From: Sinomicrobium oceani
GTDB taxonomy: Bacteria; Bacteroidota; Bacteroidia; Flavobacteriales; Flavobacteriaceae
Assembly: GCF_900119185.1 (NCBI RefSeq)
Contig: NZ_FPJE01000016.1
Location: 1-64,000 of the forward strand
Direction of reading: 5' to 3'
DNA: 64,000 nucleotides
The notes under the pieces were generated by a model. That model was not told the DNA's origin and ran no database searches. It saw only the letters and a program-made list of their open reading frames with translations. Positions 1-64,000 of this stretch are shown one piece after another. The translations under genes were made by a program, and so were the position numbers. How positions within the stretch are numbered: position 1 is the stretch's first letter; each line of letters begins with the position of its first letter.

Positions 1-47
1 TGCATATTCCGCTGAAAACGGACAGGTGTTCCGTTTCAAAACGGACA
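1..47. repeat. IS21 end downstream of istB, two transposase-site repeats
   Basis: Two copies of the 23-bp unit, at about 1-24 and 25-47, read TTCCGnTnnAAAACGGACA. They mirror the units at the other end of the element. IS21 transposases are known to bind multiple repeated sites at each end; that these are binding sites is inferred from position and repetition. Confidence 0.85.
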
Positions 48-87
48 CTTTTCTCAAAAACTTTCGGTTAAATTAATTAAATTTTTT

Positions 88-822
88 TTACTGTTCTTTT
101 CTAAATTTTCTCATGGATTCCCCTTGCAATTCTATTCTGTAAGAACCATTAGTTAATCTATCTAATATTGCATCGGCAATAGTGGGTTCCTTAAAGCAGT
201 CAAACCAAGCCTTTACAGGTAGTTGTGAGGTGATTATTGTGGATGAACTTCCATGGCGCTCATCCACCAGGTCCAAAAGCATATTACATTGTTTATGATC
301 AATTTGTTTGAGCCCAAAGTCATCGATAATTAAGAGTTTTGTCTTGGCTAATTTGTCCATAAACTCAAAATAGCTGCCATCAGCCTTGGCCAGTGTCATA
401 CGATCCAGTAGCTTATTAGCGGTATAATAGATGGTTTTGAGTTCCTGGCTACAAGCTTGGAAGCCTAAAGCACAAGCAATAAACGATTTGCCGACTCCGG
501 TGGGTCCTGTAATGATCAGGTCTTTTGATTTTTTGATCCAGTCCCCCTGCTGCAAACGCAAAAGCATGTTTTTATCCATTCCTCTGGGTTGATGAAAATT
601 GATTTGTTCAAAAGATGCTTGTTGTTTAAATCGGGCCTGAGTGATCAGGCGTTTTAGTTTTTTATTGTACCGATTCTCGTACTCTGCTTCGATAAGATGA
701 GCGATAAGCTCATCTAAGGAGAAGTTCTTCTCCAAGGCATTTTCGGTAAGTTCCCGGTAGGCTTGTGCAAACCCGTTTAAGCGCATGGTATGCAGCTTTT
801 CAAAAGTGGCATTAATATTCAT
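88..822 (-). CDS. istB: IS21 helper ATPase IstB
   Basis: This is a 244-residue AAA+ ATPase that assists IstA in target selection and strand transfer, acting on DNA in the cytoplasm. The Walker A motif GPTGVGKS lies near residue 105 and the Walker B motif LLIIDDFG near residue 162, followed by sensor residues in TSQLP. An N-terminal helical part (residues 1-95) precedes the ATPase core, as is usual for the family, and the length is normal. The gene starts 11 bp after the istA stop codon, consistent with co-transcription from the istA side. There is no sign of decay. Confidence 0.95.
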   Translation of the reverse strand: MNINATFEKLHTMRLNGFAQAYRELTENALEKNFSLDELIAHLIEAEYENRYNKKLKRLITQARFKQQASFEQINFHQPRGMDKNMLLRLQQGDWIKKSKDLIITGPTGVGKSFIACALGFQACSQELKTIYYTANKLLDRMTLAKADGSYFEFMDKLAKTKLLIIDDFGLKQIDHKQCNMLLDLVDERHGSSSTIITSQLPVKAWFDCFKEPTIADAILDRLTNGSYRIELQGESMRKFRKEQ

Positions 823-833
823 ATCTATTGGTT

Positions 834-2381
834 TTAATTAAAATGTTCTTTTCCTCTGATGTTGGTGTGTACTGGTAACTGGAATAAGTCTAAAGGTTCT
901 TCTTCCAGATCAAAGGTTTTGTTGTTCAGGGTGTTTTTGATAAACTTATACTGCAAGCAGTTCAGTTCAAGTGCCTTTTTGCAGGTTTTTATATAGTTGG
1001 ACTTGGGGTGTTTTTTGGCCAGATTCAACAGTCCCATACAGCTTCGGTAAGCCTGTTCGGGATGATCGCGACTGTCCAGGACCTTAGTGATGAGTTGTTC
1101 TACTTCAGGGCCAATGGATCGGCCCCAGCGGATAAAACGATCCGGGGTCCATGCGGCCTGGAAGTGATGATGGGCCGGGCGATGTTTACTCTTTGTGGTA
1201 TATTTATAGGGGGTGTGGTCGCGCCGGTGCAGCGCAATCCTTTGGTGATCAAAATAAGCCTCCAGGTAACGGTCGGTATAGATGACCCTGAGCTGTTTTC
1301 CCGTATACTGAAAAGGGACACTATAATAATGTTTGTCTTCTTTTAAATAAATATGATGATTGTATTGCACCTTGAGTTTGCAAAAGTGTTTTAATTCATA
1401 CCATGTAGTGGGCAGCGGCTTTAACTCTTTTTTCTCCACCTGGTCAAAGAGCATTTGCCGGCTAAAGGGTTTGTTTTGAAAAGACTTTTGATTGTGTTTA
1501 TCCAACTGATCCCAAAGGGCTTCATTGAGTTCTTCTATAGAATAAAAGACCTGATTGCGCAAAGGGGCATAGATACGCTGATAGGCAATGCGCACAAAGT
1601 TCTCCGCTAAGGCCTTGTCTTTTGGGTGTAAAGCTCTGGCCGGTAAAATAACGGTTCCGTAATGCGCGGCAAAATCCTGATAGGTCTGATTGATTTCAGG
1701 TTCGTATTTATGGGATTTACTCACCGCAGCACGTAAACAATCCGGGACAATGGCTGCCGGAGCACCTTTATAAAAACGAAGGGCATTTTGATTTACGGCC
1801 ACCCAATCGGCTTTCTTTTGCGAGGGGACTGCTTCAATATAACACAACTGGCTACAGCCAAGAACACTGACAAAAATTTCACAAGCTTTTCGTTTACCAG
1901 TGGTCCGATCCGTGATATAAAGTTTCTGTCCTGCAAAATCCACAAAGAGCTTATCGCCAGCCTTATGCTCCATATGCATACTGACTTTGCTCTCTTTACG
2001 CCAATGATAATAATGATGGCAAAATTGGCTGTATTCATAGCCTTCTTTATGGATCTGCCGGTATTCTTCCCAAAGCAGTTGCAGGGTTACCCCTACCTTT
2101 TTAAGCTCCTTTTCAAAATAAGGGAAAAGCTTTTCTAAAACAATGTATCGGGGATTTTGGGTTTGCTTCCTGATATTGAGTAAGTGGATGAGCTCACTGT
2201 CACTCATCCCGGAGATTCCCCTAATGGGAAGACCACTGCTTTTAAAACCCGCAATATACTGGCTGGCTGCGGTTTTACCGATGCCTACAATTTTAGCCGC
2301 CTTTCGGCCACTAAGCCCTTGCTCAAAATATAAACGTAATAGTTCGCGTACTTCTCTCATACCTATCGGAATGTTGGCCAT
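834..2381 (-). CDS. istA: IS21 transposase IstA
   Basis: This 515-residue DDE transposase cuts and joins the ends of the element. An N-terminal helix-turn-helix is visible (about residues 18-50, GLSGRKAAKIVGIGKTAASQ). The integrase core follows, with catalytic candidates Asp in LFVDFAG, Asp in AIVPDCLRA, and Glu in KDKALAENFVR. The C-terminal part has the usual basic beta-barrel region. Length and order with istB are typical of IS21. The start is placed at the ATG at 2381, after which the six-repeat end lies upstream and probably overlaps the promoter. Confidence 0.95.
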   Translation of the reverse strand: MANIPIGMREVRELLRLYFEQGLSGRKAAKIVGIGKTAASQYIAGFKSSGLPIRGISGMSDSELIHLLNIRKQTQNPRYIVLEKLFPYFEKELKKVGVTLQLLWEEYRQIHKEGYEYSQFCHHYYHWRKESKVSMHMEHKAGDKLFVDFAGQKLYITDRTTGKRKACEIFVSVLGCSQLCYIEAVPSQKKADWVAVNQNALRFYKGAPAAIVPDCLRAAVSKSHKYEPEINQTYQDFAAHYGTVILPARALHPKDKALAENFVRIAYQRIYAPLRNQVFYSIEELNEALWDQLDKHNQKSFQNKPFSRQMLFDQVEKKELKPLPTTWYELKHFCKLKVQYNHHIYLKEDKHYYSVPFQYTGKQLRVIYTDRYLEAYFDHQRIALHRRDHTPYKYTTKSKHRPAHHHFQAAWTPDRFIRWGRSIGPEVEQLITKVLDSRDHPEQAYRSCMGLLNLAKKHPKSNYIKTCKKALELNCLQYKFIKNTLNNKTFDLEEEPLDLFQLPVHTNIRGKEHFN

Positions 2382-2423
2382 TATCCTTCGTTTTATAAGT
2401 TAATGGCTCCAAGATGAGAAAAG

Positions 2424-2562
2424 TGTCCGTTTTGCTCCGGAATGGCTGTCCGCTTTAAAACGGAATCACTGTCCGTTTTGAAACGGAACGGGTGTCCGTA
2501 TTAATCCGGAATGACTGTCCGCTTTCCAGCGGAATGGGTGTCCGTTTTAAGCGGAATATGCA
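2424..2562. repeat. IS21 end upstream of istA, six 23-bp transposase-site repeats
   Basis: Six consecutive units begin at 2424, 2447, 2470, 2493, 2516 and 2539. Each starts TGTCCG and contains CGGA 8-10 bases later, so every unit is itself an imperfect palindrome. The spacing is exactly 23 bp. The last unit ends in ATATGCA, the tip of the element. Six sites is a long array compared with the two at the other end. Confidence 0.85.
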
Positions 2563-3069
2563 GATATAATTACCAGCACTGGAATACAAATAGTCCCCCG
2601 CACGCTCCACAATACCTGTTCTTACAGGATTTAAATGGAGATAGTCTAACTTAGACCACAGAAATTTTTCGCTATAAACCTCTTCGGAATGGTTACCGTA
2701 TTGCCAGAATTGGTATGTTTTATTCCTGGAATGCGTACTGGCTGCCCTGGCAAATCGTTCCAGCATCCATTCCCTCCTGCTTTCCGGTACGGTTTGTATT
2801 TTTTCCAGAATGGTCTTGGCAGTAAACTTCTTAAAATCTCGTAACAAACCCGATAAGTCCCCGGCTTCCGACTGTACCACCATATGCAGGTGGTTGCTCA
2901 TAAGCACATACCCATATAGTAGCATCCCTTTATTAACCATACAAAACCGTAAGCTGTCCAATATACAGTCTTTATAAACTTTCCTTGTAAATACATCTAT
3001 CCAATCCACCACGGTCAGGGTAATAAAGTGTGGTTTGGAAGCGTCACGTATGCTATATCCTTCTGGCAT
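2563..3069 (-). pseudogene. REP-associated (RAYT-type) Y1 transposase, interrupted by the IS21 element
   Basis: The first 169 codons encode a small HUH-type transposase of the TnpA_REP/IS200-like family. The metal-binding HUH motif is seen in SNHLHMVV near residue 60, and the family-typical HLNPVR...Y.YSSAGNY segment lies near the end. After SSAGNYI the IS21 tip begins, and the frame then runs through the IS repeats to a chance stop at 2455, giving a chimeric C-terminus. The missing tail should lie beyond base 1. RAYTs are known to be single-copy domesticated transposases linked to palindromic REP sequences, and two REP-like hairpins occur upstream. The region around DFKKFTAK, where many relatives carry the catalytic Tyr, reads Phe. 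Confidence 0.85.
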
Positions 3070-3186
3070 GGCTTTGTTCCTTTTAGAAGCAAGTTACAAA
3101 AAACGTGATTTAAGCCTGTAAATATCGTTTTTGGAAGCCCCTCAGAGAGGAGCACGACGTATTGGCCGTCATCGATGTGCAGTGAA

Positions 3187-3210
3187 CTGCGAAGTCGAAG
3201 ACATTCGCAG
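3187..3210. repeat. REP-like hairpin near the RAYT gene
   Basis: A 7-bp stem CTGCGAA/TTCGCAG encloses a 10-base loop. It shares its stem sequence with the hairpin at 3911-3933. It lies about 120 bp upstream of the RAYT start codon, where REP elements tied to such genes are often found. Confidence 0.5.
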
Positions 3211-3236
3211 AGCCTACAACACTTCGTTGAGCGGGA

Positions 3237-3443
3237 GTAATATACCGACTGCCAACTGAGTACTTTACTGTCAAAAAGGGCTTTTACAGGCAATTGATAC
3301 CACTGAACACCCGTTTTGAGTTTGTAAAGGATGGCATTAACGATCTCAACCAATGGAACCGTCGGAGCAAATCCTCGATTCGTCTTTGGTATGTAAGGGA
3401 CTATTTCCAATGCTATTGTATCTTTGTCAAGTACAGAGTACAT
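3237..3443 (-). pseudogene. N-terminal fragment of an IS5-like transposase
   Basis: The first 69 or so codons from the ATG at 3443 match the N-terminal domain seen in IS5/DUF4096-type transposases: the pattern VNAILYKLKTGVQW.QLPVKALF....LSWQSVYY is characteristic. After that motif the reading frame continues into unrelated sequence and no catalytic DDE domain is present. It is therefore a truncated relic. The breakpoint near 3237 adjoins the REP-like sequence that precedes the RAYT gene. Confidence 0.75.
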
Positions 3444-3505
3444 AAAGGGTTGGTTTTGATAATTGTATGTTTCGCAACACAAATATCTGCAACCCTTTTT
3501 TATTT

Positions 3506-3838
3506 TTAAAAAAAGTTTAAATCACTTCTATATCTAAAGTTATCATAAAATCTCAAAATAGGAATAGGTCTATTTTTATAATATTCATCATCTGATACTA
3601 ATTTATCATACATCCTTTCATTGGATGAGAAATTATCTTCTCCCATATAGGTTCTATAAAGCCTATAAATTCCCACTGTATTAATTCTACTATTTTCATT
3701 ATTATTTCCAGAAGAGATTAAACTAAATTTAGGTTTTTTAGGCCAAAACCCTCCTTCGCTTGTGTGAATCCAAGTTTTACATGAAAAAATAGAACCCAAA
3801 ATAAACATTAATACTAATAATACTCTATTTTTTACCAT
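3506..3838 (-). CDS. Small putative lipoprotein, unknown function
   Basis: The 110-residue product starts with a basic n-region and a hydrophobic stretch ending in a lipobox (GSIFSC, Cys20), so it is probably a lipid-anchored exported protein. The rest is polar, rich in Asn, Tyr and Arg, with no recognised domain. The gene is AT-rich and isolated between transposon relics. The C-terminus ends abruptly 62 bp from the IS5-like fragment, so it may be a shortened version of a longer protein. The function is unknown. Confidence 0.5.
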   Translation of the reverse strand: MVKNRVLLVLMFILGSIFSCKTWIHTSEGGFWPKKPKFSLISSGNNNENSRINTVGIYRLYRTYMGEDNFSSNERMYDKLVSDDEYYKNRPIPILRFYDNFRYRSDLNFF

Positions 3839-3910
3839 AGCGAATAAGAGTTAGGTGATTGATATTGAAAATATGGCTTCCAATTCCAGGATTGATTTCT
3901 GAACCCCGCT

Positions 3911-3933
3911 CTGCGAAGTTTACAACTTCGCAG
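3911..3933. repeat. Perfect REP-like hairpin
   Basis: Perfect inverted repeat CTGCGAAGTT-TAC-AACTTCGCAG (10-bp arms, 3-base loop). It shares the CTGCGAA stem with the hairpin at 3187-3210. It is not followed by a T-run on either strand, so it is less likely to be a simple terminator than a REP-type element. Confidence 0.55.
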
Positions 3934-4040
3934 CCCAAACCTTCAATAAAAAGAAAAAAACGAAAAACGCCTCTCTGTGGCGTATCCCTGTTTCTCACAA
4001 GTCTTACTTCATTTATTGCTGCAAAGACGTGGTCAATGAA

Positions 4041-4357
4041 GAATACTCCCTGTAATGGTGCAAAAAGGTAAAACCGGGATGATTCCGGGCCTTGTTGACC
4101 CCTTCAAAATAAAGCATTAACGCATTATAGCGATCGTTCTCTATGGTCGTATAGGCTGGAAACTGGGCTCGTAAAGCACCCTGGTCAAAAGACAATAATG
4201 CTTCCAGGGTATATTTACTGGCCTTGAAGAGTTTTATATAATGATTGACTGTATTGCGGGAGAGCCCTAAAGTGGTTCCTATGTTGCGATTGCTAAAACC
4301 GTCTAAGTGTAATCGGATGATTTGCTTTAAGTCCATTGGATCAAGTGTGTCGGCCAT
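4041..4357 (-). pseudogene. Truncated IstA of a second IS21-family element
   Basis: From the ATG at 4357 about 105 codons encode the N-terminal helix-turn-helix region of an IstA protein (LKQIIRLHLDGFSNRNIGTT, then LSRNTVNHYIKLF) and the start of the linker ending in HPGFTFLHHYREY. The integrase core and istB are missing. The protein is of a different IstA subgroup from the intact copy at 834-2381. Its own end repeats lie directly upstream at about 4390-4590. Confidence 0.8.
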
Positions 4358-4394
4358 GCTGCTTTTTAACAGCAAGGTATTTATACTTGATCTT

Positions 4395-4590
4395 TCCCAG
4401 TGGCACCATTCAAACCGAAAGAAATGGCACAAATCAAAACGTTAATCCCTAACACCGGTATAAAGTGGCATCATTTGAACCGTTACACTGGCACAAAACG
4501 AACCGTTACCGCCATTACGTAGTGGCACAATTTAAACCGAAACCCCTGGCATTAACCAGCCATTTTTACTGGCACAAATTGTTCCGAGAT
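4395..4590. repeat. End repeats of the second IS21-family element
   Basis: At least six degenerate copies of a motif close to tGGCACnAttnAAACCG occur here, for example TGGCACCATTCAAACCG, TGGCATCATTTGAACCG and TGGCACAATTTAAACCG. They sit upstream of the truncated istA, where the transposase-site array of an IS21 element is expected. The last unit, near 4570-4590, probably marks the tip. Its sequence is unrelated to the repeats of the intact element. Confidence 0.7.
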
Positions 4591-4596
4591 ATCCAG

Positions 4597-5352
4597 TCAT
4601 GAAGAGAATTGTGAAGAAGAGAACTTTTCCTTCAATACCAAAAGAATAAATTTCGTATTACCAATCAAATATCTTTTCCACATCCTTCCGGGTTCCTGGA
4701 GAAAACGATAAAACCATTCCAGGCCGGCTTTTTGCATCCATATAGGGGCACGTTTTACTTTTCCGGCCACTACATCAAAGCTACCGCCAACTCCCATAAT
4801 AAAGTTTACACCGGATAGTAGCTTCCTGTTTTGATATAAAAAATTTTCCTTAGTAGGCGAACTAATGGCCACAAACAGCATGTGAGCACCACTATCCGAA
4901 ATCTGCCGGGCTATATCCTTCTCTTCTTCTTTTTTGAAATATCCGTTGCGATAACCTGCAATAATATCAGGAGAGTATTGCTCCTTGTACTTTTCAACAA
5001 CTTTCATGACCACTTCTTCTTTTGCCCCGAAAAAGAATATTTTATATCCTTTTTCATATGCCATCCCCACCAAATTAGTCATGAGGTCGATTCCCGCCAC
5101 CCGTTCTTTCAGGGGCTTTCTCAAAAACTTAGAGGCCCATACTACAGCCTGGCCGTCTGCATTGATCAGGTCACTTTCATTGACACTTTTGCGTAGTTCC
5201 AGGTCTTTTTGCATGGCAACGATTTTCCCTGCGTTGACTACAACGTGGTGGAGTTGTTGTTGCTTTGTAATGGTGTTTTCTATCTCTCGCAGGGTTTCCT
5301 GCATGGAAAGATTATCTATTAAAACATTCAAAAGTTTAATTTTATGACTCAT
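4597..5352 (-). CDS. WecG/TagA/CpsF-family glycosyltransferase (GT26)
   Basis: The 251-residue protein belongs to the family that adds ManNAc or ManNAcA to a lipid-linked acceptor at the cytoplasmic face of the membrane. Family motifs are visible: NADGQAVVWA near residue 65, RVAGIDLM, a GVGGSFDVVAGK block near residue 190, and the terminal region PIWMQKAGLEWFYRFLQEP with RMWKRYL. It is the last gene of the polysaccharide operon and abuts the preceding stop codon. With wecB and wecC upstream, the likely donor is UDP-ManNAcA; this is an inference. Confidence 0.85.
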   Translation of the reverse strand: MSHKIKLLNVLIDNLSMQETLREIENTITKQQQLHHVVVNAGKIVAMQKDLELRKSVNESDLINADGQAVVWASKFLRKPLKERVAGIDLMTNLVGMAYEKGYKIFFFGAKEEVVMKVVEKYKEQYSPDIIAGYRNGYFKKEEEKDIARQISDSGAHMLFVAISSPTKENFLYQNRKLLSGVNFIMGVGGSFDVVAGKVKRAPIWMQKAGLEWFYRFLQEPGRMWKRYLIGNTKFILLVLKEKFSSSQFSS

Positions 5353-6540
5353 TTATTTAATCTCATCTTTTGAAGTAGACAGAAAAATTGTGACTAAAAG
5401 CGGGAACAAAACCTCCCCACTATGGCGTTTCAGGAGTGATTCGGACATCATGAATAATAAAAATACAACTAAAATCAACATGTAAGTCAGCTCTCTGCCT
5501 AATAGCATTGACCTAAAAGAATAAAAAAAGATATACGAAAGTGCAGTTAAGCCGATAAGTCCAAAATACAAAAGCTGTTCTAAAAACTGATTATGAGCAT
5601 TATACTCATTTTTAGCAGCAATCTCATAACCTGCCTTTTTATATTCCTCCACCAACCCTTTATGCCCATCTCCTGTACCTTTCCCTAAAAAAATATTTCC
5701 CTCTAGATATGACTTTCCAACCGCCTCCCATAAAATTACTCTTTCATTAATATTAGACGCTTTTTCATGACGGATTCTAGTTTGTAAATTGGGGGAAAAA
5801 AAAACTAATGGAAGACAAGAAATGAAAAAAAAGCCAAAAAACACATGCTTTTTCTTCATCGACTTATAAGACCAAACAAATCCGAGGATTAGTACAACCC
5901 ATAAACTAATAAAACTAATTTTTGCACTAATCATGTATAATATGAACAACATATATATAATTGCACATAAATTCAACCAATCTTTTAACTTTAATCGAGA
6001 TGATAATTTTAATTTATTGGTCACATGAATTATGGACACACATGTAAAGAGTGAAAAATACGTCGTATGGATACCTAATACCTTTGCAAAATCCAAGTAA
6101 TAGAAATAATCTCCTAAACCATTATACATCAACCAAAACGCCTTTAACAAACCTATTAAAGATGCTATAATTGTAGCAATGGAAAAATAATCCAATAGAA
6201 AACCAACCTTTTCTTTAGTAATCCCTTTTACTGAAAAAAAAATTAAAGGGAAAATTAAAAAAGGTATAAATAAATCGGAAAGCACTCCATGAAAAGAATC
6301 GGTATAAAATAACCCGAGAAGAGAAATCCAAAAAAGACTTGAAACAATCAAAAAAGATCTCTTATTCTCTTTTAAATATTTTCTCTTACTGGACAAAGAA
6401 TTATAAAATAACCAGTAAATACACAGAACAATTATACTTTGGGTATTTAAACTATATTTAGGAAATGGTATAGTAATAAAAACTATAGACAACAACCCAT
6501 AAAATATCTTTTCTTTTAAAATTGCTCTACTGTTACTCAA
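5353..6540 (-). CDS. O-antigen ligase/polymerase-like membrane protein (first of two)
   Basis: This 395-residue, very hydrophobic protein has about ten predicted membrane helices and a long periplasmic loop (about residues 240-310) containing GKGTGDGHKGLVEEYKKAG and YNAHNQFLEQLLYFGLIGL. The H-N-x-F/Y-L...G..G pattern is typical of the Wzy_C (WaaL/Wzy/RfaL) superfamily, which ligates or polymerises lipid-linked glycans on the periplasmic side. It overlaps the preceding gene by 8 bp. Whether it acts as ligase or polymerase cannot be told from the sequence. It is strongly AT-rich. Confidence 0.8.
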   Translation of the reverse strand: MSNSRAILKEKIFYGLLSIVFITIPFPKYSLNTQSIIVLCIYWLFYNSLSSKRKYLKENKRSFLIVSSLFWISLLGLFYTDSFHGVLSDLFIPFLIFPLIFFSVKGITKEKVGFLLDYFSIATIIASLIGLLKAFWLMYNGLGDYFYYLDFAKVLGIHTTYFSLFTCVSIIHVTNKLKLSSRLKLKDWLNLCAIIYMLFILYMISAKISFISLWVVLILGFVWSYKSMKKKHVFFGFFFISCLPLVFFSPNLQTRIRHEKASNINERVILWEAVGKSYLEGNIFLGKGTGDGHKGLVEEYKKAGYEIAAKNEYNAHNQFLEQLLYFGLIGLTALSYIFFYSFRSMLLGRELTYMLILVVFLLFMMSESLLKRHSGEVLFPLLVTIFLSTSKDEIK

Positions 6541-7441
6541 TGCTTTTTAATATTTCTTTTATGTATACTCTGTACCCCTCCTTAGATAAATCATATGTAT
6601 TATCCTCTCGTATCTCACTTCCTCCGACTAAATTCTCTAAATCAATTAAAATTATTTTTTCATTTTCATTCCATTGCTTCATAAATTGATTTTTCTTTAA
6701 AATCATCGGGTTCAATTTACAATTAATCTGTGGCCATGTATTGATAATTACCTTTCCATTCCTAAGCAATAATTTATTTATCAATTTTTCATATTTATAA
6801 AAATCCTTTTTCTCACTCAACTTTCCTAGAAACACTATATAAAACGAGACATTTGGTGTATGAAAGTAATCTTTTTTATAATCAACCGGATCATAAAAAT
6901 ATCCATAAATATCTTGTTTAGACCCAATGAAGTTTACTTCCCTATTTTTCATTTTAATGCTACGTCTAAGAGATCTATACCTACCCCATTTATTATCCGT
7001 ATTACCTATAAAACAAACATTTATTCCTTCATTATTTCGCTTGTAATTTAGTTTTATCTCATTAACTTCTGCTTTCTTTATATTCTTATTTTCAGGTATT
7101 TTAGTAAGCCATATCCCTCCTTTTAAAAATAATACTGAATCCCTTACTATTTTATATTCATGTCTAAAATAATACTTCTTACCTTCAGAGGTTATCAATT
7201 CTATGGTATTGCTATTCTCTACATGACTTAAATCATCTTTATCATATTCGATTCCTACTGAATTATGCGTAACAAAATATATTCGTTTGACTCCATAACG
7301 ATTAATCAACTCTTTTTTTTCCCAATCAAAATCCATTTGGGGAAACTCTCTATATCCCTTTACTTTAAAATCTATAAGTATATATATAGCTATTAAGCTA
7401 AAAATAAATACATAAAACCTAATGGAGGGAAAACACTTCAC
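6533..7441 (-). CDS. Degenerate SGNH/GDSL-hydrolase-like protein with membrane anchor
   Basis: The 302-residue protein has an N-terminal membrane helix (about residues 8-25), a beta-rich middle, and a C-terminal part (about 140-302) with the layout of SGNH hydrolases of polysaccharide loci: a VCFIGNT block, then FIGSKQDIYGYFYD, then a central block, then IILIDLENL and a YDLSKEGY end. In active relatives the first block is GDS, the third contains GxND and the last DxxH. Here they read GNT, GKLS and DLSK, so the catalytic Ser, Asn and His appear absent. A non-enzymatic or altered role is inferred; the fold assignment itself is tentative. Confidence 0.5.
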   Translation of the reverse strand: MKCFPSIRFYVFIFSLIAIYILIDFKVKGYREFPQMDFDWEKKELINRYGVKRIYFVTHNSVGIEYDKDDLSHVENSNTIELITSEGKKYYFRHEYKIVRDSVLFLKGGIWLTKIPENKNIKKAEVNEIKLNYKRNNEGINVCFIGNTDNKWGRYRSLRRSIKMKNREVNFIGSKQDIYGYFYDPVDYKKDYFHTPNVSFYIVFLGKLSEKKDFYKYEKLINKLLLRNGKVIINTWPQINCKLNPMILKKNQFMKQWNENEKIILIDLENLVGGSEIREDNTYDLSKEGYRVYIKEILKSIE

Positions 7442-7450
7442 TGCCAGTCC

Positions 7451-8497
7451 TTATTTTAAATAGCACTCTAATAATTTATTAAAAACATTGTCAGTATTAA
7501 ACTCTTCAAAGCTATTCCACGCATTTAAAGAATAATTTTCATAATTTTTTTCATCCAATAATTTTATTTTATCGAGTAACTCGTCTGAATCCTTCGGTTT
7601 TATCAAAAAGCCATTATAATTATGGATTATTATTTCATCTATTGCCTTCCATTTAGTAGTAATCACCGGCATTCCGATGGACAAGGATTCAATAATAATT
7701 CCAGGATACCCTTCTCCTTCAAAAAATGTAGGCAGTAGGAGAACATCGTATTTCTTAAGTATTTCAATTACCCTATTTGCCGGTACCACACCTTTGTATT
7801 TACAATTTCTTTTATTCAGCTCTTCCTCTGCATAATCTCCTTTACCAATAGGGCCATAAATATCTACACTATAGGAAGCATCTAGATTCTCAAATGCTTT
7901 CAAAATAGTTCCAATTCCCTTTTCCTTAATAACCCGAGAAATAAACACAAATTTTTTGCTATACTTTTTTTTTCGGTTTTCCGTAAAAACAGTTTCTCTA
8001 GAATTTGGCAACCATAAGAGACTAGTAGTCTTCTGAAAATTGAACTTCTTAACAAGATTTTTGGTTTCAAAAAGCACATAATCACTTCTAAAAATTGTAT
8101 TATTTATGAATGATTTGAGTACAGACGGTAAAGAATTGTATTGATTATCAAAATTTCCTCCAAAAAAATGAACTACTATTTTCTTGTTATTGAACCTAGC
8201 TATCCAAACCAACAAAGGAGATAGGCTGATATTCATATCCGGTGTCGAATGTATACTAATAACATCAAATTTCCTAAAAAGGACAGGAGCTTTAATTAAC
8301 AGAATAATAAAATCTAAAATTTGAAATTTTGGTCTCCAGTTTTTTCTAAATTGGTAATGCTCAATACACAGACTGTTTTTTTTTATCAAATAATTTAATA
8401 TTCTTTCAGATAGTACTGTGGCCCCTCCTATAGATCGCTTGTCCGGTACGGGAATATTAGCAAGAAATAGTACTCTTAATTTTCGATGATTTTCCAT
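7451..8497 (-). CDS. Glycosyltransferase family 4
   Basis: A 348-residue GT-B glycosyltransferase. The N-terminal domain begins LRVLFLANIPVPDKRSIGGA and the C-terminal domain holds FISRVIKEKGIGTI and the donor-binding E-x7-E type motif EGEGYPGIIIESLSIGMPVI near residue 265. It transfers a sugar from a nucleotide donor to the growing lipid-linked repeat unit in the cytoplasm. The start overlaps the end of the upstream polymerase gene by 41 bp and the gene is 9 bp from the next, so it is clearly part of the operon. The sugar specificity cannot be predicted. Confidence 0.88.
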   Translation of the reverse strand: MENHRKLRVLFLANIPVPDKRSIGGATVLSERILNYLIKKNSLCIEHYQFRKNWRPKFQILDFIILLIKAPVLFRKFDVISIHSTPDMNISLSPLLVWIARFNNKKIVVHFFGGNFDNQYNSLPSVLKSFINNTIFRSDYVLFETKNLVKKFNFQKTTSLLWLPNSRETVFTENRKKKYSKKFVFISRVIKEKGIGTILKAFENLDASYSVDIYGPIGKGDYAEEELNKRNCKYKGVVPANRVIEILKKYDVLLLPTFFEGEGYPGIIIESLSIGMPVITTKWKAIDEIIIHNYNGFLIKPKDSDELLDKIKLLDEKNYENYSLNAWNSFEEFNTDNVFNKLLECYLK

Positions 8498-9674
8498 AAT
8501 ATATTATAGGATATATTAATAACATGGATATCGATAAATACACCAAATTATTAAGAGAATATGTAAATAACGCATCCAGGAATAAAGCAATATAAACAAT
8601 GAGGATAATCTTCAAGTATTTTACATTCAATTGTTTCAATTTAAAAAGAGGAACAAAAAAAATTAAAAGATATAATGTTGCACCAATAAAACCAAGTTCA
8701 ACAAATAAATGGGGGTAATACGTATCTGTTGTTTGTAAATTAGGTAGGCCAAACCAATTAAAGTTAACCTCTTCATAAAAAGGAGAATTATATTTTGTTG
8801 ACGCCGGACCTCCAAAAGCTCCTAAACCCTCACCAAATAAAAATCCGGTTTCTCTAAACATTATTCTATAAGATTCTGATCTAGCCGAAGTTCCTTCCAA
8901 TATATAAGCTCGTAACCTAACGATTGCATTGTCAACAAAAAATACAACTTTTAATGGGAAAGCTATAGTTACTATGAGAAAGGTAAACAAGGAAGTTACA
9001 AAAATTTTCAATTTATTCTTGGCCAAGAAAAATAAGAGTACAAAAAAAGTGACAATCCCCTTAAAAGACAAACTTAAAAACAAAAAAACAACAGTACTAA
9101 TTAGAAGTATTTTTTTGAATTTACCTTCATAAAGAAAACTAATTAAAAAATACATTATTATATTGAAGAATCCAAAAACACTAAAAAAACCCATCAATCC
9201 TGTAGCTCTCAGAATGCCAGACACGGCAGGAATATTCACCCGTCCAGTAGGAGAGTATATATAAAACCATTGGTCTATCCCTTGCCACCACAACAAATAG
9301 TTAATAATCTGCGCAATATAATTTAGTATCAAAAAAAACAGTAGAAATTTAAATATTACCTCAAACTGCTTTCTTAAAGTATAACCATAAAATAAAACTA
9401 CTATAGGAAATAAATATCTAAATAATTCTTCACAAGCAGCACGATAACTAAAAGAAGCAAAAAAATGAACTATTAAAAAAGGTACTACTAAAAAAGAAAA
9501 AAAAACAAGTTTCTTGTCCAATTTTCCATAAACTATCGCAATTATGACCATAAGTATAACTGATACCAACTTTAAAACAAGACCGGCGACAGGATATACA
9601 AACCTAAAATATTCCGATACAAAAATTAATAAAATTGGAAATATTACAACTGTATTCTTTATGGATATTTTCAA
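8457..9674 (-). CDS. Wzy-like polysaccharide polymerase (second of two)
   Basis: A 405-residue membrane protein with about ten to twelve hydrophobic segments. A large loop (about residues 260-325) contains FGEGLGAFGGPAST and TTDTYYPHLFVELGFIGATLY, the TD...E.G..G pattern of O-antigen polymerases. It would join repeat units on the periplasmic side after export by the flippase. It lies between two glycosyltransferase genes, 13 bp from the upstream one, and is very AT-rich with poly-A and poly-T runs. Confidence 0.8.
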   Translation of the reverse strand: MKISIKNTVVIFPILLIFVSEYFRFVYPVAGLVLKLVSVILMVIIAIVYGKLDKKLVFFSFLVVPFLIVHFFASFSYRAACEELFRYLFPIVVLFYGYTLRKQFEVIFKFLLFFLILNYIAQIINYLLWWQGIDQWFYIYSPTGRVNIPAVSGILRATGLMGFFSVFGFFNIIMYFLISFLYEGKFKKILLISTVVFLFLSLSFKGIVTFFVLLFFLAKNKLKIFVTSLFTFLIVTIAFPLKVVFFVDNAIVRLRAYILEGTSARSESYRIMFRETGFLFGEGLGAFGGPASTKYNSPFYEEVNFNWFGLPNLQTTDTYYPHLFVELGFIGATLYLLIFFVPLFKLKQLNVKYLKIILIVYIALFLDALFTYSLNNLVYLSISMLLIYPIIYYGKSSKIKSTISC

Positions 9675-9687
9675 GACCGAGAAACTA

Positions 9688-10695
9688 TTAATTCAATAGA
9701 TTTTTTGTTATTAGCACATTCCGAATATCACTAATATATTTTTCCCTATCATAAAAGTTAGTAAAAACCTCAGAATATTCTTTATGCATATTAGCATAAT
9801 CGAAATTTACCTCATTTTCAAACAATAAAATTTGCTCTAATGCATTTTGCAAATTAAAATTATCGGATAATTCAATTTTATATTTGACATTATCAAGATA
9901 TATTTTAAAAGCATCTATTACTCCAGAGTAAATAGGCACGACTCCCGACGCCATATAGGTATTAAGTTTATTTGGGGTAGAAACTCTGTTTATCGTAATA
10001 TCTTCCCTTATAAGAAAGCCATATTTAAATTTTAATAAATAATCAGGAAGTTCTTTTAACGAAACATAATTCACCTTTACATTATCTAAGCCATATTTAG
10101 CTAATAATTCTTGTGCTTTAGTTTTTTCTTTAGTAAGTATTTCTAAAGAAGCATTTGGAATTTCCCCATTGATCTCTTTAAATAATTTCAACGTTTCTTC
10201 AATACATTGCCACTTCGATAATGAACCAATATAAACAAAAGAAATCTCATCTCTCTTCTTATGAGTAAAATCACCGATCTCTGCATTAAAGCAAGGCATT
10301 ATGTAGTAATTTGCACCGTTATAATTATATTTTTGCCGGTAGTGCTCAAGCATAGCACAGGAGACAAAAAAATTGTACTTACAGGTTTTTAAGGCAAACC
10401 ATTCCATTAAAGTATAAACATAATATCTCATCTTACTCTTTTGCCACATCAAGGATTCTTCCGGAAGTATTCCCTGATACCAGTTAACAATAATTGCTCT
10501 TGGGTTAAATATCCTTGCGAAAAAATAATCTTTCACAAAATAAGTAACTATCATATCGGCATTTTTTAACTTCCTAATATTATCCGTAATATTCAACTTC
10601 TTTTCGCCAGTCAATGCTTCATTAATTATTTTTAAATATACAATGACCGCATCACTAATAGTTTCAAACTTTGTTAAATAGAAAATAACCTTCAA
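9688..10695 (-). CDS. Glycosyltransferase (GT-B, GT4-like)
   Basis: The 335-residue protein has a divergent N-terminal half and a recognisable C-terminal GT-B half: FVYIGSLSKWQCIEETLKLF near residue 155, then VSLKELPDYL and KYGFLIREDITINRVSTPNKLNTYMASGVVPI. The last block is the donor-binding region seen in GT4-like enzymes that act on polysaccharide repeat units. The start codon overlaps the stop of the upstream pyruvyl transferase by 4 bp, which implies translational coupling. Confidence 0.78.
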   Translation of the reverse strand: MKVIFYLTKFETISDAVIVYLKIINEALTGEKKLNITDNIRKLKNADMIVTYFVKDYFFARIFNPRAIIVNWYQGILPEESLMWQKSKMRYYVYTLMEWFALKTCKYNFFVSCAMLEHYRQKYNYNGANYYIMPCFNAEIGDFTHKKRDEISFVYIGSLSKWQCIEETLKLFKEINGEIPNASLEILTKEKTKAQELLAKYGLDNVKVNYVSLKELPDYLLKFKYGFLIREDITINRVSTPNKLNTYMASGVVPIYSGVIDAFKIYLDNVKYKIELSDNFNLQNALEQILLFENEVNFDYANMHKEYSEVFTNFYDREKYISDIRNVLITKNLLN

Positions 10696-11879
10696 TTGTT
10701 AAGATGTTTTTTTATTTGAGTTAAATAATTGTCATTATTTTTCAATTCTTCTATTTTAGAATGAAAATTAGATCTATTTATTCTGATAATTTCAAGTATT
10801 TTATTTATTACAACTTCAGAATTATTAAACTGCTCTAGGTCAATAACAAATTCATCACTTCCATATATTAAGTTAGCCATCCCTAAAGATTTCTTACTAT
10901 AGGATAAAAATATGGCGGGCACAAAAGAAGTAACTGCATTTACGGCACAATGCATTCTTGCAGCAAGAATCAAATCACATTTAACAATCTCTTCCTTAAT
11001 TCCTATAAACCCCGGGTCGTTTTCCACAATCTGTATTTTTTCAGGAAAATCCTCAGAGACTTTACTTTTTATTTCCAACAGATATCCATAATCATCATCT
11101 TTAATATTTTTGGATAAGACATGTGGCAATAGAATTACAGAACAATTTAACTTTTTAATTATATCTTTGATCGTTTGAGTTTGACTATCAATAGCTTTTT
11201 TTACATCATCTGTATAATAAAGAGTGGATAAAGGACTCAAATTGATCCCAATAGTAAAGATATCTGTTGTATCATCAGATAGTTGTTTCACTTTATTTGG
11301 AGCCACACTAAATGCAGGATCGGGACAAAAAATTGTATTTTTGTCAATCCCTATCTGATTCAAGTATCTCACAGTTTCTAGTTCCCTACAAACAATAAGA
11401 GAAATATTATTTAAGTGTTTTTGAAACTTTTTTAAAATTTTTGGGTGTCTATCAAAAGGCCCAATAGAACATCCCCAAAGAATATACTTTTTACCTTTTT
11501 TAACCGCTATATCACCAAATTTCATTAATGAGTAAGGGTAATAACCTTCTGAGCTAATTGTATACATATCTCCGCCAATAGAAACAATAACATCATAATT
11601 GTCTATTAGATCAAAAGAATCTATATACACCGGATAATCCACATTGACAAAAGATAATAACTTTCGAATACCACGCTTAATAATACTATTGTGGAAAGGA
11701 CGTTCTATTATTTCTATATCACATCCTTTTAACCGCTTACTATCCTCTTCTACATTAAAAGATGCATAAAAAAAAGTTGCCTCCGGAAAAACAGTTTTCA
11801 AATTATTAACCGTCCCTCGTACAATAGCTTCACACCCATAGTTATATACACCCCAAATTCCGTATAATAAAACTTTCAT
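10692..11879 (-). CDS. Polysaccharide pyruvyl transferase family protein
   Basis: The 395-residue protein fits the PS_pyruv_trans (WcaK/CsaB) family, which transfers pyruvate from phosphoenolpyruvate to a sugar as a ketal. Supporting segments are the N-terminal GIWGVYNYGCEAIVRGT, SIGGDMY near residue 100, ILWGCSIGPFD near residue 153, and the C-terminal ILAARMHCAVNAVTSFVPAI with YSKKSLGM. The length is typical. It overlaps its neighbours by 4 bp on both sides. Together with the FrhB-like protein upstream it forms a pair often seen in surface-glycan loci. The modified sugar is unknown. Confidence 0.88.
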   Translation of the reverse strand: MKVLLYGIWGVYNYGCEAIVRGTVNNLKTVFPEATFFYASFNVEEDSKRLKGCDIEIIERPFHNSIIKRGIRKLLSFVNVDYPVYIDSFDLIDNYDVIVSIGGDMYTISSEGYYPYSLMKFGDIAVKKGKKYILWGCSIGPFDRHPKILKKFQKHLNNISLIVCRELETVRYLNQIGIDKNTIFCPDPAFSVAPNKVKQLSDDTTDIFTIGINLSPLSTLYYTDDVKKAIDSQTQTIKDIIKKLNCSVILLPHVLSKNIKDDDYGYLLEIKSKVSEDFPEKIQIVENDPGFIGIKEEIVKCDLILAARMHCAVNAVTSFVPAIFLSYSKKSLGMANLIYGSDEFVIDLEQFNNSEVVINKILEIIRINRSNFHSKIEELKNNDNYLTQIKKHLNN

Positions 11880-13261
11880 GATCTTATCTTCAATTTTCTA
11901 AGCCAATATTTTTTTCTAAATAAATGTTCTATTCTTGTATAAAGCAATAACTTCTTCTTTGTCCCGTAAATCTTTTTCTCAAAACCCATTCCCCCATTAT
12001 TTCTCTCTTCAAGCCAATACTGAGTACTCTCATTCTGAATTTTCTGTCTTAAGCCAAAAATTCGGGATTTTAAAGGATTCTCGAAAAAAACTCTTTTAGT
12101 CCTTTTTGGGGGAACAATATGCGCCTTTTCCGAAGCCCATTTTAAGCGATAGGATAACCCTATTCTCCTATGATTATAATTGCCTTCCTGAGATTTAAAA
12201 ACTTGTTTTGAAGAAATTTGTTTACAGGATAATTCTCCTATATCAATCCCTTTCTCTATTAAATTATTTGAAAAAACTGTTCTTGTTATGATAATACTAT
12301 GTCCTCTTCCATCTTTACTGAACGGGGGAATCCATGCATCTCCCAATGAAATATCAGCTAATTCTCCCGATAAATCCTCACAAAAGTCGCAAGCATTTGG
12401 CTTAAAATACCCTGTTCCCCACATATCCCCAACCTCTTTCATCGGTATTGAACGTGGTTTTTGTTCTCCTTTTTTAATACAAGAAAAAGAATAATCTGAT
12501 GCACTTGATTTGATGTCTTTAACACGATATTTGGGTGTAGTAATTTCACCATGTTTCACATTCACTTTGGAAGCCAAATATTCAGTAAAAAAAGAACTTT
12601 TTAATCCTCCACAAAAAATACTGATCGTAAACTTAATACAACCCCATCTTTTCGGGTTATTAATTTGAGCTAACCTTATCGCTTTAATGGTACATGGCAA
12701 CCCAATTATCGCATACTTCCCTCCTTTTAGTTCTGTCAATTTTAAAACTTCACTGACCTCTATTGGATAATATTTTGTTTTAGTTGTTAAATCTAATTCG
12801 CCTATATCTTCAATTATAGTATATTTAAAAAACCTCTCTTCATCTGAATTATCACCGATAGTTGCAATTACGTAATCTACTATTTTATTTTTTAATAATT
12901 CTCTAAGCAACCATGTAGCTACTCCTCCAGATGATGCTTCCTCTCTAAATGCTGAAGCATAGCCAGCATATAATGAATAATATCTGCCGAATGCCTTAGA
13001 TAAATTATAAGAACTATCCTGTATCCCTATTTTAACTGATATGTCTTCTTCAATCTTTAATTCCTCATCAGGAAAAGGATTAAAAGGACAAACTTTTAAA
13101 CAGTTTCCTGTTTCATCGCAATGATCTTGTATCATAAAAGGTTCATAAGTCCCTTTTTCTCCTAATCTTACTTTTAAGCTTTCTGAAGGACAGACCGCAA
13201 CACACATTCCACAGCCCACACATAAATCATTAGCTACTACGCTGGAAATTACATTCTTCAT
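11876..13261 (-). CDS. FrhB-like (coenzyme F420 hydrogenase/dehydrogenase beta-subunit family) Fe-S protein
   Basis: The 461-residue protein begins with a ferredoxin-like part: CVGCGMCVAVCP (residues about 15-26) and a second cluster CDETGNCLKVCP near residue 48, giving eight Cys for two 4Fe-4S clusters. The FrhB N- and C-terminal domains follow, with SSGGVATWLLRELL near residue 109 and a Cys-rich CDFCEDLSGELADISLGDAW segment near residue 289. Flavobacteria are not known to make F420, so a different flavin or electron carrier is inferred. The reaction in glycan synthesis is unknown. Confidence 0.85.
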   Translation of the reverse strand: MKNVISSVVANDLCVGCGMCVAVCPSESLKVRLGEKGTYEPFMIQDHCDETGNCLKVCPFNPFPDEELKIEEDISVKIGIQDSSYNLSKAFGRYYSLYAGYASAFREEASSGGVATWLLRELLKNKIVDYVIATIGDNSDEERFFKYTIIEDIGELDLTTKTKYYPIEVSEVLKLTELKGGKYAIIGLPCTIKAIRLAQINNPKRWGCIKFTISIFCGGLKSSFFTEYLASKVNVKHGEITTPKYRVKDIKSSASDYSFSCIKKGEQKPRSIPMKEVGDMWGTGYFKPNACDFCEDLSGELADISLGDAWIPPFSKDGRGHSIIITRTVFSNNLIEKGIDIGELSCKQISSKQVFKSQEGNYNHRRIGLSYRLKWASEKAHIVPPKRTKRVFFENPLKSRIFGLRQKIQNESTQYWLEERNNGGMGFEKKIYGTKKKLLLYTRIEHLFRKKYWLRKLKIRS

Positions 13262-13263
13262 TT

Positions 13264-14757
13264 TTAATCCTTTAATAATAAATTGTAAAAAAGTCCAACA
13301 AAAGTGATAAATAAGATTACAAGAGCAAATATTCTAAAGATAACATTTTCAAAACTATAGTTATAAAAAACAATAAAGGTCCCTGAAAAAATTATCCAAA
13401 TTAGTATTGCCCACCTGGACGTAATCAGTGTCAAAGGAATAATTTTCTTCTTTATATAGATTGGAATTATTAAGATCGTATTTATTACGTATGCAATAAA
13501 ATAAGAATAAGCCAGAGTTTCTGCATTTTTATTTTTTACAAAATAAAAAAATAACACTAATAAAGTTCCCCAAACTAAATTGCTGAAGAAACTAAACCAC
13601 ATTAAACTATTCACAATCATGATCCGCGCAATTCCTTGTTTATAAAGGATAATTGTAGTAGTAAGCATAATTAAAAATAATGTTTTCCGATAATTATCGT
13701 CTCCCGTATATTCCTCTCCCAGAAAAACATTAAATATAGATGGAAAAAAAAGTATGGGAAGAACCATACACGTTCCTATTGCCCAAGGAATTATTAGATT
13801 CAATTTTTCAATTCTTTTGTCCTTTTTTTCTTTCACCATAATTGTTATTAATGGTGCATCCAGCGTTGCAGTAATCATTAGTATCATGTTTTGAAAAAGT
13901 ATTATTGCTGCATAAAGTCCTAACTCTTTGTATCCGCTTGGTTGGTTTACCATAATAGTGTCCACACCCCATTTAAATGGAATAACCATTACTCCGGTTA
14001 AAATCGCTGGCAAAGTAAACTTCTTGAGAATCTTAACTTCATCTTCAAGTTTAAACGCAAACTTCAGTCCATACTTTATCATATTTCTTTTTAGAAAGGT
14101 TCCTCCTAAAAGCACTAAAATAAAAGTGCTAAAAGTAAACCCCGCAAAAGTTCCTTCAACTCCGTATCTTATAGTACCTATGTATAATGAGGCAAACAAA
14201 CAGATACCATACAGGAAACCTATCAATAGAAGCCCTTTAAAATCTTTAAAGCCTTTTAAACAACCTGATATAAGACTATCAACCACACTTAAAAATAAAA
14301 GAAAAGAGCTGATTTTTAAAGTATCAGCTAATTCAGCAGAGTTTAAAATATTTTTTGAAATGTATGGCGCTCCAAAAAAAAGTAAAAAACTTAAAATCAA
14401 CCCAATAAAACAAGAAAAAACAGCTGACCATGTAATGATGCGACTAACCTTATCTTTATCTTTAGTTATTAATTCAGGAATATACTTAGTTGTCGTTAAA
14501 GCTATACCTGACCCTGCAAAAATCATGAATAAATTAATAGTAGACCTTATAACTCCAACCTGACCATTTCCTTCCTTACCTAATATTTTTGCCACCATTA
14601 ACCACGCTACAAAAATTAATCCTTTTGAAATAACAGATGCCAAAAGTGACCAAAAAGAATTTATAGAAAGTTCTTTAAGATCACTGGAGTTGTTTATCTT
14701 TCTTAATAGCAGTTTTATTTTTCCCAAACAAGTTCTTTTTTCTAATAGACCCCACAA
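13264..14757 (-). CDS. Polysaccharide flippase (Wzx-like, MOP superfamily)
   Basis: A 497-residue integral membrane protein with about twelve to fourteen helices, starting with an amphipathic leader and then NSFWSLLASVISKGLIFVAWLMVAKILG, the usual opening of oligosaccharide flippases. It would move lipid-linked repeat units across the inner membrane. The ATG at 14757 overlaps wecC by 16 bp. A start a few dozen codons downstream is possible, because the first 25 residues look poorly conserved. The gene is 2 bp from the FrhB-like gene. Confidence 0.87.
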   Translation of the reverse strand: MWGLLEKRTCLGKIKLLLRKINNSSDLKELSINSFWSLLASVISKGLIFVAWLMVAKILGKEGNGQVGVIRSTINLFMIFAGSGIALTTTKYIPELITKDKDKVSRIITWSAVFSCFIGLILSFLLFFGAPYISKNILNSAELADTLKISSFLLFLSVVDSLISGCLKGFKDFKGLLLIGFLYGICLFASLYIGTIRYGVEGTFAGFTFSTFILVLLGGTFLKRNMIKYGLKFAFKLEDEVKILKKFTLPAILTGVMVIPFKWGVDTIMVNQPSGYKELGLYAAIILFQNMILMITATLDAPLITIMVKEKKDKRIEKLNLIIPWAIGTCMVLPILFFPSIFNVFLGEEYTGDDNYRKTLFLIMLTTTIILYKQGIARIMIVNSLMWFSFFSNLVWGTLLVLFFYFVKNKNAETLAYSYFIAYVINTILIIPIYIKKKIIPLTLITSRWAILIWIIFSGTFIVFYNYSFENVIFRIFALVILFITFVGLFYNLLLKD

Positions 14758-15950
14758 AAATCCAACACAACCTTATCCTCAGTAATCTTCAAATCTTTGA
14801 ATTCATTATGACCTACCAAAAACACTAAAATATCCGCCTTTTTCACCGCATCCTTATAGTCAGTCAGCTTAAAGACCTTATGTTCTGAAATATTAGGCTC
14901 CACTATATAATACTCTTCATTATTGGCATTCTGTAAAACCTTTTGTACTATATATTTCGCTGGGGATTCCCGTAAATCATCAATATTAGGCTTAAAGGCC
15001 AATCCCATTAAAGCTATACTTGGTTTACGCCCATGTCTCAGTTCAAATTCCAGTTTTGCCGTTTGTATCTTCTCGGCACACCAGAAGGCTTTATAATTAT
15101 TAATTTCCCTGGCTTTACCTATTAATTGCGATTCCATGGGATAATCAGATACGATAAAATAAGGATCAACAGCAATGCAATGCCCGCCAACTCCACAACC
15201 CGGTTTAAGAATGTTCACCCTCGGGTGCCTATTGGCAAGTGAAATTAATTCCCACACGTTTACTCCCGCTTTATCACATATAATGGATAGCTCATTAGCA
15301 AAAGCAATCTGGACATCCCTTGAGGAGTTTTCCACCAACTTACACATTTCGGCCGTACGTGCATTTGTTCTATGCAGATCTCCTTTTACAAACCTACTAT
15401 AAAAAGCTGCCGCTTTTTCTGTGGATTTTTGATCTATTCCTCCTATTACCCTATCATTATGAACCAGTTCATACATTACATTTCCCGGCAAAACACGCTC
15501 CGGACAATAGGCTATATTAATCTTATCTTTAAGCTCCGGTCGCTCACTATAGATTAATTCCTGCATTTTCTCGGTTGTGCCCACGGGAGAAGTAGACTCA
15601 ATGATATACAGATCGCCTTCCTTAAGTAATGGTATGACAGCTTTGGTGGCAGATTCCACAAAAGAAATATCAGGTTCATTTTTACCTTTAAAAGGTGTGG
15701 GAACAACAATCAGGTAAATATCTGCTTCAACAGGGGTAAGCGCGGCCTTCAAGTACCCGTTTTTTACCGATTCAGCTACTGCCTTATCCAGTTCCGGTTC
15801 TATAATGTGTATTTTCCCTTCATGAATCGTCTCCACAACAGAGGGATTTATATCCACGCCATGTACAAACACCTCTTTTTGTGCTATAAGTGCAGCGGTA
15901 GGGAGGCCTATATATCCCAAACCAACCATGACCACCTCGGGTTTCTTCAT
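14742..15950 (-). CDS. wecC: UDP-N-acetyl-D-mannosamine dehydrogenase
   Basis: The 402-residue NAD-dependent enzyme oxidises UDP-ManNAc to UDP-ManNAcA in two steps. The Rossmann motif GLGYIGLP lies at residues 7-14. The central domain carries the catalytic Cys in PGCGVGGHCIAVDPY (near residue 258), and the C-terminal UDP-binding domain has GLAFKPNIDDLRESP. Length and motifs fit the WecC group better than UDP-glucose dehydrogenase. It follows wecB, 28 bp downstream, in the same operon. Confidence 0.92.
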   Translation of the reverse strand: MKKPEVVMVGLGYIGLPTAALIAQKEVFVHGVDINPSVVETIHEGKIHIIEPELDKAVAESVKNGYLKAALTPVEADIYLIVVPTPFKGKNEPDISFVESATKAVIPLLKEGDLYIIESTSPVGTTEKMQELIYSERPELKDKINIAYCPERVLPGNVMYELVHNDRVIGGIDQKSTEKAAAFYSRFVKGDLHRTNARTAEMCKLVENSSRDVQIAFANELSIICDKAGVNVWELISLANRHPRVNILKPGCGVGGHCIAVDPYFIVSDYPMESQLIGKAREINNYKAFWCAEKIQTAKLEFELRHGRKPSIALMGLAFKPNIDDLRESPAKYIVQKVLQNANNEEYYIVEPNISEHKVFKLTDYKDAVKKADILVFLVGHNEFKDLKITEDKVVLDFCGVY

Positions 15951-15978
15951 TGCTTTTTTCTTATAATAAATTATAGCT

Positions 15979-17133
15979 CTATTTTAAAACCTGAGTCAAT
16001 GAGCTTACATTACTTATGTATTCCACTATTCTTCTACATGCTTCCCCATCTCCATATGGATTATGATTTTTACTCATAGCATCATATAACTCGACATTAT
16101 TCAATAATTTTTCCGTCTCTCTGACTATTTTTTCCTTGTTGGTACCAACAAGGAACACCGTTCCGGCTTCAACAGCTTCCGGTCTTTCTGTGGTATCCCT
16201 CATAACCAATACAGGTTTGCCAAGGCTAGGGGCTTCCTCCTGTACTCCCCCGCTATCCGTAACTATTAAATATGCCTTTTCCATAAGCCATACAAAAGCA
16301 GGATAAGATAAAGGCTTTATTAAGTTGATATTATCTACTTCAGCAAGTAATTCATATACCGGCTTCTGTACATTAGGGTTTAAATGTACCGGATAAATTA
16401 TCTGAACATCGGGATTCTCTTGTGCTATTTGTTTCAGGGCTTTACAAATGGCTATAAACCCTTCTCCGTGATTTTCTCTACGGTGACCGGTAACAAGAAT
16501 CTGTTTTTTCCCTTTTTTAATCAGCTCTTTCAAATACTCTATTTCCTTATCCTGAAAATCCGTTTGTTTTACTTTATCTACACTATAAAATAAGGCATCA
16601 ATGACTGTATTACCGGTGACAACAATATGCTCTTCCTTTTTATTTTCCCCAAGCAGGTTATTTTTTGAAGTCAGGGTCGGAGCAAAATGTATATCCGAAA
16701 CTACACCCGTAACACATCTGTTCATTTCCTCCGGAAAAGGGGATTGCATATTATACGTTCGTAATCCCGCTTCTACATGGCAGACCTTGGCACCCGAATA
16801 AAATGCCGCAATACTTGAAGCCATAGTAGTTGTCGTATCTCCGTGCACATAAACAAAATGAGGTTTAAATTCCTCTAAAACTTCTTTCAGGCTGCTAATG
16901 ATATCCGCAGTAAGTGAATATAAATTCTGACCAGGCTTCATAAGGTTCAGGTCATAGTGCGGAATAATATCGAAAAAAGAAAGAACCTGGTCCAGCATTT
17001 CCCTGTGTTGAGCTGTAATACAAACCTTAGTATCAAACTGATTGGGATGTTTCTGAAACTCTTTTACCAAGGGGGCCATCTTAATGGCCTCTGGTCTTGT
17101 TCCAAAAATAATCAGGTTTCTTATCTTATTCAT
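15979..17133 (-). CDS. wecB: UDP-N-acetylglucosamine 2-epimerase (non-hydrolysing)
   Basis: The 384-residue enzyme interconverts UDP-GlcNAc and UDP-ManNAc. The N-terminus IIFGTRPEAIKMAPL is diagnostic, and VHGDTTTTMASSIAAFY, HVEAGLRT, VTGHRRENHGEGF and TDSGGVQEEAPSLGKPVLVMRDTTERPEA follow in the expected order. The frame is open upstream, but the ATG at 17133 directly precedes the conserved start, so the longer reading is rejected. This is the first gene of the eleven-gene operon; the 250 bp before it should hold the operon promoter, though I see no clear one. Confidence 0.94.
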   Translation of the reverse strand: MNKIRNLIIFGTRPEAIKMAPLVKEFQKHPNQFDTKVCITAQHREMLDQVLSFFDIIPHYDLNLMKPGQNLYSLTADIISSLKEVLEEFKPHFVYVHGDTTTTMASSIAAFYSGAKVCHVEAGLRTYNMQSPFPEEMNRCVTGVVSDIHFAPTLTSKNNLLGENKKEEHIVVTGNTVIDALFYSVDKVKQTDFQDKEIEYLKELIKKGKKQILVTGHRRENHGEGFIAICKALKQIAQENPDVQIIYPVHLNPNVQKPVYELLAEVDNINLIKPLSYPAFVWLMEKAYLIVTDSGGVQEEAPSLGKPVLVMRDTTERPEAVEAGTVFLVGTNKEKIVRETEKLLNNVELYDAMSKNHNPYGDGEACRRIVEYISNVSSLTQVLK

Positions 17134-17359
17134 TACTGCTTTACTTTTAAGAGTCAATACTAAACATACAAATATGTCGGTCCATTGCCTTCTCCTCCAA
17201 GACGCCCCATTCCCCAAACCGTTGCTTAAAAACCCGGTCTAATTTCATAAAAACATCTTTATCCCCCTCCACCTCCGCGCAAAAGTACGATAATCCTGTA
17301 AAGTTCAAAGGGGAAAGTCCTATGCAAATACAAAACGTAGGCTTTATCCTCATTTTGCG

Positions 17360-17367
17360 TACATTTG
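17360..17367 (+). promoter_or_regulatory. Candidate -7 promoter element of upp
   Basis: TACATTTG fits the Bacteroidota -7 consensus TAnnTTTG and lies 20 bases before the upp start. No convincing -33 TTG was seen at the usual distance. Confidence 0.45.
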
Positions 17368-17387
17368 AATCTTTAAACTTCGTCAAA

Positions 17388-18047
17388 ATGCATATTCATC
17401 ATATCGAAACCCGTCCTTCCATACTCAATCATTTTATAGCACAGGTACGCGATTGTTCGGTACAGACCGATCGTATGCGGTTTCGCCGTAACCTGGAGCG
17501 CATCGCGGAGATCCTGGGGTACGAAATGAGTAAATACCTCGAATACCGGGAGCAAACGGTCACCACTCCGCTCGGAGAAAAGAAGGTCCCTATGCTGGCA
17601 AGAGACATGGTGATCTGCTCTATCCTCAGGGCCGGACTTCCTTTTCACAACGGGTTGCTCAATTATTTCGATCACGCCGAAAACGCATTTATTTCTGCTT
17701 ACAGGCACCACACCGGAACGAAAGACGAATTCGAGATCCTGGTAGAATACCTTTCCGCACCTTCACTGGAAAACAAAACACTACTCCTTGCCGATCCCAT
17801 GCTCGCTACCGGGCAGTCTTTCGTATCTGTTTACGAAAGCCTGAAAAAACTGGGAACCCCTGCCGAAGTACACATCCTTGCCGTGATCGGCGCCAGGCCG
17901 GGTATAGCACTCCTCGAGAAACACTTCCCCCCGGAAACCCACCTGTGGATCGCAGCCATAGACGATACCCTCAACGACAAAGGCTATATCGTACCCGGGC
18001 TTGGCGATGCCGGAGACCTGGCATACGGGAATAAATTACAGCATTGA
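17388..18047 (+). CDS. upp: Uracil phosphoribosyltransferase
   Basis: A 219-residue cytoplasmic enzyme that salvages uracil with PRPP to give UMP. The PRPP-binding loop LLLADPMLATGQS (near residue 133) and the uracil-binding GDAGDLAYG near the C-terminus are present, as is the SILRAGLPF segment. The frame is open 66 bases further upstream, but the ATG at 17388 gives the normal family length and begins just before the conserved region. It is divergent from wecB and convergent with the DUF6427 gene. The order upp-DUF6427-DUF6341-purD is one I recognise from flavobacteria. Confidence 0.95.
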   Translation: MHIHHIETRPSILNHFIAQVRDCSVQTDRMRFRRNLERIAEILGYEMSKYLEYREQTVTTPLGEKKVPMLARDMVICSILRAGLPFHNGLLNYFDHAENAFISAYRHHTGTKDEFEILVEYLSAPSLENKTLLLADPMLATGQSFVSVYESLKKLGTPAEVHILAVIGARPGIALLEKHFPPETHLWIAAIDDTLNDKGYIVPGLGDAGDLAYGNKLQH

Positions 18048-18098
18048 AAACCTGTTTATAGCATCACTTAAAAAGGGGTTGATATACCAGACATTTCG

Positions 18099-18120
18099 CG
18101 GGTAAGGCTGATATTACCCG
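18099..18120. terminator. Weak hairpin between upp and the DUF6427 gene
   Basis: CGGGTAA and TTACCCG form a 7-bp stem with an 8-base loop, between two converging genes. There is no T-run on the upp side, so terminator function is uncertain. Confidence 0.3.
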
Positions 18121-18149
18121 GAACACTTAGCTGTCGTTTTGCCTTTAGC

Positions 18150-19073
18150 TTAAACAAACAATAGTATCACGGGAAGGGCTACGAAAACCCATAGTACAAA
18201 TTCCTTCCACCATTTTCTGGTAAGCAATTGCAGGTAGTTGGCCATAAGCACGGCAGCCGGAAAAAAGGTAAAAACCACCTCATCACTTTCCCTGTTATTG
18301 GAAATCGCCGCTATACCCGACGCGACGAGCAGGGTAATGACCACCAACAGCAGGGAGGACTGCAGTGCCGAAGGCTTTGACTTGTAATTGGCCAGGAATA
18401 CCGCAAGCGACATAAAACTGAACAGCGCGATCAGGACCAGCGGAATAACAAATCCCGCCGTTGTGGTCCGGGCACTGTAAAAACTCACGGAAAACGGAAA
18501 CGTTTGCCGGACCCAGGCCATATCCGAACACCAGGCCACGTAAGTCACCAGCAGTAACCCCACGACAAATACAGCGACAAAAGGCACCAGCCAGTTACGG
18601 TAATCACCGATACGGTATACCAGTACAGCGGCAAATACGACAACGAGAAATACCAGGGTCCATTCGTAAAACAATCCTGCAACACAGATCCACAAAGCAG
18701 CATCGAAGATCTTCTGTTTGATCTGTATCAGCGAGCGGATACTGATCATCCGTCTCAGGGCAAGCAAGACAAAAAGATTGGCCATAATAATCTCCGGGCT
18801 TCTGAAAATCTGTGGAAATGCACAGAGAAACAATACAAAGAGCAATGCTCCATACGCATTGCCCTCGCAAAGTGTATTTTTACGGATGATAAAGTTTACC
18901 AGGAATACACTGAATACGACAACGAGAAAGGTAAAAAATCGGGAAAGCAATTCCCCTCCGGTCCACACGGTATCGTAAAGATAAAACTGTGTGATCCAGT
19001 AGAAAAAACCCACGTACAGTACGATCAACAAAAAGTTTATGGGTTTGGCCCCGTTAAAAAAACTGGAAATCAT
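18150..19073 (-). CDS. DUF6427-family membrane protein
   Basis: The 307-residue polytopic protein has about eight to ten hydrophobic helices. It opens with MISSFFNGAKPINFLLIVLY and has short loops rich in Arg (LRRMISIRSLIQIK near residue 110), which likely face the cytoplasm. It corresponds to a conserved family of unknown function found in flavobacteria beside upp and purD. The function is unknown; the conserved neighbourhood suggests a housekeeping membrane role. It is divergent from the DUF6341 gene. Confidence 0.75.
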   Translation of the reverse strand: MISSFFNGAKPINFLLIVLYVGFFYWITQFYLYDTVWTGGELLSRFFTFLVVVFSVFLVNFIIRKNTLCEGNAYGALLFVLFLCAFPQIFRSPEIIMANLFVLLALRRMISIRSLIQIKQKIFDAALWICVAGLFYEWTLVFLVVVFAAVLVYRIGDYRNWLVPFVAVFVVGLLLVTYVAWCSDMAWVRQTFPFSVSFYSARTTTAGFVIPLVLIALFSFMSLAVFLANYKSKPSALQSSLLLVVITLLVASGIAAISNNRESDEVVFTFFPAAVLMANYLQLLTRKWWKEFVLWVFVALPVILLFV

Positions 19074-19236
19074 GTGGTTTTTTATTTTTTACAACGTAAA
19101 AAACGTAAATTTGCTGCGTAAATATAGTACAACTTTTACCTTTCGGCGATGAAATGCCTTTTTGCTTCCCGGTTATCTGTACGGGATCGGATATAAACAA
19201 GGGATTATCCCGCCGAAAACGATTAAATATAAACAC

Positions 19237-19467
19237 ATGAAAGACTTTTTGGACAGCATTCAGTACTTGTTTGAACATGTACTTTTTTTACCCCTGAACT
19301 GGTTGCGTAATGTAGAGCTTGAAAACTGGTGGGCTGCAAATGCGCTCAACTGGATATTTATCATCATCTGTATGGCCGCTCTGGTATATTGGGTGATGCA
19401 ACTGAAAAAATATAACGATGCCGGTGAAGGGGGCAAGGATATTTCTGCACATTCCTTCCTGAAATAG
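19237..19467 (+). CDS. DUF6341-family small membrane protein
   Basis: The 76-residue protein has one clear transmembrane segment (about residues 37-57, ALNWIFIIICMAALVYWVMQ) preceded by a conserved-looking amphipathic part (LPLNWLRNVELENWW) and followed by a short hydrophilic tail. The ATG at 19237 is preferred over an upstream in-frame start because the conserved part begins there. It lies between the DUF6427 gene and purD, its usual position in flavobacteria. The function is unknown. Confidence 0.75.
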   Translation: MKDFLDSIQYLFEHVLFLPLNWLRNVELENWWAANALNWIFIIICMAALVYWVMQLKKYNDAGEGGKDISAHSFLK

Positions 19468-19490
19468 GCTCGTACATATAAACATAAAAT

Positions 19491-19553
19491 AACAACGGCA
19501 TTTGAAATAAACATCCTTTCCGGTTGGAGATGTTTATTTCAAATGCCGTTGTT
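19491..19553. terminator. Very long perfect hairpin between convergent genes
   Basis: Two 25-base arms (19491-19515 and 19529-19553) are perfectly complementary, separated by a 13-base loop (19516-19528) that can pair a little further (TCC/GGA). The hairpin fills most of the 105 bp between the DUF6341 gene and purD, so a bidirectional terminator is the simplest reading. The stem is longer than usual and has no classic T-run outside it. A miniature palindromic element is an alternative. Confidence 0.6.
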
Positions 19554-19572
19554 TCAGTATATCGATCGTACA

Positions 19573-20865
19573 TCAAAGGTCGAACCCAATATCTTTTCTG
19601 TAATACATGGCATCGAAATGCAGTTTTTCCATATTCTTATAAGACTGCTGCAATGCTTCCTCAGCATCTTTTCCGTAAGAAGTCACAGCGATCACACGGC
19701 CTCCGCTCGTTATGGTCTTACCGGCTTTGAGTGTCGTTCCGGCATGGAATACCAGAGCACCTTCTACGGCTTCTTCTCCGGTAATCTCCTTCCCCTTCTC
19801 ATAAGCTTCCGGGTATCCTCCCGAAACGGCCATTACCGTTGTCGCCGTCCGCGGATCGATATCGAGTGTTACCTCATCCAGTTTCCCCTGATGAACAGCT
19901 TCAAAGATCTCCACGAGGTCTGTTTTCACCCGGGGCAGCACGACTTCTGTCTCCGGATCGCCCATACGTACATTATATTCTATGACATAGGGGTTATCCC
20001 CTACCTTGATCAGTCCTATAAACACAAAGCCTTTATACGGCAGTTCGTCTTCCTGTAACCCGGCCACCGTAGGTTTTACGATCCGGTCTTCTATTTTTTT
20101 CAGGAAAGCCTCATCGGCAAAAGGTACCGGCGATACGGCTCCCATCCCACCGGTATTGAGCCCGGTATCTCCTTCACCGATCCGCTTATAGTCTTTGGCC
20201 ATAGGCAGGGTCAGGTAGTTTTTACCGTCGGTCACCACAAAACAGCTCAGTTCGATACCGCTTAGAAATTCCTCGATCACCACCTTGGCACTGGCATTAC
20301 CGAATTTGGCTTCGACCAGCATCTTTTTAAGCTCGGTCCTGGCTTCTTCCAGGTCTTCGAGGATCAGTACTCCCTTACCTGCGGCCAGGCCATCGGCTTT
20401 AAGCACATAAGGTGGCCGGAGCGTTTCCAGAAAACCGTATCCGGCTTCCAGCTGGTCTTTGGTAAAACTCTGGTACGCCGCGGTAGGTATATTGTGGCGT
20501 GCCATAAACTGCTTGGCAAACTCCTTGCTCCCCTCCAACAGCGCAGCTTGTTTTTGCGGACCTATCACAGCAACCCCGCTAAGCTCGGAATCTTCCAGAA
20601 AATAATCGTGAACGCCCTGTACCAGGGGATCTTCCGGCCCTACCACGACCATCCCGATATGTTCGCGGAGCACAAGATCCTTTATGGCGTCAAAATCGGT
20701 CGCCGCTATATCCACATTGGTTACCGTACCTCCCGAGGCCAGCACGGTTTTGGCCGTTCCGGCGTTTCCGGGAGCGACAAAGAGGCGCTCTACCTTATCG
20801 CTCTGGGCAATTTTCCAGGCAAACGTATGCTCTCTGCCACCGCTTCCCAATATTAATATGTTCAT
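19573..20865 (-). CDS. purD: Phosphoribosylamine--glycine ligase (GARS)
   Basis: The 430-residue ATP-grasp enzyme catalyses the second step of purine synthesis, joining glycine to phosphoribosylamine. The N-terminus [17 protein letters not shown] is diagnostic. [10 protein letters not shown], the ATP-grasp segment [16 protein letters not shown] near residue 160 and the Mg-binding [15 protein letters not shown] near residue 290 follow. The length is normal. It stands alone on the minus strand between a long hairpin and the metG gene, 161 bp away. Confidence 0.96.
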
Positions 20866-21026
20866 CTGTCTGTAATTTTATAGTTTATAGTCGGATATAT
20901 TTCCTGCTGTTTCAGTCATCTTCCCGGGAAGACAACAGCCGCTTTTATCTTATGGCCATTATGCATATACGGAGCGTACGGCAGACCGGCCGGTACCGTA
21001 ACCTGTATACCGACATACCTTCCTTA

Positions 21027-23093
21027 TCAGGAGATGGTCTCCCCGTTTTCCGTCTCGGCATCCGGATTCATAAATACGAGTTTCTCCTCGGCATTCTGCG
21101 TCATCAGTATCATCCCCTGGCTTTCCACACCTCTGAGTTTTCTGGGGGCCAGGTTAACCAGTACCGTTACTTTTTTACCGATGATCTCTTCCGGCGTAAA
21201 GCTCCCGGCAATTCCCGACACTATGGTCCTTATGTCGAGCCCGGTATCTACTTTCAGAATGAGCAGTTTGTCTGCCTTTTTCATCTTCTCGGCCTCGATG
21301 ATGGTCCCCACACGCATGTCGAGTTTCGCAAAATCCTCGTAGGTAATTGTATCTTTTTGCTGAGCCACCTCTTTTTTCCCGGCTTTGTTATCCAGCTTGG
21401 TCTGCTCCAGTTTTTGCAGTTGCTTTTCGATCTCGGCATCTTCGATCTTGGTAAACAGCAACTCGGCCTGATTTACGCGATGACCTGCAGGCAACAGATC
21501 TGCTCCCTCCGTTACGGTTTCCCAAGGTGCCTTGGTCCCGGAAACGGGACGCGCGAGCATCTTCTGCAGTTTTTGGGCTGTAAAAGGGAGAAAAGGTTCG
21601 CTCAGCACGCTGAGCACCCCGGCCACCTGTAAAGCCACATACATAATGGTCTTTACCCGTTCCGGATCTTCCTTGATCAGCTTCCACGGTTCTTCGTCCG
21701 CCAGGTACTTGTTGCCCAGGCGTGCCACGTTCATCAGCTCGCCAAGGGCCTCCCGGAAGCGATAGCGCTCTATGGAGGCAGAAATGATACCGGGATATGC
21801 TTTGAGGGCCTCCAGGGTTTCCCCGTCCTTTTCGGAAAAAGCCGCAGGTGCGGGGATGACCCCCTCGTAATATTTGTTGGTAAGCACGATAACCCGGTTG
21901 ACGAAGTTACCGAAGATCGCTACCAGTTCGTTATTGTTTCTCGCCTGAAAGTCTTTCCAGGTAAAATCATTGTCTTTGGTTTCGGGCGCATTGGCTGTCA
22001 GCGTGTACCGGAGCACATCCTGTTTCCCCAGAAAATCCTCCAGGTATTCGTGGAGCCATACCGCCCAGTTTTTGGACGTAGAGAGCTTATTGCCTTCGAG
22101 GTTGAGAAACTCGTTTGCCGGAACATTATCCGGCAGGATATAGCTTCCTTCCGCCCGGAGCATCGCCGGAAATATCACACAGTGAAATACGATATTGTCT
22201 TTTCCTATAAAATGGACCAGCTTGGTCTCACTGTCTTTCCAGTAAGGTTCCCAGTCTTTCCCTTCGCGTTCCGCCCATTCTTTGGTCGAAGAGATATACC
22301 CTATCGGGGCGTCGAACCATACGTAAAGCACCTTGCCTTCGGCGCCTTCCACAGGTACCGGGATCCCCCAGTCCAGGTCGCGGGTTACGGCCCGGGGCTT
22401 CAATCCGTCATCCAGCCAGGACTTCACCTGTCCGTATACATTGGGTTTCCAGTCGTTCTTATGTCCTTCCAGTATCCATTCCCGCAGAAAAGCATCATAG
22501 CGGTCCAGCGGCAGAAACCAGTGCCTGGTTTCCCGGAGTACGGGCTTGGTCCCCGTGATGGTCGATTTCGGATTGATCAGGTCCGTAGCATTCAGCGAGG
22601 TCCCGCAATTCTCACACTGGTCTCCGTAAGCTTCCTCATTCCCGCATTTGGGACAGGTGCCGATCACAAAACGATCGGCCAGGAACTGTCCGGCTTCTTC
22701 GTCGTAGAGTTGCTCCGTGACCTCTTCTATAAATTTATCATCATCATATAGTTTACGGAAAAATCCGGATGCCGTTTTGTGATGTACCGGGGCCGAGGTC
22801 CGGGAATAATTATCGAATGAGATACCGAAATCGGCAAAGGATTTTTTGATGATCGCGTGGTATTTATCTATAATTTCCTGCGGAGTCACTCCTTCCTTCT
22901 TTGCCCGCATGGATATGGCCACCCCGTGCTCGTCACTTCCGCAGATAAAAGCAACATCCTTTCCCCGCAACCGCAGATAACGGGCATAGATATCGGAAGG
23001 TACATACACCCCGGCCAGGTGGCCTATATGTATCGGTCCGTTCGTATAAGGTAGTGCTGACGTAATCGTGTAGCGTTTCGGGTGTTGTGGCAT
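21027..23093 (-). CDS. metG: Methionyl-tRNA synthetase with C-terminal tRNA-binding domain
   Basis: The roughly 688-residue enzyme charges tRNA-Met. The HIGH-like motif is [14 protein letters not shown] near the N-terminus. A zinc knuckle [18 protein letters not shown] follows near residue 143, and the KMSKS-equivalent is KLSTSKNW near residue 336, as in other long-type bacterial MetRS. Residues from about 585 form a Trbp111-like OB-fold ([17 protein letters not shown]...ESQGMILM). The frame is open 117 bases upstream, but the ATG pair at 23096/23093 sits just before the conserved start; 23093 is chosen. Confidence 0.95.
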
Positions 23094-23310
23094 CATATAT
23101 TCTTTTCTTAATTGCGTTAATCTCCAAAAAAGAGGAACCCGGACAACCATCTGGGAGTCCTGTTCCTTACCGTCCGGCACAAATCCGGATGAAGTTGCAA
23201 AAATAAGCATTAGGTGTGGATTACATCGTAAAAATCCGGAAATCGTCGCCCTGTTTTGCAGGTAATTTGTTAATTTGCTCTCCGGGATATAAATTACACC
23301 TCATCATATT

Positions 23311-24300
23311 ATGTCAAGATATACACCGCATTTTCTCTATGCCCTGCTGTTTGCCTGTACCACTTTCGGACTCTATGCCCAGACCCCGATGCTCTACCCT
23401 CCCCACCTCAAAAAAGGAGACACTGTTGCCATTGTAGCCACAGCGCGGAGCTTTCAGCCGGAAGACCTTCAGCCTGCTATCGATACGCTACGCACATGGG
23501 GATTGCATGTAGTACTGGGAAAAACCATCGGGCCGGAGTATCATCAGCTTGCCGGAACCGATGAGGCCCGTGCGCGCGACCTTCAGCAAATGCTCGACGA
23601 CCCGGCGATCAAGGCCATCTGGGCGGCACGCGGAGGCTATGGTACCGTACGCATCATAGATATGCTCGATTTTACCCGGTTCCGGAAAACGCCGAAATGG
23701 ATCGTGGGATACAGCGATGTCACCGTACTACACAGTCATATTCACACGCTCGGTATAGCAACCCTGCATGCCACCATGCCGATCAATGTAAAAAAGAATT
23801 CTGAAGCATCCATGCAGAGCCTGAAGAAAGCCCTGTTCGGAAAAAAACTGAAATACACCCATATTCCGCCCAGAGCGCAGAACCGTACCGGGGTGGCCGA
23901 AGGACAACTGGTGGGTGGGAACCTCTCCATTCTATACAGCCTGCTCGGATCGCCATCGGCCATCAAAACAGAAGGGAAAATATTGTTTATCGAAGACCTG
24001 GACGAATACCTCTATCATATAGACCGGATGATGATGAACCTGAAACGCAACGGTTATTTCGACAATATCCGCGGGCTTATCGTGGGGGGGATGACCAAAA
24101 TGCACGATAACAGTATCCCATGGGGTAAAGACGCTGTCGGGATTGTCAGGGACATTGCCAAGGCTTATAATTTCCCGGTGTGTTTCGATTTTCCCGCGGG
24201 ACATATACAGGACAACCGGGCGCTGATACTCGGAAAAGATGCCGTGCTCAAAGTGACAGAAGACGAGGTATCCCTGGAATTTATAAACCGGAAAAACTAA
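23311..24300 (+). CDS. LD-carboxypeptidase (MccF/LdcA, S66 family)
   Basis: The 329-residue protein starts with a signal peptide (about residues 1-24, cleavage after LYAQ), so it acts in the periplasm. S66 enzymes trim the terminal D-Ala from muropeptide tetrapeptides. The nucleophile Ser is in VGYSDVTVLH (near residue 134), the Glu in IEDLDEYLYHIDRM, and the His in PAGHIQDNRALILG near residue 300. The motif ARGGYGTVRIIDMLD is family-typical. It converges on a lipoprotein gene at 24425. An alternative MccF-like specificity cannot be excluded. Confidence 0.9.
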   Translation: MSRYTPHFLYALLFACTTFGLYAQTPMLYPPHLKKGDTVAIVATARSFQPEDLQPAIDTLRTWGLHVVLGKTIGPEYHQLAGTDEARARDLQQMLDDPAIKAIWAARGGYGTVRIIDMLDFTRFRKTPKWIVGYSDVTVLHSHIHTLGIATLHATMPINVKKNSEASMQSLKKALFGKKLKYTHIPPRAQNRTGVAEGQLVGGNLSILYSLLGSPSAIKTEGKILFIEDLDEYLYHIDRMMMNLKRNGYFDNIRGLIVGGMTKMHDNSIPWGKDAVGIVRDIAKAYNFPVCFDFPAGHIQDNRALILGKDAVLKVTEDEVSLEFINRKN

Positions 24301-24424
24301 GTCGTGGACCTGAAGTTCACGGGTCCCGGCAAGTGATACAATTCGGATCATCAGGTTCTAAAAGCCATAAACAGGTAGCCTTAATAACTTACCTACAACC
24401 CGACGTATATAACACAAAGAACGC

Positions 24425-24883
24425 TTACTCTACTTTAACGGTTATCGTAAAATCCCCGGCCCAGGGTTCTCCGGCCATCTGACTCTCTCCTACAGCAAGG
24501 ATATAGGTTCCCGGACTGTCCAGATCATACTGCAGTTCCTGCCCGAAAGGCCCGTCTGCCGTGCCGTCCGGCATAAAGATCTGGCTGAATCGCAGGTTCG
24601 CATGTTTATCTTTGGTTTCGAGACGGGCAGTCAGTTTTCCCGGAACATCGGTACGGAAGAGAAAAAACTTCTTGTCACGCGCGGGTTTGTGTACTTTTTC
24701 CCAGGCTTCCCCACCGGCCAGTGCCAGCTTCAGTGTATCGCCAGAGATCACGGTACGTTCCGGGGCAGCGTTACCGGAAACCGTTTTTTTATCCTGCTTT
24801 TCTTTTTCCTGTTTACCACCACAGGCCATCAGTACCAGGGTAAGGACGAAAACTGTAGCGTAACCTGTTTTTCTGAAATTCAT
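24425..24883 (-). CDS. Putative lipoprotein, unknown function
   Basis: The 152-residue product has a lipoprotein signal (VLTLVLMACGG, Cys21), then a Lys/Glu-rich linker, then a beta-rich domain of about 100 residues. The pattern DVPGKLTARLETKDK...LQYDLDSPGTYILAVGES resembles the jelly-roll arrangement of pre-peptidase C-terminal (PPC-like) domains, but this is only a resemblance. It probably sits in the cell envelope. No operon partner is evident. Confidence 0.7.
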   Translation of the reverse strand: MNFRKTGYATVFVLTLVLMACGGKQEKEKQDKKTVSGNAAPERTVISGDTLKLALAGGEAWEKVHKPARDKKFFLFRTDVPGKLTARLETKDKHANLRFSQIFMPDGTADGPFGQELQYDLDSPGTYILAVGESQMAGEPWAGDFTITVKVE

Positions 24884-25138
24884 AACGTATATCTTTTACT
24901 TAAAGATACGAAATACCCGACAATAGCACATCCGCCCGTCCGAAAACCATAAAAAAACAATTGTGTAGCACAGAAAATCAATGCTTTACAAACTTTTTAT
25001 TATTTTTACCTGATCCCCGGGATTCCAATACATCTGACGCGACGGCCAAGTCCCGCTGTGCTGTAGCCGGTTGTTCCCGGGCCTGCCACATGATTTTGCA
25101 ATGCGACCCCTGAGTATACCACAGACAAAAACACCGCC

Positions 25139-25498
25139 ATGGCAACACATAACGATTTCGGAAAAAAAGGCGAAGAAATGGCCGTACAGTTCCTGCTACA
25201 AAACGGGTATACCATTATCGAAAGAAATTACGTCTTTGACAAGGCCGAAATAGACATTATTGCCGAAAAAGAGGATATTCTCGCCGTTATAGAGGTAAAA
25301 GCCCGGAATTCGGCAGACTTCGGAAATCCCCAGGATGCCGTAAACCGGAAAAAAATACAACACCTTGTCAAAGCCATCGACCACTATATTGTTACAAATA
25401 ACATACAGGAAGAGGTCCGATTTGATATTATTGCCATCACCCGAAAAGGAAAAAAACATACCCTGGAACATCTAAAAGACGCTTTTTATCATTTTTAA
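25139..25498 (+). CDS. YraN-family (UPF0102) endonuclease-like protein
   Basis: The 119-residue protein has the restriction-endonuclease-like fold core: GKKGEEMAVQFLLQNGYTIIERNY at the N-terminus and the PD-(D/E)xK residues in AEIDIIAEKEDILAVIEVKAR (residues about 40-60). The family is widespread; its biological role is not settled, and a nucleic-acid function is suggested by the fold. The length is normal. The next gene downstream (25662) is on the same strand after 163 bp. Confidence 0.9.
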   Translation: MATHNDFGKKGEEMAVQFLLQNGYTIIERNYVFDKAEIDIIAEKEDILAVIEVKARNSADFGNPQDAVNRKKIQHLVKAIDHYIVTNNIQEEVRFDIIAITRKGKKHTLEHLKDAFYHF

Positions 25499-25605
25499 CC
25501 CCGGATAAACCTGTATCCGAACCCGGAAAAAGCAGAAATTTCACAAAAACACTTCCTTAAAAACCTACTGTTGTATTTTTTTTATCATTTTATTTAAATT
25601 ACTAT

Positions 25606-25623
25606 TTGTTTTAAATAAAACAA
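25606..25623. promoter_or_regulatory. AT-rich inverted repeat upstream of the ACT-like gene
   Basis: TTGTTTTA-AA-TAAAACAA (8-bp arms) lies 39 bp before the start codon at 25662, in a strongly AT-rich leader. The position suits an operator, but this is inference only. Confidence 0.3.
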
Positions 25624-25661
25624 TTTGTTAATTTAGCCCCTGTAAACCAAAACCATTTAAG

Positions 25662-26321
25662 ATGAAAACTATTTCTTCCGTCGTTGAAAATTACATCAAG
25701 ACAAAACCCTTTTTGCAAAGTGCTCTTGCACAGGGGATTATCAACCTCACGTCGCTTTCCAGAATCATCGGGCCGGAGATCGAAGAACAATTGGGTAAGG
25801 AAGTCAGAAGTGGGGCTGTTGTTATGGCACTCAAGCGTTTGTCATCGGATATGGAGTTCAGGGCCACCCATAAAATCCTGAAAGTCCTGAAAAATATCGG
25901 TGAGATCACGGTACGTTCGTCACTGACCGATTACACCTTCTTATTGTCTGACACCATTCTCAACAGCCAGGCCAGCCTGCTCAAGGAAGTCAACAAGAAC
26001 AAAGATGCTTTTTACACCTCATCCCGTGGCGTAAACGAGACCAATATCGTGGTGAGCAATGCGCTCAATACGATGGTGGAAACCCTCTTCCGGGAAGAAA
26101 AAATGACACAGAAAGTCGAGGATCTGGCTTCTATTACTGTAAAGCTGCCTGAAGAAAATGTCGTCATCCCCGGGATTTATTACTTTATTTTCCAACGACT
26201 TGCCTGGGAAGGTATTATTCTGCACGAAGTCATCTCCACGACCAACGAGTTTACCATTATCGTCGGAGAAGGACAGATCGACAAGGCTTTCAAAGTCATT
26301 AAAGACCTGAAAAACCTGTAA
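25662..26321 (+). CDS. Conserved ACT-like domain protein, unknown function
   Basis: The 219-residue protein has a helical N-terminal half (residues 1-70, IINLTSLSRIIGPEIEEQLGKEV...VVMALKRL) and a C-terminal half resembling paired ACT domains of aspartokinases (IYYFIFQRLAWEGIILHEVIS, then FTIIVGEGQIDKAFKVIKDL). No kinase domain is present. It looks like a stand-alone amino-acid-sensing or regulatory protein, but no ligand is evident. It lies between yraN and the DUF3291 gene on the same strand. Confidence 0.75.
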   Translation: MKTISSVVENYIKTKPFLQSALAQGIINLTSLSRIIGPEIEEQLGKEVRSGAVVMALKRLSSDMEFRATHKILKVLKNIGEITVRSSLTDYTFLLSDTILNSQASLLKEVNKNKDAFYTSSRGVNETNIVVSNALNTMVETLFREEKMTQKVEDLASITVKLPEENVVIPGIYYFIFQRLAWEGIILHEVISTTNEFTIIVGEGQIDKAFKVIKDLKNL

Positions 26322-26455
26322 ACAGATCCCAAGATCAACCATGTCGTCGGTCTACAGGTTCTGTTCCGGACAACCTCCTCCCCTTTTTGTTGTATTCTTT
26401 TGCCCCCGATCCTACGAGAACATCCCGTTTCATTAGTTTTTTGCGCTTTTGTTCG

Positions 26456-26463
26456 TATTTTTG
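26456..26463 (+). promoter_or_regulatory. Candidate -7 promoter element of the DUF3291 gene
   Basis: TATTTTTG fits TAnnTTTG and lies 25 bases before the ATG at 26489. Confidence 0.45.
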
Positions 26464-26488
26464 CGATCCATTTTCAAAAGCAAATCCC

Positions 26489-26956
26489 ATGCCATTGGCA
26501 CAAGTTAATATCTCCCGCATAAAAGGGCCCATAGACAGCCCGGTAATGTCCGATTTCGTTGCCAACCTCGACCGCATAAACCGTCTTGCGGAGGGAAGTC
26601 CCGGATTTATCTGGAGACTTAAGGATGATGGTAACAATGCCACTTCGATAAAAATATACGACGATGATTTTATTATCGTCAATATGTCTGTATGGTCAGA
26701 CATAGAATCCTTATTCGGCTATGTATACCGCAGCAACCATGCCGAAATATTAAAACAGAAAAAGGAATGGTTTCATAAAATGCAGGAAATGCATATGGCA
26801 CTTTGGTATGTGGAAGACGGACTACTACCTTCCGTAACCGATGCCCGCGAACGTCTCGATCACATCCGCAAACACGGGGAAACACCTTATGCCTTTACTT
26901 TTAAAAACAAATATTCGCCGACGGATCTTAAAGAAGATATTCAAAAATCCGTTTGA
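26489..26956 (+). CDS. DUF3291-family protein
   Basis: The 155-residue protein starts PLAQVNISRIKGPIDSPVMSDFVANLDRIN and contains SPGFIWRL and MSVWSDIESLFGYVY...HAEILKQKKEWF, the layout of DUF3291 proteins, which resemble dimeric alpha/beta-barrel monooxygenase-like folds. The ATG at 26489 follows a promoter-like TATTTTTG, so the longer upstream reading frame is rejected. The tail YVEDGLLPSVTDARERLDHIRKHG is also family-like. The substrate is unknown. Confidence 0.8.
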   Translation: MPLAQVNISRIKGPIDSPVMSDFVANLDRINRLAEGSPGFIWRLKDDGNNATSIKIYDDDFIIVNMSVWSDIESLFGYVYRSNHAEILKQKKEWFHKMQEMHMALWYVEDGLLPSVTDARERLDHIRKHGETPYAFTFKNKYSPTDLKEDIQKSV

Positions 26957-26984
26957 GTAAGCCGTAACCCGGGGTTTCGGTACA

Positions 26985-27003
26985 TCCCGAACGAAGTTCG
27001 GGA
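26985..27003. repeat. Perfect hairpin TCCCGAAC-GAA-GTTCGGGA
   Basis: Two 8-bp perfect arms with a 3-base loop lie between the DUF3291 gene and leuS. There is no following T-run. It may be a REP-type palindrome or a terminator for the DUF3291 gene. Confidence 0.4.
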
Positions 27004-27123
27004 CACTCAGCCGCCTCCGTTTCGGCCACAGCCCAATGTGCCCAGACCTGCAACATGGAACGTGTAACCCGCCCTCCCTTCCGACAGGCTTTTTCAGATA
27101 TTGCCTGTGTCGTACAATAACTG

Positions 27124-27131
27124 TATTTTTG
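27124..27131 (+). promoter_or_regulatory. Candidate -7 promoter element of leuS
   Basis: TATTTTTG fits TAnnTTTG and lies 56 bases before the leuS start codon. Confidence 0.45.
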
Positions 27132-27187
27132 CGCATCACTTGTCTTAATTCACAAAAAATTACGTCGAAAAACGGTAATTCCCGACT

Positions 27188-30031
27188 ATGAAATACGATC
27201 ACAAAGTCATAGAAGCCAGATGGCAACAGTTCTGGAGAGAACACAAAACTTTCGAAGCCAAAAACCCCGGCACAGAAGGGGCGGATAAACCCAAGTATTA
27301 TGTCCTGGACATGTTTCCCTATCCTTCCGGGGCCGGGTTGCACGTGGGGCATCCGCTGGGATACATCGCATCGGATATCTATGCCAGGTACAAACGTCAC
27401 CGGGGCTTTAACGTACTTCATCCCATGGGGTATGACTCGTTCGGACTTCCTGCGGAGCAATATGCCATCCAGACGGGACAACACCCGGCCATTACTACGG
27501 AGACCAATATTGCACGTTACCGGGAGCAACTGGACAAGATCGGTTTTTCGTTTGACTGGAGTCGGGAGGTACGCACCTCCGACCCCGCTTATTACAAGTG
27601 GACACAATGGATCTTTACCCGGCTTTTCCGGTCCTGGTATAACAATGATACGGATAAAGCCGAAGATATCCGGACCCTCATCCTGAAATTTGAAAAAGAC
27701 GGAAATACGGGTGTTAACGCTGTTTGTGATTCCGACACGCGATCTTTTACGGCTGCGGAGTGGAATGCTTTTACTGATGAAGAGCAACAGCACATCCTGC
27801 TTAAATACAGACTTACCTATCTTGCGGAGACCGAAGTGAACTGGTGTCCGGCCCTGGGTACCGTACTGGCTAATGACGAGATTGTCAATGGGGTATCCGA
27901 ACGTGGAGGGCACCCGGTAATCCGCAAAAAGATGACCCAGTGGAGCATGCGTATCACGGCTTATGCCCAACGCCTGCTGGACGGACTGGACCGCCTGGAC
28001 TGGCCACAGCCCCTCAAAGATGCACAGACCAACTGGATCGGTCGTTCCGAAGGCGCCGAAGTCACCTTCAAGGTTAAAGGTTCCGATGCGAAGATTCCCG
28101 TTTTTACCACCAGGCCAGATACAATTTTCGGAGTGAGTTTTATGACCCTCGCCCCCGAACACGACCTCGTTTCGCTGATCACCACCCCGGAACAGCAGCA
28201 AGAAGTAGATGCCTATATAGAAGCTACAGCAAAACGCAGTGAACGCGACCGGATGTCGGACGTCAAAACCATTTCCGGGGTATTCACCGGTGCCTATGCC
28301 GAACACCCTTTCAGCGGACAGCCCATTCCGGTATGGATAGGCGATTACGTTCTGGCAGGTTACGGTACAGGAGCGGTTATGGCCGTGCCATGCGGTGACC
28401 AGCGCGACTACGATTTTGCCAAACACTTTGGCATTCCCATACCCAACATATTTGAGTATGCCGATATTTCGGAAAAAGCCCACAGCGAAAAACAGGGGAC
28501 GGTCATCGCCAATTCCGATTTTCTCAGCGGGCTCTCCTACGAGGACGCAACACAAGAAGCCATCCGGAAACTCGAAGCCATCGGGGCCGGAAAAGGCCGG
28601 ATCAACTACCGGTTACGCGATGCGGTCTTCAGCCGTCAACGATACTGGGGAGAACCCTTCCCGGTCTATTATGTAAACGGACTCCCGCAGATGATCGGTA
28701 AAGAGCACCTACCGGTACGCCTGCCGGAAGTAGAAAAATACCTGCCCACCGAAACCGGTGAGCCCCCATTGGGCAATGCCAAAACATGGGCCTGGGATAT
28801 CGAAAATCACAAAGTGGTCGGCAATGAACGTATCGATCATAAAACCGTTTTCCCCCTCGAGCTGAACACCATGCCGGGCTGGGCCGGAAGTTCCTGGTAC
28901 TTTAACCGCTACATGGACGCGCATAACCAAAGCGAAACGGCATCGCCCGAGACACTGCAATACTGGAAAGATGTGGATCTGTATATCGGCGGAAGCGAAC
29001 ACGCTACCGGTCACCTCCTCTATTCCAGGTTCTGGCAGAAATTCCAGTACGATATGAAACTGGTACCGGTAGACGAATTTGCCAAAAAACTCATCAACCA
29101 GGGGATGATACTGGGCACAAGTGCATTTGTGTATCGTGTAAAAGGTACAAATACCCTGGTCTCTGCCAATAAAAAAGAAGAGCTGGAAACGGAACCCATA
29201 CACGCGGATGTTTCTTTTGTCAACGCTTCGGACGAACTCGATGTGGACGCCTTTAAAAACTGGCGGCCGGAATTCAAGGATGCCGAATTTGTCCTGGAAG
29301 ACGGGAGATACATCGTTGGCCGTGAAGTGGAAAAAATGTCCAAATCCAAGTACAACGTGGTCAATCCGGATGACATCTGTGAGCAATACGGGGCGGACAC
29401 CCTGAGATTGTACGAAATGTTCCTCGGCCCTATTGACCAGGCCAAACCCTGGAACACTGCGGGTATCACCGGTGTGCACGGTTTCCTGAAAAAACTCTGG
29501 AAGCTATACCATTCTCCCCTCGAGGGGGGCCAGGGAGGTGATTTTTACGTATCCGATGCTCCTGCCTCCGCAGAAAGCCTGAAAACCCTGCACAAAACCA
29601 TTAAGAAGGTCATCGAAGATATTGAGAATTTCTCCTTTAACACTTCGGTCTCTTCTTTTATGATCGCGGTAAACGAATTATCTGCGCAACAATGCCATTC
29701 CAGGGAGATCCTCGAACCCCTTGTGGTCATTATCGCTCCGTATGCCCCGCATATTGCCGAGGAATTATGGCACAAGCTGGGACATCATGAGTCCGTAACT
29801 TTTGCGACTTTCCCCGAATTCGAGGCCAAATACCTGGTGGAAAGCAGCAAGGAGTACCCGGTCTCCTTCAACGGTAAAATGCGGTTCAAACTGGAACTTC
29901 CGATGGACATGTCTAAGGAAGACATGGAAAAAGTGGTGATGGCCCACGAAAAAACACAGGAACAACTGCAGGGAAGAACTCCTAAAAAAATTATTATCGT
30001 TCCCGGAAAGATCATCAATATCGTAGGGTAA
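27188..30031 (+). CDS. leuS: Leucyl-tRNA synthetase
   Basis: The 947-residue enzyme charges tRNA-Leu. HIGH motif: PYPSGAGLHVGHPLGY (near residue 44). The editing domain has TTRPDTIFGVSFMTLAPEHDL and a GTGAVMAVPCGDQRDYDF block. KMSKS motif: EKMSKSKYNVVNPDD near residue 717. C-terminal anticodon-binding and tRNA-contact domains follow. An extra stretch of about 50 residues near residue 160-205 is known from Bacteroidota LeuRS. At about residues 776-785 the short run HSPLEGGQGGD is encoded by a GC-rich palindromic stretch that looks inserted. Confidence 0.97.
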   Translation: MKYDHKVIEARWQQFWREHKTFEAKNPGTEGADKPKYYVLDMFPYPSGAGLHVGHPLGYIASDIYARYKRHRGFNVLHPMGYDSFGLPAEQYAIQTGQHPAITTETNIARYREQLDKIGFSFDWSREVRTSDPAYYKWTQWIFTRLFRSWYNNDTDKAEDIRTLILKFEKDGNTGVNAVCDSDTRSFTAAEWNAFTDEEQQHILLKYRLTYLAETEVNWCPALGTVLANDEIVNGVSERGGHPVIRKKMTQWSMRITAYAQRLLDGLDRLDWPQPLKDAQTNWIGRSEGAEVTFKVKGSDAKIPVFTTRPDTIFGVSFMTLAPEHDLVSLITTPEQQQEVDAYIEATAKRSERDRMSDVKTISGVFTGAYAEHPFSGQPIPVWIGDYVLAGYGTGAVMAVPCGDQRDYDFAKHFGIPIPNIFEYADISEKAHSEKQGTVIANSDFLSGLSYEDATQEAIRKLEAIGAGKGRINYRLRDAVFSRQRYWGEPFPVYYVNGLPQMIGKEHLPVRLPEVEKYLPTETGEPPLGNAKTWAWDIENHKVVGNERIDHKTVFPLELNTMPGWAGSSWYFNRYMDAHNQSETASPETLQYWKDVDLYIGGSEHATGHLLYSRFWQKFQYDMKLVPVDEFAKKLINQGMILGTSAFVYRVKGTNTLVSANKKEELETEPIHADVSFVNASDELDVDAFKNWRPEFKDAEFVLEDGRYIVGREVEKMSKSKYNVVNPDDICEQYGADTLRLYEMFLGPIDQAKPWNTAGITGVHGFLKKLWKLYHSPLEGGQGGDFYVSDAPASAESLKTLHKTIKKVIEDIENFSFNTSVSSFMIAVNELSAQQCHSREILEPLVVIIAPYAPHIAEELWHKLGHHESVTFATFPEFEAKYLVESSKEYPVSFNGKMRFKLELPMDMSKEDMEKVVMAHEKTQEQLQGRTPKKIIIVPGKIINIVG
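29511..29542. repeat. In-frame palindromic insertion within leuS
   Basis: The sequence contains the 12-base perfect palindrome CCCCTCGAGGGG (29516-29527) followed by GGCCAGGGAGGTG, and encodes SPLEGGQGGD in frame. It interrupts the C-terminal half of LeuRS between KLWKLY and FYVSDAPAS. From memory, similar PLEGGQGG-coding palindromes recur in Bacteroidota genomes; a genome-wide count is needed to confirm that here. Confidence 0.5.
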
Positions 30032-30077
30032 CATTTTGCTGTCAGGCCTGTTGGCCCTTAGATATTTTTAATACCAG

Positions 30078-30120
30078 GGGTGTTTTTTTTCGTAATACGG
30101 AAAGAACACCCTTTATTTTT
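30078..30120 (+). terminator. Terminator of leuS
   Basis: GGGTGTT and AACACCC form the base of a stem whose inner part also pairs (TTTCG/CGgAAA), followed by TTTATTTTT. It lies 46 bp after the leuS stop. Confidence 0.7.
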
Positions 30121-30121
30121 G
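30114..30121 (+). promoter_or_regulatory. Candidate -7 promoter element of ald
   Basis: TATTTTTG fits TAnnTTTG and overlaps the T-run of the leuS terminator, 62 bases before the ald start. Confidence 0.35.
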
Positions 30122-30183
30122 TCTGAATTGCTATGCCTTTGTTTTTGTAAATACTTAAATTTCAAGTACAAAACACACACATT

Positions 30184-31281
30184 ATGAAAATAGGGGTTCC
30201 CAAAGAAATCAAAAACAACGAAAACAGGGTGGGCCTGACGCCCGCAGGGGTTTTCGAGCTCGTCAAAAACAGACACCAGGTTTACATTCAAGCCACTGCC
30301 GGAGAAGGGAGTGGCTTTTTTGATGCCGATTACATAGCCGCAGGGGCTGTGATCCTTTCTTCTATAGAAGAAGTTTACGCCGGCAGCGAGATGATCGTCA
30401 AGGTCAAAGAACCGATTGCACAAGAATACCCGCTGATCCGTGAAGGCCAGGTTGTATTTACCTACTTCCACTTTGCATCGAGTGAGGATCTTACCCTGGC
30501 CATGCTGAAAAGCCGGGCTGTTTGTATCGCGTACGAAACCGTAGAGGAGGCGGACGGCAGTCTGCCTCTCCTCATCCCGATGTCTGAGGTTGCCGGCAGA
30601 ATGGCCATACAACAAGGCGCTAAATACCTTGAAAAACCGATAAAGGGCCGGGGAGTACTGCTCGGCGGGGTTCCCGGGGTTCCGCCCGGAAAAGTCCTGA
30701 TTCTGGGAGCGGGGACCGTGGGAATACAGGCTGCTAAAATGGCTGCCGGGCTCGGCGCGCACGTGACTATTCTCGATATTAACATGAAGCGTCTCCGTTA
30801 TGTCAACGATATCATGCCCAGCCATGTCGTCACCGAATTCTCCGGGGAATACAATATACGAAAACACATCCGTACCCACGACCTCATCATTGGCGGAGTC
30901 CTCATTCCAGGGGCCAAGGCTCCCAGCCTGATCACGCGAGATATGCTCGGCGAAATGCGCCCCGGTACGGTTCTGGTCGATGTCGCGGTAGACCAGGGTG
31001 GTTGCATAGAAACGACCAGGCCTACCACCCACGAAGACCCTACCTATATCATCGACGATGTAGTACACTACTGCGTAGCCAACATGCCCGGTGCCGTACC
31101 CTATACTTCTACGGTAGCCCTGACCAACGTCACACTGCCTTATGTCCTGCAACTGGCGGAAAAAGGCTGGGAAAAGGCCTGTGCACAACGGCCTGCCCTG
31201 GCCAGGGGACTGAACATCGTTCACGGAGACCTCGTTTACCGGGGTATAGCCGAGGCCTTTGGCTGGAACGCCATAGCGTAA
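30184..31281 (+). CDS. ald: Alanine dehydrogenase
   Basis: The 365-residue enzyme reversibly deaminates L-alanine to pyruvate with NAD. The N-terminus MKIGVPKEIKNNENRVGLTP is diagnostic. VKVKEPIAQEYPL, the catalytic-region MSEVAGRMAIQQGAKYLE near residue 138 and the Rossmann GGVPGVPPGKVLILGAGTVG near residue 162 follow in order. The length is normal. It has its own terminator and probably its own promoter. Confidence 0.95.
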   Translation: MKIGVPKEIKNNENRVGLTPAGVFELVKNRHQVYIQATAGEGSGFFDADYIAAGAVILSSIEEVYAGSEMIVKVKEPIAQEYPLIREGQVVFTYFHFASSEDLTLAMLKSRAVCIAYETVEEADGSLPLLIPMSEVAGRMAIQQGAKYLEKPIKGRGVLLGGVPGVPPGKVLILGAGTVGIQAAKMAAGLGAHVTILDINMKRLRYVNDIMPSHVVTEFSGEYNIRKHIRTHDLIIGGVLIPGAKAPSLITRDMLGEMRPGTVLVDVAVDQGGCIETTRPTTHEDPTYIIDDVVHYCVANMPGAVPYTSTVALTNVTLPYVLQLAEKGWEKACAQRPALARGLNIVHGDLVYRGIAEAFGWNAIA

Positions 31282-31338
31282 CGAAAGGCTGCCAAAACTT
31301 CACGCAACGGCAGTAAATACTAAAATATTCTTAACAAC

Positions 31339-31370
31339 AAACCCGGCAAGCTACATTTGGCCGGGTTTTT
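31339..31370 (+). terminator. Terminator of ald
   Basis: AACCCGGC and GCCGGGTT form an 8-bp stem with a 12-base loop, followed by TTTTTG. It lies about 58 bp after the ald stop. Confidence 0.8.
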
Positions 31371-31447
31371 GCCTTTGGTTTACTACATTGTAAACCGTAA
31401 CGGAATCGGAAAATTTCGTATTTTTATAACGCAAAAATTCAGAAAGA

Positions 31448-32137
31448 ATGTTAGGATATTATATCATTATAGGAGGGATTGCCCTGATCAGCTGGCTGGT
31501 GAGTAACAAGCTGAAGAGTAAGTTTAAGTACTATTCCAAAGTACACCTCAGAAACGGCATGAGCGGTGCTGAAATTGCCGAGAAAATGCTTGCCGATCAC
31601 GGTATTTATGACGTCAAAGTAATCTCCACTCCCGGCATGCTGACCGACCATTATAACCCGTCCAATAAAACTGTCAACCTCAGCGAGGGTGTGTATAACC
31701 AGCGTAATGCTGCTGCTGCTGCCGTTGCGGCACACGAATGCGGACATGCCGTACAACACGCTAAAGCATACCAGTGGTTACAGCTGCGGTCCAAACTCGT
31801 TCCCGTGGTCAGTGTATCCTCCGGAATGTCACAATGGCTGATCATAGGCGGGCTTATTCTCGGGGTCGCCAATAACTTCGGTTTCCTGATCGCTGTTGCC
31901 GGATTGGTCCTGATGTCACTGGCTACCATATTCAGCCTGGTGACCTTGCCTGTAGAATACGACGCCAGTAACCGTGCCCTGGCCTGGCTGAAAACTAAAA
32001 ATATGTTGAGCCCCCAGGAATACGACGGTGCTGCGGACTCCCTGAAATGGGCGGCAAGAACCTATCTCGTGGCCGCCATAGGCTCTCTGGCTATGCTCCT
32101 CTACTGGGCCCTGCGTGTACTGGGCTCCAGGAACTGA
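31448..32137 (+). CDS. YugP-family neutral zinc metallopeptidase (membrane)
   Basis: The 229-residue membrane protein has an N-terminal helix (residues 1-20), the zincin motif AAHECGHAVQHAKAY near residue 97 with the HExxH-type signature HECGH, and two to three further hydrophobic segments (MSQWLIIGGLILGVANNFGF, the VAGLVLMSLATIFSLVTLP region, and a C-terminal helix). The PVEYDASNRALAWL segment is family-typical. It probably acts in the inner membrane; substrates are not established. It stands alone between two terminators. Confidence 0.88.
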   Translation: MLGYYIIIGGIALISWLVSNKLKSKFKYYSKVHLRNGMSGAEIAEKMLADHGIYDVKVISTPGMLTDHYNPSNKTVNLSEGVYNQRNAAAAAVAAHECGHAVQHAKAYQWLQLRSKLVPVVSVSSGMSQWLIIGGLILGVANNFGFLIAVAGLVLMSLATIFSLVTLPVEYDASNRALAWLKTKNMLSPQEYDGAADSLKWAARTYLVAAIGSLAMLLYWALRVLGSRN

Positions 32138-32156
32138 TAAATTATTTCGCAATAGC

Positions 32157-32194
32157 AAAAAAGCCCGCCCGGAATCAAATCCTGACGGGCTTTT
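32157..32194 (+). terminator. Terminator of the zinc metallopeptidase gene
   Basis: AAAAGCCCG and CGGGCTTTT form a 9-bp stem ending in a T-run, 20 bp after the stop codon. The reverse strand also gives a T-run, so it may work both ways. Confidence 0.8.
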
Positions 32195-32288
32195 AGATGA
32201 TTCACCGTATTGCTCATACCCAGGAACCTTTCTCAAATCGAGCATCCTAAGTACTGAGACCCTGGTCCTGAATCCACACTACTACCGA

Positions 32289-32317
32289 CAAAAAAAGCCG
32301 CCTTCCGGCAGCCTTTT
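32289..32317 (-). terminator. Terminator of ferritin
   Basis: On the minus strand GCTGCC-GGAA-GGCGGC forms a 6-bp stem (one G-T pair) with a GGAA loop, followed by a run of seven T. It starts about 28 bp after the ferritin stop. Confidence 0.8.
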
Positions 32318-32344
32318 TCAATTAAACGGTATGTTGTAAAAAAC

Positions 32345-32863
32345 TTATTCCTTGATTTTCGGAATACGCTCATCAATAAGTTTCAAAGCAATCCCGTCCG
32401 TTCCCATCAGGTCAAACAGGTCGAGCGCTTTACGCATTGTTTGTTCTTCCTCCATCTGCTCTTTTACAAACCACTGCAGGAAACTCTCCGTAGCGAGGTC
32501 ATTCACTTTACGACATTTCAGTACGATGTTGTGAATAGACTTGGTTATGGCAATTTCCTGCTCCAGCGAGGTTTCAAATATCCCTTCGAGAGAATCAAAA
32601 TCATGAGGAATATCCGTAACTTCCGGAGAGATCGCCATACCTCCGTTATCATTGATAAACTTGAAAATACGCATCATGTGATCGCGCTCTTCCTTAGATT
32701 GCTCATAGAAGAATTCGGCACTGTTGTTCAGCGCATTGTGGTCGCACCATGAAGCCATGGCCAGATATACGGATGATGAATGTGCCTCCTTAACGATCTG
32801 TTCGTTGAGCAGGTCCATAACATCTACATTTATACTTAATCGTTGTCTAACTAAATCTTTCAT
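32345..32863 (-). CDS. ftnA: Ferritin (bacterial non-haem type)
   Basis: The 172-residue four-helix-bundle protein stores iron in 24-subunit cages. Ferroxidase ligands are visible as Glu in NEQIVKEAHSSSVYLAM near residue 20, the EQSKEERDHMM helix (Glu and His near residue 55), and Glu in the QEIAITKSIHNIV and QWFVKEQMEEEQTM segments. The length is normal. It has its own terminator and a good -7 element, so it is a single-gene unit. Upstream of it is an uncharacterised 104-residue gene on the same strand. Confidence 0.94.
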   Translation of the reverse strand: MKDLVRQRLSINVDVMDLLNEQIVKEAHSSSVYLAMASWCDHNALNNSAEFFYEQSKEERDHMMRIFKFINDNGGMAISPEVTDIPHDFDSLEGIFETSLEQEIAITKSIHNIVLKCRKVNDLATESFLQWFVKEQMEEEQTMRKALDLFDLMGTDGIALKLIDERIPKIKE

Positions 32864-32912
32864 CGGTCTGATTTTTTAATTTTCGCAGTACTATATCTCG
32901 TACTTTCTTATA

Positions 32913-32920
32913 CAAAGATA
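32913..32920 (-). promoter_or_regulatory. Candidate -7 promoter element of ferritin
   Basis: Read on the minus strand, TATCTTTG fits TAnnTTTG and lies about 50 bases before the ferritin start. The short inverted repeat AGTAC...GTACT sits between it and the gene. Confidence 0.45.
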
Positions 32921-33005
32921 AGAAAACAATGCGTAACTGCCTCATTTGCAAGGAATTTGTAACCGGTCTAAGACTAAATATAAATAAGGAAGAAACTGTA
33001 GCAGG

Positions 33006-33320
33006 TTATGCCGAAACCAGGGTATGCAATTCGGACATGGCAAATATACCTTCAACAAACATCTTTAAATCGATGATTTCAAGGGTATCGAGCACGAACA
33101 GATGTTCCCTGTTACAAAGCGTAAGTATCTCTATACCATGACGGTTCTCTTCCGGATTGAAGTGGGCATCAATATCAATGGAAAGTACTTTCTGACGGAA
33201 AGCCAGCAACTGGCAAAAGGTCATTTTTATCCTTTTCCCCTGGATCTCCGCAAAAAAACAACGTCCCTTTTCGGGTTGATACGCGGTGTAATATCTGGAT
33301 TTGAATACTATCGTTTCCAT
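33006..33320 (-). CDS. Uncharacterised 104-residue protein
   Basis: The product has no signal peptide or membrane helix and no motif I recognise. It is a mixed alpha/beta sequence: METIVFKSRYYTAYQ at the start, a central basic KRIKMTFCQLLAFRQKV, then ILTLCNREHLFVLDTLEIIDLKMFVEGI, which looks like a structured core. The codon use resembles the neighbouring core genes, which supports it being real. It stands 143 bp upstream of ferritin. The function is unknown. Confidence 0.55.
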   Translation of the reverse strand: METIVFKSRYYTAYQPEKGRCFFAEIQGKRIKMTFCQLLAFRQKVLSIDIDAHFNPEENRHGIEILTLCNREHLFVLDTLEIIDLKMFVEGIFAMSELHTLVSA

Positions 33321-33390
33321 TCAGGAAGCAAAATTAATTATTATTTAGAATAAATACAAACTGATTTACGATATTTAACATACCTGTTGT

Positions 33391-33472
33391 AGGGTCGTTT
33401 GGTGGTTGGTTCGCTTTTTAGTTCGTAGTTGTTAGTTACTCAGTTATTGAGTTAACCAATTATTAATGCGGA
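33391..33472. repeat. Diverged GTTCGTAGTT-type repeat, left flank of the fucosidase island
   Basis: The stretch contains GGTGGTTGGTTCG, AGTTCGTAGTTGTTAGTT and TTAACCAATTATTAATGCGG. Its parts reappear, in inverted orientation and diverged, at 36702-36785 on the far side of the fucosidase gene. Similar low-complexity text occurs at about 49245-49520. The nature of the repeat is unknown. Confidence 0.45.
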
Positions 33473-33484
33473 TCAAGGGTTGAC

Positions 33485-33780
33485 AATAGGTTTTAAAAAG
33501 CAAGCGATGAGCTTACCGCAAAAAGAGGCATCAGTCCTTTAGCAGCCCTTATTTTATTTGCATTTTGAATCTGTATTTTTTCCGTTAATCCAATTGAGAA
33601 GTGATTCTACAGGTTGTCTTATTCTGGATACAGCCCGTGAAAAACATACCTTTATAGGTACGATCCCTCTGGTGAAATCACAGTTAGGCCATCTCTTGAA
33701 TCTCTGTTCTTCATGTATGGCAAACAGGTCTATGGTGATCACTCCTTGATCGGTAAATTCCGGGTTGGCGTTATTGGTAT
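33485..33780 (-). pseudogene. Internally deleted, frameshifted IS982/IS4-like transposase relic
   Basis: Read on the minus strand, an N-terminal piece (PEFTDQGVITIDLFAIHEEQ...DFTRG) is joined directly to a C-terminal piece (VCFSRAVSRIRQPVESLLNWINGK). The frame then breaks within a run of six A near 33586 and continues in another frame as IQNANKIRAAKGLMPLF. Both pieces match the ends of DDE transposases of this general type, and the middle is missing. It is a dead relic at the left side of the fucosidase island. The other 900 bases between 33321 and 34308 show no gene. Confidence 0.65.
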
Positions 33781-34308
33781 GTCGCTGTCAAATAAATCGC
33801 AGGCTCTCTTGCTATTTTACACATATAGATTACTATCATTGTATTCATTCTAATGCCTTGATCTAACTAACCGTGTGTGATTTAGAATAATTGGAGTTAT
33901 TATATAGATGCTGATTTTTAGTATGCTATTGCAGTGTAAACGGTGTTTTCACTATTCTTTTTTAATGCTTTGGACTATTAATTCGCATTAATAACTTAAA
34001 ACCGATGAGTTGGACCGTTTTACAGTCCGTGGTTTTTTAGTTTCAGGCTTAAATATTGAGCATTACAAAATATTCCCATACACAACCATTCCAATCGTCA
34101 CACCATAAAAAAGTCTTGAAGGCTAAGGACTATAAGAGTTTCAAAGAACGTATGTTGATTTTTGGCAGACACTAATGTTTTAAATAATGAATTTACGTTC
34201 ATCTTTTAGCAAAATACCACATATAAAAGTGTTATGTTTACACTTTTGTTGTTCGTGCTTATTTTATATGATAAACACGATAAGATTACCGAATACAAAA
34301 TTCAAATT

Positions 34309-36075
34309 ATGAAAACACCAAATATCATTCTTATACTTATTTGTACGCTTTTTTTACAAATAAGTCAGTCGCAAAACCCAACGCATTCAAGTGATGCTAA
34401 TTTATTAGTGTCTTTTCCTGTCATCCCAGAAAAAAAACCTTTAAACAGTGTTGAAATGGGTGATTGGAAATCATTCCCAGAAATAACGTTGGATATTCCT
34501 ATTGCGGAAGGTCCTTTTAAGCCAACTTGGGAATCCATAGAAGAAAATTATCCTGGTGAGCCTGCCTGGCTTCGCGAAGCGAAATTCGGCATATGGGTTC
34601 ACTTCGGGCCACAATCTGCCGGAAAGAGTGGTGATTGGTATGCACGTAATCTCTACAAGTCTAATAAAATAGCCTATAAGAATCATCTAAAAAGGTATGG
34701 GCATCCGTCGGAAGTTGGTTATAAAGAGGTTTTACGTGATTGGAATCCCACGAAACTTGATCCGGCTAAACTTACCAAAATATATCAAGATGCTGGTGCC
34801 CGTTTTCTCATGGTTCAGGGAGTTCATCACGATCAATTCGATTTATGGAATTCACGATATCAGCCTTGGAATTCCGTAAATATGGGGCCCAAACGCGACC
34901 TAATTGAGGAATGGGCAAAGGCGAGCCGAGCTACAGGAATGCGATTCGGTGTTACCTTTCACCACGAATACTCTTGGTGGTGGTGGCAAACAGCTTTTGG
35001 CAGCGATAAAGAAGGGGATAAAAAAGGCGTACCATATGATGGAAATCTTACTCTTGCCGATGGCAAAGGAAAATGGTGGGAAGGTTATGATCCTCGCTTA
35101 CTTTATGGTATTGACCTCCGCGAATACAAAGGTGTAGAAGAGAACGCTCATCATGATTGGTCGCCCCCTCCAGCCGGAATTTTCACAAATCATCTCGAGT
35201 ATGCCAAATGGTATACCACGCAATGGGCATTACGAATGATGGATGTAGTAGAACATTATGACCCGGACTTTATTTACACTGACGGTACCGTGCAAGGTCC
35301 CTTTACAGGAAATGGCACAGGAACCGGTATCAAAGCTAATGCCATGCCACTGGTCATGGCCGACTTTTACAACCGAACCTTACAACGCCGCGGTGAAGTA
35401 AATACTTTTAGTATTGTGAAATTCCGTCACAAGACCAATGGAACTGTAAATACCGAAGAATTTGGGGTTCCAGAAAAAATCAATACAGACCAACCATGGA
35501 TTGCCGAAGCCCCGGTCGGAGACTGGTTTTATGCCCCAGATTTTACGTATGATTCCGGGATGATGATTCGTTATATTATTGAAGCTATTGCCCGTGATGG
35601 CAATGCAGCACTTTGTATATCCATTCTACCTGATGGTTCTTTAGATGAGGGTAGTATCAAGATGCTAAAAGAAGTCGGCATTTGGATGCGAAGAAACGGG
35701 GAAGCAGTATACGGAAGTCATGCCTGGACTATTCCTGGTGAAGGTGAGATAATAAACGGAAAATTGAAGATGCTTCCTGGTGGTGCATTGAGAAAAAAAC
35801 ATGCTGAGTTTAAATTTGACGATCAAGACTTTCGTTTTACAATTGGGAAAAATGGTAAATTATACATTTTTTGCATGACTGTTCCAGATCCAGGTACACA
35901 ATTGAAAATTAAGTCGCTTGGTATGAATGCCAAATATTTGGGCAAAACCATTAAAAAAATAAAATTATTAGGATACGAGGGTCCGCTAAAATGGAAACAG
36001 GAAGCTGATGGTTTATCTGTTATTTGTCCAGCACAAATGCCATTTGAGACGTCTATTGTATTCGAAATTGAATGA
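34309..36075 (+). CDS. Alpha-L-fucosidase, GH29
   Basis: The 588-residue protein starts with a signal peptide (about 1-20, ending SQSQ), so it is exported. The GH29 catalytic barrel is recognised by WLREAKFGIWVHFGPQS near residue 98, YQDAGARFLMVQGVHHDQFDLW and the nucleophile segment HYDPDFIYTDGTV near residue 318 (Asp in YTDG). A C-terminal beta domain follows. The ATG at 34309 gives a clean signal peptide, so the longer reading is rejected. The gene is more AT-rich than its surroundings and stands alone, about 1 kb from the nearest intact gene to its left and 0.7 kb from the next on its right, suggesting transfer. Confidence 0.88.
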   Translation: MKTPNIILILICTLFLQISQSQNPTHSSDANLLVSFPVIPEKKPLNSVEMGDWKSFPEITLDIPIAEGPFKPTWESIEENYPGEPAWLREAKFGIWVHFGPQSAGKSGDWYARNLYKSNKIAYKNHLKRYGHPSEVGYKEVLRDWNPTKLDPAKLTKIYQDAGARFLMVQGVHHDQFDLWNSRYQPWNSVNMGPKRDLIEEWAKASRATGMRFGVTFHHEYSWWWWQTAFGSDKEGDKKGVPYDGNLTLADGKGKWWEGYDPRLLYGIDLREYKGVEENAHHDWSPPPAGIFTNHLEYAKWYTTQWALRMMDVVEHYDPDFIYTDGTVQGPFTGNGTGTGIKANAMPLVMADFYNRTLQRRGEVNTFSIVKFRHKTNGTVNTEEFGVPEKINTDQPWIAEAPVGDWFYAPDFTYDSGMMIRYIIEAIARDGNAALCISILPDGSLDEGSIKMLKEVGIWMRRNGEAVYGSHAWTIPGEGEIINGKLKMLPGGALRKKHAEFKFDDQDFRFTIGKNGKLYIFCMTVPDPGTQLKIKSLGMNAKYLGKTIKKIKLLGYEGPLKWKQEADGLSVICPAQMPFETSIVFEIE

Positions 36076-36701
36076 TGGCTATACTATAAAAGTCGAACGG
36101 AATTAATCGTTTAGCATCTTGAGTTATTAGTATTTCGCCTGCAAACAATTAAATTGTAGCTATAATAGGCTTAGGCCAAAAATCTGTAATAAAGAGTTAT
36201 GGCTATGGTCTATTTTTAACTTTTTCCTGACCATAGTTGCCAGCAGATAAAGATAGATAACTATCCCTATCGTACAGGATACAGCTTTTTGGCTCTTTTA
36301 TTTCATGGTATAAAGCGTATATGAGTAAAGCGTATCGCGTAAAAGTATTCACTACTCGCCAATGTCCTTACACAACGAACACCATAACGTTTCATATCTC
36401 CTTTTAAGCTCGTGGATAATAAATGATGCCAGTAGAGTAAGAACAGTTTGCCCGTTACTCCTTCAAAACAGGTTTAAACCATTAAAATGTAACTGTTTTC
36501 AAATCGAAAGATCAAAGAAATCACACTAAGTCCAATATTTTTGGAGCACAGCAAAATATGTATAATTCCTTAACCGGACAGTAGTGCAATAATCAAAACC
36601 CAATTCCGTCGGGTCGTTTTTAGTTTCAGGTTGATCCCTGAACAGGGTCGAAGACGTATGGAGATAGAATATATCCTGGGACTGTCACTGGGTTAATAGG
36701 A
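36076..36701. other. Gene-free AT-rich stretch right of the fucosidase
   Basis: No reading frame with a recognisable product was found. A minus-strand run near 36350-36430 gives a short transposase-like peptide, but too little to assign. At 36625-36655 there is a degenerate ATCCCTGAACAGGG palindrome followed by TCGAAG. Otherwise nothing is seen. Confidence 0.4.
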
Positions 36702-36785
36702 GATTTCACTCCGCAATAACTTATTAACCAATCACCACAAAGCCACCAGACTACGAACGCCGAACTACGCAACCAACCCACTCCA
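36702..36785. repeat. Diverged repeat, right flank of the fucosidase island (inverted)
   Basis: The reverse complement reads GAGTGGGTTGGTTGCGTAGTTC, GTTCGTAGT and ATTGGTTAATAAGTTATTGCGG in the same order as the left-flank repeat at 33391-33472. The two copies are only partly alike, so the relation is judged by eye. Confidence 0.4.
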
Positions 36786-36791
36786 AAACCA

Positions 36792-37262
36792 TCACAGCTG
36801 TATCTGCCTGTCGATTTGCTGGTTCAGGGAAATAAACGTTTCGGTACGGGACACCCCTTCTATGGTCTGCACTTTATGGTTCAGCAGGTACATCAGGTGT
36901 TCGTTATCCTTACACAATATCTTTATGAGTACGCTCCAGTTTCCCGTGGTGTAATGACACTCCAGGACTTCGGGGATCTCCTGCAATTGTTTTACGGCTT
37001 CCGGATTACGCATGGCTTTATCGAGAAATATGCCTACAAAGGCCATGGTAGAATATCCGAGTACTTTAGGGTTGATAACAAATTTGGACCCTGCAATGAG
37101 CCCCGATTCCTCCAGCTTACGGAGTCGCTGGTGGATTGCCGCTCCGGAGATGCCGATACGCCGGGCAATTTCGAGAATGGGCTTCCGGGCATCGTTCATC
37201 AGGGAACGAAGGATTTCTTTGTCTATACCATCAATTTCAACCGTTTCATTAATAATCTTCAT
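36792..37262 (-). CDS. Lrp/AsnC-family transcriptional regulator
   Basis: The 156-residue regulator has an N-terminal winged helix-turn-helix (DGIDKEILRSLMNDARKPILEIARRIGISGAAIHQRLRKLEESG, about residues 10-55) and a C-terminal ligand-binding RAM domain (STMAFVGIFLD...VLECHYTTGNWSVLIKILCKDNEHL). Lrp proteins sense amino acids and often control nearby catabolic genes. The ATG at 37262 is chosen because the conserved region starts there. It lies 128 bp downstream of a saccharopine dehydrogenase gene on the same strand, which suggests lysine as a candidate ligand. Confidence 0.9.
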   Translation of the reverse strand: MKIINETVEIDGIDKEILRSLMNDARKPILEIARRIGISGAAIHQRLRKLEESGLIAGSKFVINPKVLGYSTMAFVGIFLDKAMRNPEAVKQLQEIPEVLECHYTTGNWSVLIKILCKDNEHLMYLLNHKVQTIEGVSRTETFISLNQQIDRQIQL

Positions 37263-37389
37263 AGCTCCGATATTAAATTGCAATTAAATATACAACTTTT
37301 GCAAGTCAATAACGGGGCTAACACCCCATTCGTTAACAAATTAAAGACAAAAAACGGTTTTTTAATTTTATTTTAACAAAAATCACAGC

Positions 37390-38760
37390 TTATCCTGCCA
37401 CATGATCCGGATTATACCCGGTATAAGGCCCTTCCTTTTCGTGAAACACCACGCCCTGTCGTTCCAGTTCTTCAAGAATGGGTTGATAAACTTCTTTACG
37501 TATGGGGATCTGTACCCCGGGAGTACTGATCTTTCCCTCTAATATCTGTAAAGCAGCCATGGCTACGGGCAACCCGACGGTTTTGGCCATGGCTGTAAAT
37601 TTCCGGTCTTCGCCTATAACCACCATACTGGAATCGACCTGGAATTTCCGGCCTTCCAGTTCATAACCGAATTTGTGGTACATGACAATCATGTCCTTAT
37701 CATCTTCTTCGAGACTCCAGCTTTCCTCGAGTATTTTTTGTAGTATTCTTGCAGGCGTGGCACGAGGCAGTGCTACACGCCTATCCCTGCTGAAGAGACC
37801 GAGCTCTTCCAGTTTGTTCCACATAATATCGTCCTGGTCGATCTTCAGGTAGTGCCGCATTTTCAGTTCTACCGAATCGGTCGGGGAATAGGGCAGAAAT
37901 GCATTTACAAAATCGCGATAGCTCATATCCCCGGAGTCCTCCATAATATAACTGTCGTCCGTCATGCCCAACTGAACGAACATATTCCAGGCCCTGGAAA
38001 ACCCAACTCTTCTCATCGTCCCGCGATACAACGTCAGTACATCCTGTAATCCGTATGCTTCGCGGTATTTCAGCGAATCCCGGTTGGCATAGGCTTCGAA
38101 CTTTCCATAACCTTCCACATCGAGAAATTCGGTACGGCGGAAAAGCTTCTGGTACGGAATATACTTATAGGTGCCTTCCTGTATGAATTTTGCCGCACCC
38201 CCCTGCCCCGCAACCACTACGTTCCGTGGGTTCCATGTGAATTTGTAGTTCCAGAGGTTATTGTCGCTTTCCGGGGCTACGAGTCCTCCGCAAAACGACT
38301 CGAAAAGCAACATTTTACCACCACGATCACGAACGCGATCTATAACCTGCATCGCACTCATGTGATCTATTCCCGGATCAAGGCCGATCTCATTCATAAA
38401 AACAAGCCCTTTTTCCTTTACTTCGGCATCCAGTTCCTGCATTTCATCACTCACATAAGACGCCGTCACCAGATGTTTACCCAAGGAGACACAATCGCGG
38501 GCCACTTCGATATGCAACCGCGCCGGAAGCATCGAAATCACCAGGGTAGCCTTGCGGATAGCTTCCTTACGCTGTACTGCATCGAAAATATCAAGCACTA
38601 CACCTTCAATCTGCGGATATGAATTTTTCAGTTGGTCCAGGGTATCCTTGTCAATATCTCCCACGGTGATCTCCATACCGCGTGCTACAGACGCTTTAGA
38701 AAGGTAATCGATAAGATACGATGTAGATTTTCCAATGCCGACGATCAATATATGCTCCAT
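37390..38760 (-). CDS. Saccharopine dehydrogenase family protein
   Basis: The 456-residue NAD(P)-dependent enzyme has the Rossmann start HILIVGIGKSTSYLIDYL and the family motifs VVLDIFDAVQ, LVTASYVSD, FMNEIGLDPGIDHMSAM near residue 125, FESFCGGL and NPRNVVVAGQGGAAKF. Saccharopine dehydrogenases split saccharopine to glutamate and 2-aminoadipate semialdehyde in lysine breakdown. An Lrp regulator follows, and a matching semialdehyde dehydrogenase lies at 47613-49166. The exact direction and substrate are inferred from family and context. Confidence 0.88.
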   Translation of the reverse strand: MEHILIVGIGKSTSYLIDYLSKASVARGMEITVGDIDKDTLDQLKNSYPQIEGVVLDIFDAVQRKEAIRKATLVISMLPARLHIEVARDCVSLGKHLVTASYVSDEMQELDAEVKEKGLVFMNEIGLDPGIDHMSAMQVIDRVRDRGGKMLLFESFCGGLVAPESDNNLWNYKFTWNPRNVVVAGQGGAAKFIQEGTYKYIPYQKLFRRTEFLDVEGYGKFEAYANRDSLKYREAYGLQDVLTLYRGTMRRVGFSRAWNMFVQLGMTDDSYIMEDSGDMSYRDFVNAFLPYSPTDSVELKMRHYLKIDQDDIMWNKLEELGLFSRDRRVALPRATPARILQKILEESWSLEEDDKDMIVMYHKFGYELEGRKFQVDSSMVVIGEDRKFTAMAKTVGLPVAMAALQILEGKISTPGVQIPIRKEVYQPILEELERQGVVFHEKEGPYTGYNPDHVAG

Positions 38761-38820
38761 AATTTTTTCTGATGTATTTTTGTATCGGTTCAGATGACAG
38801 AATATTATTTTTATAACACG

Positions 38821-38841
38821 AATGTAGTAAAATGTTACATT
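38821..38841. promoter_or_regulatory. Inverted repeat upstream of saccharopine dehydrogenase
   Basis: AATGTA and TACATT flank a 9-base AT-rich spacer, 60 bases before the start codon. Its place between divergent genes fits an operator, possibly for the Lrp protein nearby. No more can be said. Confidence 0.3.
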
Positions 38842-38980
38842 TATAAAAAATCATTATGTACTAAGTTTGGGTATTACCGGACAATGCCCCTTTGGTTTCC
38901 GGGGTTATAACAGCTTTCGGTACGCCCTGAAATTTTATTGAAGTATTGAAACAACAAACAACGCAATTAATCCAATAACA

Positions 38981-39370
38981 ATGAAGAAAACAATTCTCCT
39001 CACGGCAACATGCTTCGGATGTTTGGCCATCATCCTCGGTGCTTTCGGGGCACACGCACTTAAATCGGCTATCGGAACAGAGGCTTCGGACACTTTCGAG
39101 ACCGGGGTAAAATACCAGATGTATCATGCCTTGTTCCTTCTTGTTATTGCGAATCTCGGCATGTTATCCGAAAAATCAAAGAAAATCATATACACACTCG
39201 TCACCTCCGGAATTGTACTCTTTTCCGGTTCGATATACGGTTTGGCCACCAATGCCCTTACCGCCTTTGACTTTAAAACTATCGGCATAGTAACCCCGAT
39301 AGGCGGGACTTTACTGATCGCGGCATGGGTTGTATTATTTTTTAACTTTATAAAGGTGAAAAGCAAATAA
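38981..39370 (+). CDS. DUF423-family small membrane protein
   Basis: The 129-residue protein has four hydrophobic helices and the family pattern: an N-terminal helix TCFGCLAIILGAFGAHALK, then ETGVKYQMYHALFLLVIA near residue 45, SGIVLFSGSIYGLA, and TPIGGTLLIAAWVVLFFNF at the end. It corresponds to the YgdD-type family of inner-membrane proteins of unknown function. It is divergent from the saccharopine dehydrogenase and 75 bp upstream of pckA on the same strand. Confidence 0.9.
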   Translation: MKKTILLTATCFGCLAIILGAFGAHALKSAIGTEASDTFETGVKYQMYHALFLLVIANLGMLSEKSKKIIYTLVTSGIVLFSGSIYGLATNALTAFDFKTIGIVTPIGGTLLIAAWVVLFFNFIKVKSK

Positions 39371-39380
39371 ATATAACACG

Positions 39381-39394
39381 AAAACGATTTCGTT
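39381..39394. promoter_or_regulatory. Repeated palindromic motif AAAACGATTTCGTT, copy 1 (pckA leader)
   Basis: This 14-base sequence contains the inverted repeat AACGA-TT-TCGTT. An identical 14-base copy lies at 39470-39483, at the start of the pckA coding region. Copy 1 is just upstream of the -7 element at 39407. Confidence 0.4.
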
Positions 39395-39406
39395 AGGATT
39401 AATTTT

Positions 39407-39414
39407 TACTTTTG
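39407..39414 (+). promoter_or_regulatory. Candidate -7 promoter element of pckA
   Basis: TACTTTTG fits TAnnTTTG and lies 31 bases before the start codon at 39446. Confidence 0.5.
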
Positions 39415-39445
39415 TACTGTAAAAACACACACTAACTATTTCGTA

Positions 39446-41041
39446 ATGATTAACAACACACTAAACACTAAAACGATTTCGTTGGAGGGTTACGGGATTA
39501 AAGACGCCCGGGTCCGTTACCAGCTTTCTCCCGAAAAGTTGCACAAGATCACTATCGACAAAGGTCAGGGTACGGAGACTTCTTCCGGGGCCCTTGCCGT
39601 AAACACCGGTGAATTTACGGGAAGGTCCCCTAAGGACCGTTTTATCGTTAAAGATGCTGTGACCACAGCACGGGTATGGTGGGGAGCTATTAATATCCCT
39701 TTTGACGAGGATCGCTTCGACAGCCTATACCGTAAGGTAACGGCTTACCTTTCCGGTAAAGAGGTTTTTGCACGCGACTGTTATGCATGTGCCGACACGG
39801 ATTACCGGACAGGTATCCGGGTTATTACCGAATATGCCTGGAGTAACCTTTTTGCATACAACATGTTCCTCCGGCCTACACAGGATGAACTGGAAGACTT
39901 TGATGCGGAATGGACGGTGATCAATGCACCCGGGTTTCATGCAGACCCCGAAAGAGACGGGACCCGCCAACACAATTTTGCGATCCTTAACTTCTCCAGG
40001 AAAATCGTCCTCATCGGAGGTACGGGATATACGGGCGAAATCAAAAAGGGAATTTTTTCCGCACTGAACTTCGAGCTACCCGTTTTCAAGGACACACTGC
40101 CTATGCATTGCAGTGCCAATGTGGGCAAAGACGGTCGTACCGCTATATTTTTCGGGCTCTCCGGGACAGGAAAAACAACACTTTCGGCCGATCCGCAACG
40201 AAAATTAATCGGCGATGATGAGCATGGGTGGACCGCCGAAAATTCCGTCTTTAACTTCGAAGGCGGATGCTACGCCAAAGTTATTAATCTCTCCGAGGAG
40301 AACGAACCGGATATATTCCGGGCCATTAAAAAAGGCGCGTTGCTTGAAAATGTAATTATCGATGCGCAGGGCCATGTCGATTTTGATGATATTTCCATAA
40401 CACAAAACACCAGGGTAAGCTACCCGATTAACCATATCCAGAACATCCAGGAACCGTCTATCGGGTGGAATCCGGGAAATATATTTTTCCTGACGGCAGA
40501 TGCCTTTGGCGTATTGCCTCCCATTTCCAGGCTTACACCCGGCCAGGCGGCATATCATTTCATCTCCGGTTATACGGCTAAAGTAGCCGGGACGGAAGCC
40601 GGGATCAACGAGCCCGTTCCTTCTTTCTCCGCATGCTTCGGCGCCCCTTTTATGCCTTTGCACCCTACCGCTTATGCCGAGATGCTCAGTGCGAAAATGA
40701 AAGCTGCCGGAGTCCACGTATGGCTGATTAATACCGGATGGACCGGGGGGCCTTACGGCACCGGTACGAGAATGAAACTGCGTTACACCAGGGCCATGAT
40801 CAGAGCGGCCCTCAATGGACAGCTACATACGGTGAATTTTGAAAAACACCCCGTATTCGGACTGGAAGTACCGCAGTCGTGTCCGGAAGTGCCTTCTGAA
40901 GTCCTCAATCCGAGAACCACCTGGAAGGATGTAACTGCTTATGACCGACAGGCAGAAAACCTCTCCAAAGCTTTTAAAAACAACTTCTCCAGGTTTGAGG
41001 CCTTTGCCAACGATGAAATCATGGGAGGAGCTCCGCTGTAA
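39446..41041 (+). CDS. pckA: Phosphoenolpyruvate carboxykinase (ATP)
   Basis: The 531-residue enzyme makes phosphoenolpyruvate from oxaloacetate in gluconeogenesis. TGRSPKDRFIVKD near residue 54 binds substrate, and the kinase P-loop FGLSGTGKTTLSADPQRKLIGDDEHGW lies near residue 236, with the FEGGCYAKVINLSEENEP segment and INTGWTGGPYGTGTRMKLRYTRAMIRAAL further on. The length is normal. It has a good promoter and a strong terminator. A 14-base palindromic motif at the start of the coding region matches one upstream of the promoter. Confidence 0.97.
   Translation: MINNTLNTKTISLEGYGIKDARVRYQLSPEKLHKITIDKGQGTETSSGALAVNTGEFTGRSPKDRFIVKDAVTTARVWWGAINIPFDEDRFDSLYRKVTAYLSGKEVFARDCYACADTDYRTGIRVITEYAWSNLFAYNMFLRPTQDELEDFDAEWTVINAPGFHADPERDGTRQHNFAILNFSRKIVLIGGTGYTGEIKKGIFSALNFELPVFKDTLPMHCSANVGKDGRTAIFFGLSGTGKTTLSADPQRKLIGDDEHGWTAENSVFNFEGGCYAKVINLSEENEPDIFRAIKKGALLENVIIDAQGHVDFDDISITQNTRVSYPINHIQNIQEPSIGWNPGNIFFLTADAFGVLPPISRLTPGQAAYHFISGYTAKVAGTEAGINEPVPSFSACFGAPFMPLHPTAYAEMLSAKMKAAGVHVWLINTGWTGGPYGTGTRMKLRYTRAMIRAALNGQLHTVNFEKHPVFGLEVPQSCPEVPSEVLNPRTTWKDVTAYDRQAENLSKAFKNNFSRFEAFANDEIMGGAPL
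39470..39483. promoter_or_regulatory. Repeated palindromic motif AAAACGATTTCGTT, copy 2
   Basis: This copy is identical to copy 1 at 39381-39394 and is inside the pckA coding sequence (codons for KTISL). The two copies are 89 bp apart, about eight and a half helical turns. A partial third half-site (ATTTCGTAA) overlaps the start region. Confidence 0.35.
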
Positions 41042-41063
41042 CAGCCGGAACATGCTTCTAAAC

Positions 41064-41097
41064 AAAAAATCCCCGGTAATAATAACCGGGGATTTTT
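41064..41097. terminator. Bidirectional terminator between pckA and hemD
   Basis: AAAAAATCCCCGGT and its exact complement form a 14-bp stem with a 6-base loop and T-runs on both strands, between two converging genes. Confidence 0.9.
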
Positions 41098-41126
41098 TAT
41101 AGGATATAACTTCTATATCGTTTTTC

Positions 41127-41873
41127 TTATCTTTTGTTAGCCTCCAGAATGTATTTTTCAAGGGCCATGGTCATGGAAGGCGTTTCCGGTGTCGGGGCCT
41201 GTATGTCTATGCGGAGACCCGCATCGTTTGCCGCATTTACCGTGGTATTACCGAATACCGCGATCCTGGTCTCATTCTGTTTGAAATCCGGAAAATTCTT
41301 GAACAGGGACTCGATCCCGGAAGGACTGAAGAACACGAGAATGTCATAATACACATCCCTAAGATCCGAAAGATCACTGATCACAGTCTTGTAGAAAATT
41401 GCCCTTTTCCAGTCTATACCGAGTTTATCAAGCGTATCGGGCACATCCTGCTTCAGTACATCCGAAGAGGGGAGCAGGAACTTTTCGTCTTTATATTTCT
41501 TGATGGTCGGGGCAAGATCCTGGAAAGTGCGTTTTCCCACATAAATCTTACGCTTGCGATAAACCACATATTTTTGCAGGTAGTAAGCCACAGCCTCCGA
41601 CTGACAGAAGTATTTCATAGTGTCCGGCACCTTAAAGCGCATCTCTTCTGCTACACGGAAAAAATGGTCAACAGAGTTCCTACTGGTAAGAATAATAGCA
41701 GTAAACTTGGCTAAATCTATTTTTTGCTGCCTTACTTCCTTTGCACTAACTCCCTCGACATGAATAAAAGGCCTGAAGTCTATTTTTACTTTTTGCTTTT
41801 CTACAAGCTGTAAATATGGTGAATTTTCTACTTTAGGTTCCGGCTGCGAAACCAAGATTGTTTTCACTTTCAT
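41127..41873 (-). CDS. hemD: Uroporphyrinogen-III synthase
   Basis: The 248-residue protein fits HemD, which closes the linear tetrapyrrole for haem synthesis. The fold is recognised from an N-terminal VKTILVSQPEP, the domain pattern IILTSRNSVDHFF near residue 60, KFLLPSSDVLKQDVPDTL, and the C-terminal VFFSPSGIESLF...IAVFGNTTVNAANDAG. HemD sequences are poorly conserved, but this group is well known in flavobacteria. It follows the DUF4271 gene by 22 bp in a three-gene operon. Confidence 0.85.
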   Translation of the reverse strand: MKVKTILVSQPEPKVENSPYLQLVEKQKVKIDFRPFIHVEGVSAKEVRQQKIDLAKFTAIILTSRNSVDHFFRVAEEMRFKVPDTMKYFCQSEAVAYYLQKYVVYRKRKIYVGKRTFQDLAPTIKKYKDEKFLLPSSDVLKQDVPDTLDKLGIDWKRAIFYKTVISDLSDLRDVYYDILVFFSPSGIESLFKNFPDFKQNETRIAVFGNTTVNAANDAGLRIDIQAPTPETPSMTMALEKYILEANKR

Positions 41874-41895
41874 ATTAACCTTTTGTTTGATTTCC

Positions 41896-42555
41896 TTATC
41901 TGAAAAAAGCCACCCGGGCCATCAAAAGATAAGGTGCTATTTCCAGAGCGCAAAGATACAAAATAAAATAAAACAACTTCTTAAAGATAAATTTTTGATA
42001 CTTTTTAAGTAAGCTACCCCATGCGATGAGATTTAACAAAAGAAAAAGACCTGTTGTTATAAATAAAGCAATCTTCTCATTAATAGGGTTGTAAATAAGC
42101 AGCGCTATAAAAGGTAGTAAAATTATGGCAACCAGATTTCTGTAGGTCAGCTTATGAAAGTTGTATTGCTCCAGAAAATCATTCAGATCAAATATGGTGG
42201 CAATAATTTTTTCCAGGTAAAACTTGAAAAGCACAAAGAGCCCCAGACCTGTAATGATCAGGATAAGGTTGATAGGGTCCGGACCGATGTCCAGATAGCC
42301 GAGAACAAGCTTCAGAAAAATTCCGAAAACGATCATTTGGACCACAAAAAGCAAAATATTGAACCTGTTCAGACTGGGTTCCTGTTCCTTTCCGTACAAT
42401 TTGAGGTATTTGTCGGAAAAAAAAGTTTCCATAAAACGCTGAAACTTTACTTCGTGCGTAGTCTTGGCAAAGGTGATCAGGGCAATACACACCAGTAGCA
42501 GGATGGTTTCTAAGGTATATTGGTCCGTATGTCGGTATAATACTTCCATATTCAT
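41896..42555 (-). CDS. DUF4271-family membrane protein
   Basis: The 219-residue protein has about six helices. It begins with a short periplasmic or cytoplasmic leader, then TILLLVCIALITFAKTT, and contains the conserved-looking IFDLNDFLEQYNFHKLTYRNLVAIILLPFIALLIY in the middle. DUF4271 is a Bacteroidota family of unknown function, commonly adjacent to hemD. It lies between the GT39 gene and hemD with gaps of 31 and 22 bp. Confidence 0.82.
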   Translation of the reverse strand: MNMEVLYRHTDQYTLETILLLVCIALITFAKTTHEVKFQRFMETFFSDKYLKLYGKEQEPSLNRFNILLFVVQMIVFGIFLKLVLGYLDIGPDPINLILIITGLGLFVLFKFYLEKIIATIFDLNDFLEQYNFHKLTYRNLVAIILLPFIALLIYNPINEKIALFITTGLFLLLNLIAWGSLLKKYQKFIFKKLFYFILYLCALEIAPYLLMARVAFFR

Positions 42556-42586
42556 AGTGATGGGGCTTCAGCGGGCTATTTCCGCT

Positions 42587-44299
42587 TTACTTCGCAATAG
42601 GTATAATATCTCCCTGGAAACCCGAAGGATATCCGAACTCGGAAATGGAAACCCTGAAAAGGACGCCTTCCTCCAGTTTCTCTATACGGTCCATCCCAGC
42701 ATTCAGGTGGATCGTACTTCCGGCAGTAAGCACTTTTGTCTTTCCGGTATTCCCCGGATACATCCGTATCGTATCCTGTATCCGCCTTTTCTCGTTCAGC
42801 ACCAACCCGTAAAATTCCAGGTCTTCAAAAGCAATACCCTCCGTATAGGGGTTTATCAGTGTAAGGGCTATGGAATCTTTTCCCGGAGTTATCTTATGGT
42901 CATCTACTTTACATATCAGCTTGCGGAACGACCTGAAATCTTTTACAAATTTTCCTCGCCATGGATGTCCTTTTCCCTTTCCGATACGAACTTTTATAAC
43001 GGAGTCATAATCTTCCCGGCCCGTGATATAGGCTACTCTGCGATGTTGAAACTTATATTCGGAACTATCGATGTCATACTGGTTTTGCCGGTGCTTTACA
43101 CTGTTCAGGGAGTATACGGGTACCCGGGCGTAAAACCCGTACATGCTGGCATTCCGGTACGAGTCTTCGAAGACTACGGGAAGCCCGCCGGTCTTTTCAT
43201 AAAGTTGCTGCGCCCACCGCTTGTTGCCATGGCTTTCGTATTTTATGGGAGAGATATCTTCGTCAACTACGATGACCCGTACCATACACAGGATCACCAA
43301 AGAAATGATACTCGTAATGCGCAGCCATTTGCGAAATCCTTCTTTATCCAGGGCATACCGAAAGGTAAACACAATAAAAGGCAGAACAGCAAGAAGCGGC
43401 CACTGTGCCTGTGTCTTACGGTTGAAAGACGACAACAGGAAGAAACCGAGGATACCCCATGCGGAAAACACCAGGGCACGGTCGAAAACATTTTTTTTCA
43501 CACCCCCCGGAAGTGTAAACTTATAGAGGGCCCAATAGATCAGAGGAAAAGAAAACCCCCAGACAATCAGAGCATTGAGTATATAATCGAGCGTAAATTT
43601 GATACGGTAATAGCTGTTGGCCCTCCCGGAAAGATGATACTTCAATGAGGCAAAATCGGTTTCATACAACCAGTACAAATGCGGTGTGTACAGCAGCAGG
43701 GCAAAAACGGTTGCCATCCAGAAGCGGTAACTGAGAAAAATCTTGGGATTGGACACCAGTACAAATGCGATCAGGAGAATGGCGTGGTACTTACTGTACA
43801 TCATGGCTGCCATGGAAAATCCGAGCAGAAGCACAAACCGGATACCGGGATACTGCAGGAATCTTTTATAGGCAAACAGGAATAAAGCCGAAAAAAACAG
43901 CAACGGAGTATCGGGCAGCATAAAAAATCCGTAGGCATTGAACAGGGCCACCGAGGCCGTAAACAGGATAAAGACCGGGAGATGATCGTATTTTCGCTTA
44001 TCGTCTATAAGTTTCCACAACAGGCAGATGGTTCCGGAGAGCAGAAACGGAGCAAAAAGACGTACCCCGAGCTCATGGTCAAACAAAGTCGTGCCGATGG
44101 CGGCAAAAAAGGCCACCATGGGAGGATGATCGAAATATCCCCAGGCCGGGTGCTGCGAAAAATACCAGTAGTAGGCTTCGTCGAATATCAATTGAGTCGC
44201 ACTGCCCTGAATGAGGTTGATCAGTGTCAGCCCTCCTAAAAACAGCAGTAACAGTCGTTCTTTTCCTTGCGTAATACTCATGCTTCCCGAAAATTTCAA
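42587..44299 (-). CDS. Glycosyltransferase family 39 (ArnT/PMT-like) membrane protein
   Basis: The 570-residue protein has about ten to twelve helices and a C-terminal soluble periplasmic domain of about 150 residues. The diagnostic motif is DEAYYWYFSQHPAWGYFDHPPMVAFF near residue 40, with the Asp-Glu and Asp-His pairs used by lipid-phosphate-dependent transferases. It would use a polyprenyl-phosphate sugar donor on the outer side of the inner membrane. The polyprenol-phosphate mannose synthase gene diverges from it, 135 bp away, and could make the donor. Confidence 0.85.
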   Translation of the reverse strand: MKFSGSMSITQGKERLLLLFLGGLTLINLIQGSATQLIFDEAYYWYFSQHPAWGYFDHPPMVAFFAAIGTTLFDHELGVRLFAPFLLSGTICLLWKLIDDKRKYDHLPVFILFTASVALFNAYGFFMLPDTPLLFFSALFLFAYKRFLQYPGIRFVLLLGFSMAAMMYSKYHAILLIAFVLVSNPKIFLSYRFWMATVFALLLYTPHLYWLYETDFASLKYHLSGRANSYYRIKFTLDYILNALIVWGFSFPLIYWALYKFTLPGGVKKNVFDRALVFSAWGILGFFLLSSFNRKTQAQWPLLAVLPFIVFTFRYALDKEGFRKWLRITSIISLVILCMVRVIVVDEDISPIKYESHGNKRWAQQLYEKTGGLPVVFEDSYRNASMYGFYARVPVYSLNSVKHRQNQYDIDSSEYKFQHRRVAYITGREDYDSVIKVRIGKGKGHPWRGKFVKDFRSFRKLICKVDDHKITPGKDSIALTLINPYTEGIAFEDLEFYGLVLNEKRRIQDTIRMYPGNTGKTKVLTAGSTIHLNAGMDRIEKLEEGVLFRVSISEFGYPSGFQGDIIPIAK

Positions 44300-44406
44300 G
44301 CAAAAATACTTAATAATATATGAGAATAATACACTATTTTAGCCTTAAAAGGGTTCTGTACAATAAATAACCTCCTGTCATCGTAGTTATAAAACGAAGG
44401 AAATTC

Positions 44407-44414
44407 TATTTTTG
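44407..44414 (+). promoter_or_regulatory. Candidate -7 promoter element of the polyprenol-phosphate mannose synthase operon
   Basis: TATTTTTG fits TAnnTTTG and lies 20 bases before the start codon at 44435. Confidence 0.45.
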
Positions 44415-44434
44415 CATCTTACTTAAAACTTTTT

Positions 44435-45169
44435 ATGCGCACGGACGGACTGGTCATTATCCCCACATATAACGAAATCGAAAACATTGAAGCTATTATC
44501 AGGGAAGTGTTTCTGCTCAAAAAAGACTTTCATGTACTGATTGTGGACGACGGTTCGCCGGATGGCACCGGTGATCGGGTAAAAACCCTGCAACAGGAAT
44601 TCCCGGAACGCCTTTTCCTGGAAGAACGAACAGAAAAATCCGGATTGGGTACGGCCTATATTCACGGGTTCAAATGGGCCCTCCGAAAGGGCTATCCCTA
44701 TATTTTTGAAATGGACGCCGACTTTTCCCATAACCCGAGAGACCTGGTACGCCTTTTTAATGCCTGTGCACTCCACGGGGCCGATGTAGCTATCGGATCG
44801 CGATACGTAAAAGGGGTCAATGTGGTGAACTGGCCGATGAAACGGATCCTTCTTTCGTACGGGGCTTCCTTCTATGTGAAATTTATCACCGGTATGCGTA
44901 TTCACGACCCTACAGCGGGTTTTATTTGTTATAAGAGCGAAGTTATTGAGCGTATAAACCTCGATAACATACGTTTTGTAGGGTATGCATTCCAGATAGA
45001 AATGAAATTCCGGGCCTTTCTGAAAAAATTCAGGATCGTCGAGGTTCCCATTATTTTTAAAGACCGGGAAAAAGGGAATTCCAAAATGAGCGGGAAAATT
45101 ATTAACGAGGCCGTATTCGGGGTTTTAACCATGAAATTCCGGAGTATTTTTCACAGGGAAGGATTCTGA
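44435..45169 (+). CDS. Polyprenol monophosphomannose synthase (GT2)
   Basis: The 244-residue GT-A enzyme transfers mannose (or a similar sugar) from its nucleotide donor to a polyprenyl phosphate. The pattern VIIPTYNEIENIEAII is at the N-terminus, VDDGSPDGTGD near residue 37 and the DXD-type EMDADFSHNPRDL near residue 90. There is no membrane domain, so it is a soluble or peripheral protein. It is the first gene of a three-gene operon and diverges from the GT39 gene, a plausible user of the product. Confidence 0.9.
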   Translation: MRTDGLVIIPTYNEIENIEAIIREVFLLKKDFHVLIVDDGSPDGTGDRVKTLQQEFPERLFLEERTEKSGLGTAYIHGFKWALRKGYPYIFEMDADFSHNPRDLVRLFNACALHGADVAIGSRYVKGVNVVNWPMKRILLSYGASFYVKFITGMRIHDPTAGFICYKSEVIERINLDNIRFVGYAFQIEMKFRAFLKKFRIVEVPIIFKDREKGNSKMSGKIINEAVFGVLTMKFRSIFHREGF

Positions 45170-45241
45170 GAATGCCTGCCTCAAACGGTATAAGATCGCT
45201 GTCGGGGCACCTCCCCGGAATATACGAAACAAAAAAATACT

Positions 45242-46573
45242 ATGAAGACACTGATAAAGAATGCCACCGTAGTCAATGAATTCAAAAAATTCGAAACCGA
45301 TATTCTCATTGAGAACGAGATCATCAAAAAGATCGATAACGATATTTCGGCTACCGATTGTACCGTCATCGAAGCCGGAGGAAAGCACCTGTTACCGGGA
45401 GCCATTGACGACCAGGTCCATTTCCGGGAGCCGGGCCTTACCCATAAAGCAACGATAGCGACGGAGAGTAAAGCGGCCATTGCAGGCGGGATTACCTCTT
45501 TTATCGAGATGCCCAACACCAATCCGCAAACCACGACCATAGACAACCTGGAAGCGAAGTTTGCCATTGCCGCCCGGACTTCTTCGGCCAATTATTCGTT
45601 TATGTTCGGGGGAACCAATGACAATCTCGAAGAAATTCTGAGAGTCGACCCGAAATCCTGCGCCGGCCTTAAGCTCTTTTTGGGGTCTTCTACGGGAAAC
45701 ATGCTGGTAGATAACGAAAAGGTACTCGAAAACATTTTTTCGAAAACCAACCTCCTGATCTCCGCACATTGCGAAGACGAGACCACCATAAAAAACAACC
45801 TCGGAAAATACAAAGCAACTTACGGCGATGATATCCCGGTAAAATACCATCCGCTGATCCGCAGCGAAGAAGCCTGTTACCTGTCTTCTTCACGTGCAGT
45901 AGCCCTGGCGGAAAAAACCGGCGCGAGACTTCATGTTTTTCACCTCTCCACAGCCCGTGAAACCGCACTTTTCCGGAACGACATTCCGCTTCGCGACAAA
46001 AAGATCACCGCTGAAGTATGTATTCATCACCTGTGGTTTTGCGATGATGATTATGAGTCCAAAGGCACTTTCATCAAATGGAACCCGGCCGTAAAAACAC
46101 CCACAGACCGCAAAGGTTTATGGCAGGCCCTGCTGGACGACCGTATCGATGTCATTGCTACCGACCATGCTCCGCATACCTTACAGGAAAAACAGAACAA
46201 CTACACCAATGCCCCTTCGGGAGGGCCGCTGGTACAACATGCCATGGTCGCCATGCTCGAAGCATATCACCAGGGGAAGATCTCCCTGGAAAAAATGGTC
46301 GAGAAAATGAGCCACAACCCGGCAATTCTTTTCGATATCAAAGGGCGGGGATTTATCCGGGAAGGGTATTTTGCCGACCTGGTCCTGGCCGATCTCAACC
46401 GCCCACAAACCGTAGAACGTAATCATTTACTATACCAGTGTGGCTGGTCTCCTTTTGAAGGAACGACATTCCAGTCGGCCATAACCCATACCTTTGTAAA
46501 CGGTAACCTGGCTTACAACAACGGTGAATTTTCATCCTACAGGAATGTAAAACGCCTGGAATTTGACCGGTAA
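45242..46573 (+). CDS. pyrC: Dihydroorotase
   Basis: The 443-residue amidohydrolase closes carbamoyl-aspartate to dihydroorotate in pyrimidine synthesis. DDQVHFREPGLTHKATIATES near residue 59, SFIEMPNTNPQTTT, ISAHCEDETT, HVFHLSTA and the catalytic Asp in ATDHAPHTLQEK near residue 304 are present. The usual first metal motif HxH reads Q-V-H, so one ligand His is replaced; I recall this in other Bacteroidota PyrC. It lies 72 bp after the mannose synthase gene. Confidence 0.92.
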   Translation: MKTLIKNATVVNEFKKFETDILIENEIIKKIDNDISATDCTVIEAGGKHLLPGAIDDQVHFREPGLTHKATIATESKAAIAGGITSFIEMPNTNPQTTTIDNLEAKFAIAARTSSANYSFMFGGTNDNLEEILRVDPKSCAGLKLFLGSSTGNMLVDNEKVLENIFSKTNLLISAHCEDETTIKNNLGKYKATYGDDIPVKYHPLIRSEEACYLSSSRAVALAEKTGARLHVFHLSTARETALFRNDIPLRDKKITAEVCIHHLWFCDDDYESKGTFIKWNPAVKTPTDRKGLWQALLDDRIDVIATDHAPHTLQEKQNNYTNAPSGGPLVQHAMVAMLEAYHQGKISLEKMVEKMSHNPAILFDIKGRGFIREGYFADLVLADLNRPQTVERNHLLYQCGWSPFEGTTFQSAITHTFVNGNLAYNNGEFSSYRNVKRLEFDR

Positions 46574-46585
46574 AAACTTCGACCC

Positions 46586-47002
46586 ATGAAGAAAAGAGCT
46601 TTTTTGATCCTGTTGCTGGTTCTGGAATTTGCTGCGTGCAAAAAACAATCCGTGGAAAAACCGGAAAACCTCATCCCCGAAAAAAAGATGACCGACATCC
46701 TGTTTGATGTAGCCCTTGTCAATGCGGCCCGGGGTGTAGGGATGGATGTCCTGAAAGAACACCATATCGTTCCGGATACCTATATCTACCAAAAACACCA
46801 GATAGACAGCCTGCAATTTGCGGAGAGCAATACGTACTACGCTGCCAACCCTTCGGAATATGCCGCCATGTATAAAGACGTCGAAAAGCGTCTGAAGGAT
46901 ATGAAAGAGGCACAGGACAAAGCCCGGGAAGAGGAGCGCAAAACCGGAGAAACTTCCGGTGCCGCCAAAACCAAAACGGATAACGAAGAAGAAAAAGAAT
47001 AA
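46586..47002 (+). CDS. DUF4296-family lipoprotein
   Basis: The 138-residue product has a lipobox (LEFAACKK, Cys18) and a conserved-looking block EKKMTDILFDVALVNAARGVGMDVLKEH...YIYQKHQIDSLQFAESNTYYAANP, the DUF4296 core. The C-terminus is a charged Lys/Glu-rich coil. It is probably anchored in the envelope. It starts 12 bp after pyrC and ends in a terminator. The function is unknown; adjacency to pyrC is common in flavobacteria. Confidence 0.85.
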   Translation: MKKRAFLILLLVLEFAACKKQSVEKPENLIPEKKMTDILFDVALVNAARGVGMDVLKEHHIVPDTYIYQKHQIDSLQFAESNTYYAANPSEYAAMYKDVEKRLKDMKEAQDKAREEERKTGETSGAAKTKTDNEEEKE

Positions 47003-47004
47003 AA

Positions 47005-47033
47005 AAAGAGACCGCTTTTCAGGCCGTCTCTTT
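47005..47033. terminator. Terminator between the DUF4296 gene and the NlpE-like gene
   Basis: AAAGAGAC and GTCTCTTT form an 8-bp stem with T-rich tails on both strands, between converging genes. Confidence 0.8.
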
Positions 47034-47052
47034 ATACGGTATTGCTACCTCC

Positions 47053-47523
47053 CTATTTTTTCCGAAGGATATACATATCTGCCAGGTCGCCTTCGATATC
47101 ATTGCCTTCCTGGTCGAGCATGCGTATAAAGCCCTCCCCGACAAAATACAGTCTCGGGTTTCCTGCTTCGGGCGTAAAAGTCAGCGTACTTTCGTCGATA
47201 TTCCAGGTTCCATGGTCCTTAAATGTGGTTTCCTTGGCCCTTCCGAGATATTCGCTGTTCTCCTCAAGTGTACCGTCTTCATGGATGGTTACGGTGAATT
47301 TGATCCCTTCGCAGTCCGCACAGGGAATGACTCCTTCATAAACCCCTTCGAAATCGAGTGAAGTCTCTGCATTGTGCATGTCCGGAACTTCGGGGGACTC
47401 CTCTTCGACGATGACCTCTTCCTGTTCTACCGTTTCCGAAGTGTTTTTTTGCTTTTCTTTACAGGACACCGGGAGTGCCAGCACTCCCAGCATGACCATG
47501 GCACTTAAAAGTACTTTTTTCAT
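47053..47523 (-). CDS. NlpE-like (copper resistance) lipoprotein
   Basis: The 156-residue product has a lipobox (LALPVSCKEK, Cys21), an acidic linker (residues about 30-50), and an NlpE N-terminal domain: GVYEGVIPCADCEGIKFTVTIHEDGTL, with the CxxC pair near residue 70, and YLGRAKETTFKDHGTWNIDESTLTF. NlpE proteins are outer-membrane lipoproteins linked to envelope stress and metal response. The ATG at 47523 starts the signal peptide; the longer frame upstream is rejected. Confidence 0.85.
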   Translation of the reverse strand: MKKVLLSAMVMLGVLALPVSCKEKQKNTSETVEQEEVIVEEESPEVPDMHNAETSLDFEGVYEGVIPCADCEGIKFTVTIHEDGTLEENSEYLGRAKETTFKDHGTWNIDESTLTFTPEAGNPRLYFVGEGFIRMLDQEGNDIEGDLADMYILRKK

Positions 47524-47612
47524 GTCTTGATGGTTTTTAGTATGTATGGTTTTGGTACATGATAAACTTACTTTGCGGAATTTTCCGGACACCGGGGCGG
47601 CTTGCCGGTTTT

Positions 47613-49166
47613 TTACAGATCGAATTTGATACCTTGCGCCAGTGGGAGTTCGGTTGTATAATTGATGGTGTTGGTTTGTCTGCGCATATAGACTTTCCAG
47701 GCATCCGAGCCCGATTCTCTGCCTCCGCCGGTTTCTTTCTCTCCTCCGAAAGCACCTCCTATTTCCGCTCCGCTTGTTCCTATATTTACGTTGGCAATAC
47801 CACAATCGGATCCCGCTACGGATAAAAATCGCTCTGCCTCTCTCAGGCTATTGGTCATTATTGCCGAAGAAAGCCCTTGTTTCACCCCGTTTTGCAGGTT
47901 AATGGCATTGTCCAGGTCTCCGCTGTAACGGAGCAGGTACAGTACCGGCGCAAAGGTCTCTTCCTGTACGATTTCGTAATGGTTTTCAGCTTCTGCGATC
48001 GCAGGCTTTACATAGCATCCGCTCTCATATCCTTCCCCGGAAATTACACCGCCTTCTACCAGGATCTTACCACCTTCTTCTTCCACTTTGTCAAGGGCAT
48101 GAAGGTACCGGGCTACGGCATCCTTATCGATAAGCGGTCCTACGTGGTTCTTCTCATCCAGCGGATTTCCTATACGCAATTGTTTGTATGCGGCTACTAA
48201 AGCATCCTTCACTTTGTCGTAAACCTCATCGTGTATAATGAGACGGCGGGTAGATGTACACCGTTGTCCGCAGGTCCCGACAGCCCCGAAAACAGCTCCG
48301 ATCACCGTATTTTTGATATCGGCATCCGGGGTAACGATAATGGCGTTGTTCCCTCCGAGTTCCAGAAGTGACTTTCCGAGACGTGCCGCTACGGCCTGGG
48401 CCACGATCTTCCCCATACGGATAGATCCCGTAGCGGACACCAACGGAATACGGTCGTCATGGGTCATCATCTCCCCTACGGTATAATCGCCGGTAATAAG
48501 GCAGGATATCCCTTCGGGCAATCCGTTTTCGGCAAATACCCTCGCTGCAATATTCTGGCAGGCTACCGAAGTAAGCGGTGTTTTTTCCGAGCCTTTCCAG
48601 ATACAGGCATCGCCGCATACCCAGGCCAGGGCAGTATTCCAGCTCCATACGGCTACGGGAAAATTAAAGGCCGAAATAATCCCCACAACCCCGAGCGGAT
48701 GATATTGTTCGTACATCCGGTGACCGGGACGTTCGGAATGCATGGTAAGACCGTGCAATTGGCGCGATAACCCTACGGCAAAATCGCAGATGTCTATCAT
48801 TTCCTGAACTTCACCAAGACCCTCCTGGTACGATTTTCCCATTTCGTAAGATACCAGTTTCCCCAGCGGCTCTTTAAGCCGGCGCAGCTCATCATTGAAT
48901 TGCCGAACGATCTCGCCACGTTGCGGCGCAGGCATGGTCCGCCATACGGCAAATCCTTCGGTAGCCGCCGTAATTACTTTTTCATAATCTTCCCGGGTAG
49001 TGGTACTCACTTTTCCGATAAGGGCACCATCCACAGGCGAACAGGATGCAATAAGCTCCCCGCTCCCGAAAAAGTGCTTTCCCGTTGATGTTCCGTTATT
49101 CACATCTGCAAGCCCCAGCGCCCTGAGACTTTTATCTATTCCGAAATCAGTAGCAATTAATGACAT
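47613..49166 (-). CDS. Aldehyde dehydrogenase, ALDH7-type (aminoadipate-semialdehyde dehydrogenase)
   Basis: The 517-residue NAD(P)-dependent enzyme has the ALDH core: [48 protein letters not shown] (catalytic Glu near residue 270), the catalytic Cys in [15 protein letters not shown], and [11 protein letters not shown]. The N-terminal pattern and [32 protein letters not shown] tail fit the ALDH7/AmaB group, which oxidises aminoadipate semialdehyde (piperideine-6-carboxylate) in lysine breakdown. Saccharopine dehydrogenase at 37390 would supply the substrate. Confidence 0.88.
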   Translation of the reverse strand: [517 protein letters not shown]

Positions 49167-49244
49167 TTATAACTTTTTTTGCTTGGTTTGTTAAATATTC
49201 ACGAAGTTACAAATTATTATTTTCTTTCCTACCACTAAAACCCT

Positions 49245-49520
49245 TTGCCGGAGGTTAGCTCGTCATTGGTTCATTTGATAAGCCTGCAATAAAAGATAAC
49301 GGACCTGGCGGTATAATTTAGTGATCGGTTATTGCGTTAATCAGCTATTGGGTTATTAGGATATGATTTCTTCTATAACCCAATAACGAACTCCCGAACT
49401 CCACCCTAAGTCAAGCCGGGGATCCTTTACAACCGCCTCTCCCTTCACACTACCCACTACAAACTAATGAACGAAGTAACTCCATAACGTATTAGCTACC
49501 CCACTACGAACTAACTGCTA
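49245..49520. repeat. Gene-free stretch with GAACTA-type low-complexity repeats
   Basis: The 490 bases between 49167 and 49660 hold no gene. They contain repeated fragments such as ATTGGGTTAT...ATAACCCAAT (10-bp inverted repeat near 49346-49383), AACGAACTCCCGAACTCC and ACTACGAACTAACT. The text resembles the repeats at 33391-33472 and 36702-36785. Confidence 0.4.
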
Positions 49521-49593
49521 ATATCGTTCTTCCCAAAACAATAATCACAGCTTTCCCGGGTTAAATAATACAGGAAGCTGTTATAACTTCTTT

Positions 49594-49614
49594 ACACATA
49601 TTAAATTTATGTGT
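49594..49614. promoter_or_regulatory. Inverted repeat ACACATA/TATGTGT upstream of the DUF3185 gene
   Basis: Seven-base arms with a 7-base AT spacer lie 46 bp before the start codon. They may be an operator or a short hairpin. Confidence 0.3.
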
Positions 49615-49660
49615 TATTTTTTCTTAATTTTATGAATATAGCAACATAAAAACTCAGATT

Positions 49661-49879
49661 ATGAAAAAAACAATCGGAATAATTCTGATCCTGGCCGGAC
49701 TGGTTGCAGGATATGTAGGTATAAACACCCTGGGGGATAGCGAAAGCGGTATCGAAATCGGCGACCTTGAGCTTAAAGCAGAGGATTCCTCATCCAAAAA
49801 CATGGGATATGCCTATCTCGGCGGAGGTGTGATATGCCTTATCGCCGGAGTGGTTCTCGTGAGCCGTAAAGGCAACTGA
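49661..49879 (+). CDS. DUF3185-like small membrane protein
   Basis: The 72-residue protein has two hydrophobic helices (IIGIILILAGLVAGYVGI-type, about residues 4-22, and YLGGGVICLIAGVVLVS, about 52-68) joined by an acidic loop (GDSESGIEIGDLELKAEDSS). The pattern fits DUF3185/small two-helix proteins of unknown function. It converges with the dioxygenase gene and their ends abut. Confidence 0.75.
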   Translation: MKKTIGIILILAGLVAGYVGINTLGDSESGIEIGDLELKAEDSSSKNMGYAYLGGGVICLIAGVVLVSRKGN

Positions 49880-50413
49880 TCAACCTGTAAATCTCGGATC
49901 CGTATCCATGACCGTACCACATTTTTCACAGGTACGTAGTGTTTCCGAGTTATAAAAGTTCTTAAAGTGTGGCAGGAAATCCTTTTCGATATCGTGTAGT
50001 TCGAAATATACTTCGTGCAGTTTATGGTTACAGTTTTCACAGTACCATAACAACCCGTCCGTAAAATTTTTCCCTGCCCGCTTTCTTTCGATAACAAGCC
50101 CTATTGATCCTTCTCCGCGGACCGGGCTATGTGGCACTTTCGCAGGATTCAGGTAAATATCGCCTGCACCCAGTTCCATTTCTTTTCGCTGTCCGTCTTC
50201 CTGGACAATCACTTTTATCTGACCTTCGATCTGGTAGAAAAACTCTTCGGTCTCATTGTAATGATAATCTTTCCGCGCATTTGGCCCCGCAACAACCATA
50301 ACGATATAATCGCCCGAATCTACGTAGAGATTCTTATTCCCTACCGGAGGTTTGAGGAGTTCCCGGTGTTCTTCTATCCATTGTAACAGGTTAAACGGCT
50401 TTTTTATACTCAT
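49880..50413 (-). CDS. 3-hydroxyanthranilate 3,4-dioxygenase
   Basis: The 177-residue cupin enzyme opens the ring of 3-hydroxyanthranilate in tryptophan breakdown and NAD synthesis. The iron ligands are in KDYHYNETEEFFYQIEGQ (His and Glu, near residue 48) and KVPHSPVRGEG (His, near residue 95). A C-terminal rubredoxin-like metal site is formed by CENCNHKLHEVYF and CEKCG. The length is normal. No other kynurenine-pathway gene is in the window. Confidence 0.92.
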   Translation of the reverse strand: MSIKKPFNLLQWIEEHRELLKPPVGNKNLYVDSGDYIVMVVAGPNARKDYHYNETEEFFYQIEGQIKVIVQEDGQRKEMELGAGDIYLNPAKVPHSPVRGEGSIGLVIERKRAGKNFTDGLLWYCENCNHKLHEVYFELHDIEKDFLPHFKNFYNSETLRTCEKCGTVMDTDPRFTG

Positions 50414-50774
50414 GGGTGCATGTATTGATCTGTCTTACGGCCCTTCGGCAATCCTTCGCAATGCCTGTTTGACCCGTTCTTTACAAGCCTTAAATTTAAG
50501 CATTTCCGCAGGACCTGAAGAATTTCTTCTTTTTTATTTTCCTCCGGATGAAAAATACCCGATTCCCGGGATTTTTCTTCGGATACAGCCATCGTATTTT
50601 TGATCGGGATTTTGTTTTTCCGCAGTCCGGTTTTTCCGGAGTGACAGGATTAGTTAGCTGAAATTTTCGGAAATCTGTCTGCAAAATGCGGGCAGGTTCT
50701 CCGGAAAGCCTTTTATTTTTAACAGGAGCCGGGTATTTTTATTAAATTTAGTTTCTCAAACTAACGATTCATAC
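50414..50774. other. Intergenic stretch upstream of the dioxygenase and isoaspartyl peptidase genes
   Basis: About 360 bases hold no convincing gene. A hairpin (AAAAAT...CCG...CGG...ATTTTT) is seen near 50550-50577 and a CCGG-TTTTT-CCGG repeat near 50625-50641. Both divergent promoters should be here, but no clear TAnnTTTG was picked out. Confidence 0.35.
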
Positions 50775-51848
50775 ATGAGAAGAGAACGCATTGTTCCTGT
50801 ACTGGTTTACACCCTGATATTGCTGGGTATTACGGCTTGTCAGGAAACACCCGAAAAGAAACAGGACCCGGAACATACTCCCGTTGACAGGCAGAAAAAA
50901 TTTGCCATTGTTATCCATGGCGGGGCCGGAACGATAGTACGAAAGAACATGACTCCCGAACGGGAAGCCGCCTACAGGGAAGTGCTTGAAAAAGCGATCC
51001 GTACGGGTTATGATATTCTGAAAAACGGGGGCTCAGGCCTCGATGCCGTTCAGAAAACCGTAAATGTTATGGAAGACTCCCCGCTGTTCAATGCCGGAAA
51101 GGGCGCGGTATTCACCCATGAGGGCAAAAATGAGCTGGATGCTTCGATCATGGATGGTAAAACACGTAATGCCGGTGCCGTAGCCGGCGTAACCACTATA
51201 AAAAACCCGGTTGACCTGGCCAGGGCGGTGATGGAAAAATCGGAGCACGTTATGCTCGCACGGGAAGGTGCCGCAGCCTTTGCCGAAACACAGGGTATTG
51301 AGACTGTAGACCCTTCATATTTCTATACCGAACCGCGTATGAAAGCACTTGAACGGATCAAAGACCAGGAAAAAACAGCGCTTGACCACGACCAGAAAAC
51401 AGCCTTTTACGATCCTTATATACAGGATGCCAAATTCGGGACCGTAGGATGTGTGGCCCTGGACAAAAACGGAAACCTTGCCGCGGCAACCTCTACGGGA
51501 GGTATGACCAATAAACGTTGGGGCCGCATAGGAGACTCTCCCGTTATCGGTGCCGGGACCTATGCCAATAACAACACCTGTGCCGTCTCCTCTACGGGAT
51601 GGGGAGAATTTTTTATACGGGGCCTTGTCGCTTACGATATTTCGGCCATGATGGAATATAAAGGAATGACGCTCTGTGATGCCGCACGCGAAGTCATACA
51701 TAAAAAGCTTCCCGATCTCGGAGGAAACGGAGGTATTATAGCCGTGGACCATAACGGAAACATGGTCATGGAATTCAACACCGCCGGAATGTACAGGGCG
51801 AGTATGGATGCCAAGGGAGCACTTTACATCGGTATTTACGATAATTAA
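50775..51848 (+). CDS. Isoaspartyl peptidase/L-asparaginase (Ntn-hydrolase, lipoprotein)
   Basis: The 357-residue protein has a lipobox (LLGITACQE, Cys22), so it is an envelope lipoprotein. The Ntn-hydrolase family removes isoaspartyl residues or hydrolyses asparagine. The N-terminal half has AIVIHGGAGTIVR and LDAVQKTVNVMEDSPLFNAGKGAVFTHEG. The autoprocessing Thr is in DAKFGTVGCVALD near residue 230, followed by ATSTGGMTNKRWGRIGDSPVIGAGTYA. The length is normal, with an added signal. Confidence 0.9.
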   Translation: MRRERIVPVLVYTLILLGITACQETPEKKQDPEHTPVDRQKKFAIVIHGGAGTIVRKNMTPEREAAYREVLEKAIRTGYDILKNGGSGLDAVQKTVNVMEDSPLFNAGKGAVFTHEGKNELDASIMDGKTRNAGAVAGVTTIKNPVDLARAVMEKSEHVMLAREGAAAFAETQGIETVDPSYFYTEPRMKALERIKDQEKTALDHDQKTAFYDPYIQDAKFGTVGCVALDKNGNLAAATSTGGMTNKRWGRIGDSPVIGAGTYANNNTCAVSSTGWGEFFIRGLVAYDISAMMEYKGMTLCDAAREVIHKKLPDLGGNGGIIAVDHNGNMVMEFNTAGMYRASMDAKGALYIGIYDN

Positions 51849-51974
51849 CACCATCGTATACCACAATATCACAGGGACACGAAAAGAGACACGCTGTAAA
51901 ACCCCGTTGCGGTCTGCTCTTTAAGTTTATAAAACCACGCCGTCAAAGGCAAACCAATGTAATAACAGACTATC

Positions 51975-54900
51975 ATGCGATTAAAAACATTACTCGTATC
52001 CGCTATGGCTATACTCTCCCTGTTTTCCTGTAAAGACAAGGACAACGACCGGGACGATATCCGGGAACAGCTATCGAACCTGTACAAGTACCGGGAGTAT
52101 ATCTCGGATGTTTCCCAGGGTATTATATCCACCCGTTCGAGCATAAAAGTCATGCTTGGCGCACCGGTGGCAGGATGGGAAGCCGACAAGGAACTCCCGG
52201 ACGACCTCCTCCGGGTATCCCCGAAAACCAAGGGTAAGGTCGTGGCCCTGAACAACCAGACCATCGCTTTTATCCCCGAAGCTCCGCTCCGGCAAGATAC
52301 GGAATACCGGTTTTCCCTGAAGCTGGAAAGGCTTGTAAACGATTTACCCGAAGAATTACGGGACTTTCGTTTTAAAGTAAGAACCATCAAACAACAGTTT
52401 AATATCACCACCGAAAGTATACAGTCCTACGACCGGAACTGGCAGTATCTCGAAGGCACTCTTCGCAGCAGCGACCAGTTGTCCGGCGACATAGCCCAGA
52501 AACTGGTGAGCGCCACACAAAACGACGACAACCTGTCTGTAAAATTCTACAATACTTCCGAAACCAATACGATGTTCCGGTTTAAAGTAGACAGTATAAA
52601 ACGTACGGAAGAAGACTCCAGGGTCTTGTTGCAGTGGAACGGAAAGGACTTTGATATCGATACGGAGGGAAAAGGAGAAGTCCTCATCCCGGGGAAAAAC
52701 AACTTTACCGTCCTTGAGGTTAACATCGCCGGAACGGATAAACCCTATGTAGAGATCAATTTTTCGGATCCGCTGAAAAAAAACCAGAATTTCACAGGAC
52801 TGGTCAGTATTCAGGACGGCGGGACACTTAAGTTTTCGGCAGAAGGAAACGTACTTAAAGTCTATCCGCAGAACGAGCTGAAAGGCGTAAAATCGCTCGA
52901 AATATTCCAGGGCATACAGAATGTGGACAACTACAAGCTGAAAACCGTGTTCAGGGAACAGATTGCTTTCGAGCAGTTAAAGCCCGAAGTACGACTTCTG
53001 CAGAGCGGAAACATCCTGCCTTCCTCCAACAATCTCAAGATAAATTTCGAAGCGGTAAACCTCAATGCCGTTGACGTATCGGTAATCAAAATATTCCGGA
53101 ACAACATTCTTCAGTTCCTGCAATATATGAATCTCGATGGCAGCGGGGACCTGCGTACCGTAGCCCGCCCTATCGCCCAAAAAACCATACCCCTGCAAAG
53201 CAATCTGTCTTCCGCAGACGGGAAATGGCATGCCTATGCACTGGATCTCCGCGAATTGATCACGCCCGACCCCGGTGCTATCTATCGTGTGGAATTCCGC
53301 TACAAACCCTCGTACAGTACTTATAAATGCGACCAGACCAACTTCCCCGAAGAAGAAGCCGAAGCAACCACGGATTACGACCGGGAAAAGGAGTCGAGCT
53401 ACTGGGATAATGTGGAGAACTACTACTATGATGACTATTATTACGATTATACCTACGACTGGAGAGAAAGGGACAATCCCTGCCATACTTCATATTACCG
53501 GAACAAGGATGTATCGGTAAACGTCCTTGCTTCCGATCTGGGCGTAACTGTTAAAAAAGGCGACAACGAATCGTATTTTGTAAGCGTTACCAACCTCGTT
53601 TCTGCAAAACCGGAAGGAGATACCAGGGTAACCTTCTACAATTTCCAGCAACAGGAAGTAGCTACGGTAGTCACGGACAAAGACGGGTTTGCCATGTATG
53701 ACGCCTCTCTTCCCGCCTATTTTGCCATTGCCGAAAAAGGAAAACAGAAAACGTATGTAAAACTGTACGACGGCAATGTCCTTTCGGTCAGTAAATTTGA
53801 TGTTTCCGGGGTAAAACTGCAAAAAGGCATCAAGGGATATCTCTACGGCGAACGCGGTGTATGGCGTCCGGGCGACACCCTGTTCCTGACTTTTATGCTC
53901 AATGACAACGCCAATAAACTTCCTGCAGGGCATCCGGTAAAATTCGAGTTACGTGATCCGTACGGGAAAATGACCCGTAAGGAAGTGCGAAACAGCAGTA
54001 CGAACAATTTTTATGCTTTTACCATTCCTACCGAACAGGATGCTCCTACCGGCAACTGGCAGGCACAGGTATCGGTCGGGGGTGCTGTTTTCAGCAAGAA
54101 TATCCGTATAGAAACTATAAAACCCAATCGTTTAAAGATCAAAGCGGATTTTAAAGAAGATATTCTTTCGGGAATTTCACCCATCAGCGGCACGCTTCAG
54201 GTAGCCTGGCTCCACGGTGCTGTTGCCGGAAATCTGAAAGCGGATATACAGGCCAGGTTTCAACCGCAAAATACGAGTTTCAGGCAATTTCCGGGATATA
54301 TTTTCAACGATCCTTCAAGAGCTTTCGGATCGGAAGAGCAAACGGTTTTTGACGGTAAGGTCGATGCTGAGGGAAAAGCTTCCTTTACGCTGAAACCACA
54401 ACTGGAGAAACAGGCTCCCGGTATGTTAAAGGCTTCTTTCGTTACCAAGGTCTATGAAACCGGGGGAGACTTCAGTACGGATGTATTTACAAAAACCTAT
54501 TCGCCCTACGGCACCTATATTGGTCTCAATACCCCGAAAGGAGACCAGACCAGGGGGATGCTCCTTACGGATACCAGGCACCGCTTTGAAGTGGTCTCGG
54601 TAGACGAAAAGGGTAATCCGAAAGCGGTAAAAGGCCTCAAAGTAAACATTTATAAAGTCAACTGGCGCTGGTGGTGGGATACCTCCGAGGATAACCTGTC
54701 TTCGTACCGCGGAAGCAGCCAACGCGAAAACGTGTTCTCAACGACGCTGAATACCGGGGCAAACGGCAAAGCAGATTTTGAGTTCGAATTGAAATATCCG
54801 GAATGGGGACGCTACCTTGTTCATGTGGAAGATCCGGAAGGAGGCCATGCTACAGGACAGACCGTGTATATCGACTGGCCGGGATGGGCGGGAAAATCGA

Positions 54901-57521
54901 TGAAAAACGACCCTTCCTCGGCAACAATGCTCGTATTCTCCACGGATAAAAAAGAATATAAAGTCGGTGAAAAGGCTGTTGTAACCTTTCCGGGAAGTGC
55001 CGGAGGGCGTGCTCTTGTAACCGTAGAAAACGGCACGGAGGTCCTCTACTCCCGCTGGGTGGAAGCCCAGGACGGGGAAACACGTTTCGAATTGCCGGTT
55101 ACGGCCTTGTACACTCCCAATGTGTATATCCATATTTCCCTGTTACAGCCTCATGCCTCTACGGCCAATGACCTTCCCCTGCGTCTGTACGGGGTCGTGC
55201 CTATCCAGGTGGAAGATCCGGCGACACGACTCCAACCCCAGGTAAACATGCCCGATGTATTACGGCCGGAAGAGACCGTAACCGTTAAAGTCCGGGAAAA
55301 ACAGGGCAAACCCATGACCTATACGATCGCAGTTGTCGATGACGGTCTGCTTGATCTTACGCGGTTTAAAACCCCGGATGCCTGGGAATCCTTCTTCGCA
55401 CGCGAAGCACTGGGTGTGAAAACCTGGGATGTTTACGATGATGTCATCGGGGCTTTCGGAGGGCGTATAGACCAGGTATTCAGTATCGGGGGTGATGAAG
55501 AGCTTGCCGGCGCCAAAAACAAAAAAGCCAACAGGTTTAAACCCATGGTGGTTTACCTCGGCCCTTTCACACTTCCAAAAGGACAAACGCGGTCGCACGA
55601 AATCCGTATTCCGAAATATATAGGCTCAGTGCGGACCATGGTTGTTGCCGGAGATCCGGAAACCGGTGCATACGGCAGCACGGAAAAAACCACTCCCGTA
55701 CGTAAACCGTTGATGGTCCTGGCGTCTTTACCGAGAAAAATAACTCCCGGAGAAAGGGTTACACTTCCGGTAACGGTCTTTGCTATGGAGGATAAAGTGA
55801 AAAACGTCACGGTACAGGTAAAAGACCACAAGGCTTTCCGGGTTATTAGCGAGTCTTCACAAACCGTTTCTTTTGACAGGCCGGACGAAAAAATGGCTTA
55901 TTTCGAATTAGAGATCGCCGATGTCGAAGGTATCGGTAAGGTCGATATTACGGCGTCCGGGAACGGGGAGAAAGCTTCTTACGGTGTAGAGATCGATGTG
56001 GTGAACCCTAACCCCGTAACCACTTCCGTACACGACATCATCCTGGAGCCGGGCAGTTCCGAAGCATTGTCCTTCGAGACCTTCGGCATTGCCGGAAGCA
56101 ATACGGCAAGCCTCGAGTTTTCTACCCTGCCCCCGATGAATTTCAGCGGTCGTATGCAATACCTCATCCAATATCCCCACGGATGTGTGGAACAGGTCAC
56201 TTCTGCGGTATTCCCGCAACTGTATCTCGCTGATATTTTTGATCTTACTGCCGCTAAAAAACAGGAGACCCAGAAAAATGTGGAGGCTGCCCTGAAACGC
56301 CTGGGAGGCTACCAGTTACCCAACGGTGGTTTTGCGTACTGGAGCGGGCAGAATTATGCAAATGACTGGGGATCTTCCTATGCCGGGCATTTCCTGCTCG
56401 AAGCGGAGAAAAAAGGGTATGTGCTGCCCATAGGCTTTAAAAACAGCTGGATCAACTACCAGAAACAGGCTGCCAAACAATGGCGGCAGTCCGACCGCAG
56501 TTCCGATCTCGCCCAGGCCTACAGGCTCTATACCCTGGCATTGGCAGAGAATGCAGATGTCTCTTCTATGAACAGGCTCAGGGAAACACCGAACATATCC
56601 AACGAAGCCAAACACCGGCTCGCCGCAGCCTATGCGCTGATCGGGCAGAAAAACGTGGCCCGGGAAGTGTTCGGGAATGCCAATATCGATATCCGGCCGG
56701 TAAAATACGATTATTACACCTACGGCTCTACGGAACGGAACCGTGCACTGGCCCTCGAAACCCTCATCCTGCTCGATGAAAAATCCCGGGCACAGGACAT
56801 GGCGGTAACTATTGCCAAAAACCTGGATACCGATAGCTGGATGAGTACACAAAGTACGGCATACAGTCTCCTGGCCATGGCAAAATTTGCTGCGTATATC
56901 GGAGGTAAAGGCATCGAAGTCCAATATGAGCTCGACGGAAAAACAGCAACTGTGAGCACATCCCTCACCCTCGCCCAAAGAGAACTGGATATCCGGCAGG
57001 GAAATAACACCGTCCGCCTGAAAAACAACAAGGAAAATACCGTTTTCGTACGCGTTCTCCATAGCGGTATCCTCCCCGTAGGACAGGAACTCGCCGAGCA
57101 GCAGAACCTCTCCGCCAAAGTAGCTTATAAAGGACGAAACGGAAATGCCATCCAGATCAGCCGCCTGCTACAGGGAACCAATTTTATCGCTGAAGTGAGT
57201 ATTACCAATCAGAAAGGGGAAAACCTGAAGAATATTGCTCTTTCTCATATATTTCCGAGTGGTTGGGAAATCGTAAATACCCGTTTCACAGATTTCGGAG
57301 ATGCCCAGGGAACCACAGACCAGGCCACCTATACCGACCTCCGGGACGACAGAGCCAATTTCTATTTTGACCTGGATGCTCATAAAACGAAAACATTCCG
57401 GGTACTGATCAATGCCTCTTATCTGGGACGGTATTATCTTCCGGGTATACAATGTGAGGCCATGTACGATAACGATTACAGGGTACGAACCAAAGGACAA
57501 TGGGTTGAGGTTGTTCAGTAA
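51975..57521 (+). CDS. Bacterial alpha-2-macroglobulin family lipoprotein
   Basis: The 1848-residue protein has a lipobox (LSLFSCKDK, Cys19). The middle carries the macroglobulin domain pattern (GVWRPGDTLFLTFML near residue 635 and later FSTDKKEYKVGEKAVVTFPG). The thioester motif GCVEQ lies near residue 1404, within IQYPHGCVEQVTSAVFPQLYL, followed by the alpha-alpha toroid. These proteins trap proteases in the periplasm. A Tyr/Asp-rich loop (YYYDDYYYDYTYDW near residue 485) lies in the N-terminal part. No PBP1c gene is next to it. Confidence 0.93.
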   Translation: MRLKTLLVSAMAILSLFSCKDKDNDRDDIREQLSNLYKYREYISDVSQGIISTRSSIKVMLGAPVAGWEADKELPDDLLRVSPKTKGKVVALNNQTIAFIPEAPLRQDTEYRFSLKLERLVNDLPEELRDFRFKVRTIKQQFNITTESIQSYDRNWQYLEGTLRSSDQLSGDIAQKLVSATQNDDNLSVKFYNTSETNTMFRFKVDSIKRTEEDSRVLLQWNGKDFDIDTEGKGEVLIPGKNNFTVLEVNIAGTDKPYVEINFSDPLKKNQNFTGLVSIQDGGTLKFSAEGNVLKVYPQNELKGVKSLEIFQGIQNVDNYKLKTVFREQIAFEQLKPEVRLLQSGNILPSSNNLKINFEAVNLNAVDVSVIKIFRNNILQFLQYMNLDGSGDLRTVARPIAQKTIPLQSNLSSADGKWHAYALDLRELITPDPGAIYRVEFRYKPSYSTYKCDQTNFPEEEAEATTDYDREKESSYWDNVENYYYDDYYYDYTYDWRERDNPCHTSYYRNKDVSVNVLASDLGVTVKKGDNESYFVSVTNLVSAKPEGDTRVTFYNFQQQEVATVVTDKDGFAMYDASLPAYFAIAEKGKQKTYVKLYDGNVLSVSKFDVSGVKLQKGIKGYLYGERGVWRPGDTLFLTFMLNDNANKLPAGHPVKFELRDPYGKMTRKEVRNSSTNNFYAFTIPTEQDAPTGNWQAQVSVGGAVFSKNIRIETIKPNRLKIKADFKEDILSGISPISGTLQVAWLHGAVAGNLKADIQARFQPQNTSFRQFPGYIFNDPSRAFGSEEQTVFDGKVDAEGKASFTLKPQLEKQAPGMLKASFVTKVYETGGDFSTDVFTKTYSPYGTYIGLNTPKGDQTRGMLLTDTRHRFEVVSVDEKGNPKAVKGLKVNIYKVNWRWWWDTSEDNLSSYRGSSQRENVFSTTLNTGANGKADFEFELKYPEWGRYLVHVEDPEGGHATGQTVYIDWPGWAGKSMKNDPSSATMLVFSTDKKEYKVGEKAVVTFPGSAGGRALVTVENGTEVLYSRWVEAQDGETRFELPVTALYTPNVYIHISLLQPHASTANDLPLRLYGVVPIQVEDPATRLQPQVNMPDVLRPEETVTVKVREKQGKPMTYTIAVVDDGLLDLTRFKTPDAWESFFAREALGVKTWDVYDDVIGAFGGRIDQVFSIGGDEELAGAKNKKANRFKPMVVYLGPFTLPKGQTRSHEIRIPKYIGSVRTMVVAGDPETGAYGSTEKTTPVRKPLMVLASLPRKITPGERVTLPVTVFAMEDKVKNVTVQVKDHKAFRVISESSQTVSFDRPDEKMAYFELEIADVEGIGKVDITASGNGEKASYGVEIDVVNPNPVTTSVHDIILEPGSSEALSFETFGIAGSNTASLEFSTLPPMNFSGRMQYLIQYPHGCVEQVTSAVFPQLYLADIFDLTAAKKQETQKNVEAALKRLGGYQLPNGGFAYWSGQNYANDWGSSYAGHFLLEAEKKGYVLPIGFKNSWINYQKQAAKQWRQSDRSSDLAQAYRLYTLALAENADVSSMNRLRETPNISNEAKHRLAAAYALIGQKNVAREVFGNANIDIRPVKYDYYTYGSTERNRALALETLILLDEKSRAQDMAVTIAKNLDTDSWMSTQSTAYSLLAMAKFAAYIGGKGIEVQYELDGKTATVSTSLTLAQRELDIRQGNNTVRLKNNKENTVFVRVLHSGILPVGQELAEQQNLSAKVAYKGRNGNAIQISRLLQGTNFIAEVSITNQKGENLKNIALSHIFPSGWEIVNTRFTDFGDAQGTTDQATYTDLRDDRANFYFDLDAHKTKTFRVLINASYLGRYYLPGIQCEAMYDNDYRVRTKGQWVEVVQ

Positions 57522-57586
57522 CAACCTCAGTCCGGCCTGTCCGGCAGTTTTTCCTTATATTCCGTGACCAAAACAATGAGAGCAGT

Positions 57587-59218
57587 ATGCAGCCAAAAAT
57601 TATATCCGGACAATTTGTGGATATCCCGAACAGGAATATATTTCCGGCAGAGGTCCATATCCGGGATCGGAAGATCATTTCGGTAAGCAGAACAACACAT
57701 GCCCCGGAGGTTTATATCCTCCCGGGCTTTATCGATGCCCACGTACATATCGAATCGTCGATGCTGATCCCTGCAGAATTTGCCCGTATAGCCGTTACAC
57801 ACGGTACGGTAGCCACCGTCTCCGATCCGCATGAGATTGCCAATGTCTGTGGTATGGAAGGAATCCGGTATATGATAGCCAACGGAGAAAAAGTACCGTT
57901 TAAATTCTACTTCGGTGCCCCTTCATGTGTTCCTGCTACCCCCTTCGAAACGGCGGGAGCAGAAATCACGGCAAAAGAGATCGACTCCTTACTCTCGCGG
58001 GAAGATATCGTCTATCTCGCGGAAATGATGAACTGGCCGGGGGTAGTACACCGCGATCCGGACGTCATGGAAAAAATAGCTGTGGCACAAAAATATCACA
58101 AGCCGGTAGACGGCCATGCCCCGGGACTGAAAGGAGAACTTGCCAGGCAGTATATCGCTGCCGGGATTTCTACCGATCATGAATGTTTTACTGCCGGCGA
58201 AGCACTGGACAAACTGAAACACGGTATGAAGATCATCATCCGCGAAGGCAGCGCCGCAAGGAATTTCGACGCGCTCATAGACCTTATCGACGGTCATGCC
58301 GCACATATCATGTTCTGCTCGGACGACAAGCACCCCGACAATCTCGTGGAAGGACATATAGACCAGCTCGTGGCCCGTGCCGTGGCCCGGGGAAAAGACC
58401 TGTTTGACGTGCTTCGTGCCGCCTGTCTGAACCCTATAGATCACTACGGGCTCCGGGTGGGGCACCTGAGGGAAGACGACCCTGCCGATTTTATTGTCGT
58501 CAAAGATCTGAAAAGATTTGAAGTCCTCGAAACCTATATCGACGGAGAACGTGTTGCACAGCACGGGAAAGCCATGATCGCCCGGCAGGAACACCACATA
58601 ATCAACAACTTCACAACTTCCGTAAAAACTCCGGCCGACTTTTTGCTCGAAGCCAAAGGGCAGCGCATTCGCGTTATCGAAGCAAAAGACGGCGAACTCA
58701 TCACTTCGGAAACGGTAGTACCTGTTAGTGAGAAACAGGGATATGCCGTTGCGGATACCGAAAAAGACATATTGAAGATCGCCGTTGTCAACCGGTACGG
58801 GAACGCGGCTCCACAAGTGGCCTTCGTAAAAAATTTCGGGCTGCAGCAAGGGGCTATTGCTTCTTCGGTCGCCCACGATTCTCATAACATCATCGCTGTT
58901 GGTACGGACGATGTTTCCCTGGCAAAAGCGGTAAACCTCATCATGGAGAGCAAAGGCGGAGTGTGTGCAGTACACGACGAAGAGCATGCTCTACTTCCAC
59001 TGCCCGTAGGCGGTATCATGTCTGCAGAAGACGGGTATGAAGTCGCAAAAGCCTATACTGCGGTGGATGCTATGGCTAAAGCGATGGGCGCTACGTTGCA
59101 GTCTCCTTTTATGACCCTGAGTTTTATGGCTTTACTGGTGATCCCCGACCTGAAACTAAGTGATAAGGGGTTGTTTGACGGGAGAAAATTCGAATTTACC
59201 GGATTGTTTATTTCGTAA
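57587..59218 (+). CDS. ade: Adenine deaminase
   Basis: The 543-residue amidohydrolase converts adenine to hypoxanthine in purine salvage. The metal motif is DAHVHIESSML near residue 49. HGTVATVSDPHEIANVCG, VDGHAPGLKG, AGISTDHECFTAGEALDKLKHG and FCSDDKHPDNLVEGHID follow in the usual order. The C-terminal domain has SVAHDSHNIIAVGTD, with the family's extra histidines. The stop overlaps the end of the convergent epimerase gene by 11 bp. Confidence 0.94.
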   Translation: MQPKIISGQFVDIPNRNIFPAEVHIRDRKIISVSRTTHAPEVYILPGFIDAHVHIESSMLIPAEFARIAVTHGTVATVSDPHEIANVCGMEGIRYMIANGEKVPFKFYFGAPSCVPATPFETAGAEITAKEIDSLLSREDIVYLAEMMNWPGVVHRDPDVMEKIAVAQKYHKPVDGHAPGLKGELARQYIAAGISTDHECFTAGEALDKLKHGMKIIIREGSAARNFDALIDLIDGHAAHIMFCSDDKHPDNLVEGHIDQLVARAVARGKDLFDVLRAACLNPIDHYGLRVGHLREDDPADFIVVKDLKRFEVLETYIDGERVAQHGKAMIARQEHHIINNFTTSVKTPADFLLEAKGQRIRVIEAKDGELITSETVVPVSEKQGYAVADTEKDILKIAVVNRYGNAAPQVAFVKNFGLQQGAIASSVAHDSHNIIAVGTDDVSLAKAVNLIMESKGGVCAVHDEEHALLPLPVGGIMSAEDGYEVAKAYTAVDAMAKAMGATLQSPFMTLSFMALLVIPDLKLSDKGLFDGRKFEFTGLFIS

Positions 59219-60230
59219 CGGTAGCGAGAAAAGCTTTTCCTGTTACCGCTATGGTTTCGGCTACCGGGCGGAATTCCACACCCAGTTCTTCTTTTATTTT
59301 TGTATTGCTATAGGGGCTTTTCACCGTTGCGGACGCGGCCATCAGCTTACTCAGTTTACGCTTTTTTCCGGTGAGTTTGCTCCGCAGCCAATCGAGTCTC
59401 CACAGCCAGGCGAACACCCATTCCGGGGCTTCTTTTTCCGGAACCCCCCTGCCTACGGAAACCGATGCCATGGTAAGAACTTCCTTAAAACTCAGGTTAT
59501 CCCCCACAAGGATAAACCTTTCATTTTTTACATCACTTTTCATCAGGGCTATCATAGCGGCGACAACATCATTCACAGCTACATAACCGGTAACACCATA
59601 GGTATAATACCGGATGCCCCCGTACGCTTCTCTAAAAATCCTCCCGCTCCCCTGCATCCACCCTTTCTTTCCCGGGGGTATTCCGAGTACGATACCGGGA
59701 TTGACGATAACCACCTCCAGGCCTTCCTGGCTCCCGCGCCATACTTCCATTTCCGCACCGTATTTGGTGATGGCATATACGTTGTTTTCCGACTCCGTAT
59801 TCCAATGGGTATCCTCGGTAATAAGAGCTCCTTTGATACTGCTTCCGAGGGTAGCTACGGAACTCACATAGCACAGTTTTTCCACGTCGTGGACCAGGCA
59901 TTGGTTAACCACATTGGCCGTCCCCTCGGAGTTTATTTTTTTAAGCAGATTATAATCGGAAGGATCAAAGGAAATAAGTGCTGCCGCATGATAGACGCGG
60001 GTAACGTCCCGGAATGCATCGGAAAGTGCCGGAACCTCCGTAATATCGGCTTCGACCCATTCTATCGCATCAAATCTCACCCGGTCTTCCGTCGAACCGG
60101 AAAACATAGATGCCACGGCACTGACATCACTGCCTTTTCTGTAAATAGCACGTATTTTATCTTCGTTACGGGCCAGTGCATACAGCAAATGGGACCCGAC
60201 AAGTCCTGTACCTCCGGTGACTAAAATCAT
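59208..60230 (-). CDS. NAD-dependent epimerase/dehydratase (extended SDR)
   Basis: The 340-residue protein has a Rossmann start [21 protein letters not shown], a catalytic [13 protein letters not shown] (YxxxK, near residue 150), and [16 protein letters not shown]. This is the extended-SDR fold of sugar-nucleotide or steroid-like substrates; the exact substrate is unknown. It is divergent from tyrS. In flavobacteria such a gene is often found near pyrC; here it lies about 14 kb away. Confidence 0.85.
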
Positions 60231-60319
60231 AGTCCAAAGATATGTATTTTACGGAGACCTGATCCTGCCATGCCCTTATAAAATAGCCTTCAACAGACTC
60301 CTCTATGATCTATTTATTG

Positions 60320-60327
60320 TAAATTTG
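60320..60327 (+). promoter_or_regulatory. Candidate -7 promoter element of tyrS
   Basis: TAAATTTG fits TAnnTTTG and lies 30 bases before the start codon at 60358. Confidence 0.5.
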
Positions 60328-60357
60328 CGCTTGTTTTACCAAAAAAGTACGAAGACC

Positions 60358-61659
60358 ATGGTCAAAAATTTTGTAGAAGAACTGCGTTGGAGAGGAATGA
60401 TCCACGATATCATGCCGGGAACGGAAGAACAACTCAGCAAGGAACCGACCTCGGCTTATGTAGGTATAGACCCTACGGCCGACTCCCTGCATATCGGGCA
60501 CCTTGTGGGGGTGATGATGCTCCGTCATTTCCAGCTTTCAGGCCACAGACCCGTAGTTCTCGTAGGCGGTGCAACCGGGATGATCGGAGACCCTTCTATG
60601 AAATCGGAGGAACGCAACCTTCTCGATGAGGAAACGCTGCAACACAATATAGCAGGTATTAAAGTCCAGCTGTCCCGATTGCTCGACTTTAGCTCGGATA
60701 CCTCCAATGCTGCCGTTCTGGTAAACAATTACGACTGGATGAAAGATTTTTCTTTTATCGGTTTTGCCCGCGATGTCGGCAAGCGTATTACCGTAAATTA
60801 CATGATGGCCAAAGATTCGGTTAAAAAACGGTTGAGTTCGGATTCGGGCTCTGGAATGTCTTTTACCGAATTTACCTACCAACTGATACAGGGATACGAT
60901 TTTTACCACCTGTACAAAACTCATAACTGTCTCCTGCAGATGGGAGGTTCGGACCAATGGGGTAACATCACTACGGGTACGGAACTGATCCGGCGGATGA
61001 GTGATGACAGTGCCAAGGCTTATGCCCTTACCTGTCCGCTGATCACCAAGGCGGACGGTTCTAAATTCGGAAAGACCGAAGGCGGGAACATCTGGCTTGA
61101 CCCGGAGAAGACCTCTCCCTACAAATTCTATCAGTTCTGGCTGAATACCTCTGATGAGGATGCCGAAAAATACATCAGGATATTTACATTTCTGGACAGA
61201 AAAACCATAGAAGATCTTATTGCGGCACACCAGGAGGCTCCGCACACACGTGTTTTACAGCACAGGCTGGCCGAAGAGATCACAACCTTTGTGCACGGTA
61301 AAGAAGAGCTGGAAAAAGCGATTAAAGCCTCTCAAATCCTTTTCGGAAAAAGCTCGTCAGATGACCTGAAAGCGCTGGACGAAAAAACTTTTCTCGATGT
61401 CTTTGACGGAGTGCCCCAGTCCGAAATAACTGCCGGACTGATCCATGAAGGCCTGGATATCATAGCGGCACTGAGTGAAAAATCGGGCTTCCTGAAATCC
61501 AACGGTGAGGCGAGACGTGCGCTCAAAGAGAATTCGATCTCCGTGAACAAGGAAAAAGTAAACGAGGGATATATGGTAACTGCCTCGGACCTTATTAACG
61601 ACAAATTTGTTTTACTGCAACGCGGAAAGAAAAACTATTTCGTACTGGTGAAGGCCTGA
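60358..61659 (+). CDS. tyrS: Tyrosyl-tRNA synthetase
   Basis: The 433-residue enzyme charges tRNA-Tyr. HIGH motif: [14 protein letters not shown] near residue 40. KMSKS-equivalent: KFGKTEGG near residue 240. The tyrosine-binding [11 protein letters not shown] and the [14 protein letters not shown] segment are present, and a C-terminal S4-like domain has the pattern [21 protein letters not shown]. The ATG at 60358 is chosen over an upstream in-frame ATG because it directly precedes the conserved start and follows a promoter element. Confidence 0.96.
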
Positions 61660-61689
61660 TCCTGAAAACCGGAATATTACCATACAGAG

Positions 61690-61718
61690 AACGGGGACTT
61701 CGAAAGTTCCCGTTTTTT
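61690..61718 (+). terminator. Terminator of tyrS
   Basis: AACGGGGACTT-CGA-AAGTTCCCGTT forms a stem with one mismatch, followed by TTTTTAT. It lies 30 bp after the tyrS stop. Confidence 0.8.
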
Positions 61719-61743
61719 ATTGGTCTGTGCGGAACAAAATGCC

Positions 61744-62721
61744 TTACATCACCATGAGGTTGCATCCGCGTATATCGGAATGGTCGAACCTTCCAAGAAC
61801 TTCGAAACTCCCATCGGGGTGTGTCTTGCCAAGGTCCTGGGTCGCAATAAAGGAACAAGAATGTATGTTGGCCAGGTCGATCACATTGATCCCCCCGGTT
61901 TTTCCGGTAGGCTGGAGCGAAAGGGCATCTTCCGGATCACGGATGATGATTTTCATCCAGGGCGGACAGTGGAAATTTCCGTTTCCGGGAGAATAGGCCT
62001 GTGACAGCAGCTCTGTCATTCCATATTCGCTGTGTATTTCGGAAACTCCGAACCCTTTTTCCAGTAGCTGGTGCAATTCTTCGCGGATAAGTTCTTTTCT
62101 GCGCCCTTTCATCCCCCCTGTTTCCATGACAATGGTATTTTCGAGCTGAAACCGGTGGGTCTCTACCAGGTCCAGTAGGGCAAATGAAACCCCGATAAGG
62201 AGTATCTTTTTTCCTTTCTGATCGAGAGTCTCCAGGGTATGCCCCAAAGATTCCAGGTCGTCCAGGTAAAAGCCGCTGTACGGGTCGGCAGATCTTCTGA
62301 TAAGGTCGTCTACCATATAGATCAGGGAAGACCCCTGCCGCTCCAGATAGGAAGGCAACAGGGCAAGGACCACATAATCGCTGATATTACCGTAGAAGCG
62401 CTGAAAAGCGTCTGAAAAACTGCGCTCGTATATCGTTCTGTCTGCGACATAATGTTTACTGGTACTCATACCGGTGGTACCACTACTGGTAAAGAGTTCT
62501 TCCGGAGGAGCCCCGGATGTGGTTATTTTGTGGCTTTTAAAAAAAGATATCGGTAAAAAAGGAATCTCTTCTACGGTACCCACCTTTGCGGGAGTTCGCC
62601 CCAGAAGATCGCAAAATTCACGGTACACCTCATTATTCCGGTATTGATGCCGGAATACTTTCAGTGCAACCGCTGTGAAATCCGAATCATCGGTGATGTC
62701 AAAAACAGCATTAGCGTTCAT
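61744..62721 (-). CDS. LuxE-like acyl-protein synthetase/acyltransferase
   Basis: The 325-residue protein has the adenylating-enzyme motif LFTSSGTTGMSTSKHYV near residue 82 and later LLIGVSFALLDLVE and HSEYGMTELLSQAYSPGNG near residue 235, the layout of LuxE/acyl-protein synthetase-like enzymes that activate a fatty acid. In polysaccharide or flexirubin-type loci such enzymes are proposed to load acyl groups onto carriers or sugars. It lies 50 bp downstream of the Wzz-like gene in the same direction. The acceptor is unknown. Confidence 0.8.
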   Translation of the reverse strand: MNANAVFDITDDSDFTAVALKVFRHQYRNNEVYREFCDLLGRTPAKVGTVEEIPFLPISFFKSHKITTSGAPPEELFTSSGTTGMSTSKHYVADRTIYERSFSDAFQRFYGNISDYVVLALLPSYLERQGSSLIYMVDDLIRRSADPYSGFYLDDLESLGHTLETLDQKGKKILLIGVSFALLDLVETHRFQLENTIVMETGGMKGRRKELIREELHQLLEKGFGVSEIHSEYGMTELLSQAYSPGNGNFHCPPWMKIIIRDPEDALSLQPTGKTGGINVIDLANIHSCSFIATQDLGKTHPDGSFEVLGRFDHSDIRGCNLMVM

Positions 62722-62771
62722 CGTACAACATTCCTTATTTCTTTGCCCGTTTGCCGGAAAATCCCAACGGC

Positions 62772-63764
62772 TTATTCCTCCGTTGCTATTTCCTTCATCT
62801 TTTTAAAGAGGAACATCAACAGGAACAGCCCGGTAAACCCGATAAATACGAGCAGGGGGAATAACCACTTTTTGGAAGAAGCCAGTCCTTTCCTGGGGAT
62901 GTTGATCTTTACGGAAACATCCTTGATAACTTTATCCCCGTCACTCGCCTTTACGGTGAGTTTATCAATGTCATCAAACAGGTTCTGCTGGGAATTGACC
63001 AGGCCTCCCATGGAGCCGATCTGTGGTTCGGACCTGAAGAAAAACATATTATCCTCCGGTTTGAGTCCTTCCGGCTTTGTACTTCCCTGAGCTTTCAGGA
63101 TTTCATTGATATACTGTACGGCTTCTTTATTGGTTTGTATCCTGGACAATAGGTTTTCACTAAGGCTCAGCCTCACAGTATTGTAATAATCGTTGTTATT
63201 CAGAAAATCGAGGATTTTCGTAACGACCTTCAGGGAATTCCTCCGGGTTTTGGTATAAATCGTTATTCTGTGGTATTTATAATTTTTGGCCGTTTCCATC
63301 GCACTTACCGTAGACGCATCACCTTTCAGGGCCTTGAAAGCCTCCAGATTTGCCTGCTTTTCTCCGAGAAAGCTGTAAATATCCACTATGGGTTCTATTT
63401 CGATTCCGGAAAAATAGCTGACCGAATCTATTCCCATATCCTTAAAAAAACTGATATCTCCGATTTCGCGCTTGGCTTCAATTTCGTTGATACTGGTATA
63501 GAGGTAATCGACACTTCCGAAATTGGGAACCACGATCACTTCGTTCTTATAGGTCTTGGAGTTCGAACCATCCATAAAATATCCGGCGGCAAAAGCTGCA
63601 AGCAGGAGAATAAGCAATAGTATGGCAAATTTCCTGTAAAACAGAAAAATGCTGTATATCCCCCTGATAATCCACTTGAAGAAATCCCTGATCTTCTGGA
63701 GCAGCACCCCAAGGTCTATTTCATCGGAGGTATTATCATGCTTTTGTGTATGCTCATTCATCAT
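62772..63764 (-). CDS. Wzz-like two-helix membrane protein
   Basis: The 330-residue protein has a membrane helix near residues 45-65 (FAILLLILLLAAFAAGYFM), a long periplasmic segment with a coiled region (residues about 195-225), and a second helix near 300-318 (WLFPLLVFIGFTGLFLLMFLF). That topology, with a short cytoplasmic N-terminus, resembles polysaccharide co-polymerases (Wzz). The usual proline-rich motif before the second helix is not obvious, so the assignment is tentative. It precedes the LuxE-like gene and follows a partial gene on the same strand. Confidence 0.6.
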   Translation of the reverse strand: MMNEHTQKHDNTSDEIDLGVLLQKIRDFFKWIIRGIYSIFLFYRKFAILLLILLLAAFAAGYFMDGSNSKTYKNEVIVVPNFGSVDYLYTSINEIEAKREIGDISFFKDMGIDSVSYFSGIEIEPIVDIYSFLGEKQANLEAFKALKGDASTVSAMETAKNYKYHRITIYTKTRRNSLKVVTKILDFLNNNDYYNTVRLSLSENLLSRIQTNKEAVQYINEILKAQGSTKPEGLKPEDNMFFFRSEPQIGSMGGLVNSQQNLFDDIDKLTVKASDGDKVIKDVSVKINIPRKGLASSKKWLFPLLVFIGFTGLFLLMFLFKKMKEIATEE

Positions 63765-63815
63765 GTAATGGTATTGCTTTTTGATAATCTTTTACTATGT
63801 ATTATGTGGACAGAA

Positions 63816-64000
63816 TTAATTCTGAGCTTTATTCAGGATTTGTTCGAGTATCCTCCGGGTTATCAGGTAGGTGGGTTTAACCCCCGTCGTTCCTAATCCT
63901 CCCGAAGCCAGGGTACTTCCGGTTTCCAACGGGTTATCGGAAGCGTAATAGGCATAACGGACCTTAACATCTTCTGCTATGCTCTTCCGGATCCTCGATG
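63816..64000 (-). CDS. Partial unknown protein (C-terminal 60 residues), cut by the window edge
   Basis: The open frame from the window edge to the TAA at 63816 encodes SIAEDVKVRYAYYASDNP, then LETGSTLASGGLGTTGVKPT and YLITRRILEQILNKAQN. The Gly-rich middle followed by an amphipathic end has no family I recognise. It lies 51 bp upstream of the Wzz-like gene in the same direction, so it is probably in the same operon. Confidence 0.6.
   Translation of the reverse strand, partial: SRIRKSIAEDVKVRYAYYASDNPLETGSTLASGGLGTTGVKPTYLITRRILEQILNKAQN

Follow-up and report, generated by a model that had tools for sequence, protein, structure and literature searches.

A predicted lactate-ether module of an FrhB-type protein and a pyruvyl-transferase-family protein in a Sinomicrobium oceani glycan cluster

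Among the closest described systems, 7-hydroxymethyl chlorophyll a reductase (PDB 5dqr) and the FrhB-type 8-vinyl reductase BciB work with a set of FAD and two [4Fe-4S] clusters, with vinyl reduction among their reactions, and the former runs on ferredoxin without F420. Transferases of the PF04230 family include CsaB and Pvg1p, in which R306/H308 and R337/H339 form an R-x-H motif (PMC10435577). Lactate ethers occur on several bacterial coats, and their makers are not well established. Two papers place these ethers on O-antigens, capsules and exopolysaccharides (PMC10609480, PMC8466920), and one of them describes 4-O-[(R)-1-carboxyethyl]-D-glucose from S. dysenteriae (PMC10609480). Here we analysed a locus within a 64,000-nucleotide stretch of Sinomicrobium oceani DNA (the window), in which an FrhB-type protein and a pyruvyl-transferase-family protein (PT) rather likely act together to place a lactate ether (O-1-carboxyethyl) on one sugar of a lipid-linked repeat unit.

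The FrhB–PT locus and its proteins

The FrhB-like gene sits between a Wzx-type flippase gene and the PT gene, all on the minus strand within a Wzx/Wzy glycan cluster (Table 1). Open reading frames and Pfam matches thus bore out the original prediction of an FrhB-like iron-sulphur protein in this position. Its couplings of 2 and 4 bp were partly correct: the DNA has a 2-nt gap between the flippase stop and the FrhB start, but the '4 bp' is a 4-nt overlap, with ATGA shared by FrhB and PT. The operon is syntenic with that of Arenibacter aquaticus over 11 genes, with FrhB 67% identical between the two, and the window FrhB is the sole PF04432 match of the whole genome, which argues that the gene is not placed here by chance. 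The WecG/TagA family glycosyltransferase fits a repeat that contains ManNAcA.

Table 1. Features of the glycan cluster in the window
Feature	Coordinates	Strand	Evidence
WecG/TagA family glycosyltransferase	4597..5352	-	PF03808 E 1.5e-61
O-antigen ligase/polymerase family protein	5353..6540	-	PF04932 E 2.7e-12
Protein without known family, same operon	6533..7441	-	No Pfam match; Arenibacter counterpart
Glycosyltransferase, GT4 type	7451..8497	-	PF00534 E 5.3e-24
Probable polymerase (Wzy-like membrane protein)	8457..9674	-	No Pfam match; Arenibacter counterpart; inferred from hydrophobic sequence and place
Probable glycosyltransferase, start overlaps PT stop	9688..10695	-	No family at E 0.001; Arenibacter counterpart; role inferred from place
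PF04230 pyruvyl-transferase-family protein (PT), 395 aa	10692..11879	-	PF04230 E 1.3e-35
FrhB-type protein, 461 aa	11876..13261	-	PF04432 E 5e-26, PF04422 E 3.6e-15, Fer4_7 E 1.4e-8
Wzx-type flippase	13264..14757	-	PF01943 E 1.5e-15; WzxE-like by NCBIfam, under that model's cut-off
UDP-ManNAc dehydrogenase (WecC-like)	14742..15950	-	NCBIfam PRK11064, 532 bits vs cut-off 459
UDP-GlcNAc 2-epimerase (WecB)	15979..17217	-	TIGR00236, 500 bits vs cut-off 210

The window FrhB matched PF04432 and PF04422, both above the gathering cut-off (91.8 bits against 23.3; 56.3 against 22). The two-cluster ferredoxin domain that had been predicted held in that the sequence still passes the cut-offs of Fer4_7 and Fer4_10, both dicluster models, but only one [4Fe-4S] ferredoxin-type site is complete (Cys14, 17, 20 and 58, invariant in all eight aligned long-type relatives). 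The second site is degenerate: the window and Arenibacter proteins keep Cys 24, 48 and 54, with Thr51 in the fourth position, and at most one cysteine remains in each of the six further long-type relatives aligned. In the FrhB domain, all 17 aligned relatives share Cys190, 217, 291 and 294, and we infer from the family that they are cluster ligands; FAD is presumably bound as well, as expected from the family. Searching solved structures with an FrhB profile returned the F420-dependent sulfite reductase 7np8 among the best matches (E 8e-27), and also 5dqr (E 4e-11). The window FrhB fell within an 11-row subclade that holds the E. coli O124 FrhB (support 100/99), in a tree that warns of long branches meeting; ten solitary FrhB domains formed a separate clade and were left aside. 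A scan of IMG/VR with the FrhB alignment found no relative, and AlphaFold models from two jobs (mean pLDDT 40.3 and 42.2) were too low in confidence for use.

The window PT scored 124.1 bits with PF04230 (cut-off 25.3). Arg165, Glu166, Asp187 and His310 are kept in all nine aligned PTs, including E. coli WcaK, and R165, R308 and H310 align with the PEP-site residues of WcaK; the correspondence with CsaB R148, R306 and H308 is by motif alone, as CsaB lies outside the alignment. The PT scored below the equivalog cut-offs of both CsaB (TIGR03609, 71.1 bits against 213.1) and WcaK (40 bits against 399). It carries a WcaK-like R308-M-H310, whereas the O124 PT has S-F-H, and the two are 18% identical. 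Judged by sequence, the window and Arenibacter PTs belong to a different PF04230 subfamily from the O124 PT and, given this subfamily and the R-M-H motif, could form a ketal. Against solved structures, a PT profile found only Pvg1p (5ax7, E 0.56), and the PT sequence alone found no match. Neither FrhB nor PT showed homology to MurA or MurB, the Pfam matches being confined to PF04230, FrhB and Fer4-type families.

Recurrence of the pair and exchange of the reductase

The co-occurrence survey that the original prediction proposed was made with PF04432 and PF04230 profiles in 395 Bacteroidota genomes, counting as a pair any two matches within 2.7 kb on one strand. Each profile gave 90 matches, and 17 genomes had both. 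We found 12 FrhB–PT pairs in 10 genomes, against 0.1 expected when places were randomised on a 3-Mb circle (maximum 3 across 20,000 draws), which ruled out chance neighbourhood. The remaining 78 of the 90 FrhB domains stand outside pairs. The two domains are also fused, as PT–FrhB in a 1018-aa protein of a Marinibacterium plasmid and in the opposite order, FrhB–PT, in a 798-aa protein of genome G173, and the gene order wzx–FrhB–PT–GT recurs in Klebsiella and E. coli.

At other loci, the role of FrhB seems to fall to a nitroreductase-family protein. Of 60 PT loci that lack FrhB, 12 have a nitroreductase gene upstream of PT on the same strand, no more than 1.6 kb away, compared with 0 of 15 FrhB–PT loci, and on E. 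coli plasmids PTs that are 86–99% identical stand behind either FrhB or a nitroreductase. These recurring pairs, the two fusions and the nitroreductase in the same place agree with the earlier suggestion that sugar modification here involves a redox step. Because paired PTs were the training set of the profile that sets them apart from other PTs, only the four unpaired PTs of the O124-like class are an independent observation. All four lack FrhB, and two of them (L064 and L073) have no nitroreductase nearby and no PF04432 match in their genomes, which counts against the lactate-ether reading.

The O124/O164 cluster and the choice between readings

We take the E. coli O124 antigen to bear the lactate ether 4-O-[(R)-1-carboxyethyl]glucose, and the S. 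dysenteriae source of that sugar to be type 3, presumably the same antigen as O124. The O124/O164 cluster, which was found by way of a PT encoded on an E. coli plasmid, reads wzx, FrhB, PT, GT2, GT32, wzy, GT2, glf and GT2 in the three of five regions that were read. FrhB (WP_000236767.1) and PT (WP_000861297.1) overlap by 4 nt. With the other genes encoding glycosyltransferases, Wzx, Wzy and Glf, no candidates for the lactate ether remain but these two. PT is in two pieces and FrhB whole in three of the five O124/O164 genomes, so either those strains can do without the step or they differ, a further point against the lactate-ether reading. E. coli O58 is another lactate-ether O-antigen; its cluster was not located. 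FrhB–PT DNA of K. aerogenes had no match in E. coli. Among 79 Klebsiella capsule loci, those of types K8, K22, K37 and K66 carry a PT gene although a pyruvate ketal is absent, and two nitroreductases and one 'F420 hydrogenase' occur in the whole set (PMC4616057). By the title of a paper, K22 contains 4-O-[(S)-1-carboxyethyl]-D-glucuronic acid; the sugars of K37 are reported to be the same.

Gene order, domains, conserved metal ligands, the lack of the tested F420 genes, recurrence, fusions, reductase exchange and the O124 locus together point to a lactate-ether module as the probable reading. PT would bind PEP and move its three-carbon unit onto a sugar hydroxyl, stopping at the enolpyruvyl ether without closing a cyclic ketal. 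FrhB, with FAD and fed through its ferredoxin-type and FrhB-domain clusters, would then reduce the enolpyruvyl C=C bond to give the lactyl ether. The adjacent Wzx would flip the decorated unit before its polymerisation, as is established for such clusters. Because acceptor sugars vary from locus to locus, the pyruvyl group is the probable shared substrate.

An alternative is that the PT product is a cyclic pyruvate ketal of the ordinary kind, with FrhB acting independently in a redox reaction on the acceptor sugar or on its nucleotide precursor. The R-x-H motif found in ketal-forming enzymes is present in the window PT; E. coli WcaK, the presumed maker of the colanic acid ketal, acts in a cluster that has no FrhB; and the E. 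coli and B. subtilis controls have PF04230 matches where PF04432 is absent. We nevertheless regard this as unlikely, because FrhB tracks PT and no single sugar-nucleotide pathway, the fusions link it directly to PT, and O124 leaves no further modification to explain. The same lactyl ether would arise if PT closed a ketal that FrhB then opened reductively, for which a standard PT of the window's R-M-H type would suffice; the enolpyruvyl route has a precedent in MurB, whereas we know of none in which a flavin enzyme opens a ketal reductively, making this distinctly improbable. The degenerate ferredoxin part, and the broken PT beside a whole FrhB in O124/O164 genomes, would suit a non-catalytic or regulatory role for FrhB alongside PT, for example as a redox sensor. 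The four invariant FrhB-domain cysteines and the unrelated reductase occupying the same place elsewhere leave that idea with very little likelihood.

We give still less weight to FrhB being a true F420-dependent enzyme supplied with F420 or a related deazaflavin by uncounted genes or uptake, even though its best solved-structure relatives include 7np8. The search for F420 synthesis covered CofD and CofH; in this 99.98% complete genome CofD had no match and CofH gave only 21.3 and 20.4 bits (cut-off 374.1), so F420 use is unlikely and F420 dependence was rejected. FrhB also scored far below the equivalog of the F420-reducing hydrogenase beta subunit (TIGR03289, 44.1 bits against 331.5). These results agree, as far as tested, with the predicted host without F420, and the genome's three matches to heme-copper oxidase subunit I suit the predicted aerobe. 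The view that an FrhB-type protein is odd in such a host is not supported, as some enzymes of FrhB fold, 5dqr among them, work without F420.

Whether the lactate-ether reading extends further is evenly balanced in our view: a PF04230 transferase with an exchangeable flavin reductase, of FrhB or nitroreductase type, may form a general lactate-ether module for bacterial surface glycans, present in loci of Bacteroidota, Proteobacteria and Firmicutes as well as on E. coli plasmids. MurA/MurB chemistry would then have been invented a second time, by proteins of unrelated fold. Full-text literature, with the main O-antigen reviews outside the scope of the search, yielded no description of a redox step by FrhB and PT and no assignment of enzymes, this pair included, to lactate ethers. 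If the proposal is true, lactate ethers would become predictable from sequence by a two-gene signature, many glycan-locus genes annotated as 'F420 hydrogenase' or 'nitroreductase' would gain a function, and the pyruvyl-transferase genes of the unpyruvylated K22 and K37 capsules would be explained.

Comparison with known systems

The O124/O164 cluster shares with the window the order wzx–FrhB–PT–GT and the 4-nt overlap, and its FrhB is 35% identical to the window FrhB, within the same supported subclade. It differs in a PT of the other PF04230 subfamily (18%), in lacking wecB and wecC, and in having lost the second ferredoxin cluster. CsaB, WcaK and Pvg1p have PF04230 and the R-x-H motif in common with the window PT, which misses the CsaB and WcaK equivalog cut-offs and is coupled to FrhB. 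The F420-reducing hydrogenase beta subunit, FpoF and Fsr share PF04422/PF04432 and the four FrhB-domain cysteines, but the window host has no detected F420 synthesis and its FrhB misses the equivalog cut-offs widely. The reductases 5dqr and BciB have an FrhB fold that does without F420, but their substrates are pigments and their sequence likeness to the window FrhB is weak. MurA and MurB have folds unrelated by Pfam to those of PT and FrhB, and MurB has no Fe-S cluster, but the proposed logic is alike: PEP-dependent enolpyruvyl transfer followed by flavin-dependent reduction to a lactyl ether.

Operon structure and probable cofactors of the FrhB protein

Reading the DNA around the gene for the FrhB-type iron-sulphur protein (FrhB), we found a 2-nt gap ahead of it and a 4-nt ATGA overlap behind it, where the PF04230 pyruvyl-transferase-family protein (PT) begins. 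The original prediction had given couplings of 2 and 4 bp; the first is a gap and the second is this overlap. All 11 operon genes are present in identical order in Arenibacter aquaticus, with 67% identity for FrhB and 70% for PT. The G+C content is 28–36% around 6–16 kb, the glycan cluster, versus 42–51% in most of the remaining window. IS21-type elements border the end of this low-G+C cluster, which fits its horizontal gain. Two further PF04230 matches lie on another contig of the host genome (C55, 22886–25703), and neither FrhB nor a nitroreductase was found near them.

Glycan operon and adjoining elements in the window
Feature	Position	Strand	Remark
IS21-type elements	88-4432		IstB (PF01695); by eye, also an IstA-like ORF and fragments resembling transposases
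wecB-like epimerase	15979-17217	minus	first operon gene as listed
wecC-like dehydrogenase	14742-15950	minus	same operon
Wzx flippase	13264-14757	minus	same operon
FrhB-type protein	11876-13261	minus	same operon
PF04230 protein (PT)	10692-11879	minus	same operon
probable glycosyltransferase	next after PT	minus	same operon
probable polymerase	next	minus	same operon
GT4 glycosyltransferase	next	minus	same operon
unknown protein	next	minus	same operon
Wzy_C-family protein	next	minus	same operon
WecG-family transferase	next	minus	last operon gene as listed

The N and C domains of FrhB are clear in Pfam. A ferredoxin domain with two clusters had been predicted; one cysteine quartet is complete (14, 17, 20 and 58), but the second set retains three of four cysteines in the window and Arenibacter proteins; six other relatives of the long type have at most one of them. 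Because the FrhB part also has four invariant cysteines, 190, 217, 291 and 294 (17 of 17 aligned), the working relay probably pairs a single ferredoxin-type cluster with that of the FrhB domain. A Pfam scan of the E. coli O124 relative gave no Fer4 match. A profile search found 7-hydroxymethyl chlorophyll a reductase, which contains FAD and two clusters, at E 4e-11, ranked below F420-dependent enzymes (1e-25 to 1e-27).

The FrhB gene is the sole PF04432 match of the host genome (99.98% complete). The expected lack of F420 synthesis was borne out in a search that covered CofD and CofH: CofD had no match, and the only two CofH matches scored 21 and 20 bits where the cut-off is 374. The genome also has three heme-copper oxidase matches, in keeping with respiration of oxygen.

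Recurrence of the pair and a putative nitroreductase counterpart

Among 395 Bacteroidota genomes, PF04432 occurred in 78, PF04230 in 77 and both in 17. Twelve FrhB–PT pairs (same strand, at most 2.7 kb apart) were present in 10 genomes, versus 0.1 by randomisation. Their co-occurrence is thus beyond chance, and chance neighbourhood is ruled out. The other 78 of 90 FrhB domains were unpaired; ten that we fetched, all from Bacteroidales, formed a separate clade (support 100/100) without PF04230 pairing, and the two scanned by Pfam had no ferredoxin domain. Beyond this phylum, the pair is also present in Gallicola and, in the order wzx-FrhB-PT-GT, on a plasmid of Klebsiella aerogenes; S. meliloti pSymB has it as PT-FrhB, and Marinibacterium has a PT-FrhB gene fusion. 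The opposite fusion, FrhB-PT, occurs in genome G173. The K. aerogenes plasmid p35_D is small (13.5 kb), mobilizable and mostly wzx-FrhB-PT-GT-GT, which suggests that the coat modification is transferable.

A profile trained on FrhB-paired PTs, whose own scores of 272–427 bits are therefore expected, matched four of 60 other PT loci at 265–322 bits; the remainder scored at most 74 or had no match. Two of these four (L063 and L069) carry a nitroreductase upstream of PT. Using a profile built from these two nitroreductases (same strand, within 1.6 kb), we found one upstream of PT at 12 of the 60 loci without an FrhB pair (L063, L065, L069, L070, L075, L077, L081, L083, L084, L087, L109 and L115) and at none of 15 FrhB–PT loci. 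Eight of the 12 directly adjoin or overlap PT, by 4 nt at L084. The other two of the four PTs that scored with the FrhB-paired class (L064 and L073) had neither reductase nearby, and PF04432 was absent from both genomes.

The nitroreductase arrangement also occurs on E. coli and Lactiplantibacillus plasmids. On E. coli plasmid pBDSF8-3_3, the frame-broken PT behind FrhB and the PT behind a truncated nitroreductase have 1,272 bp in common at 99.3%; on p30COLEC-2, the PT behind an FrhB fragment is 86% identical to that behind a whole nitroreductase. On these plasmids FrhB and nitroreductase come close to a direct exchange next to PT. Recombination between PT copies could be the source of this arrangement, so the plasmids show modularity and not, by themselves, equal function. 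E. coli plasmids (L131, L123 and L130) are IS-rich, with cassettes of flippase, either reductase, PT and glycosyltransferase, some genes being truncated or frame-broken; no resistance genes were annotated in the stretches displayed.

A predicted lactate ether

In the MurA/MurB route, an enolpyruvyl ether is formed and then reduced by a flavin-dependent enzyme, and chlorophyll synthesis uses enzymes with the FrhB fold to reduce a vinyl group. PEP is a substrate of PF04230 enzymes (PMC10435577). By alignment, the window PT keeps the Arg, Asp and His positions of this family. On the strength of this PEP use and the two precedents, we propose that PT would use PEP and halt at the enolpyruvyl ether, which FrhB would reduce via a flavin to a lactyl ether. 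The original prediction of a redox step in sugar modification is, by comparison, well supported as a putative redox step on the pyruvyl group, and a lactyl ether is its likely product at this locus.

Klebsiella capsules fit this reading. PMC4616057 counts, across a set of 79 loci, 35 genes for pyruvyl transferases, 2 for nitroreductases and 1 for a coenzyme F420 hydrogenase, and lists K8, K22, K37 and K66 as having the transferase gene but no ketal. The K22 capsule contains 4-O-[(S)-1-carboxyethyl]-D-glucuronic acid, according to a paper title; K37 shares its sugar sequence but lacks O-acetyl (PMC7246685).

With the p30COLEC-2 PT as query, we found five E. coli chromosomes. In the three regions read, the O124/O164 cluster is wzx, FrhB, PT, GT2, GT32, wzy, GT2, glf, GT2; hit rows for the other two carry the identical wzx name. 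The O124 FrhB–PT DNA matched in 8 of 5,426 genomes overall. We take the relevant Shigella dysenteriae antigen to be type 3, the same antigen as E. coli O124. A Shigella dysenteriae O-antigen contains 4-O-[(R)-1-carboxyethyl]-D-glucose (PMC10609480), and the O124 and O164 clusters are 98–99.9% identical (PMC4732683). Every other O124 gene is a glycosyltransferase, a processing gene or glf, which leaves FrhB and PT for the lactate ether. PT is annotated as two pieces in three of the five chromosomes and whole in two; strains with the divided gene possibly lack the ether.

The weakest link for the window itself is its PT, a WcaK-like protein (R-M-H motif) that has just 18% identity with its O124 counterpart, so the link rests on tight coupling and FrhB kinship. 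The window and O124 FrhB proteins are 35% identical and, in a tree in which long branches meet, share a supported 11-row subclade (100/99).
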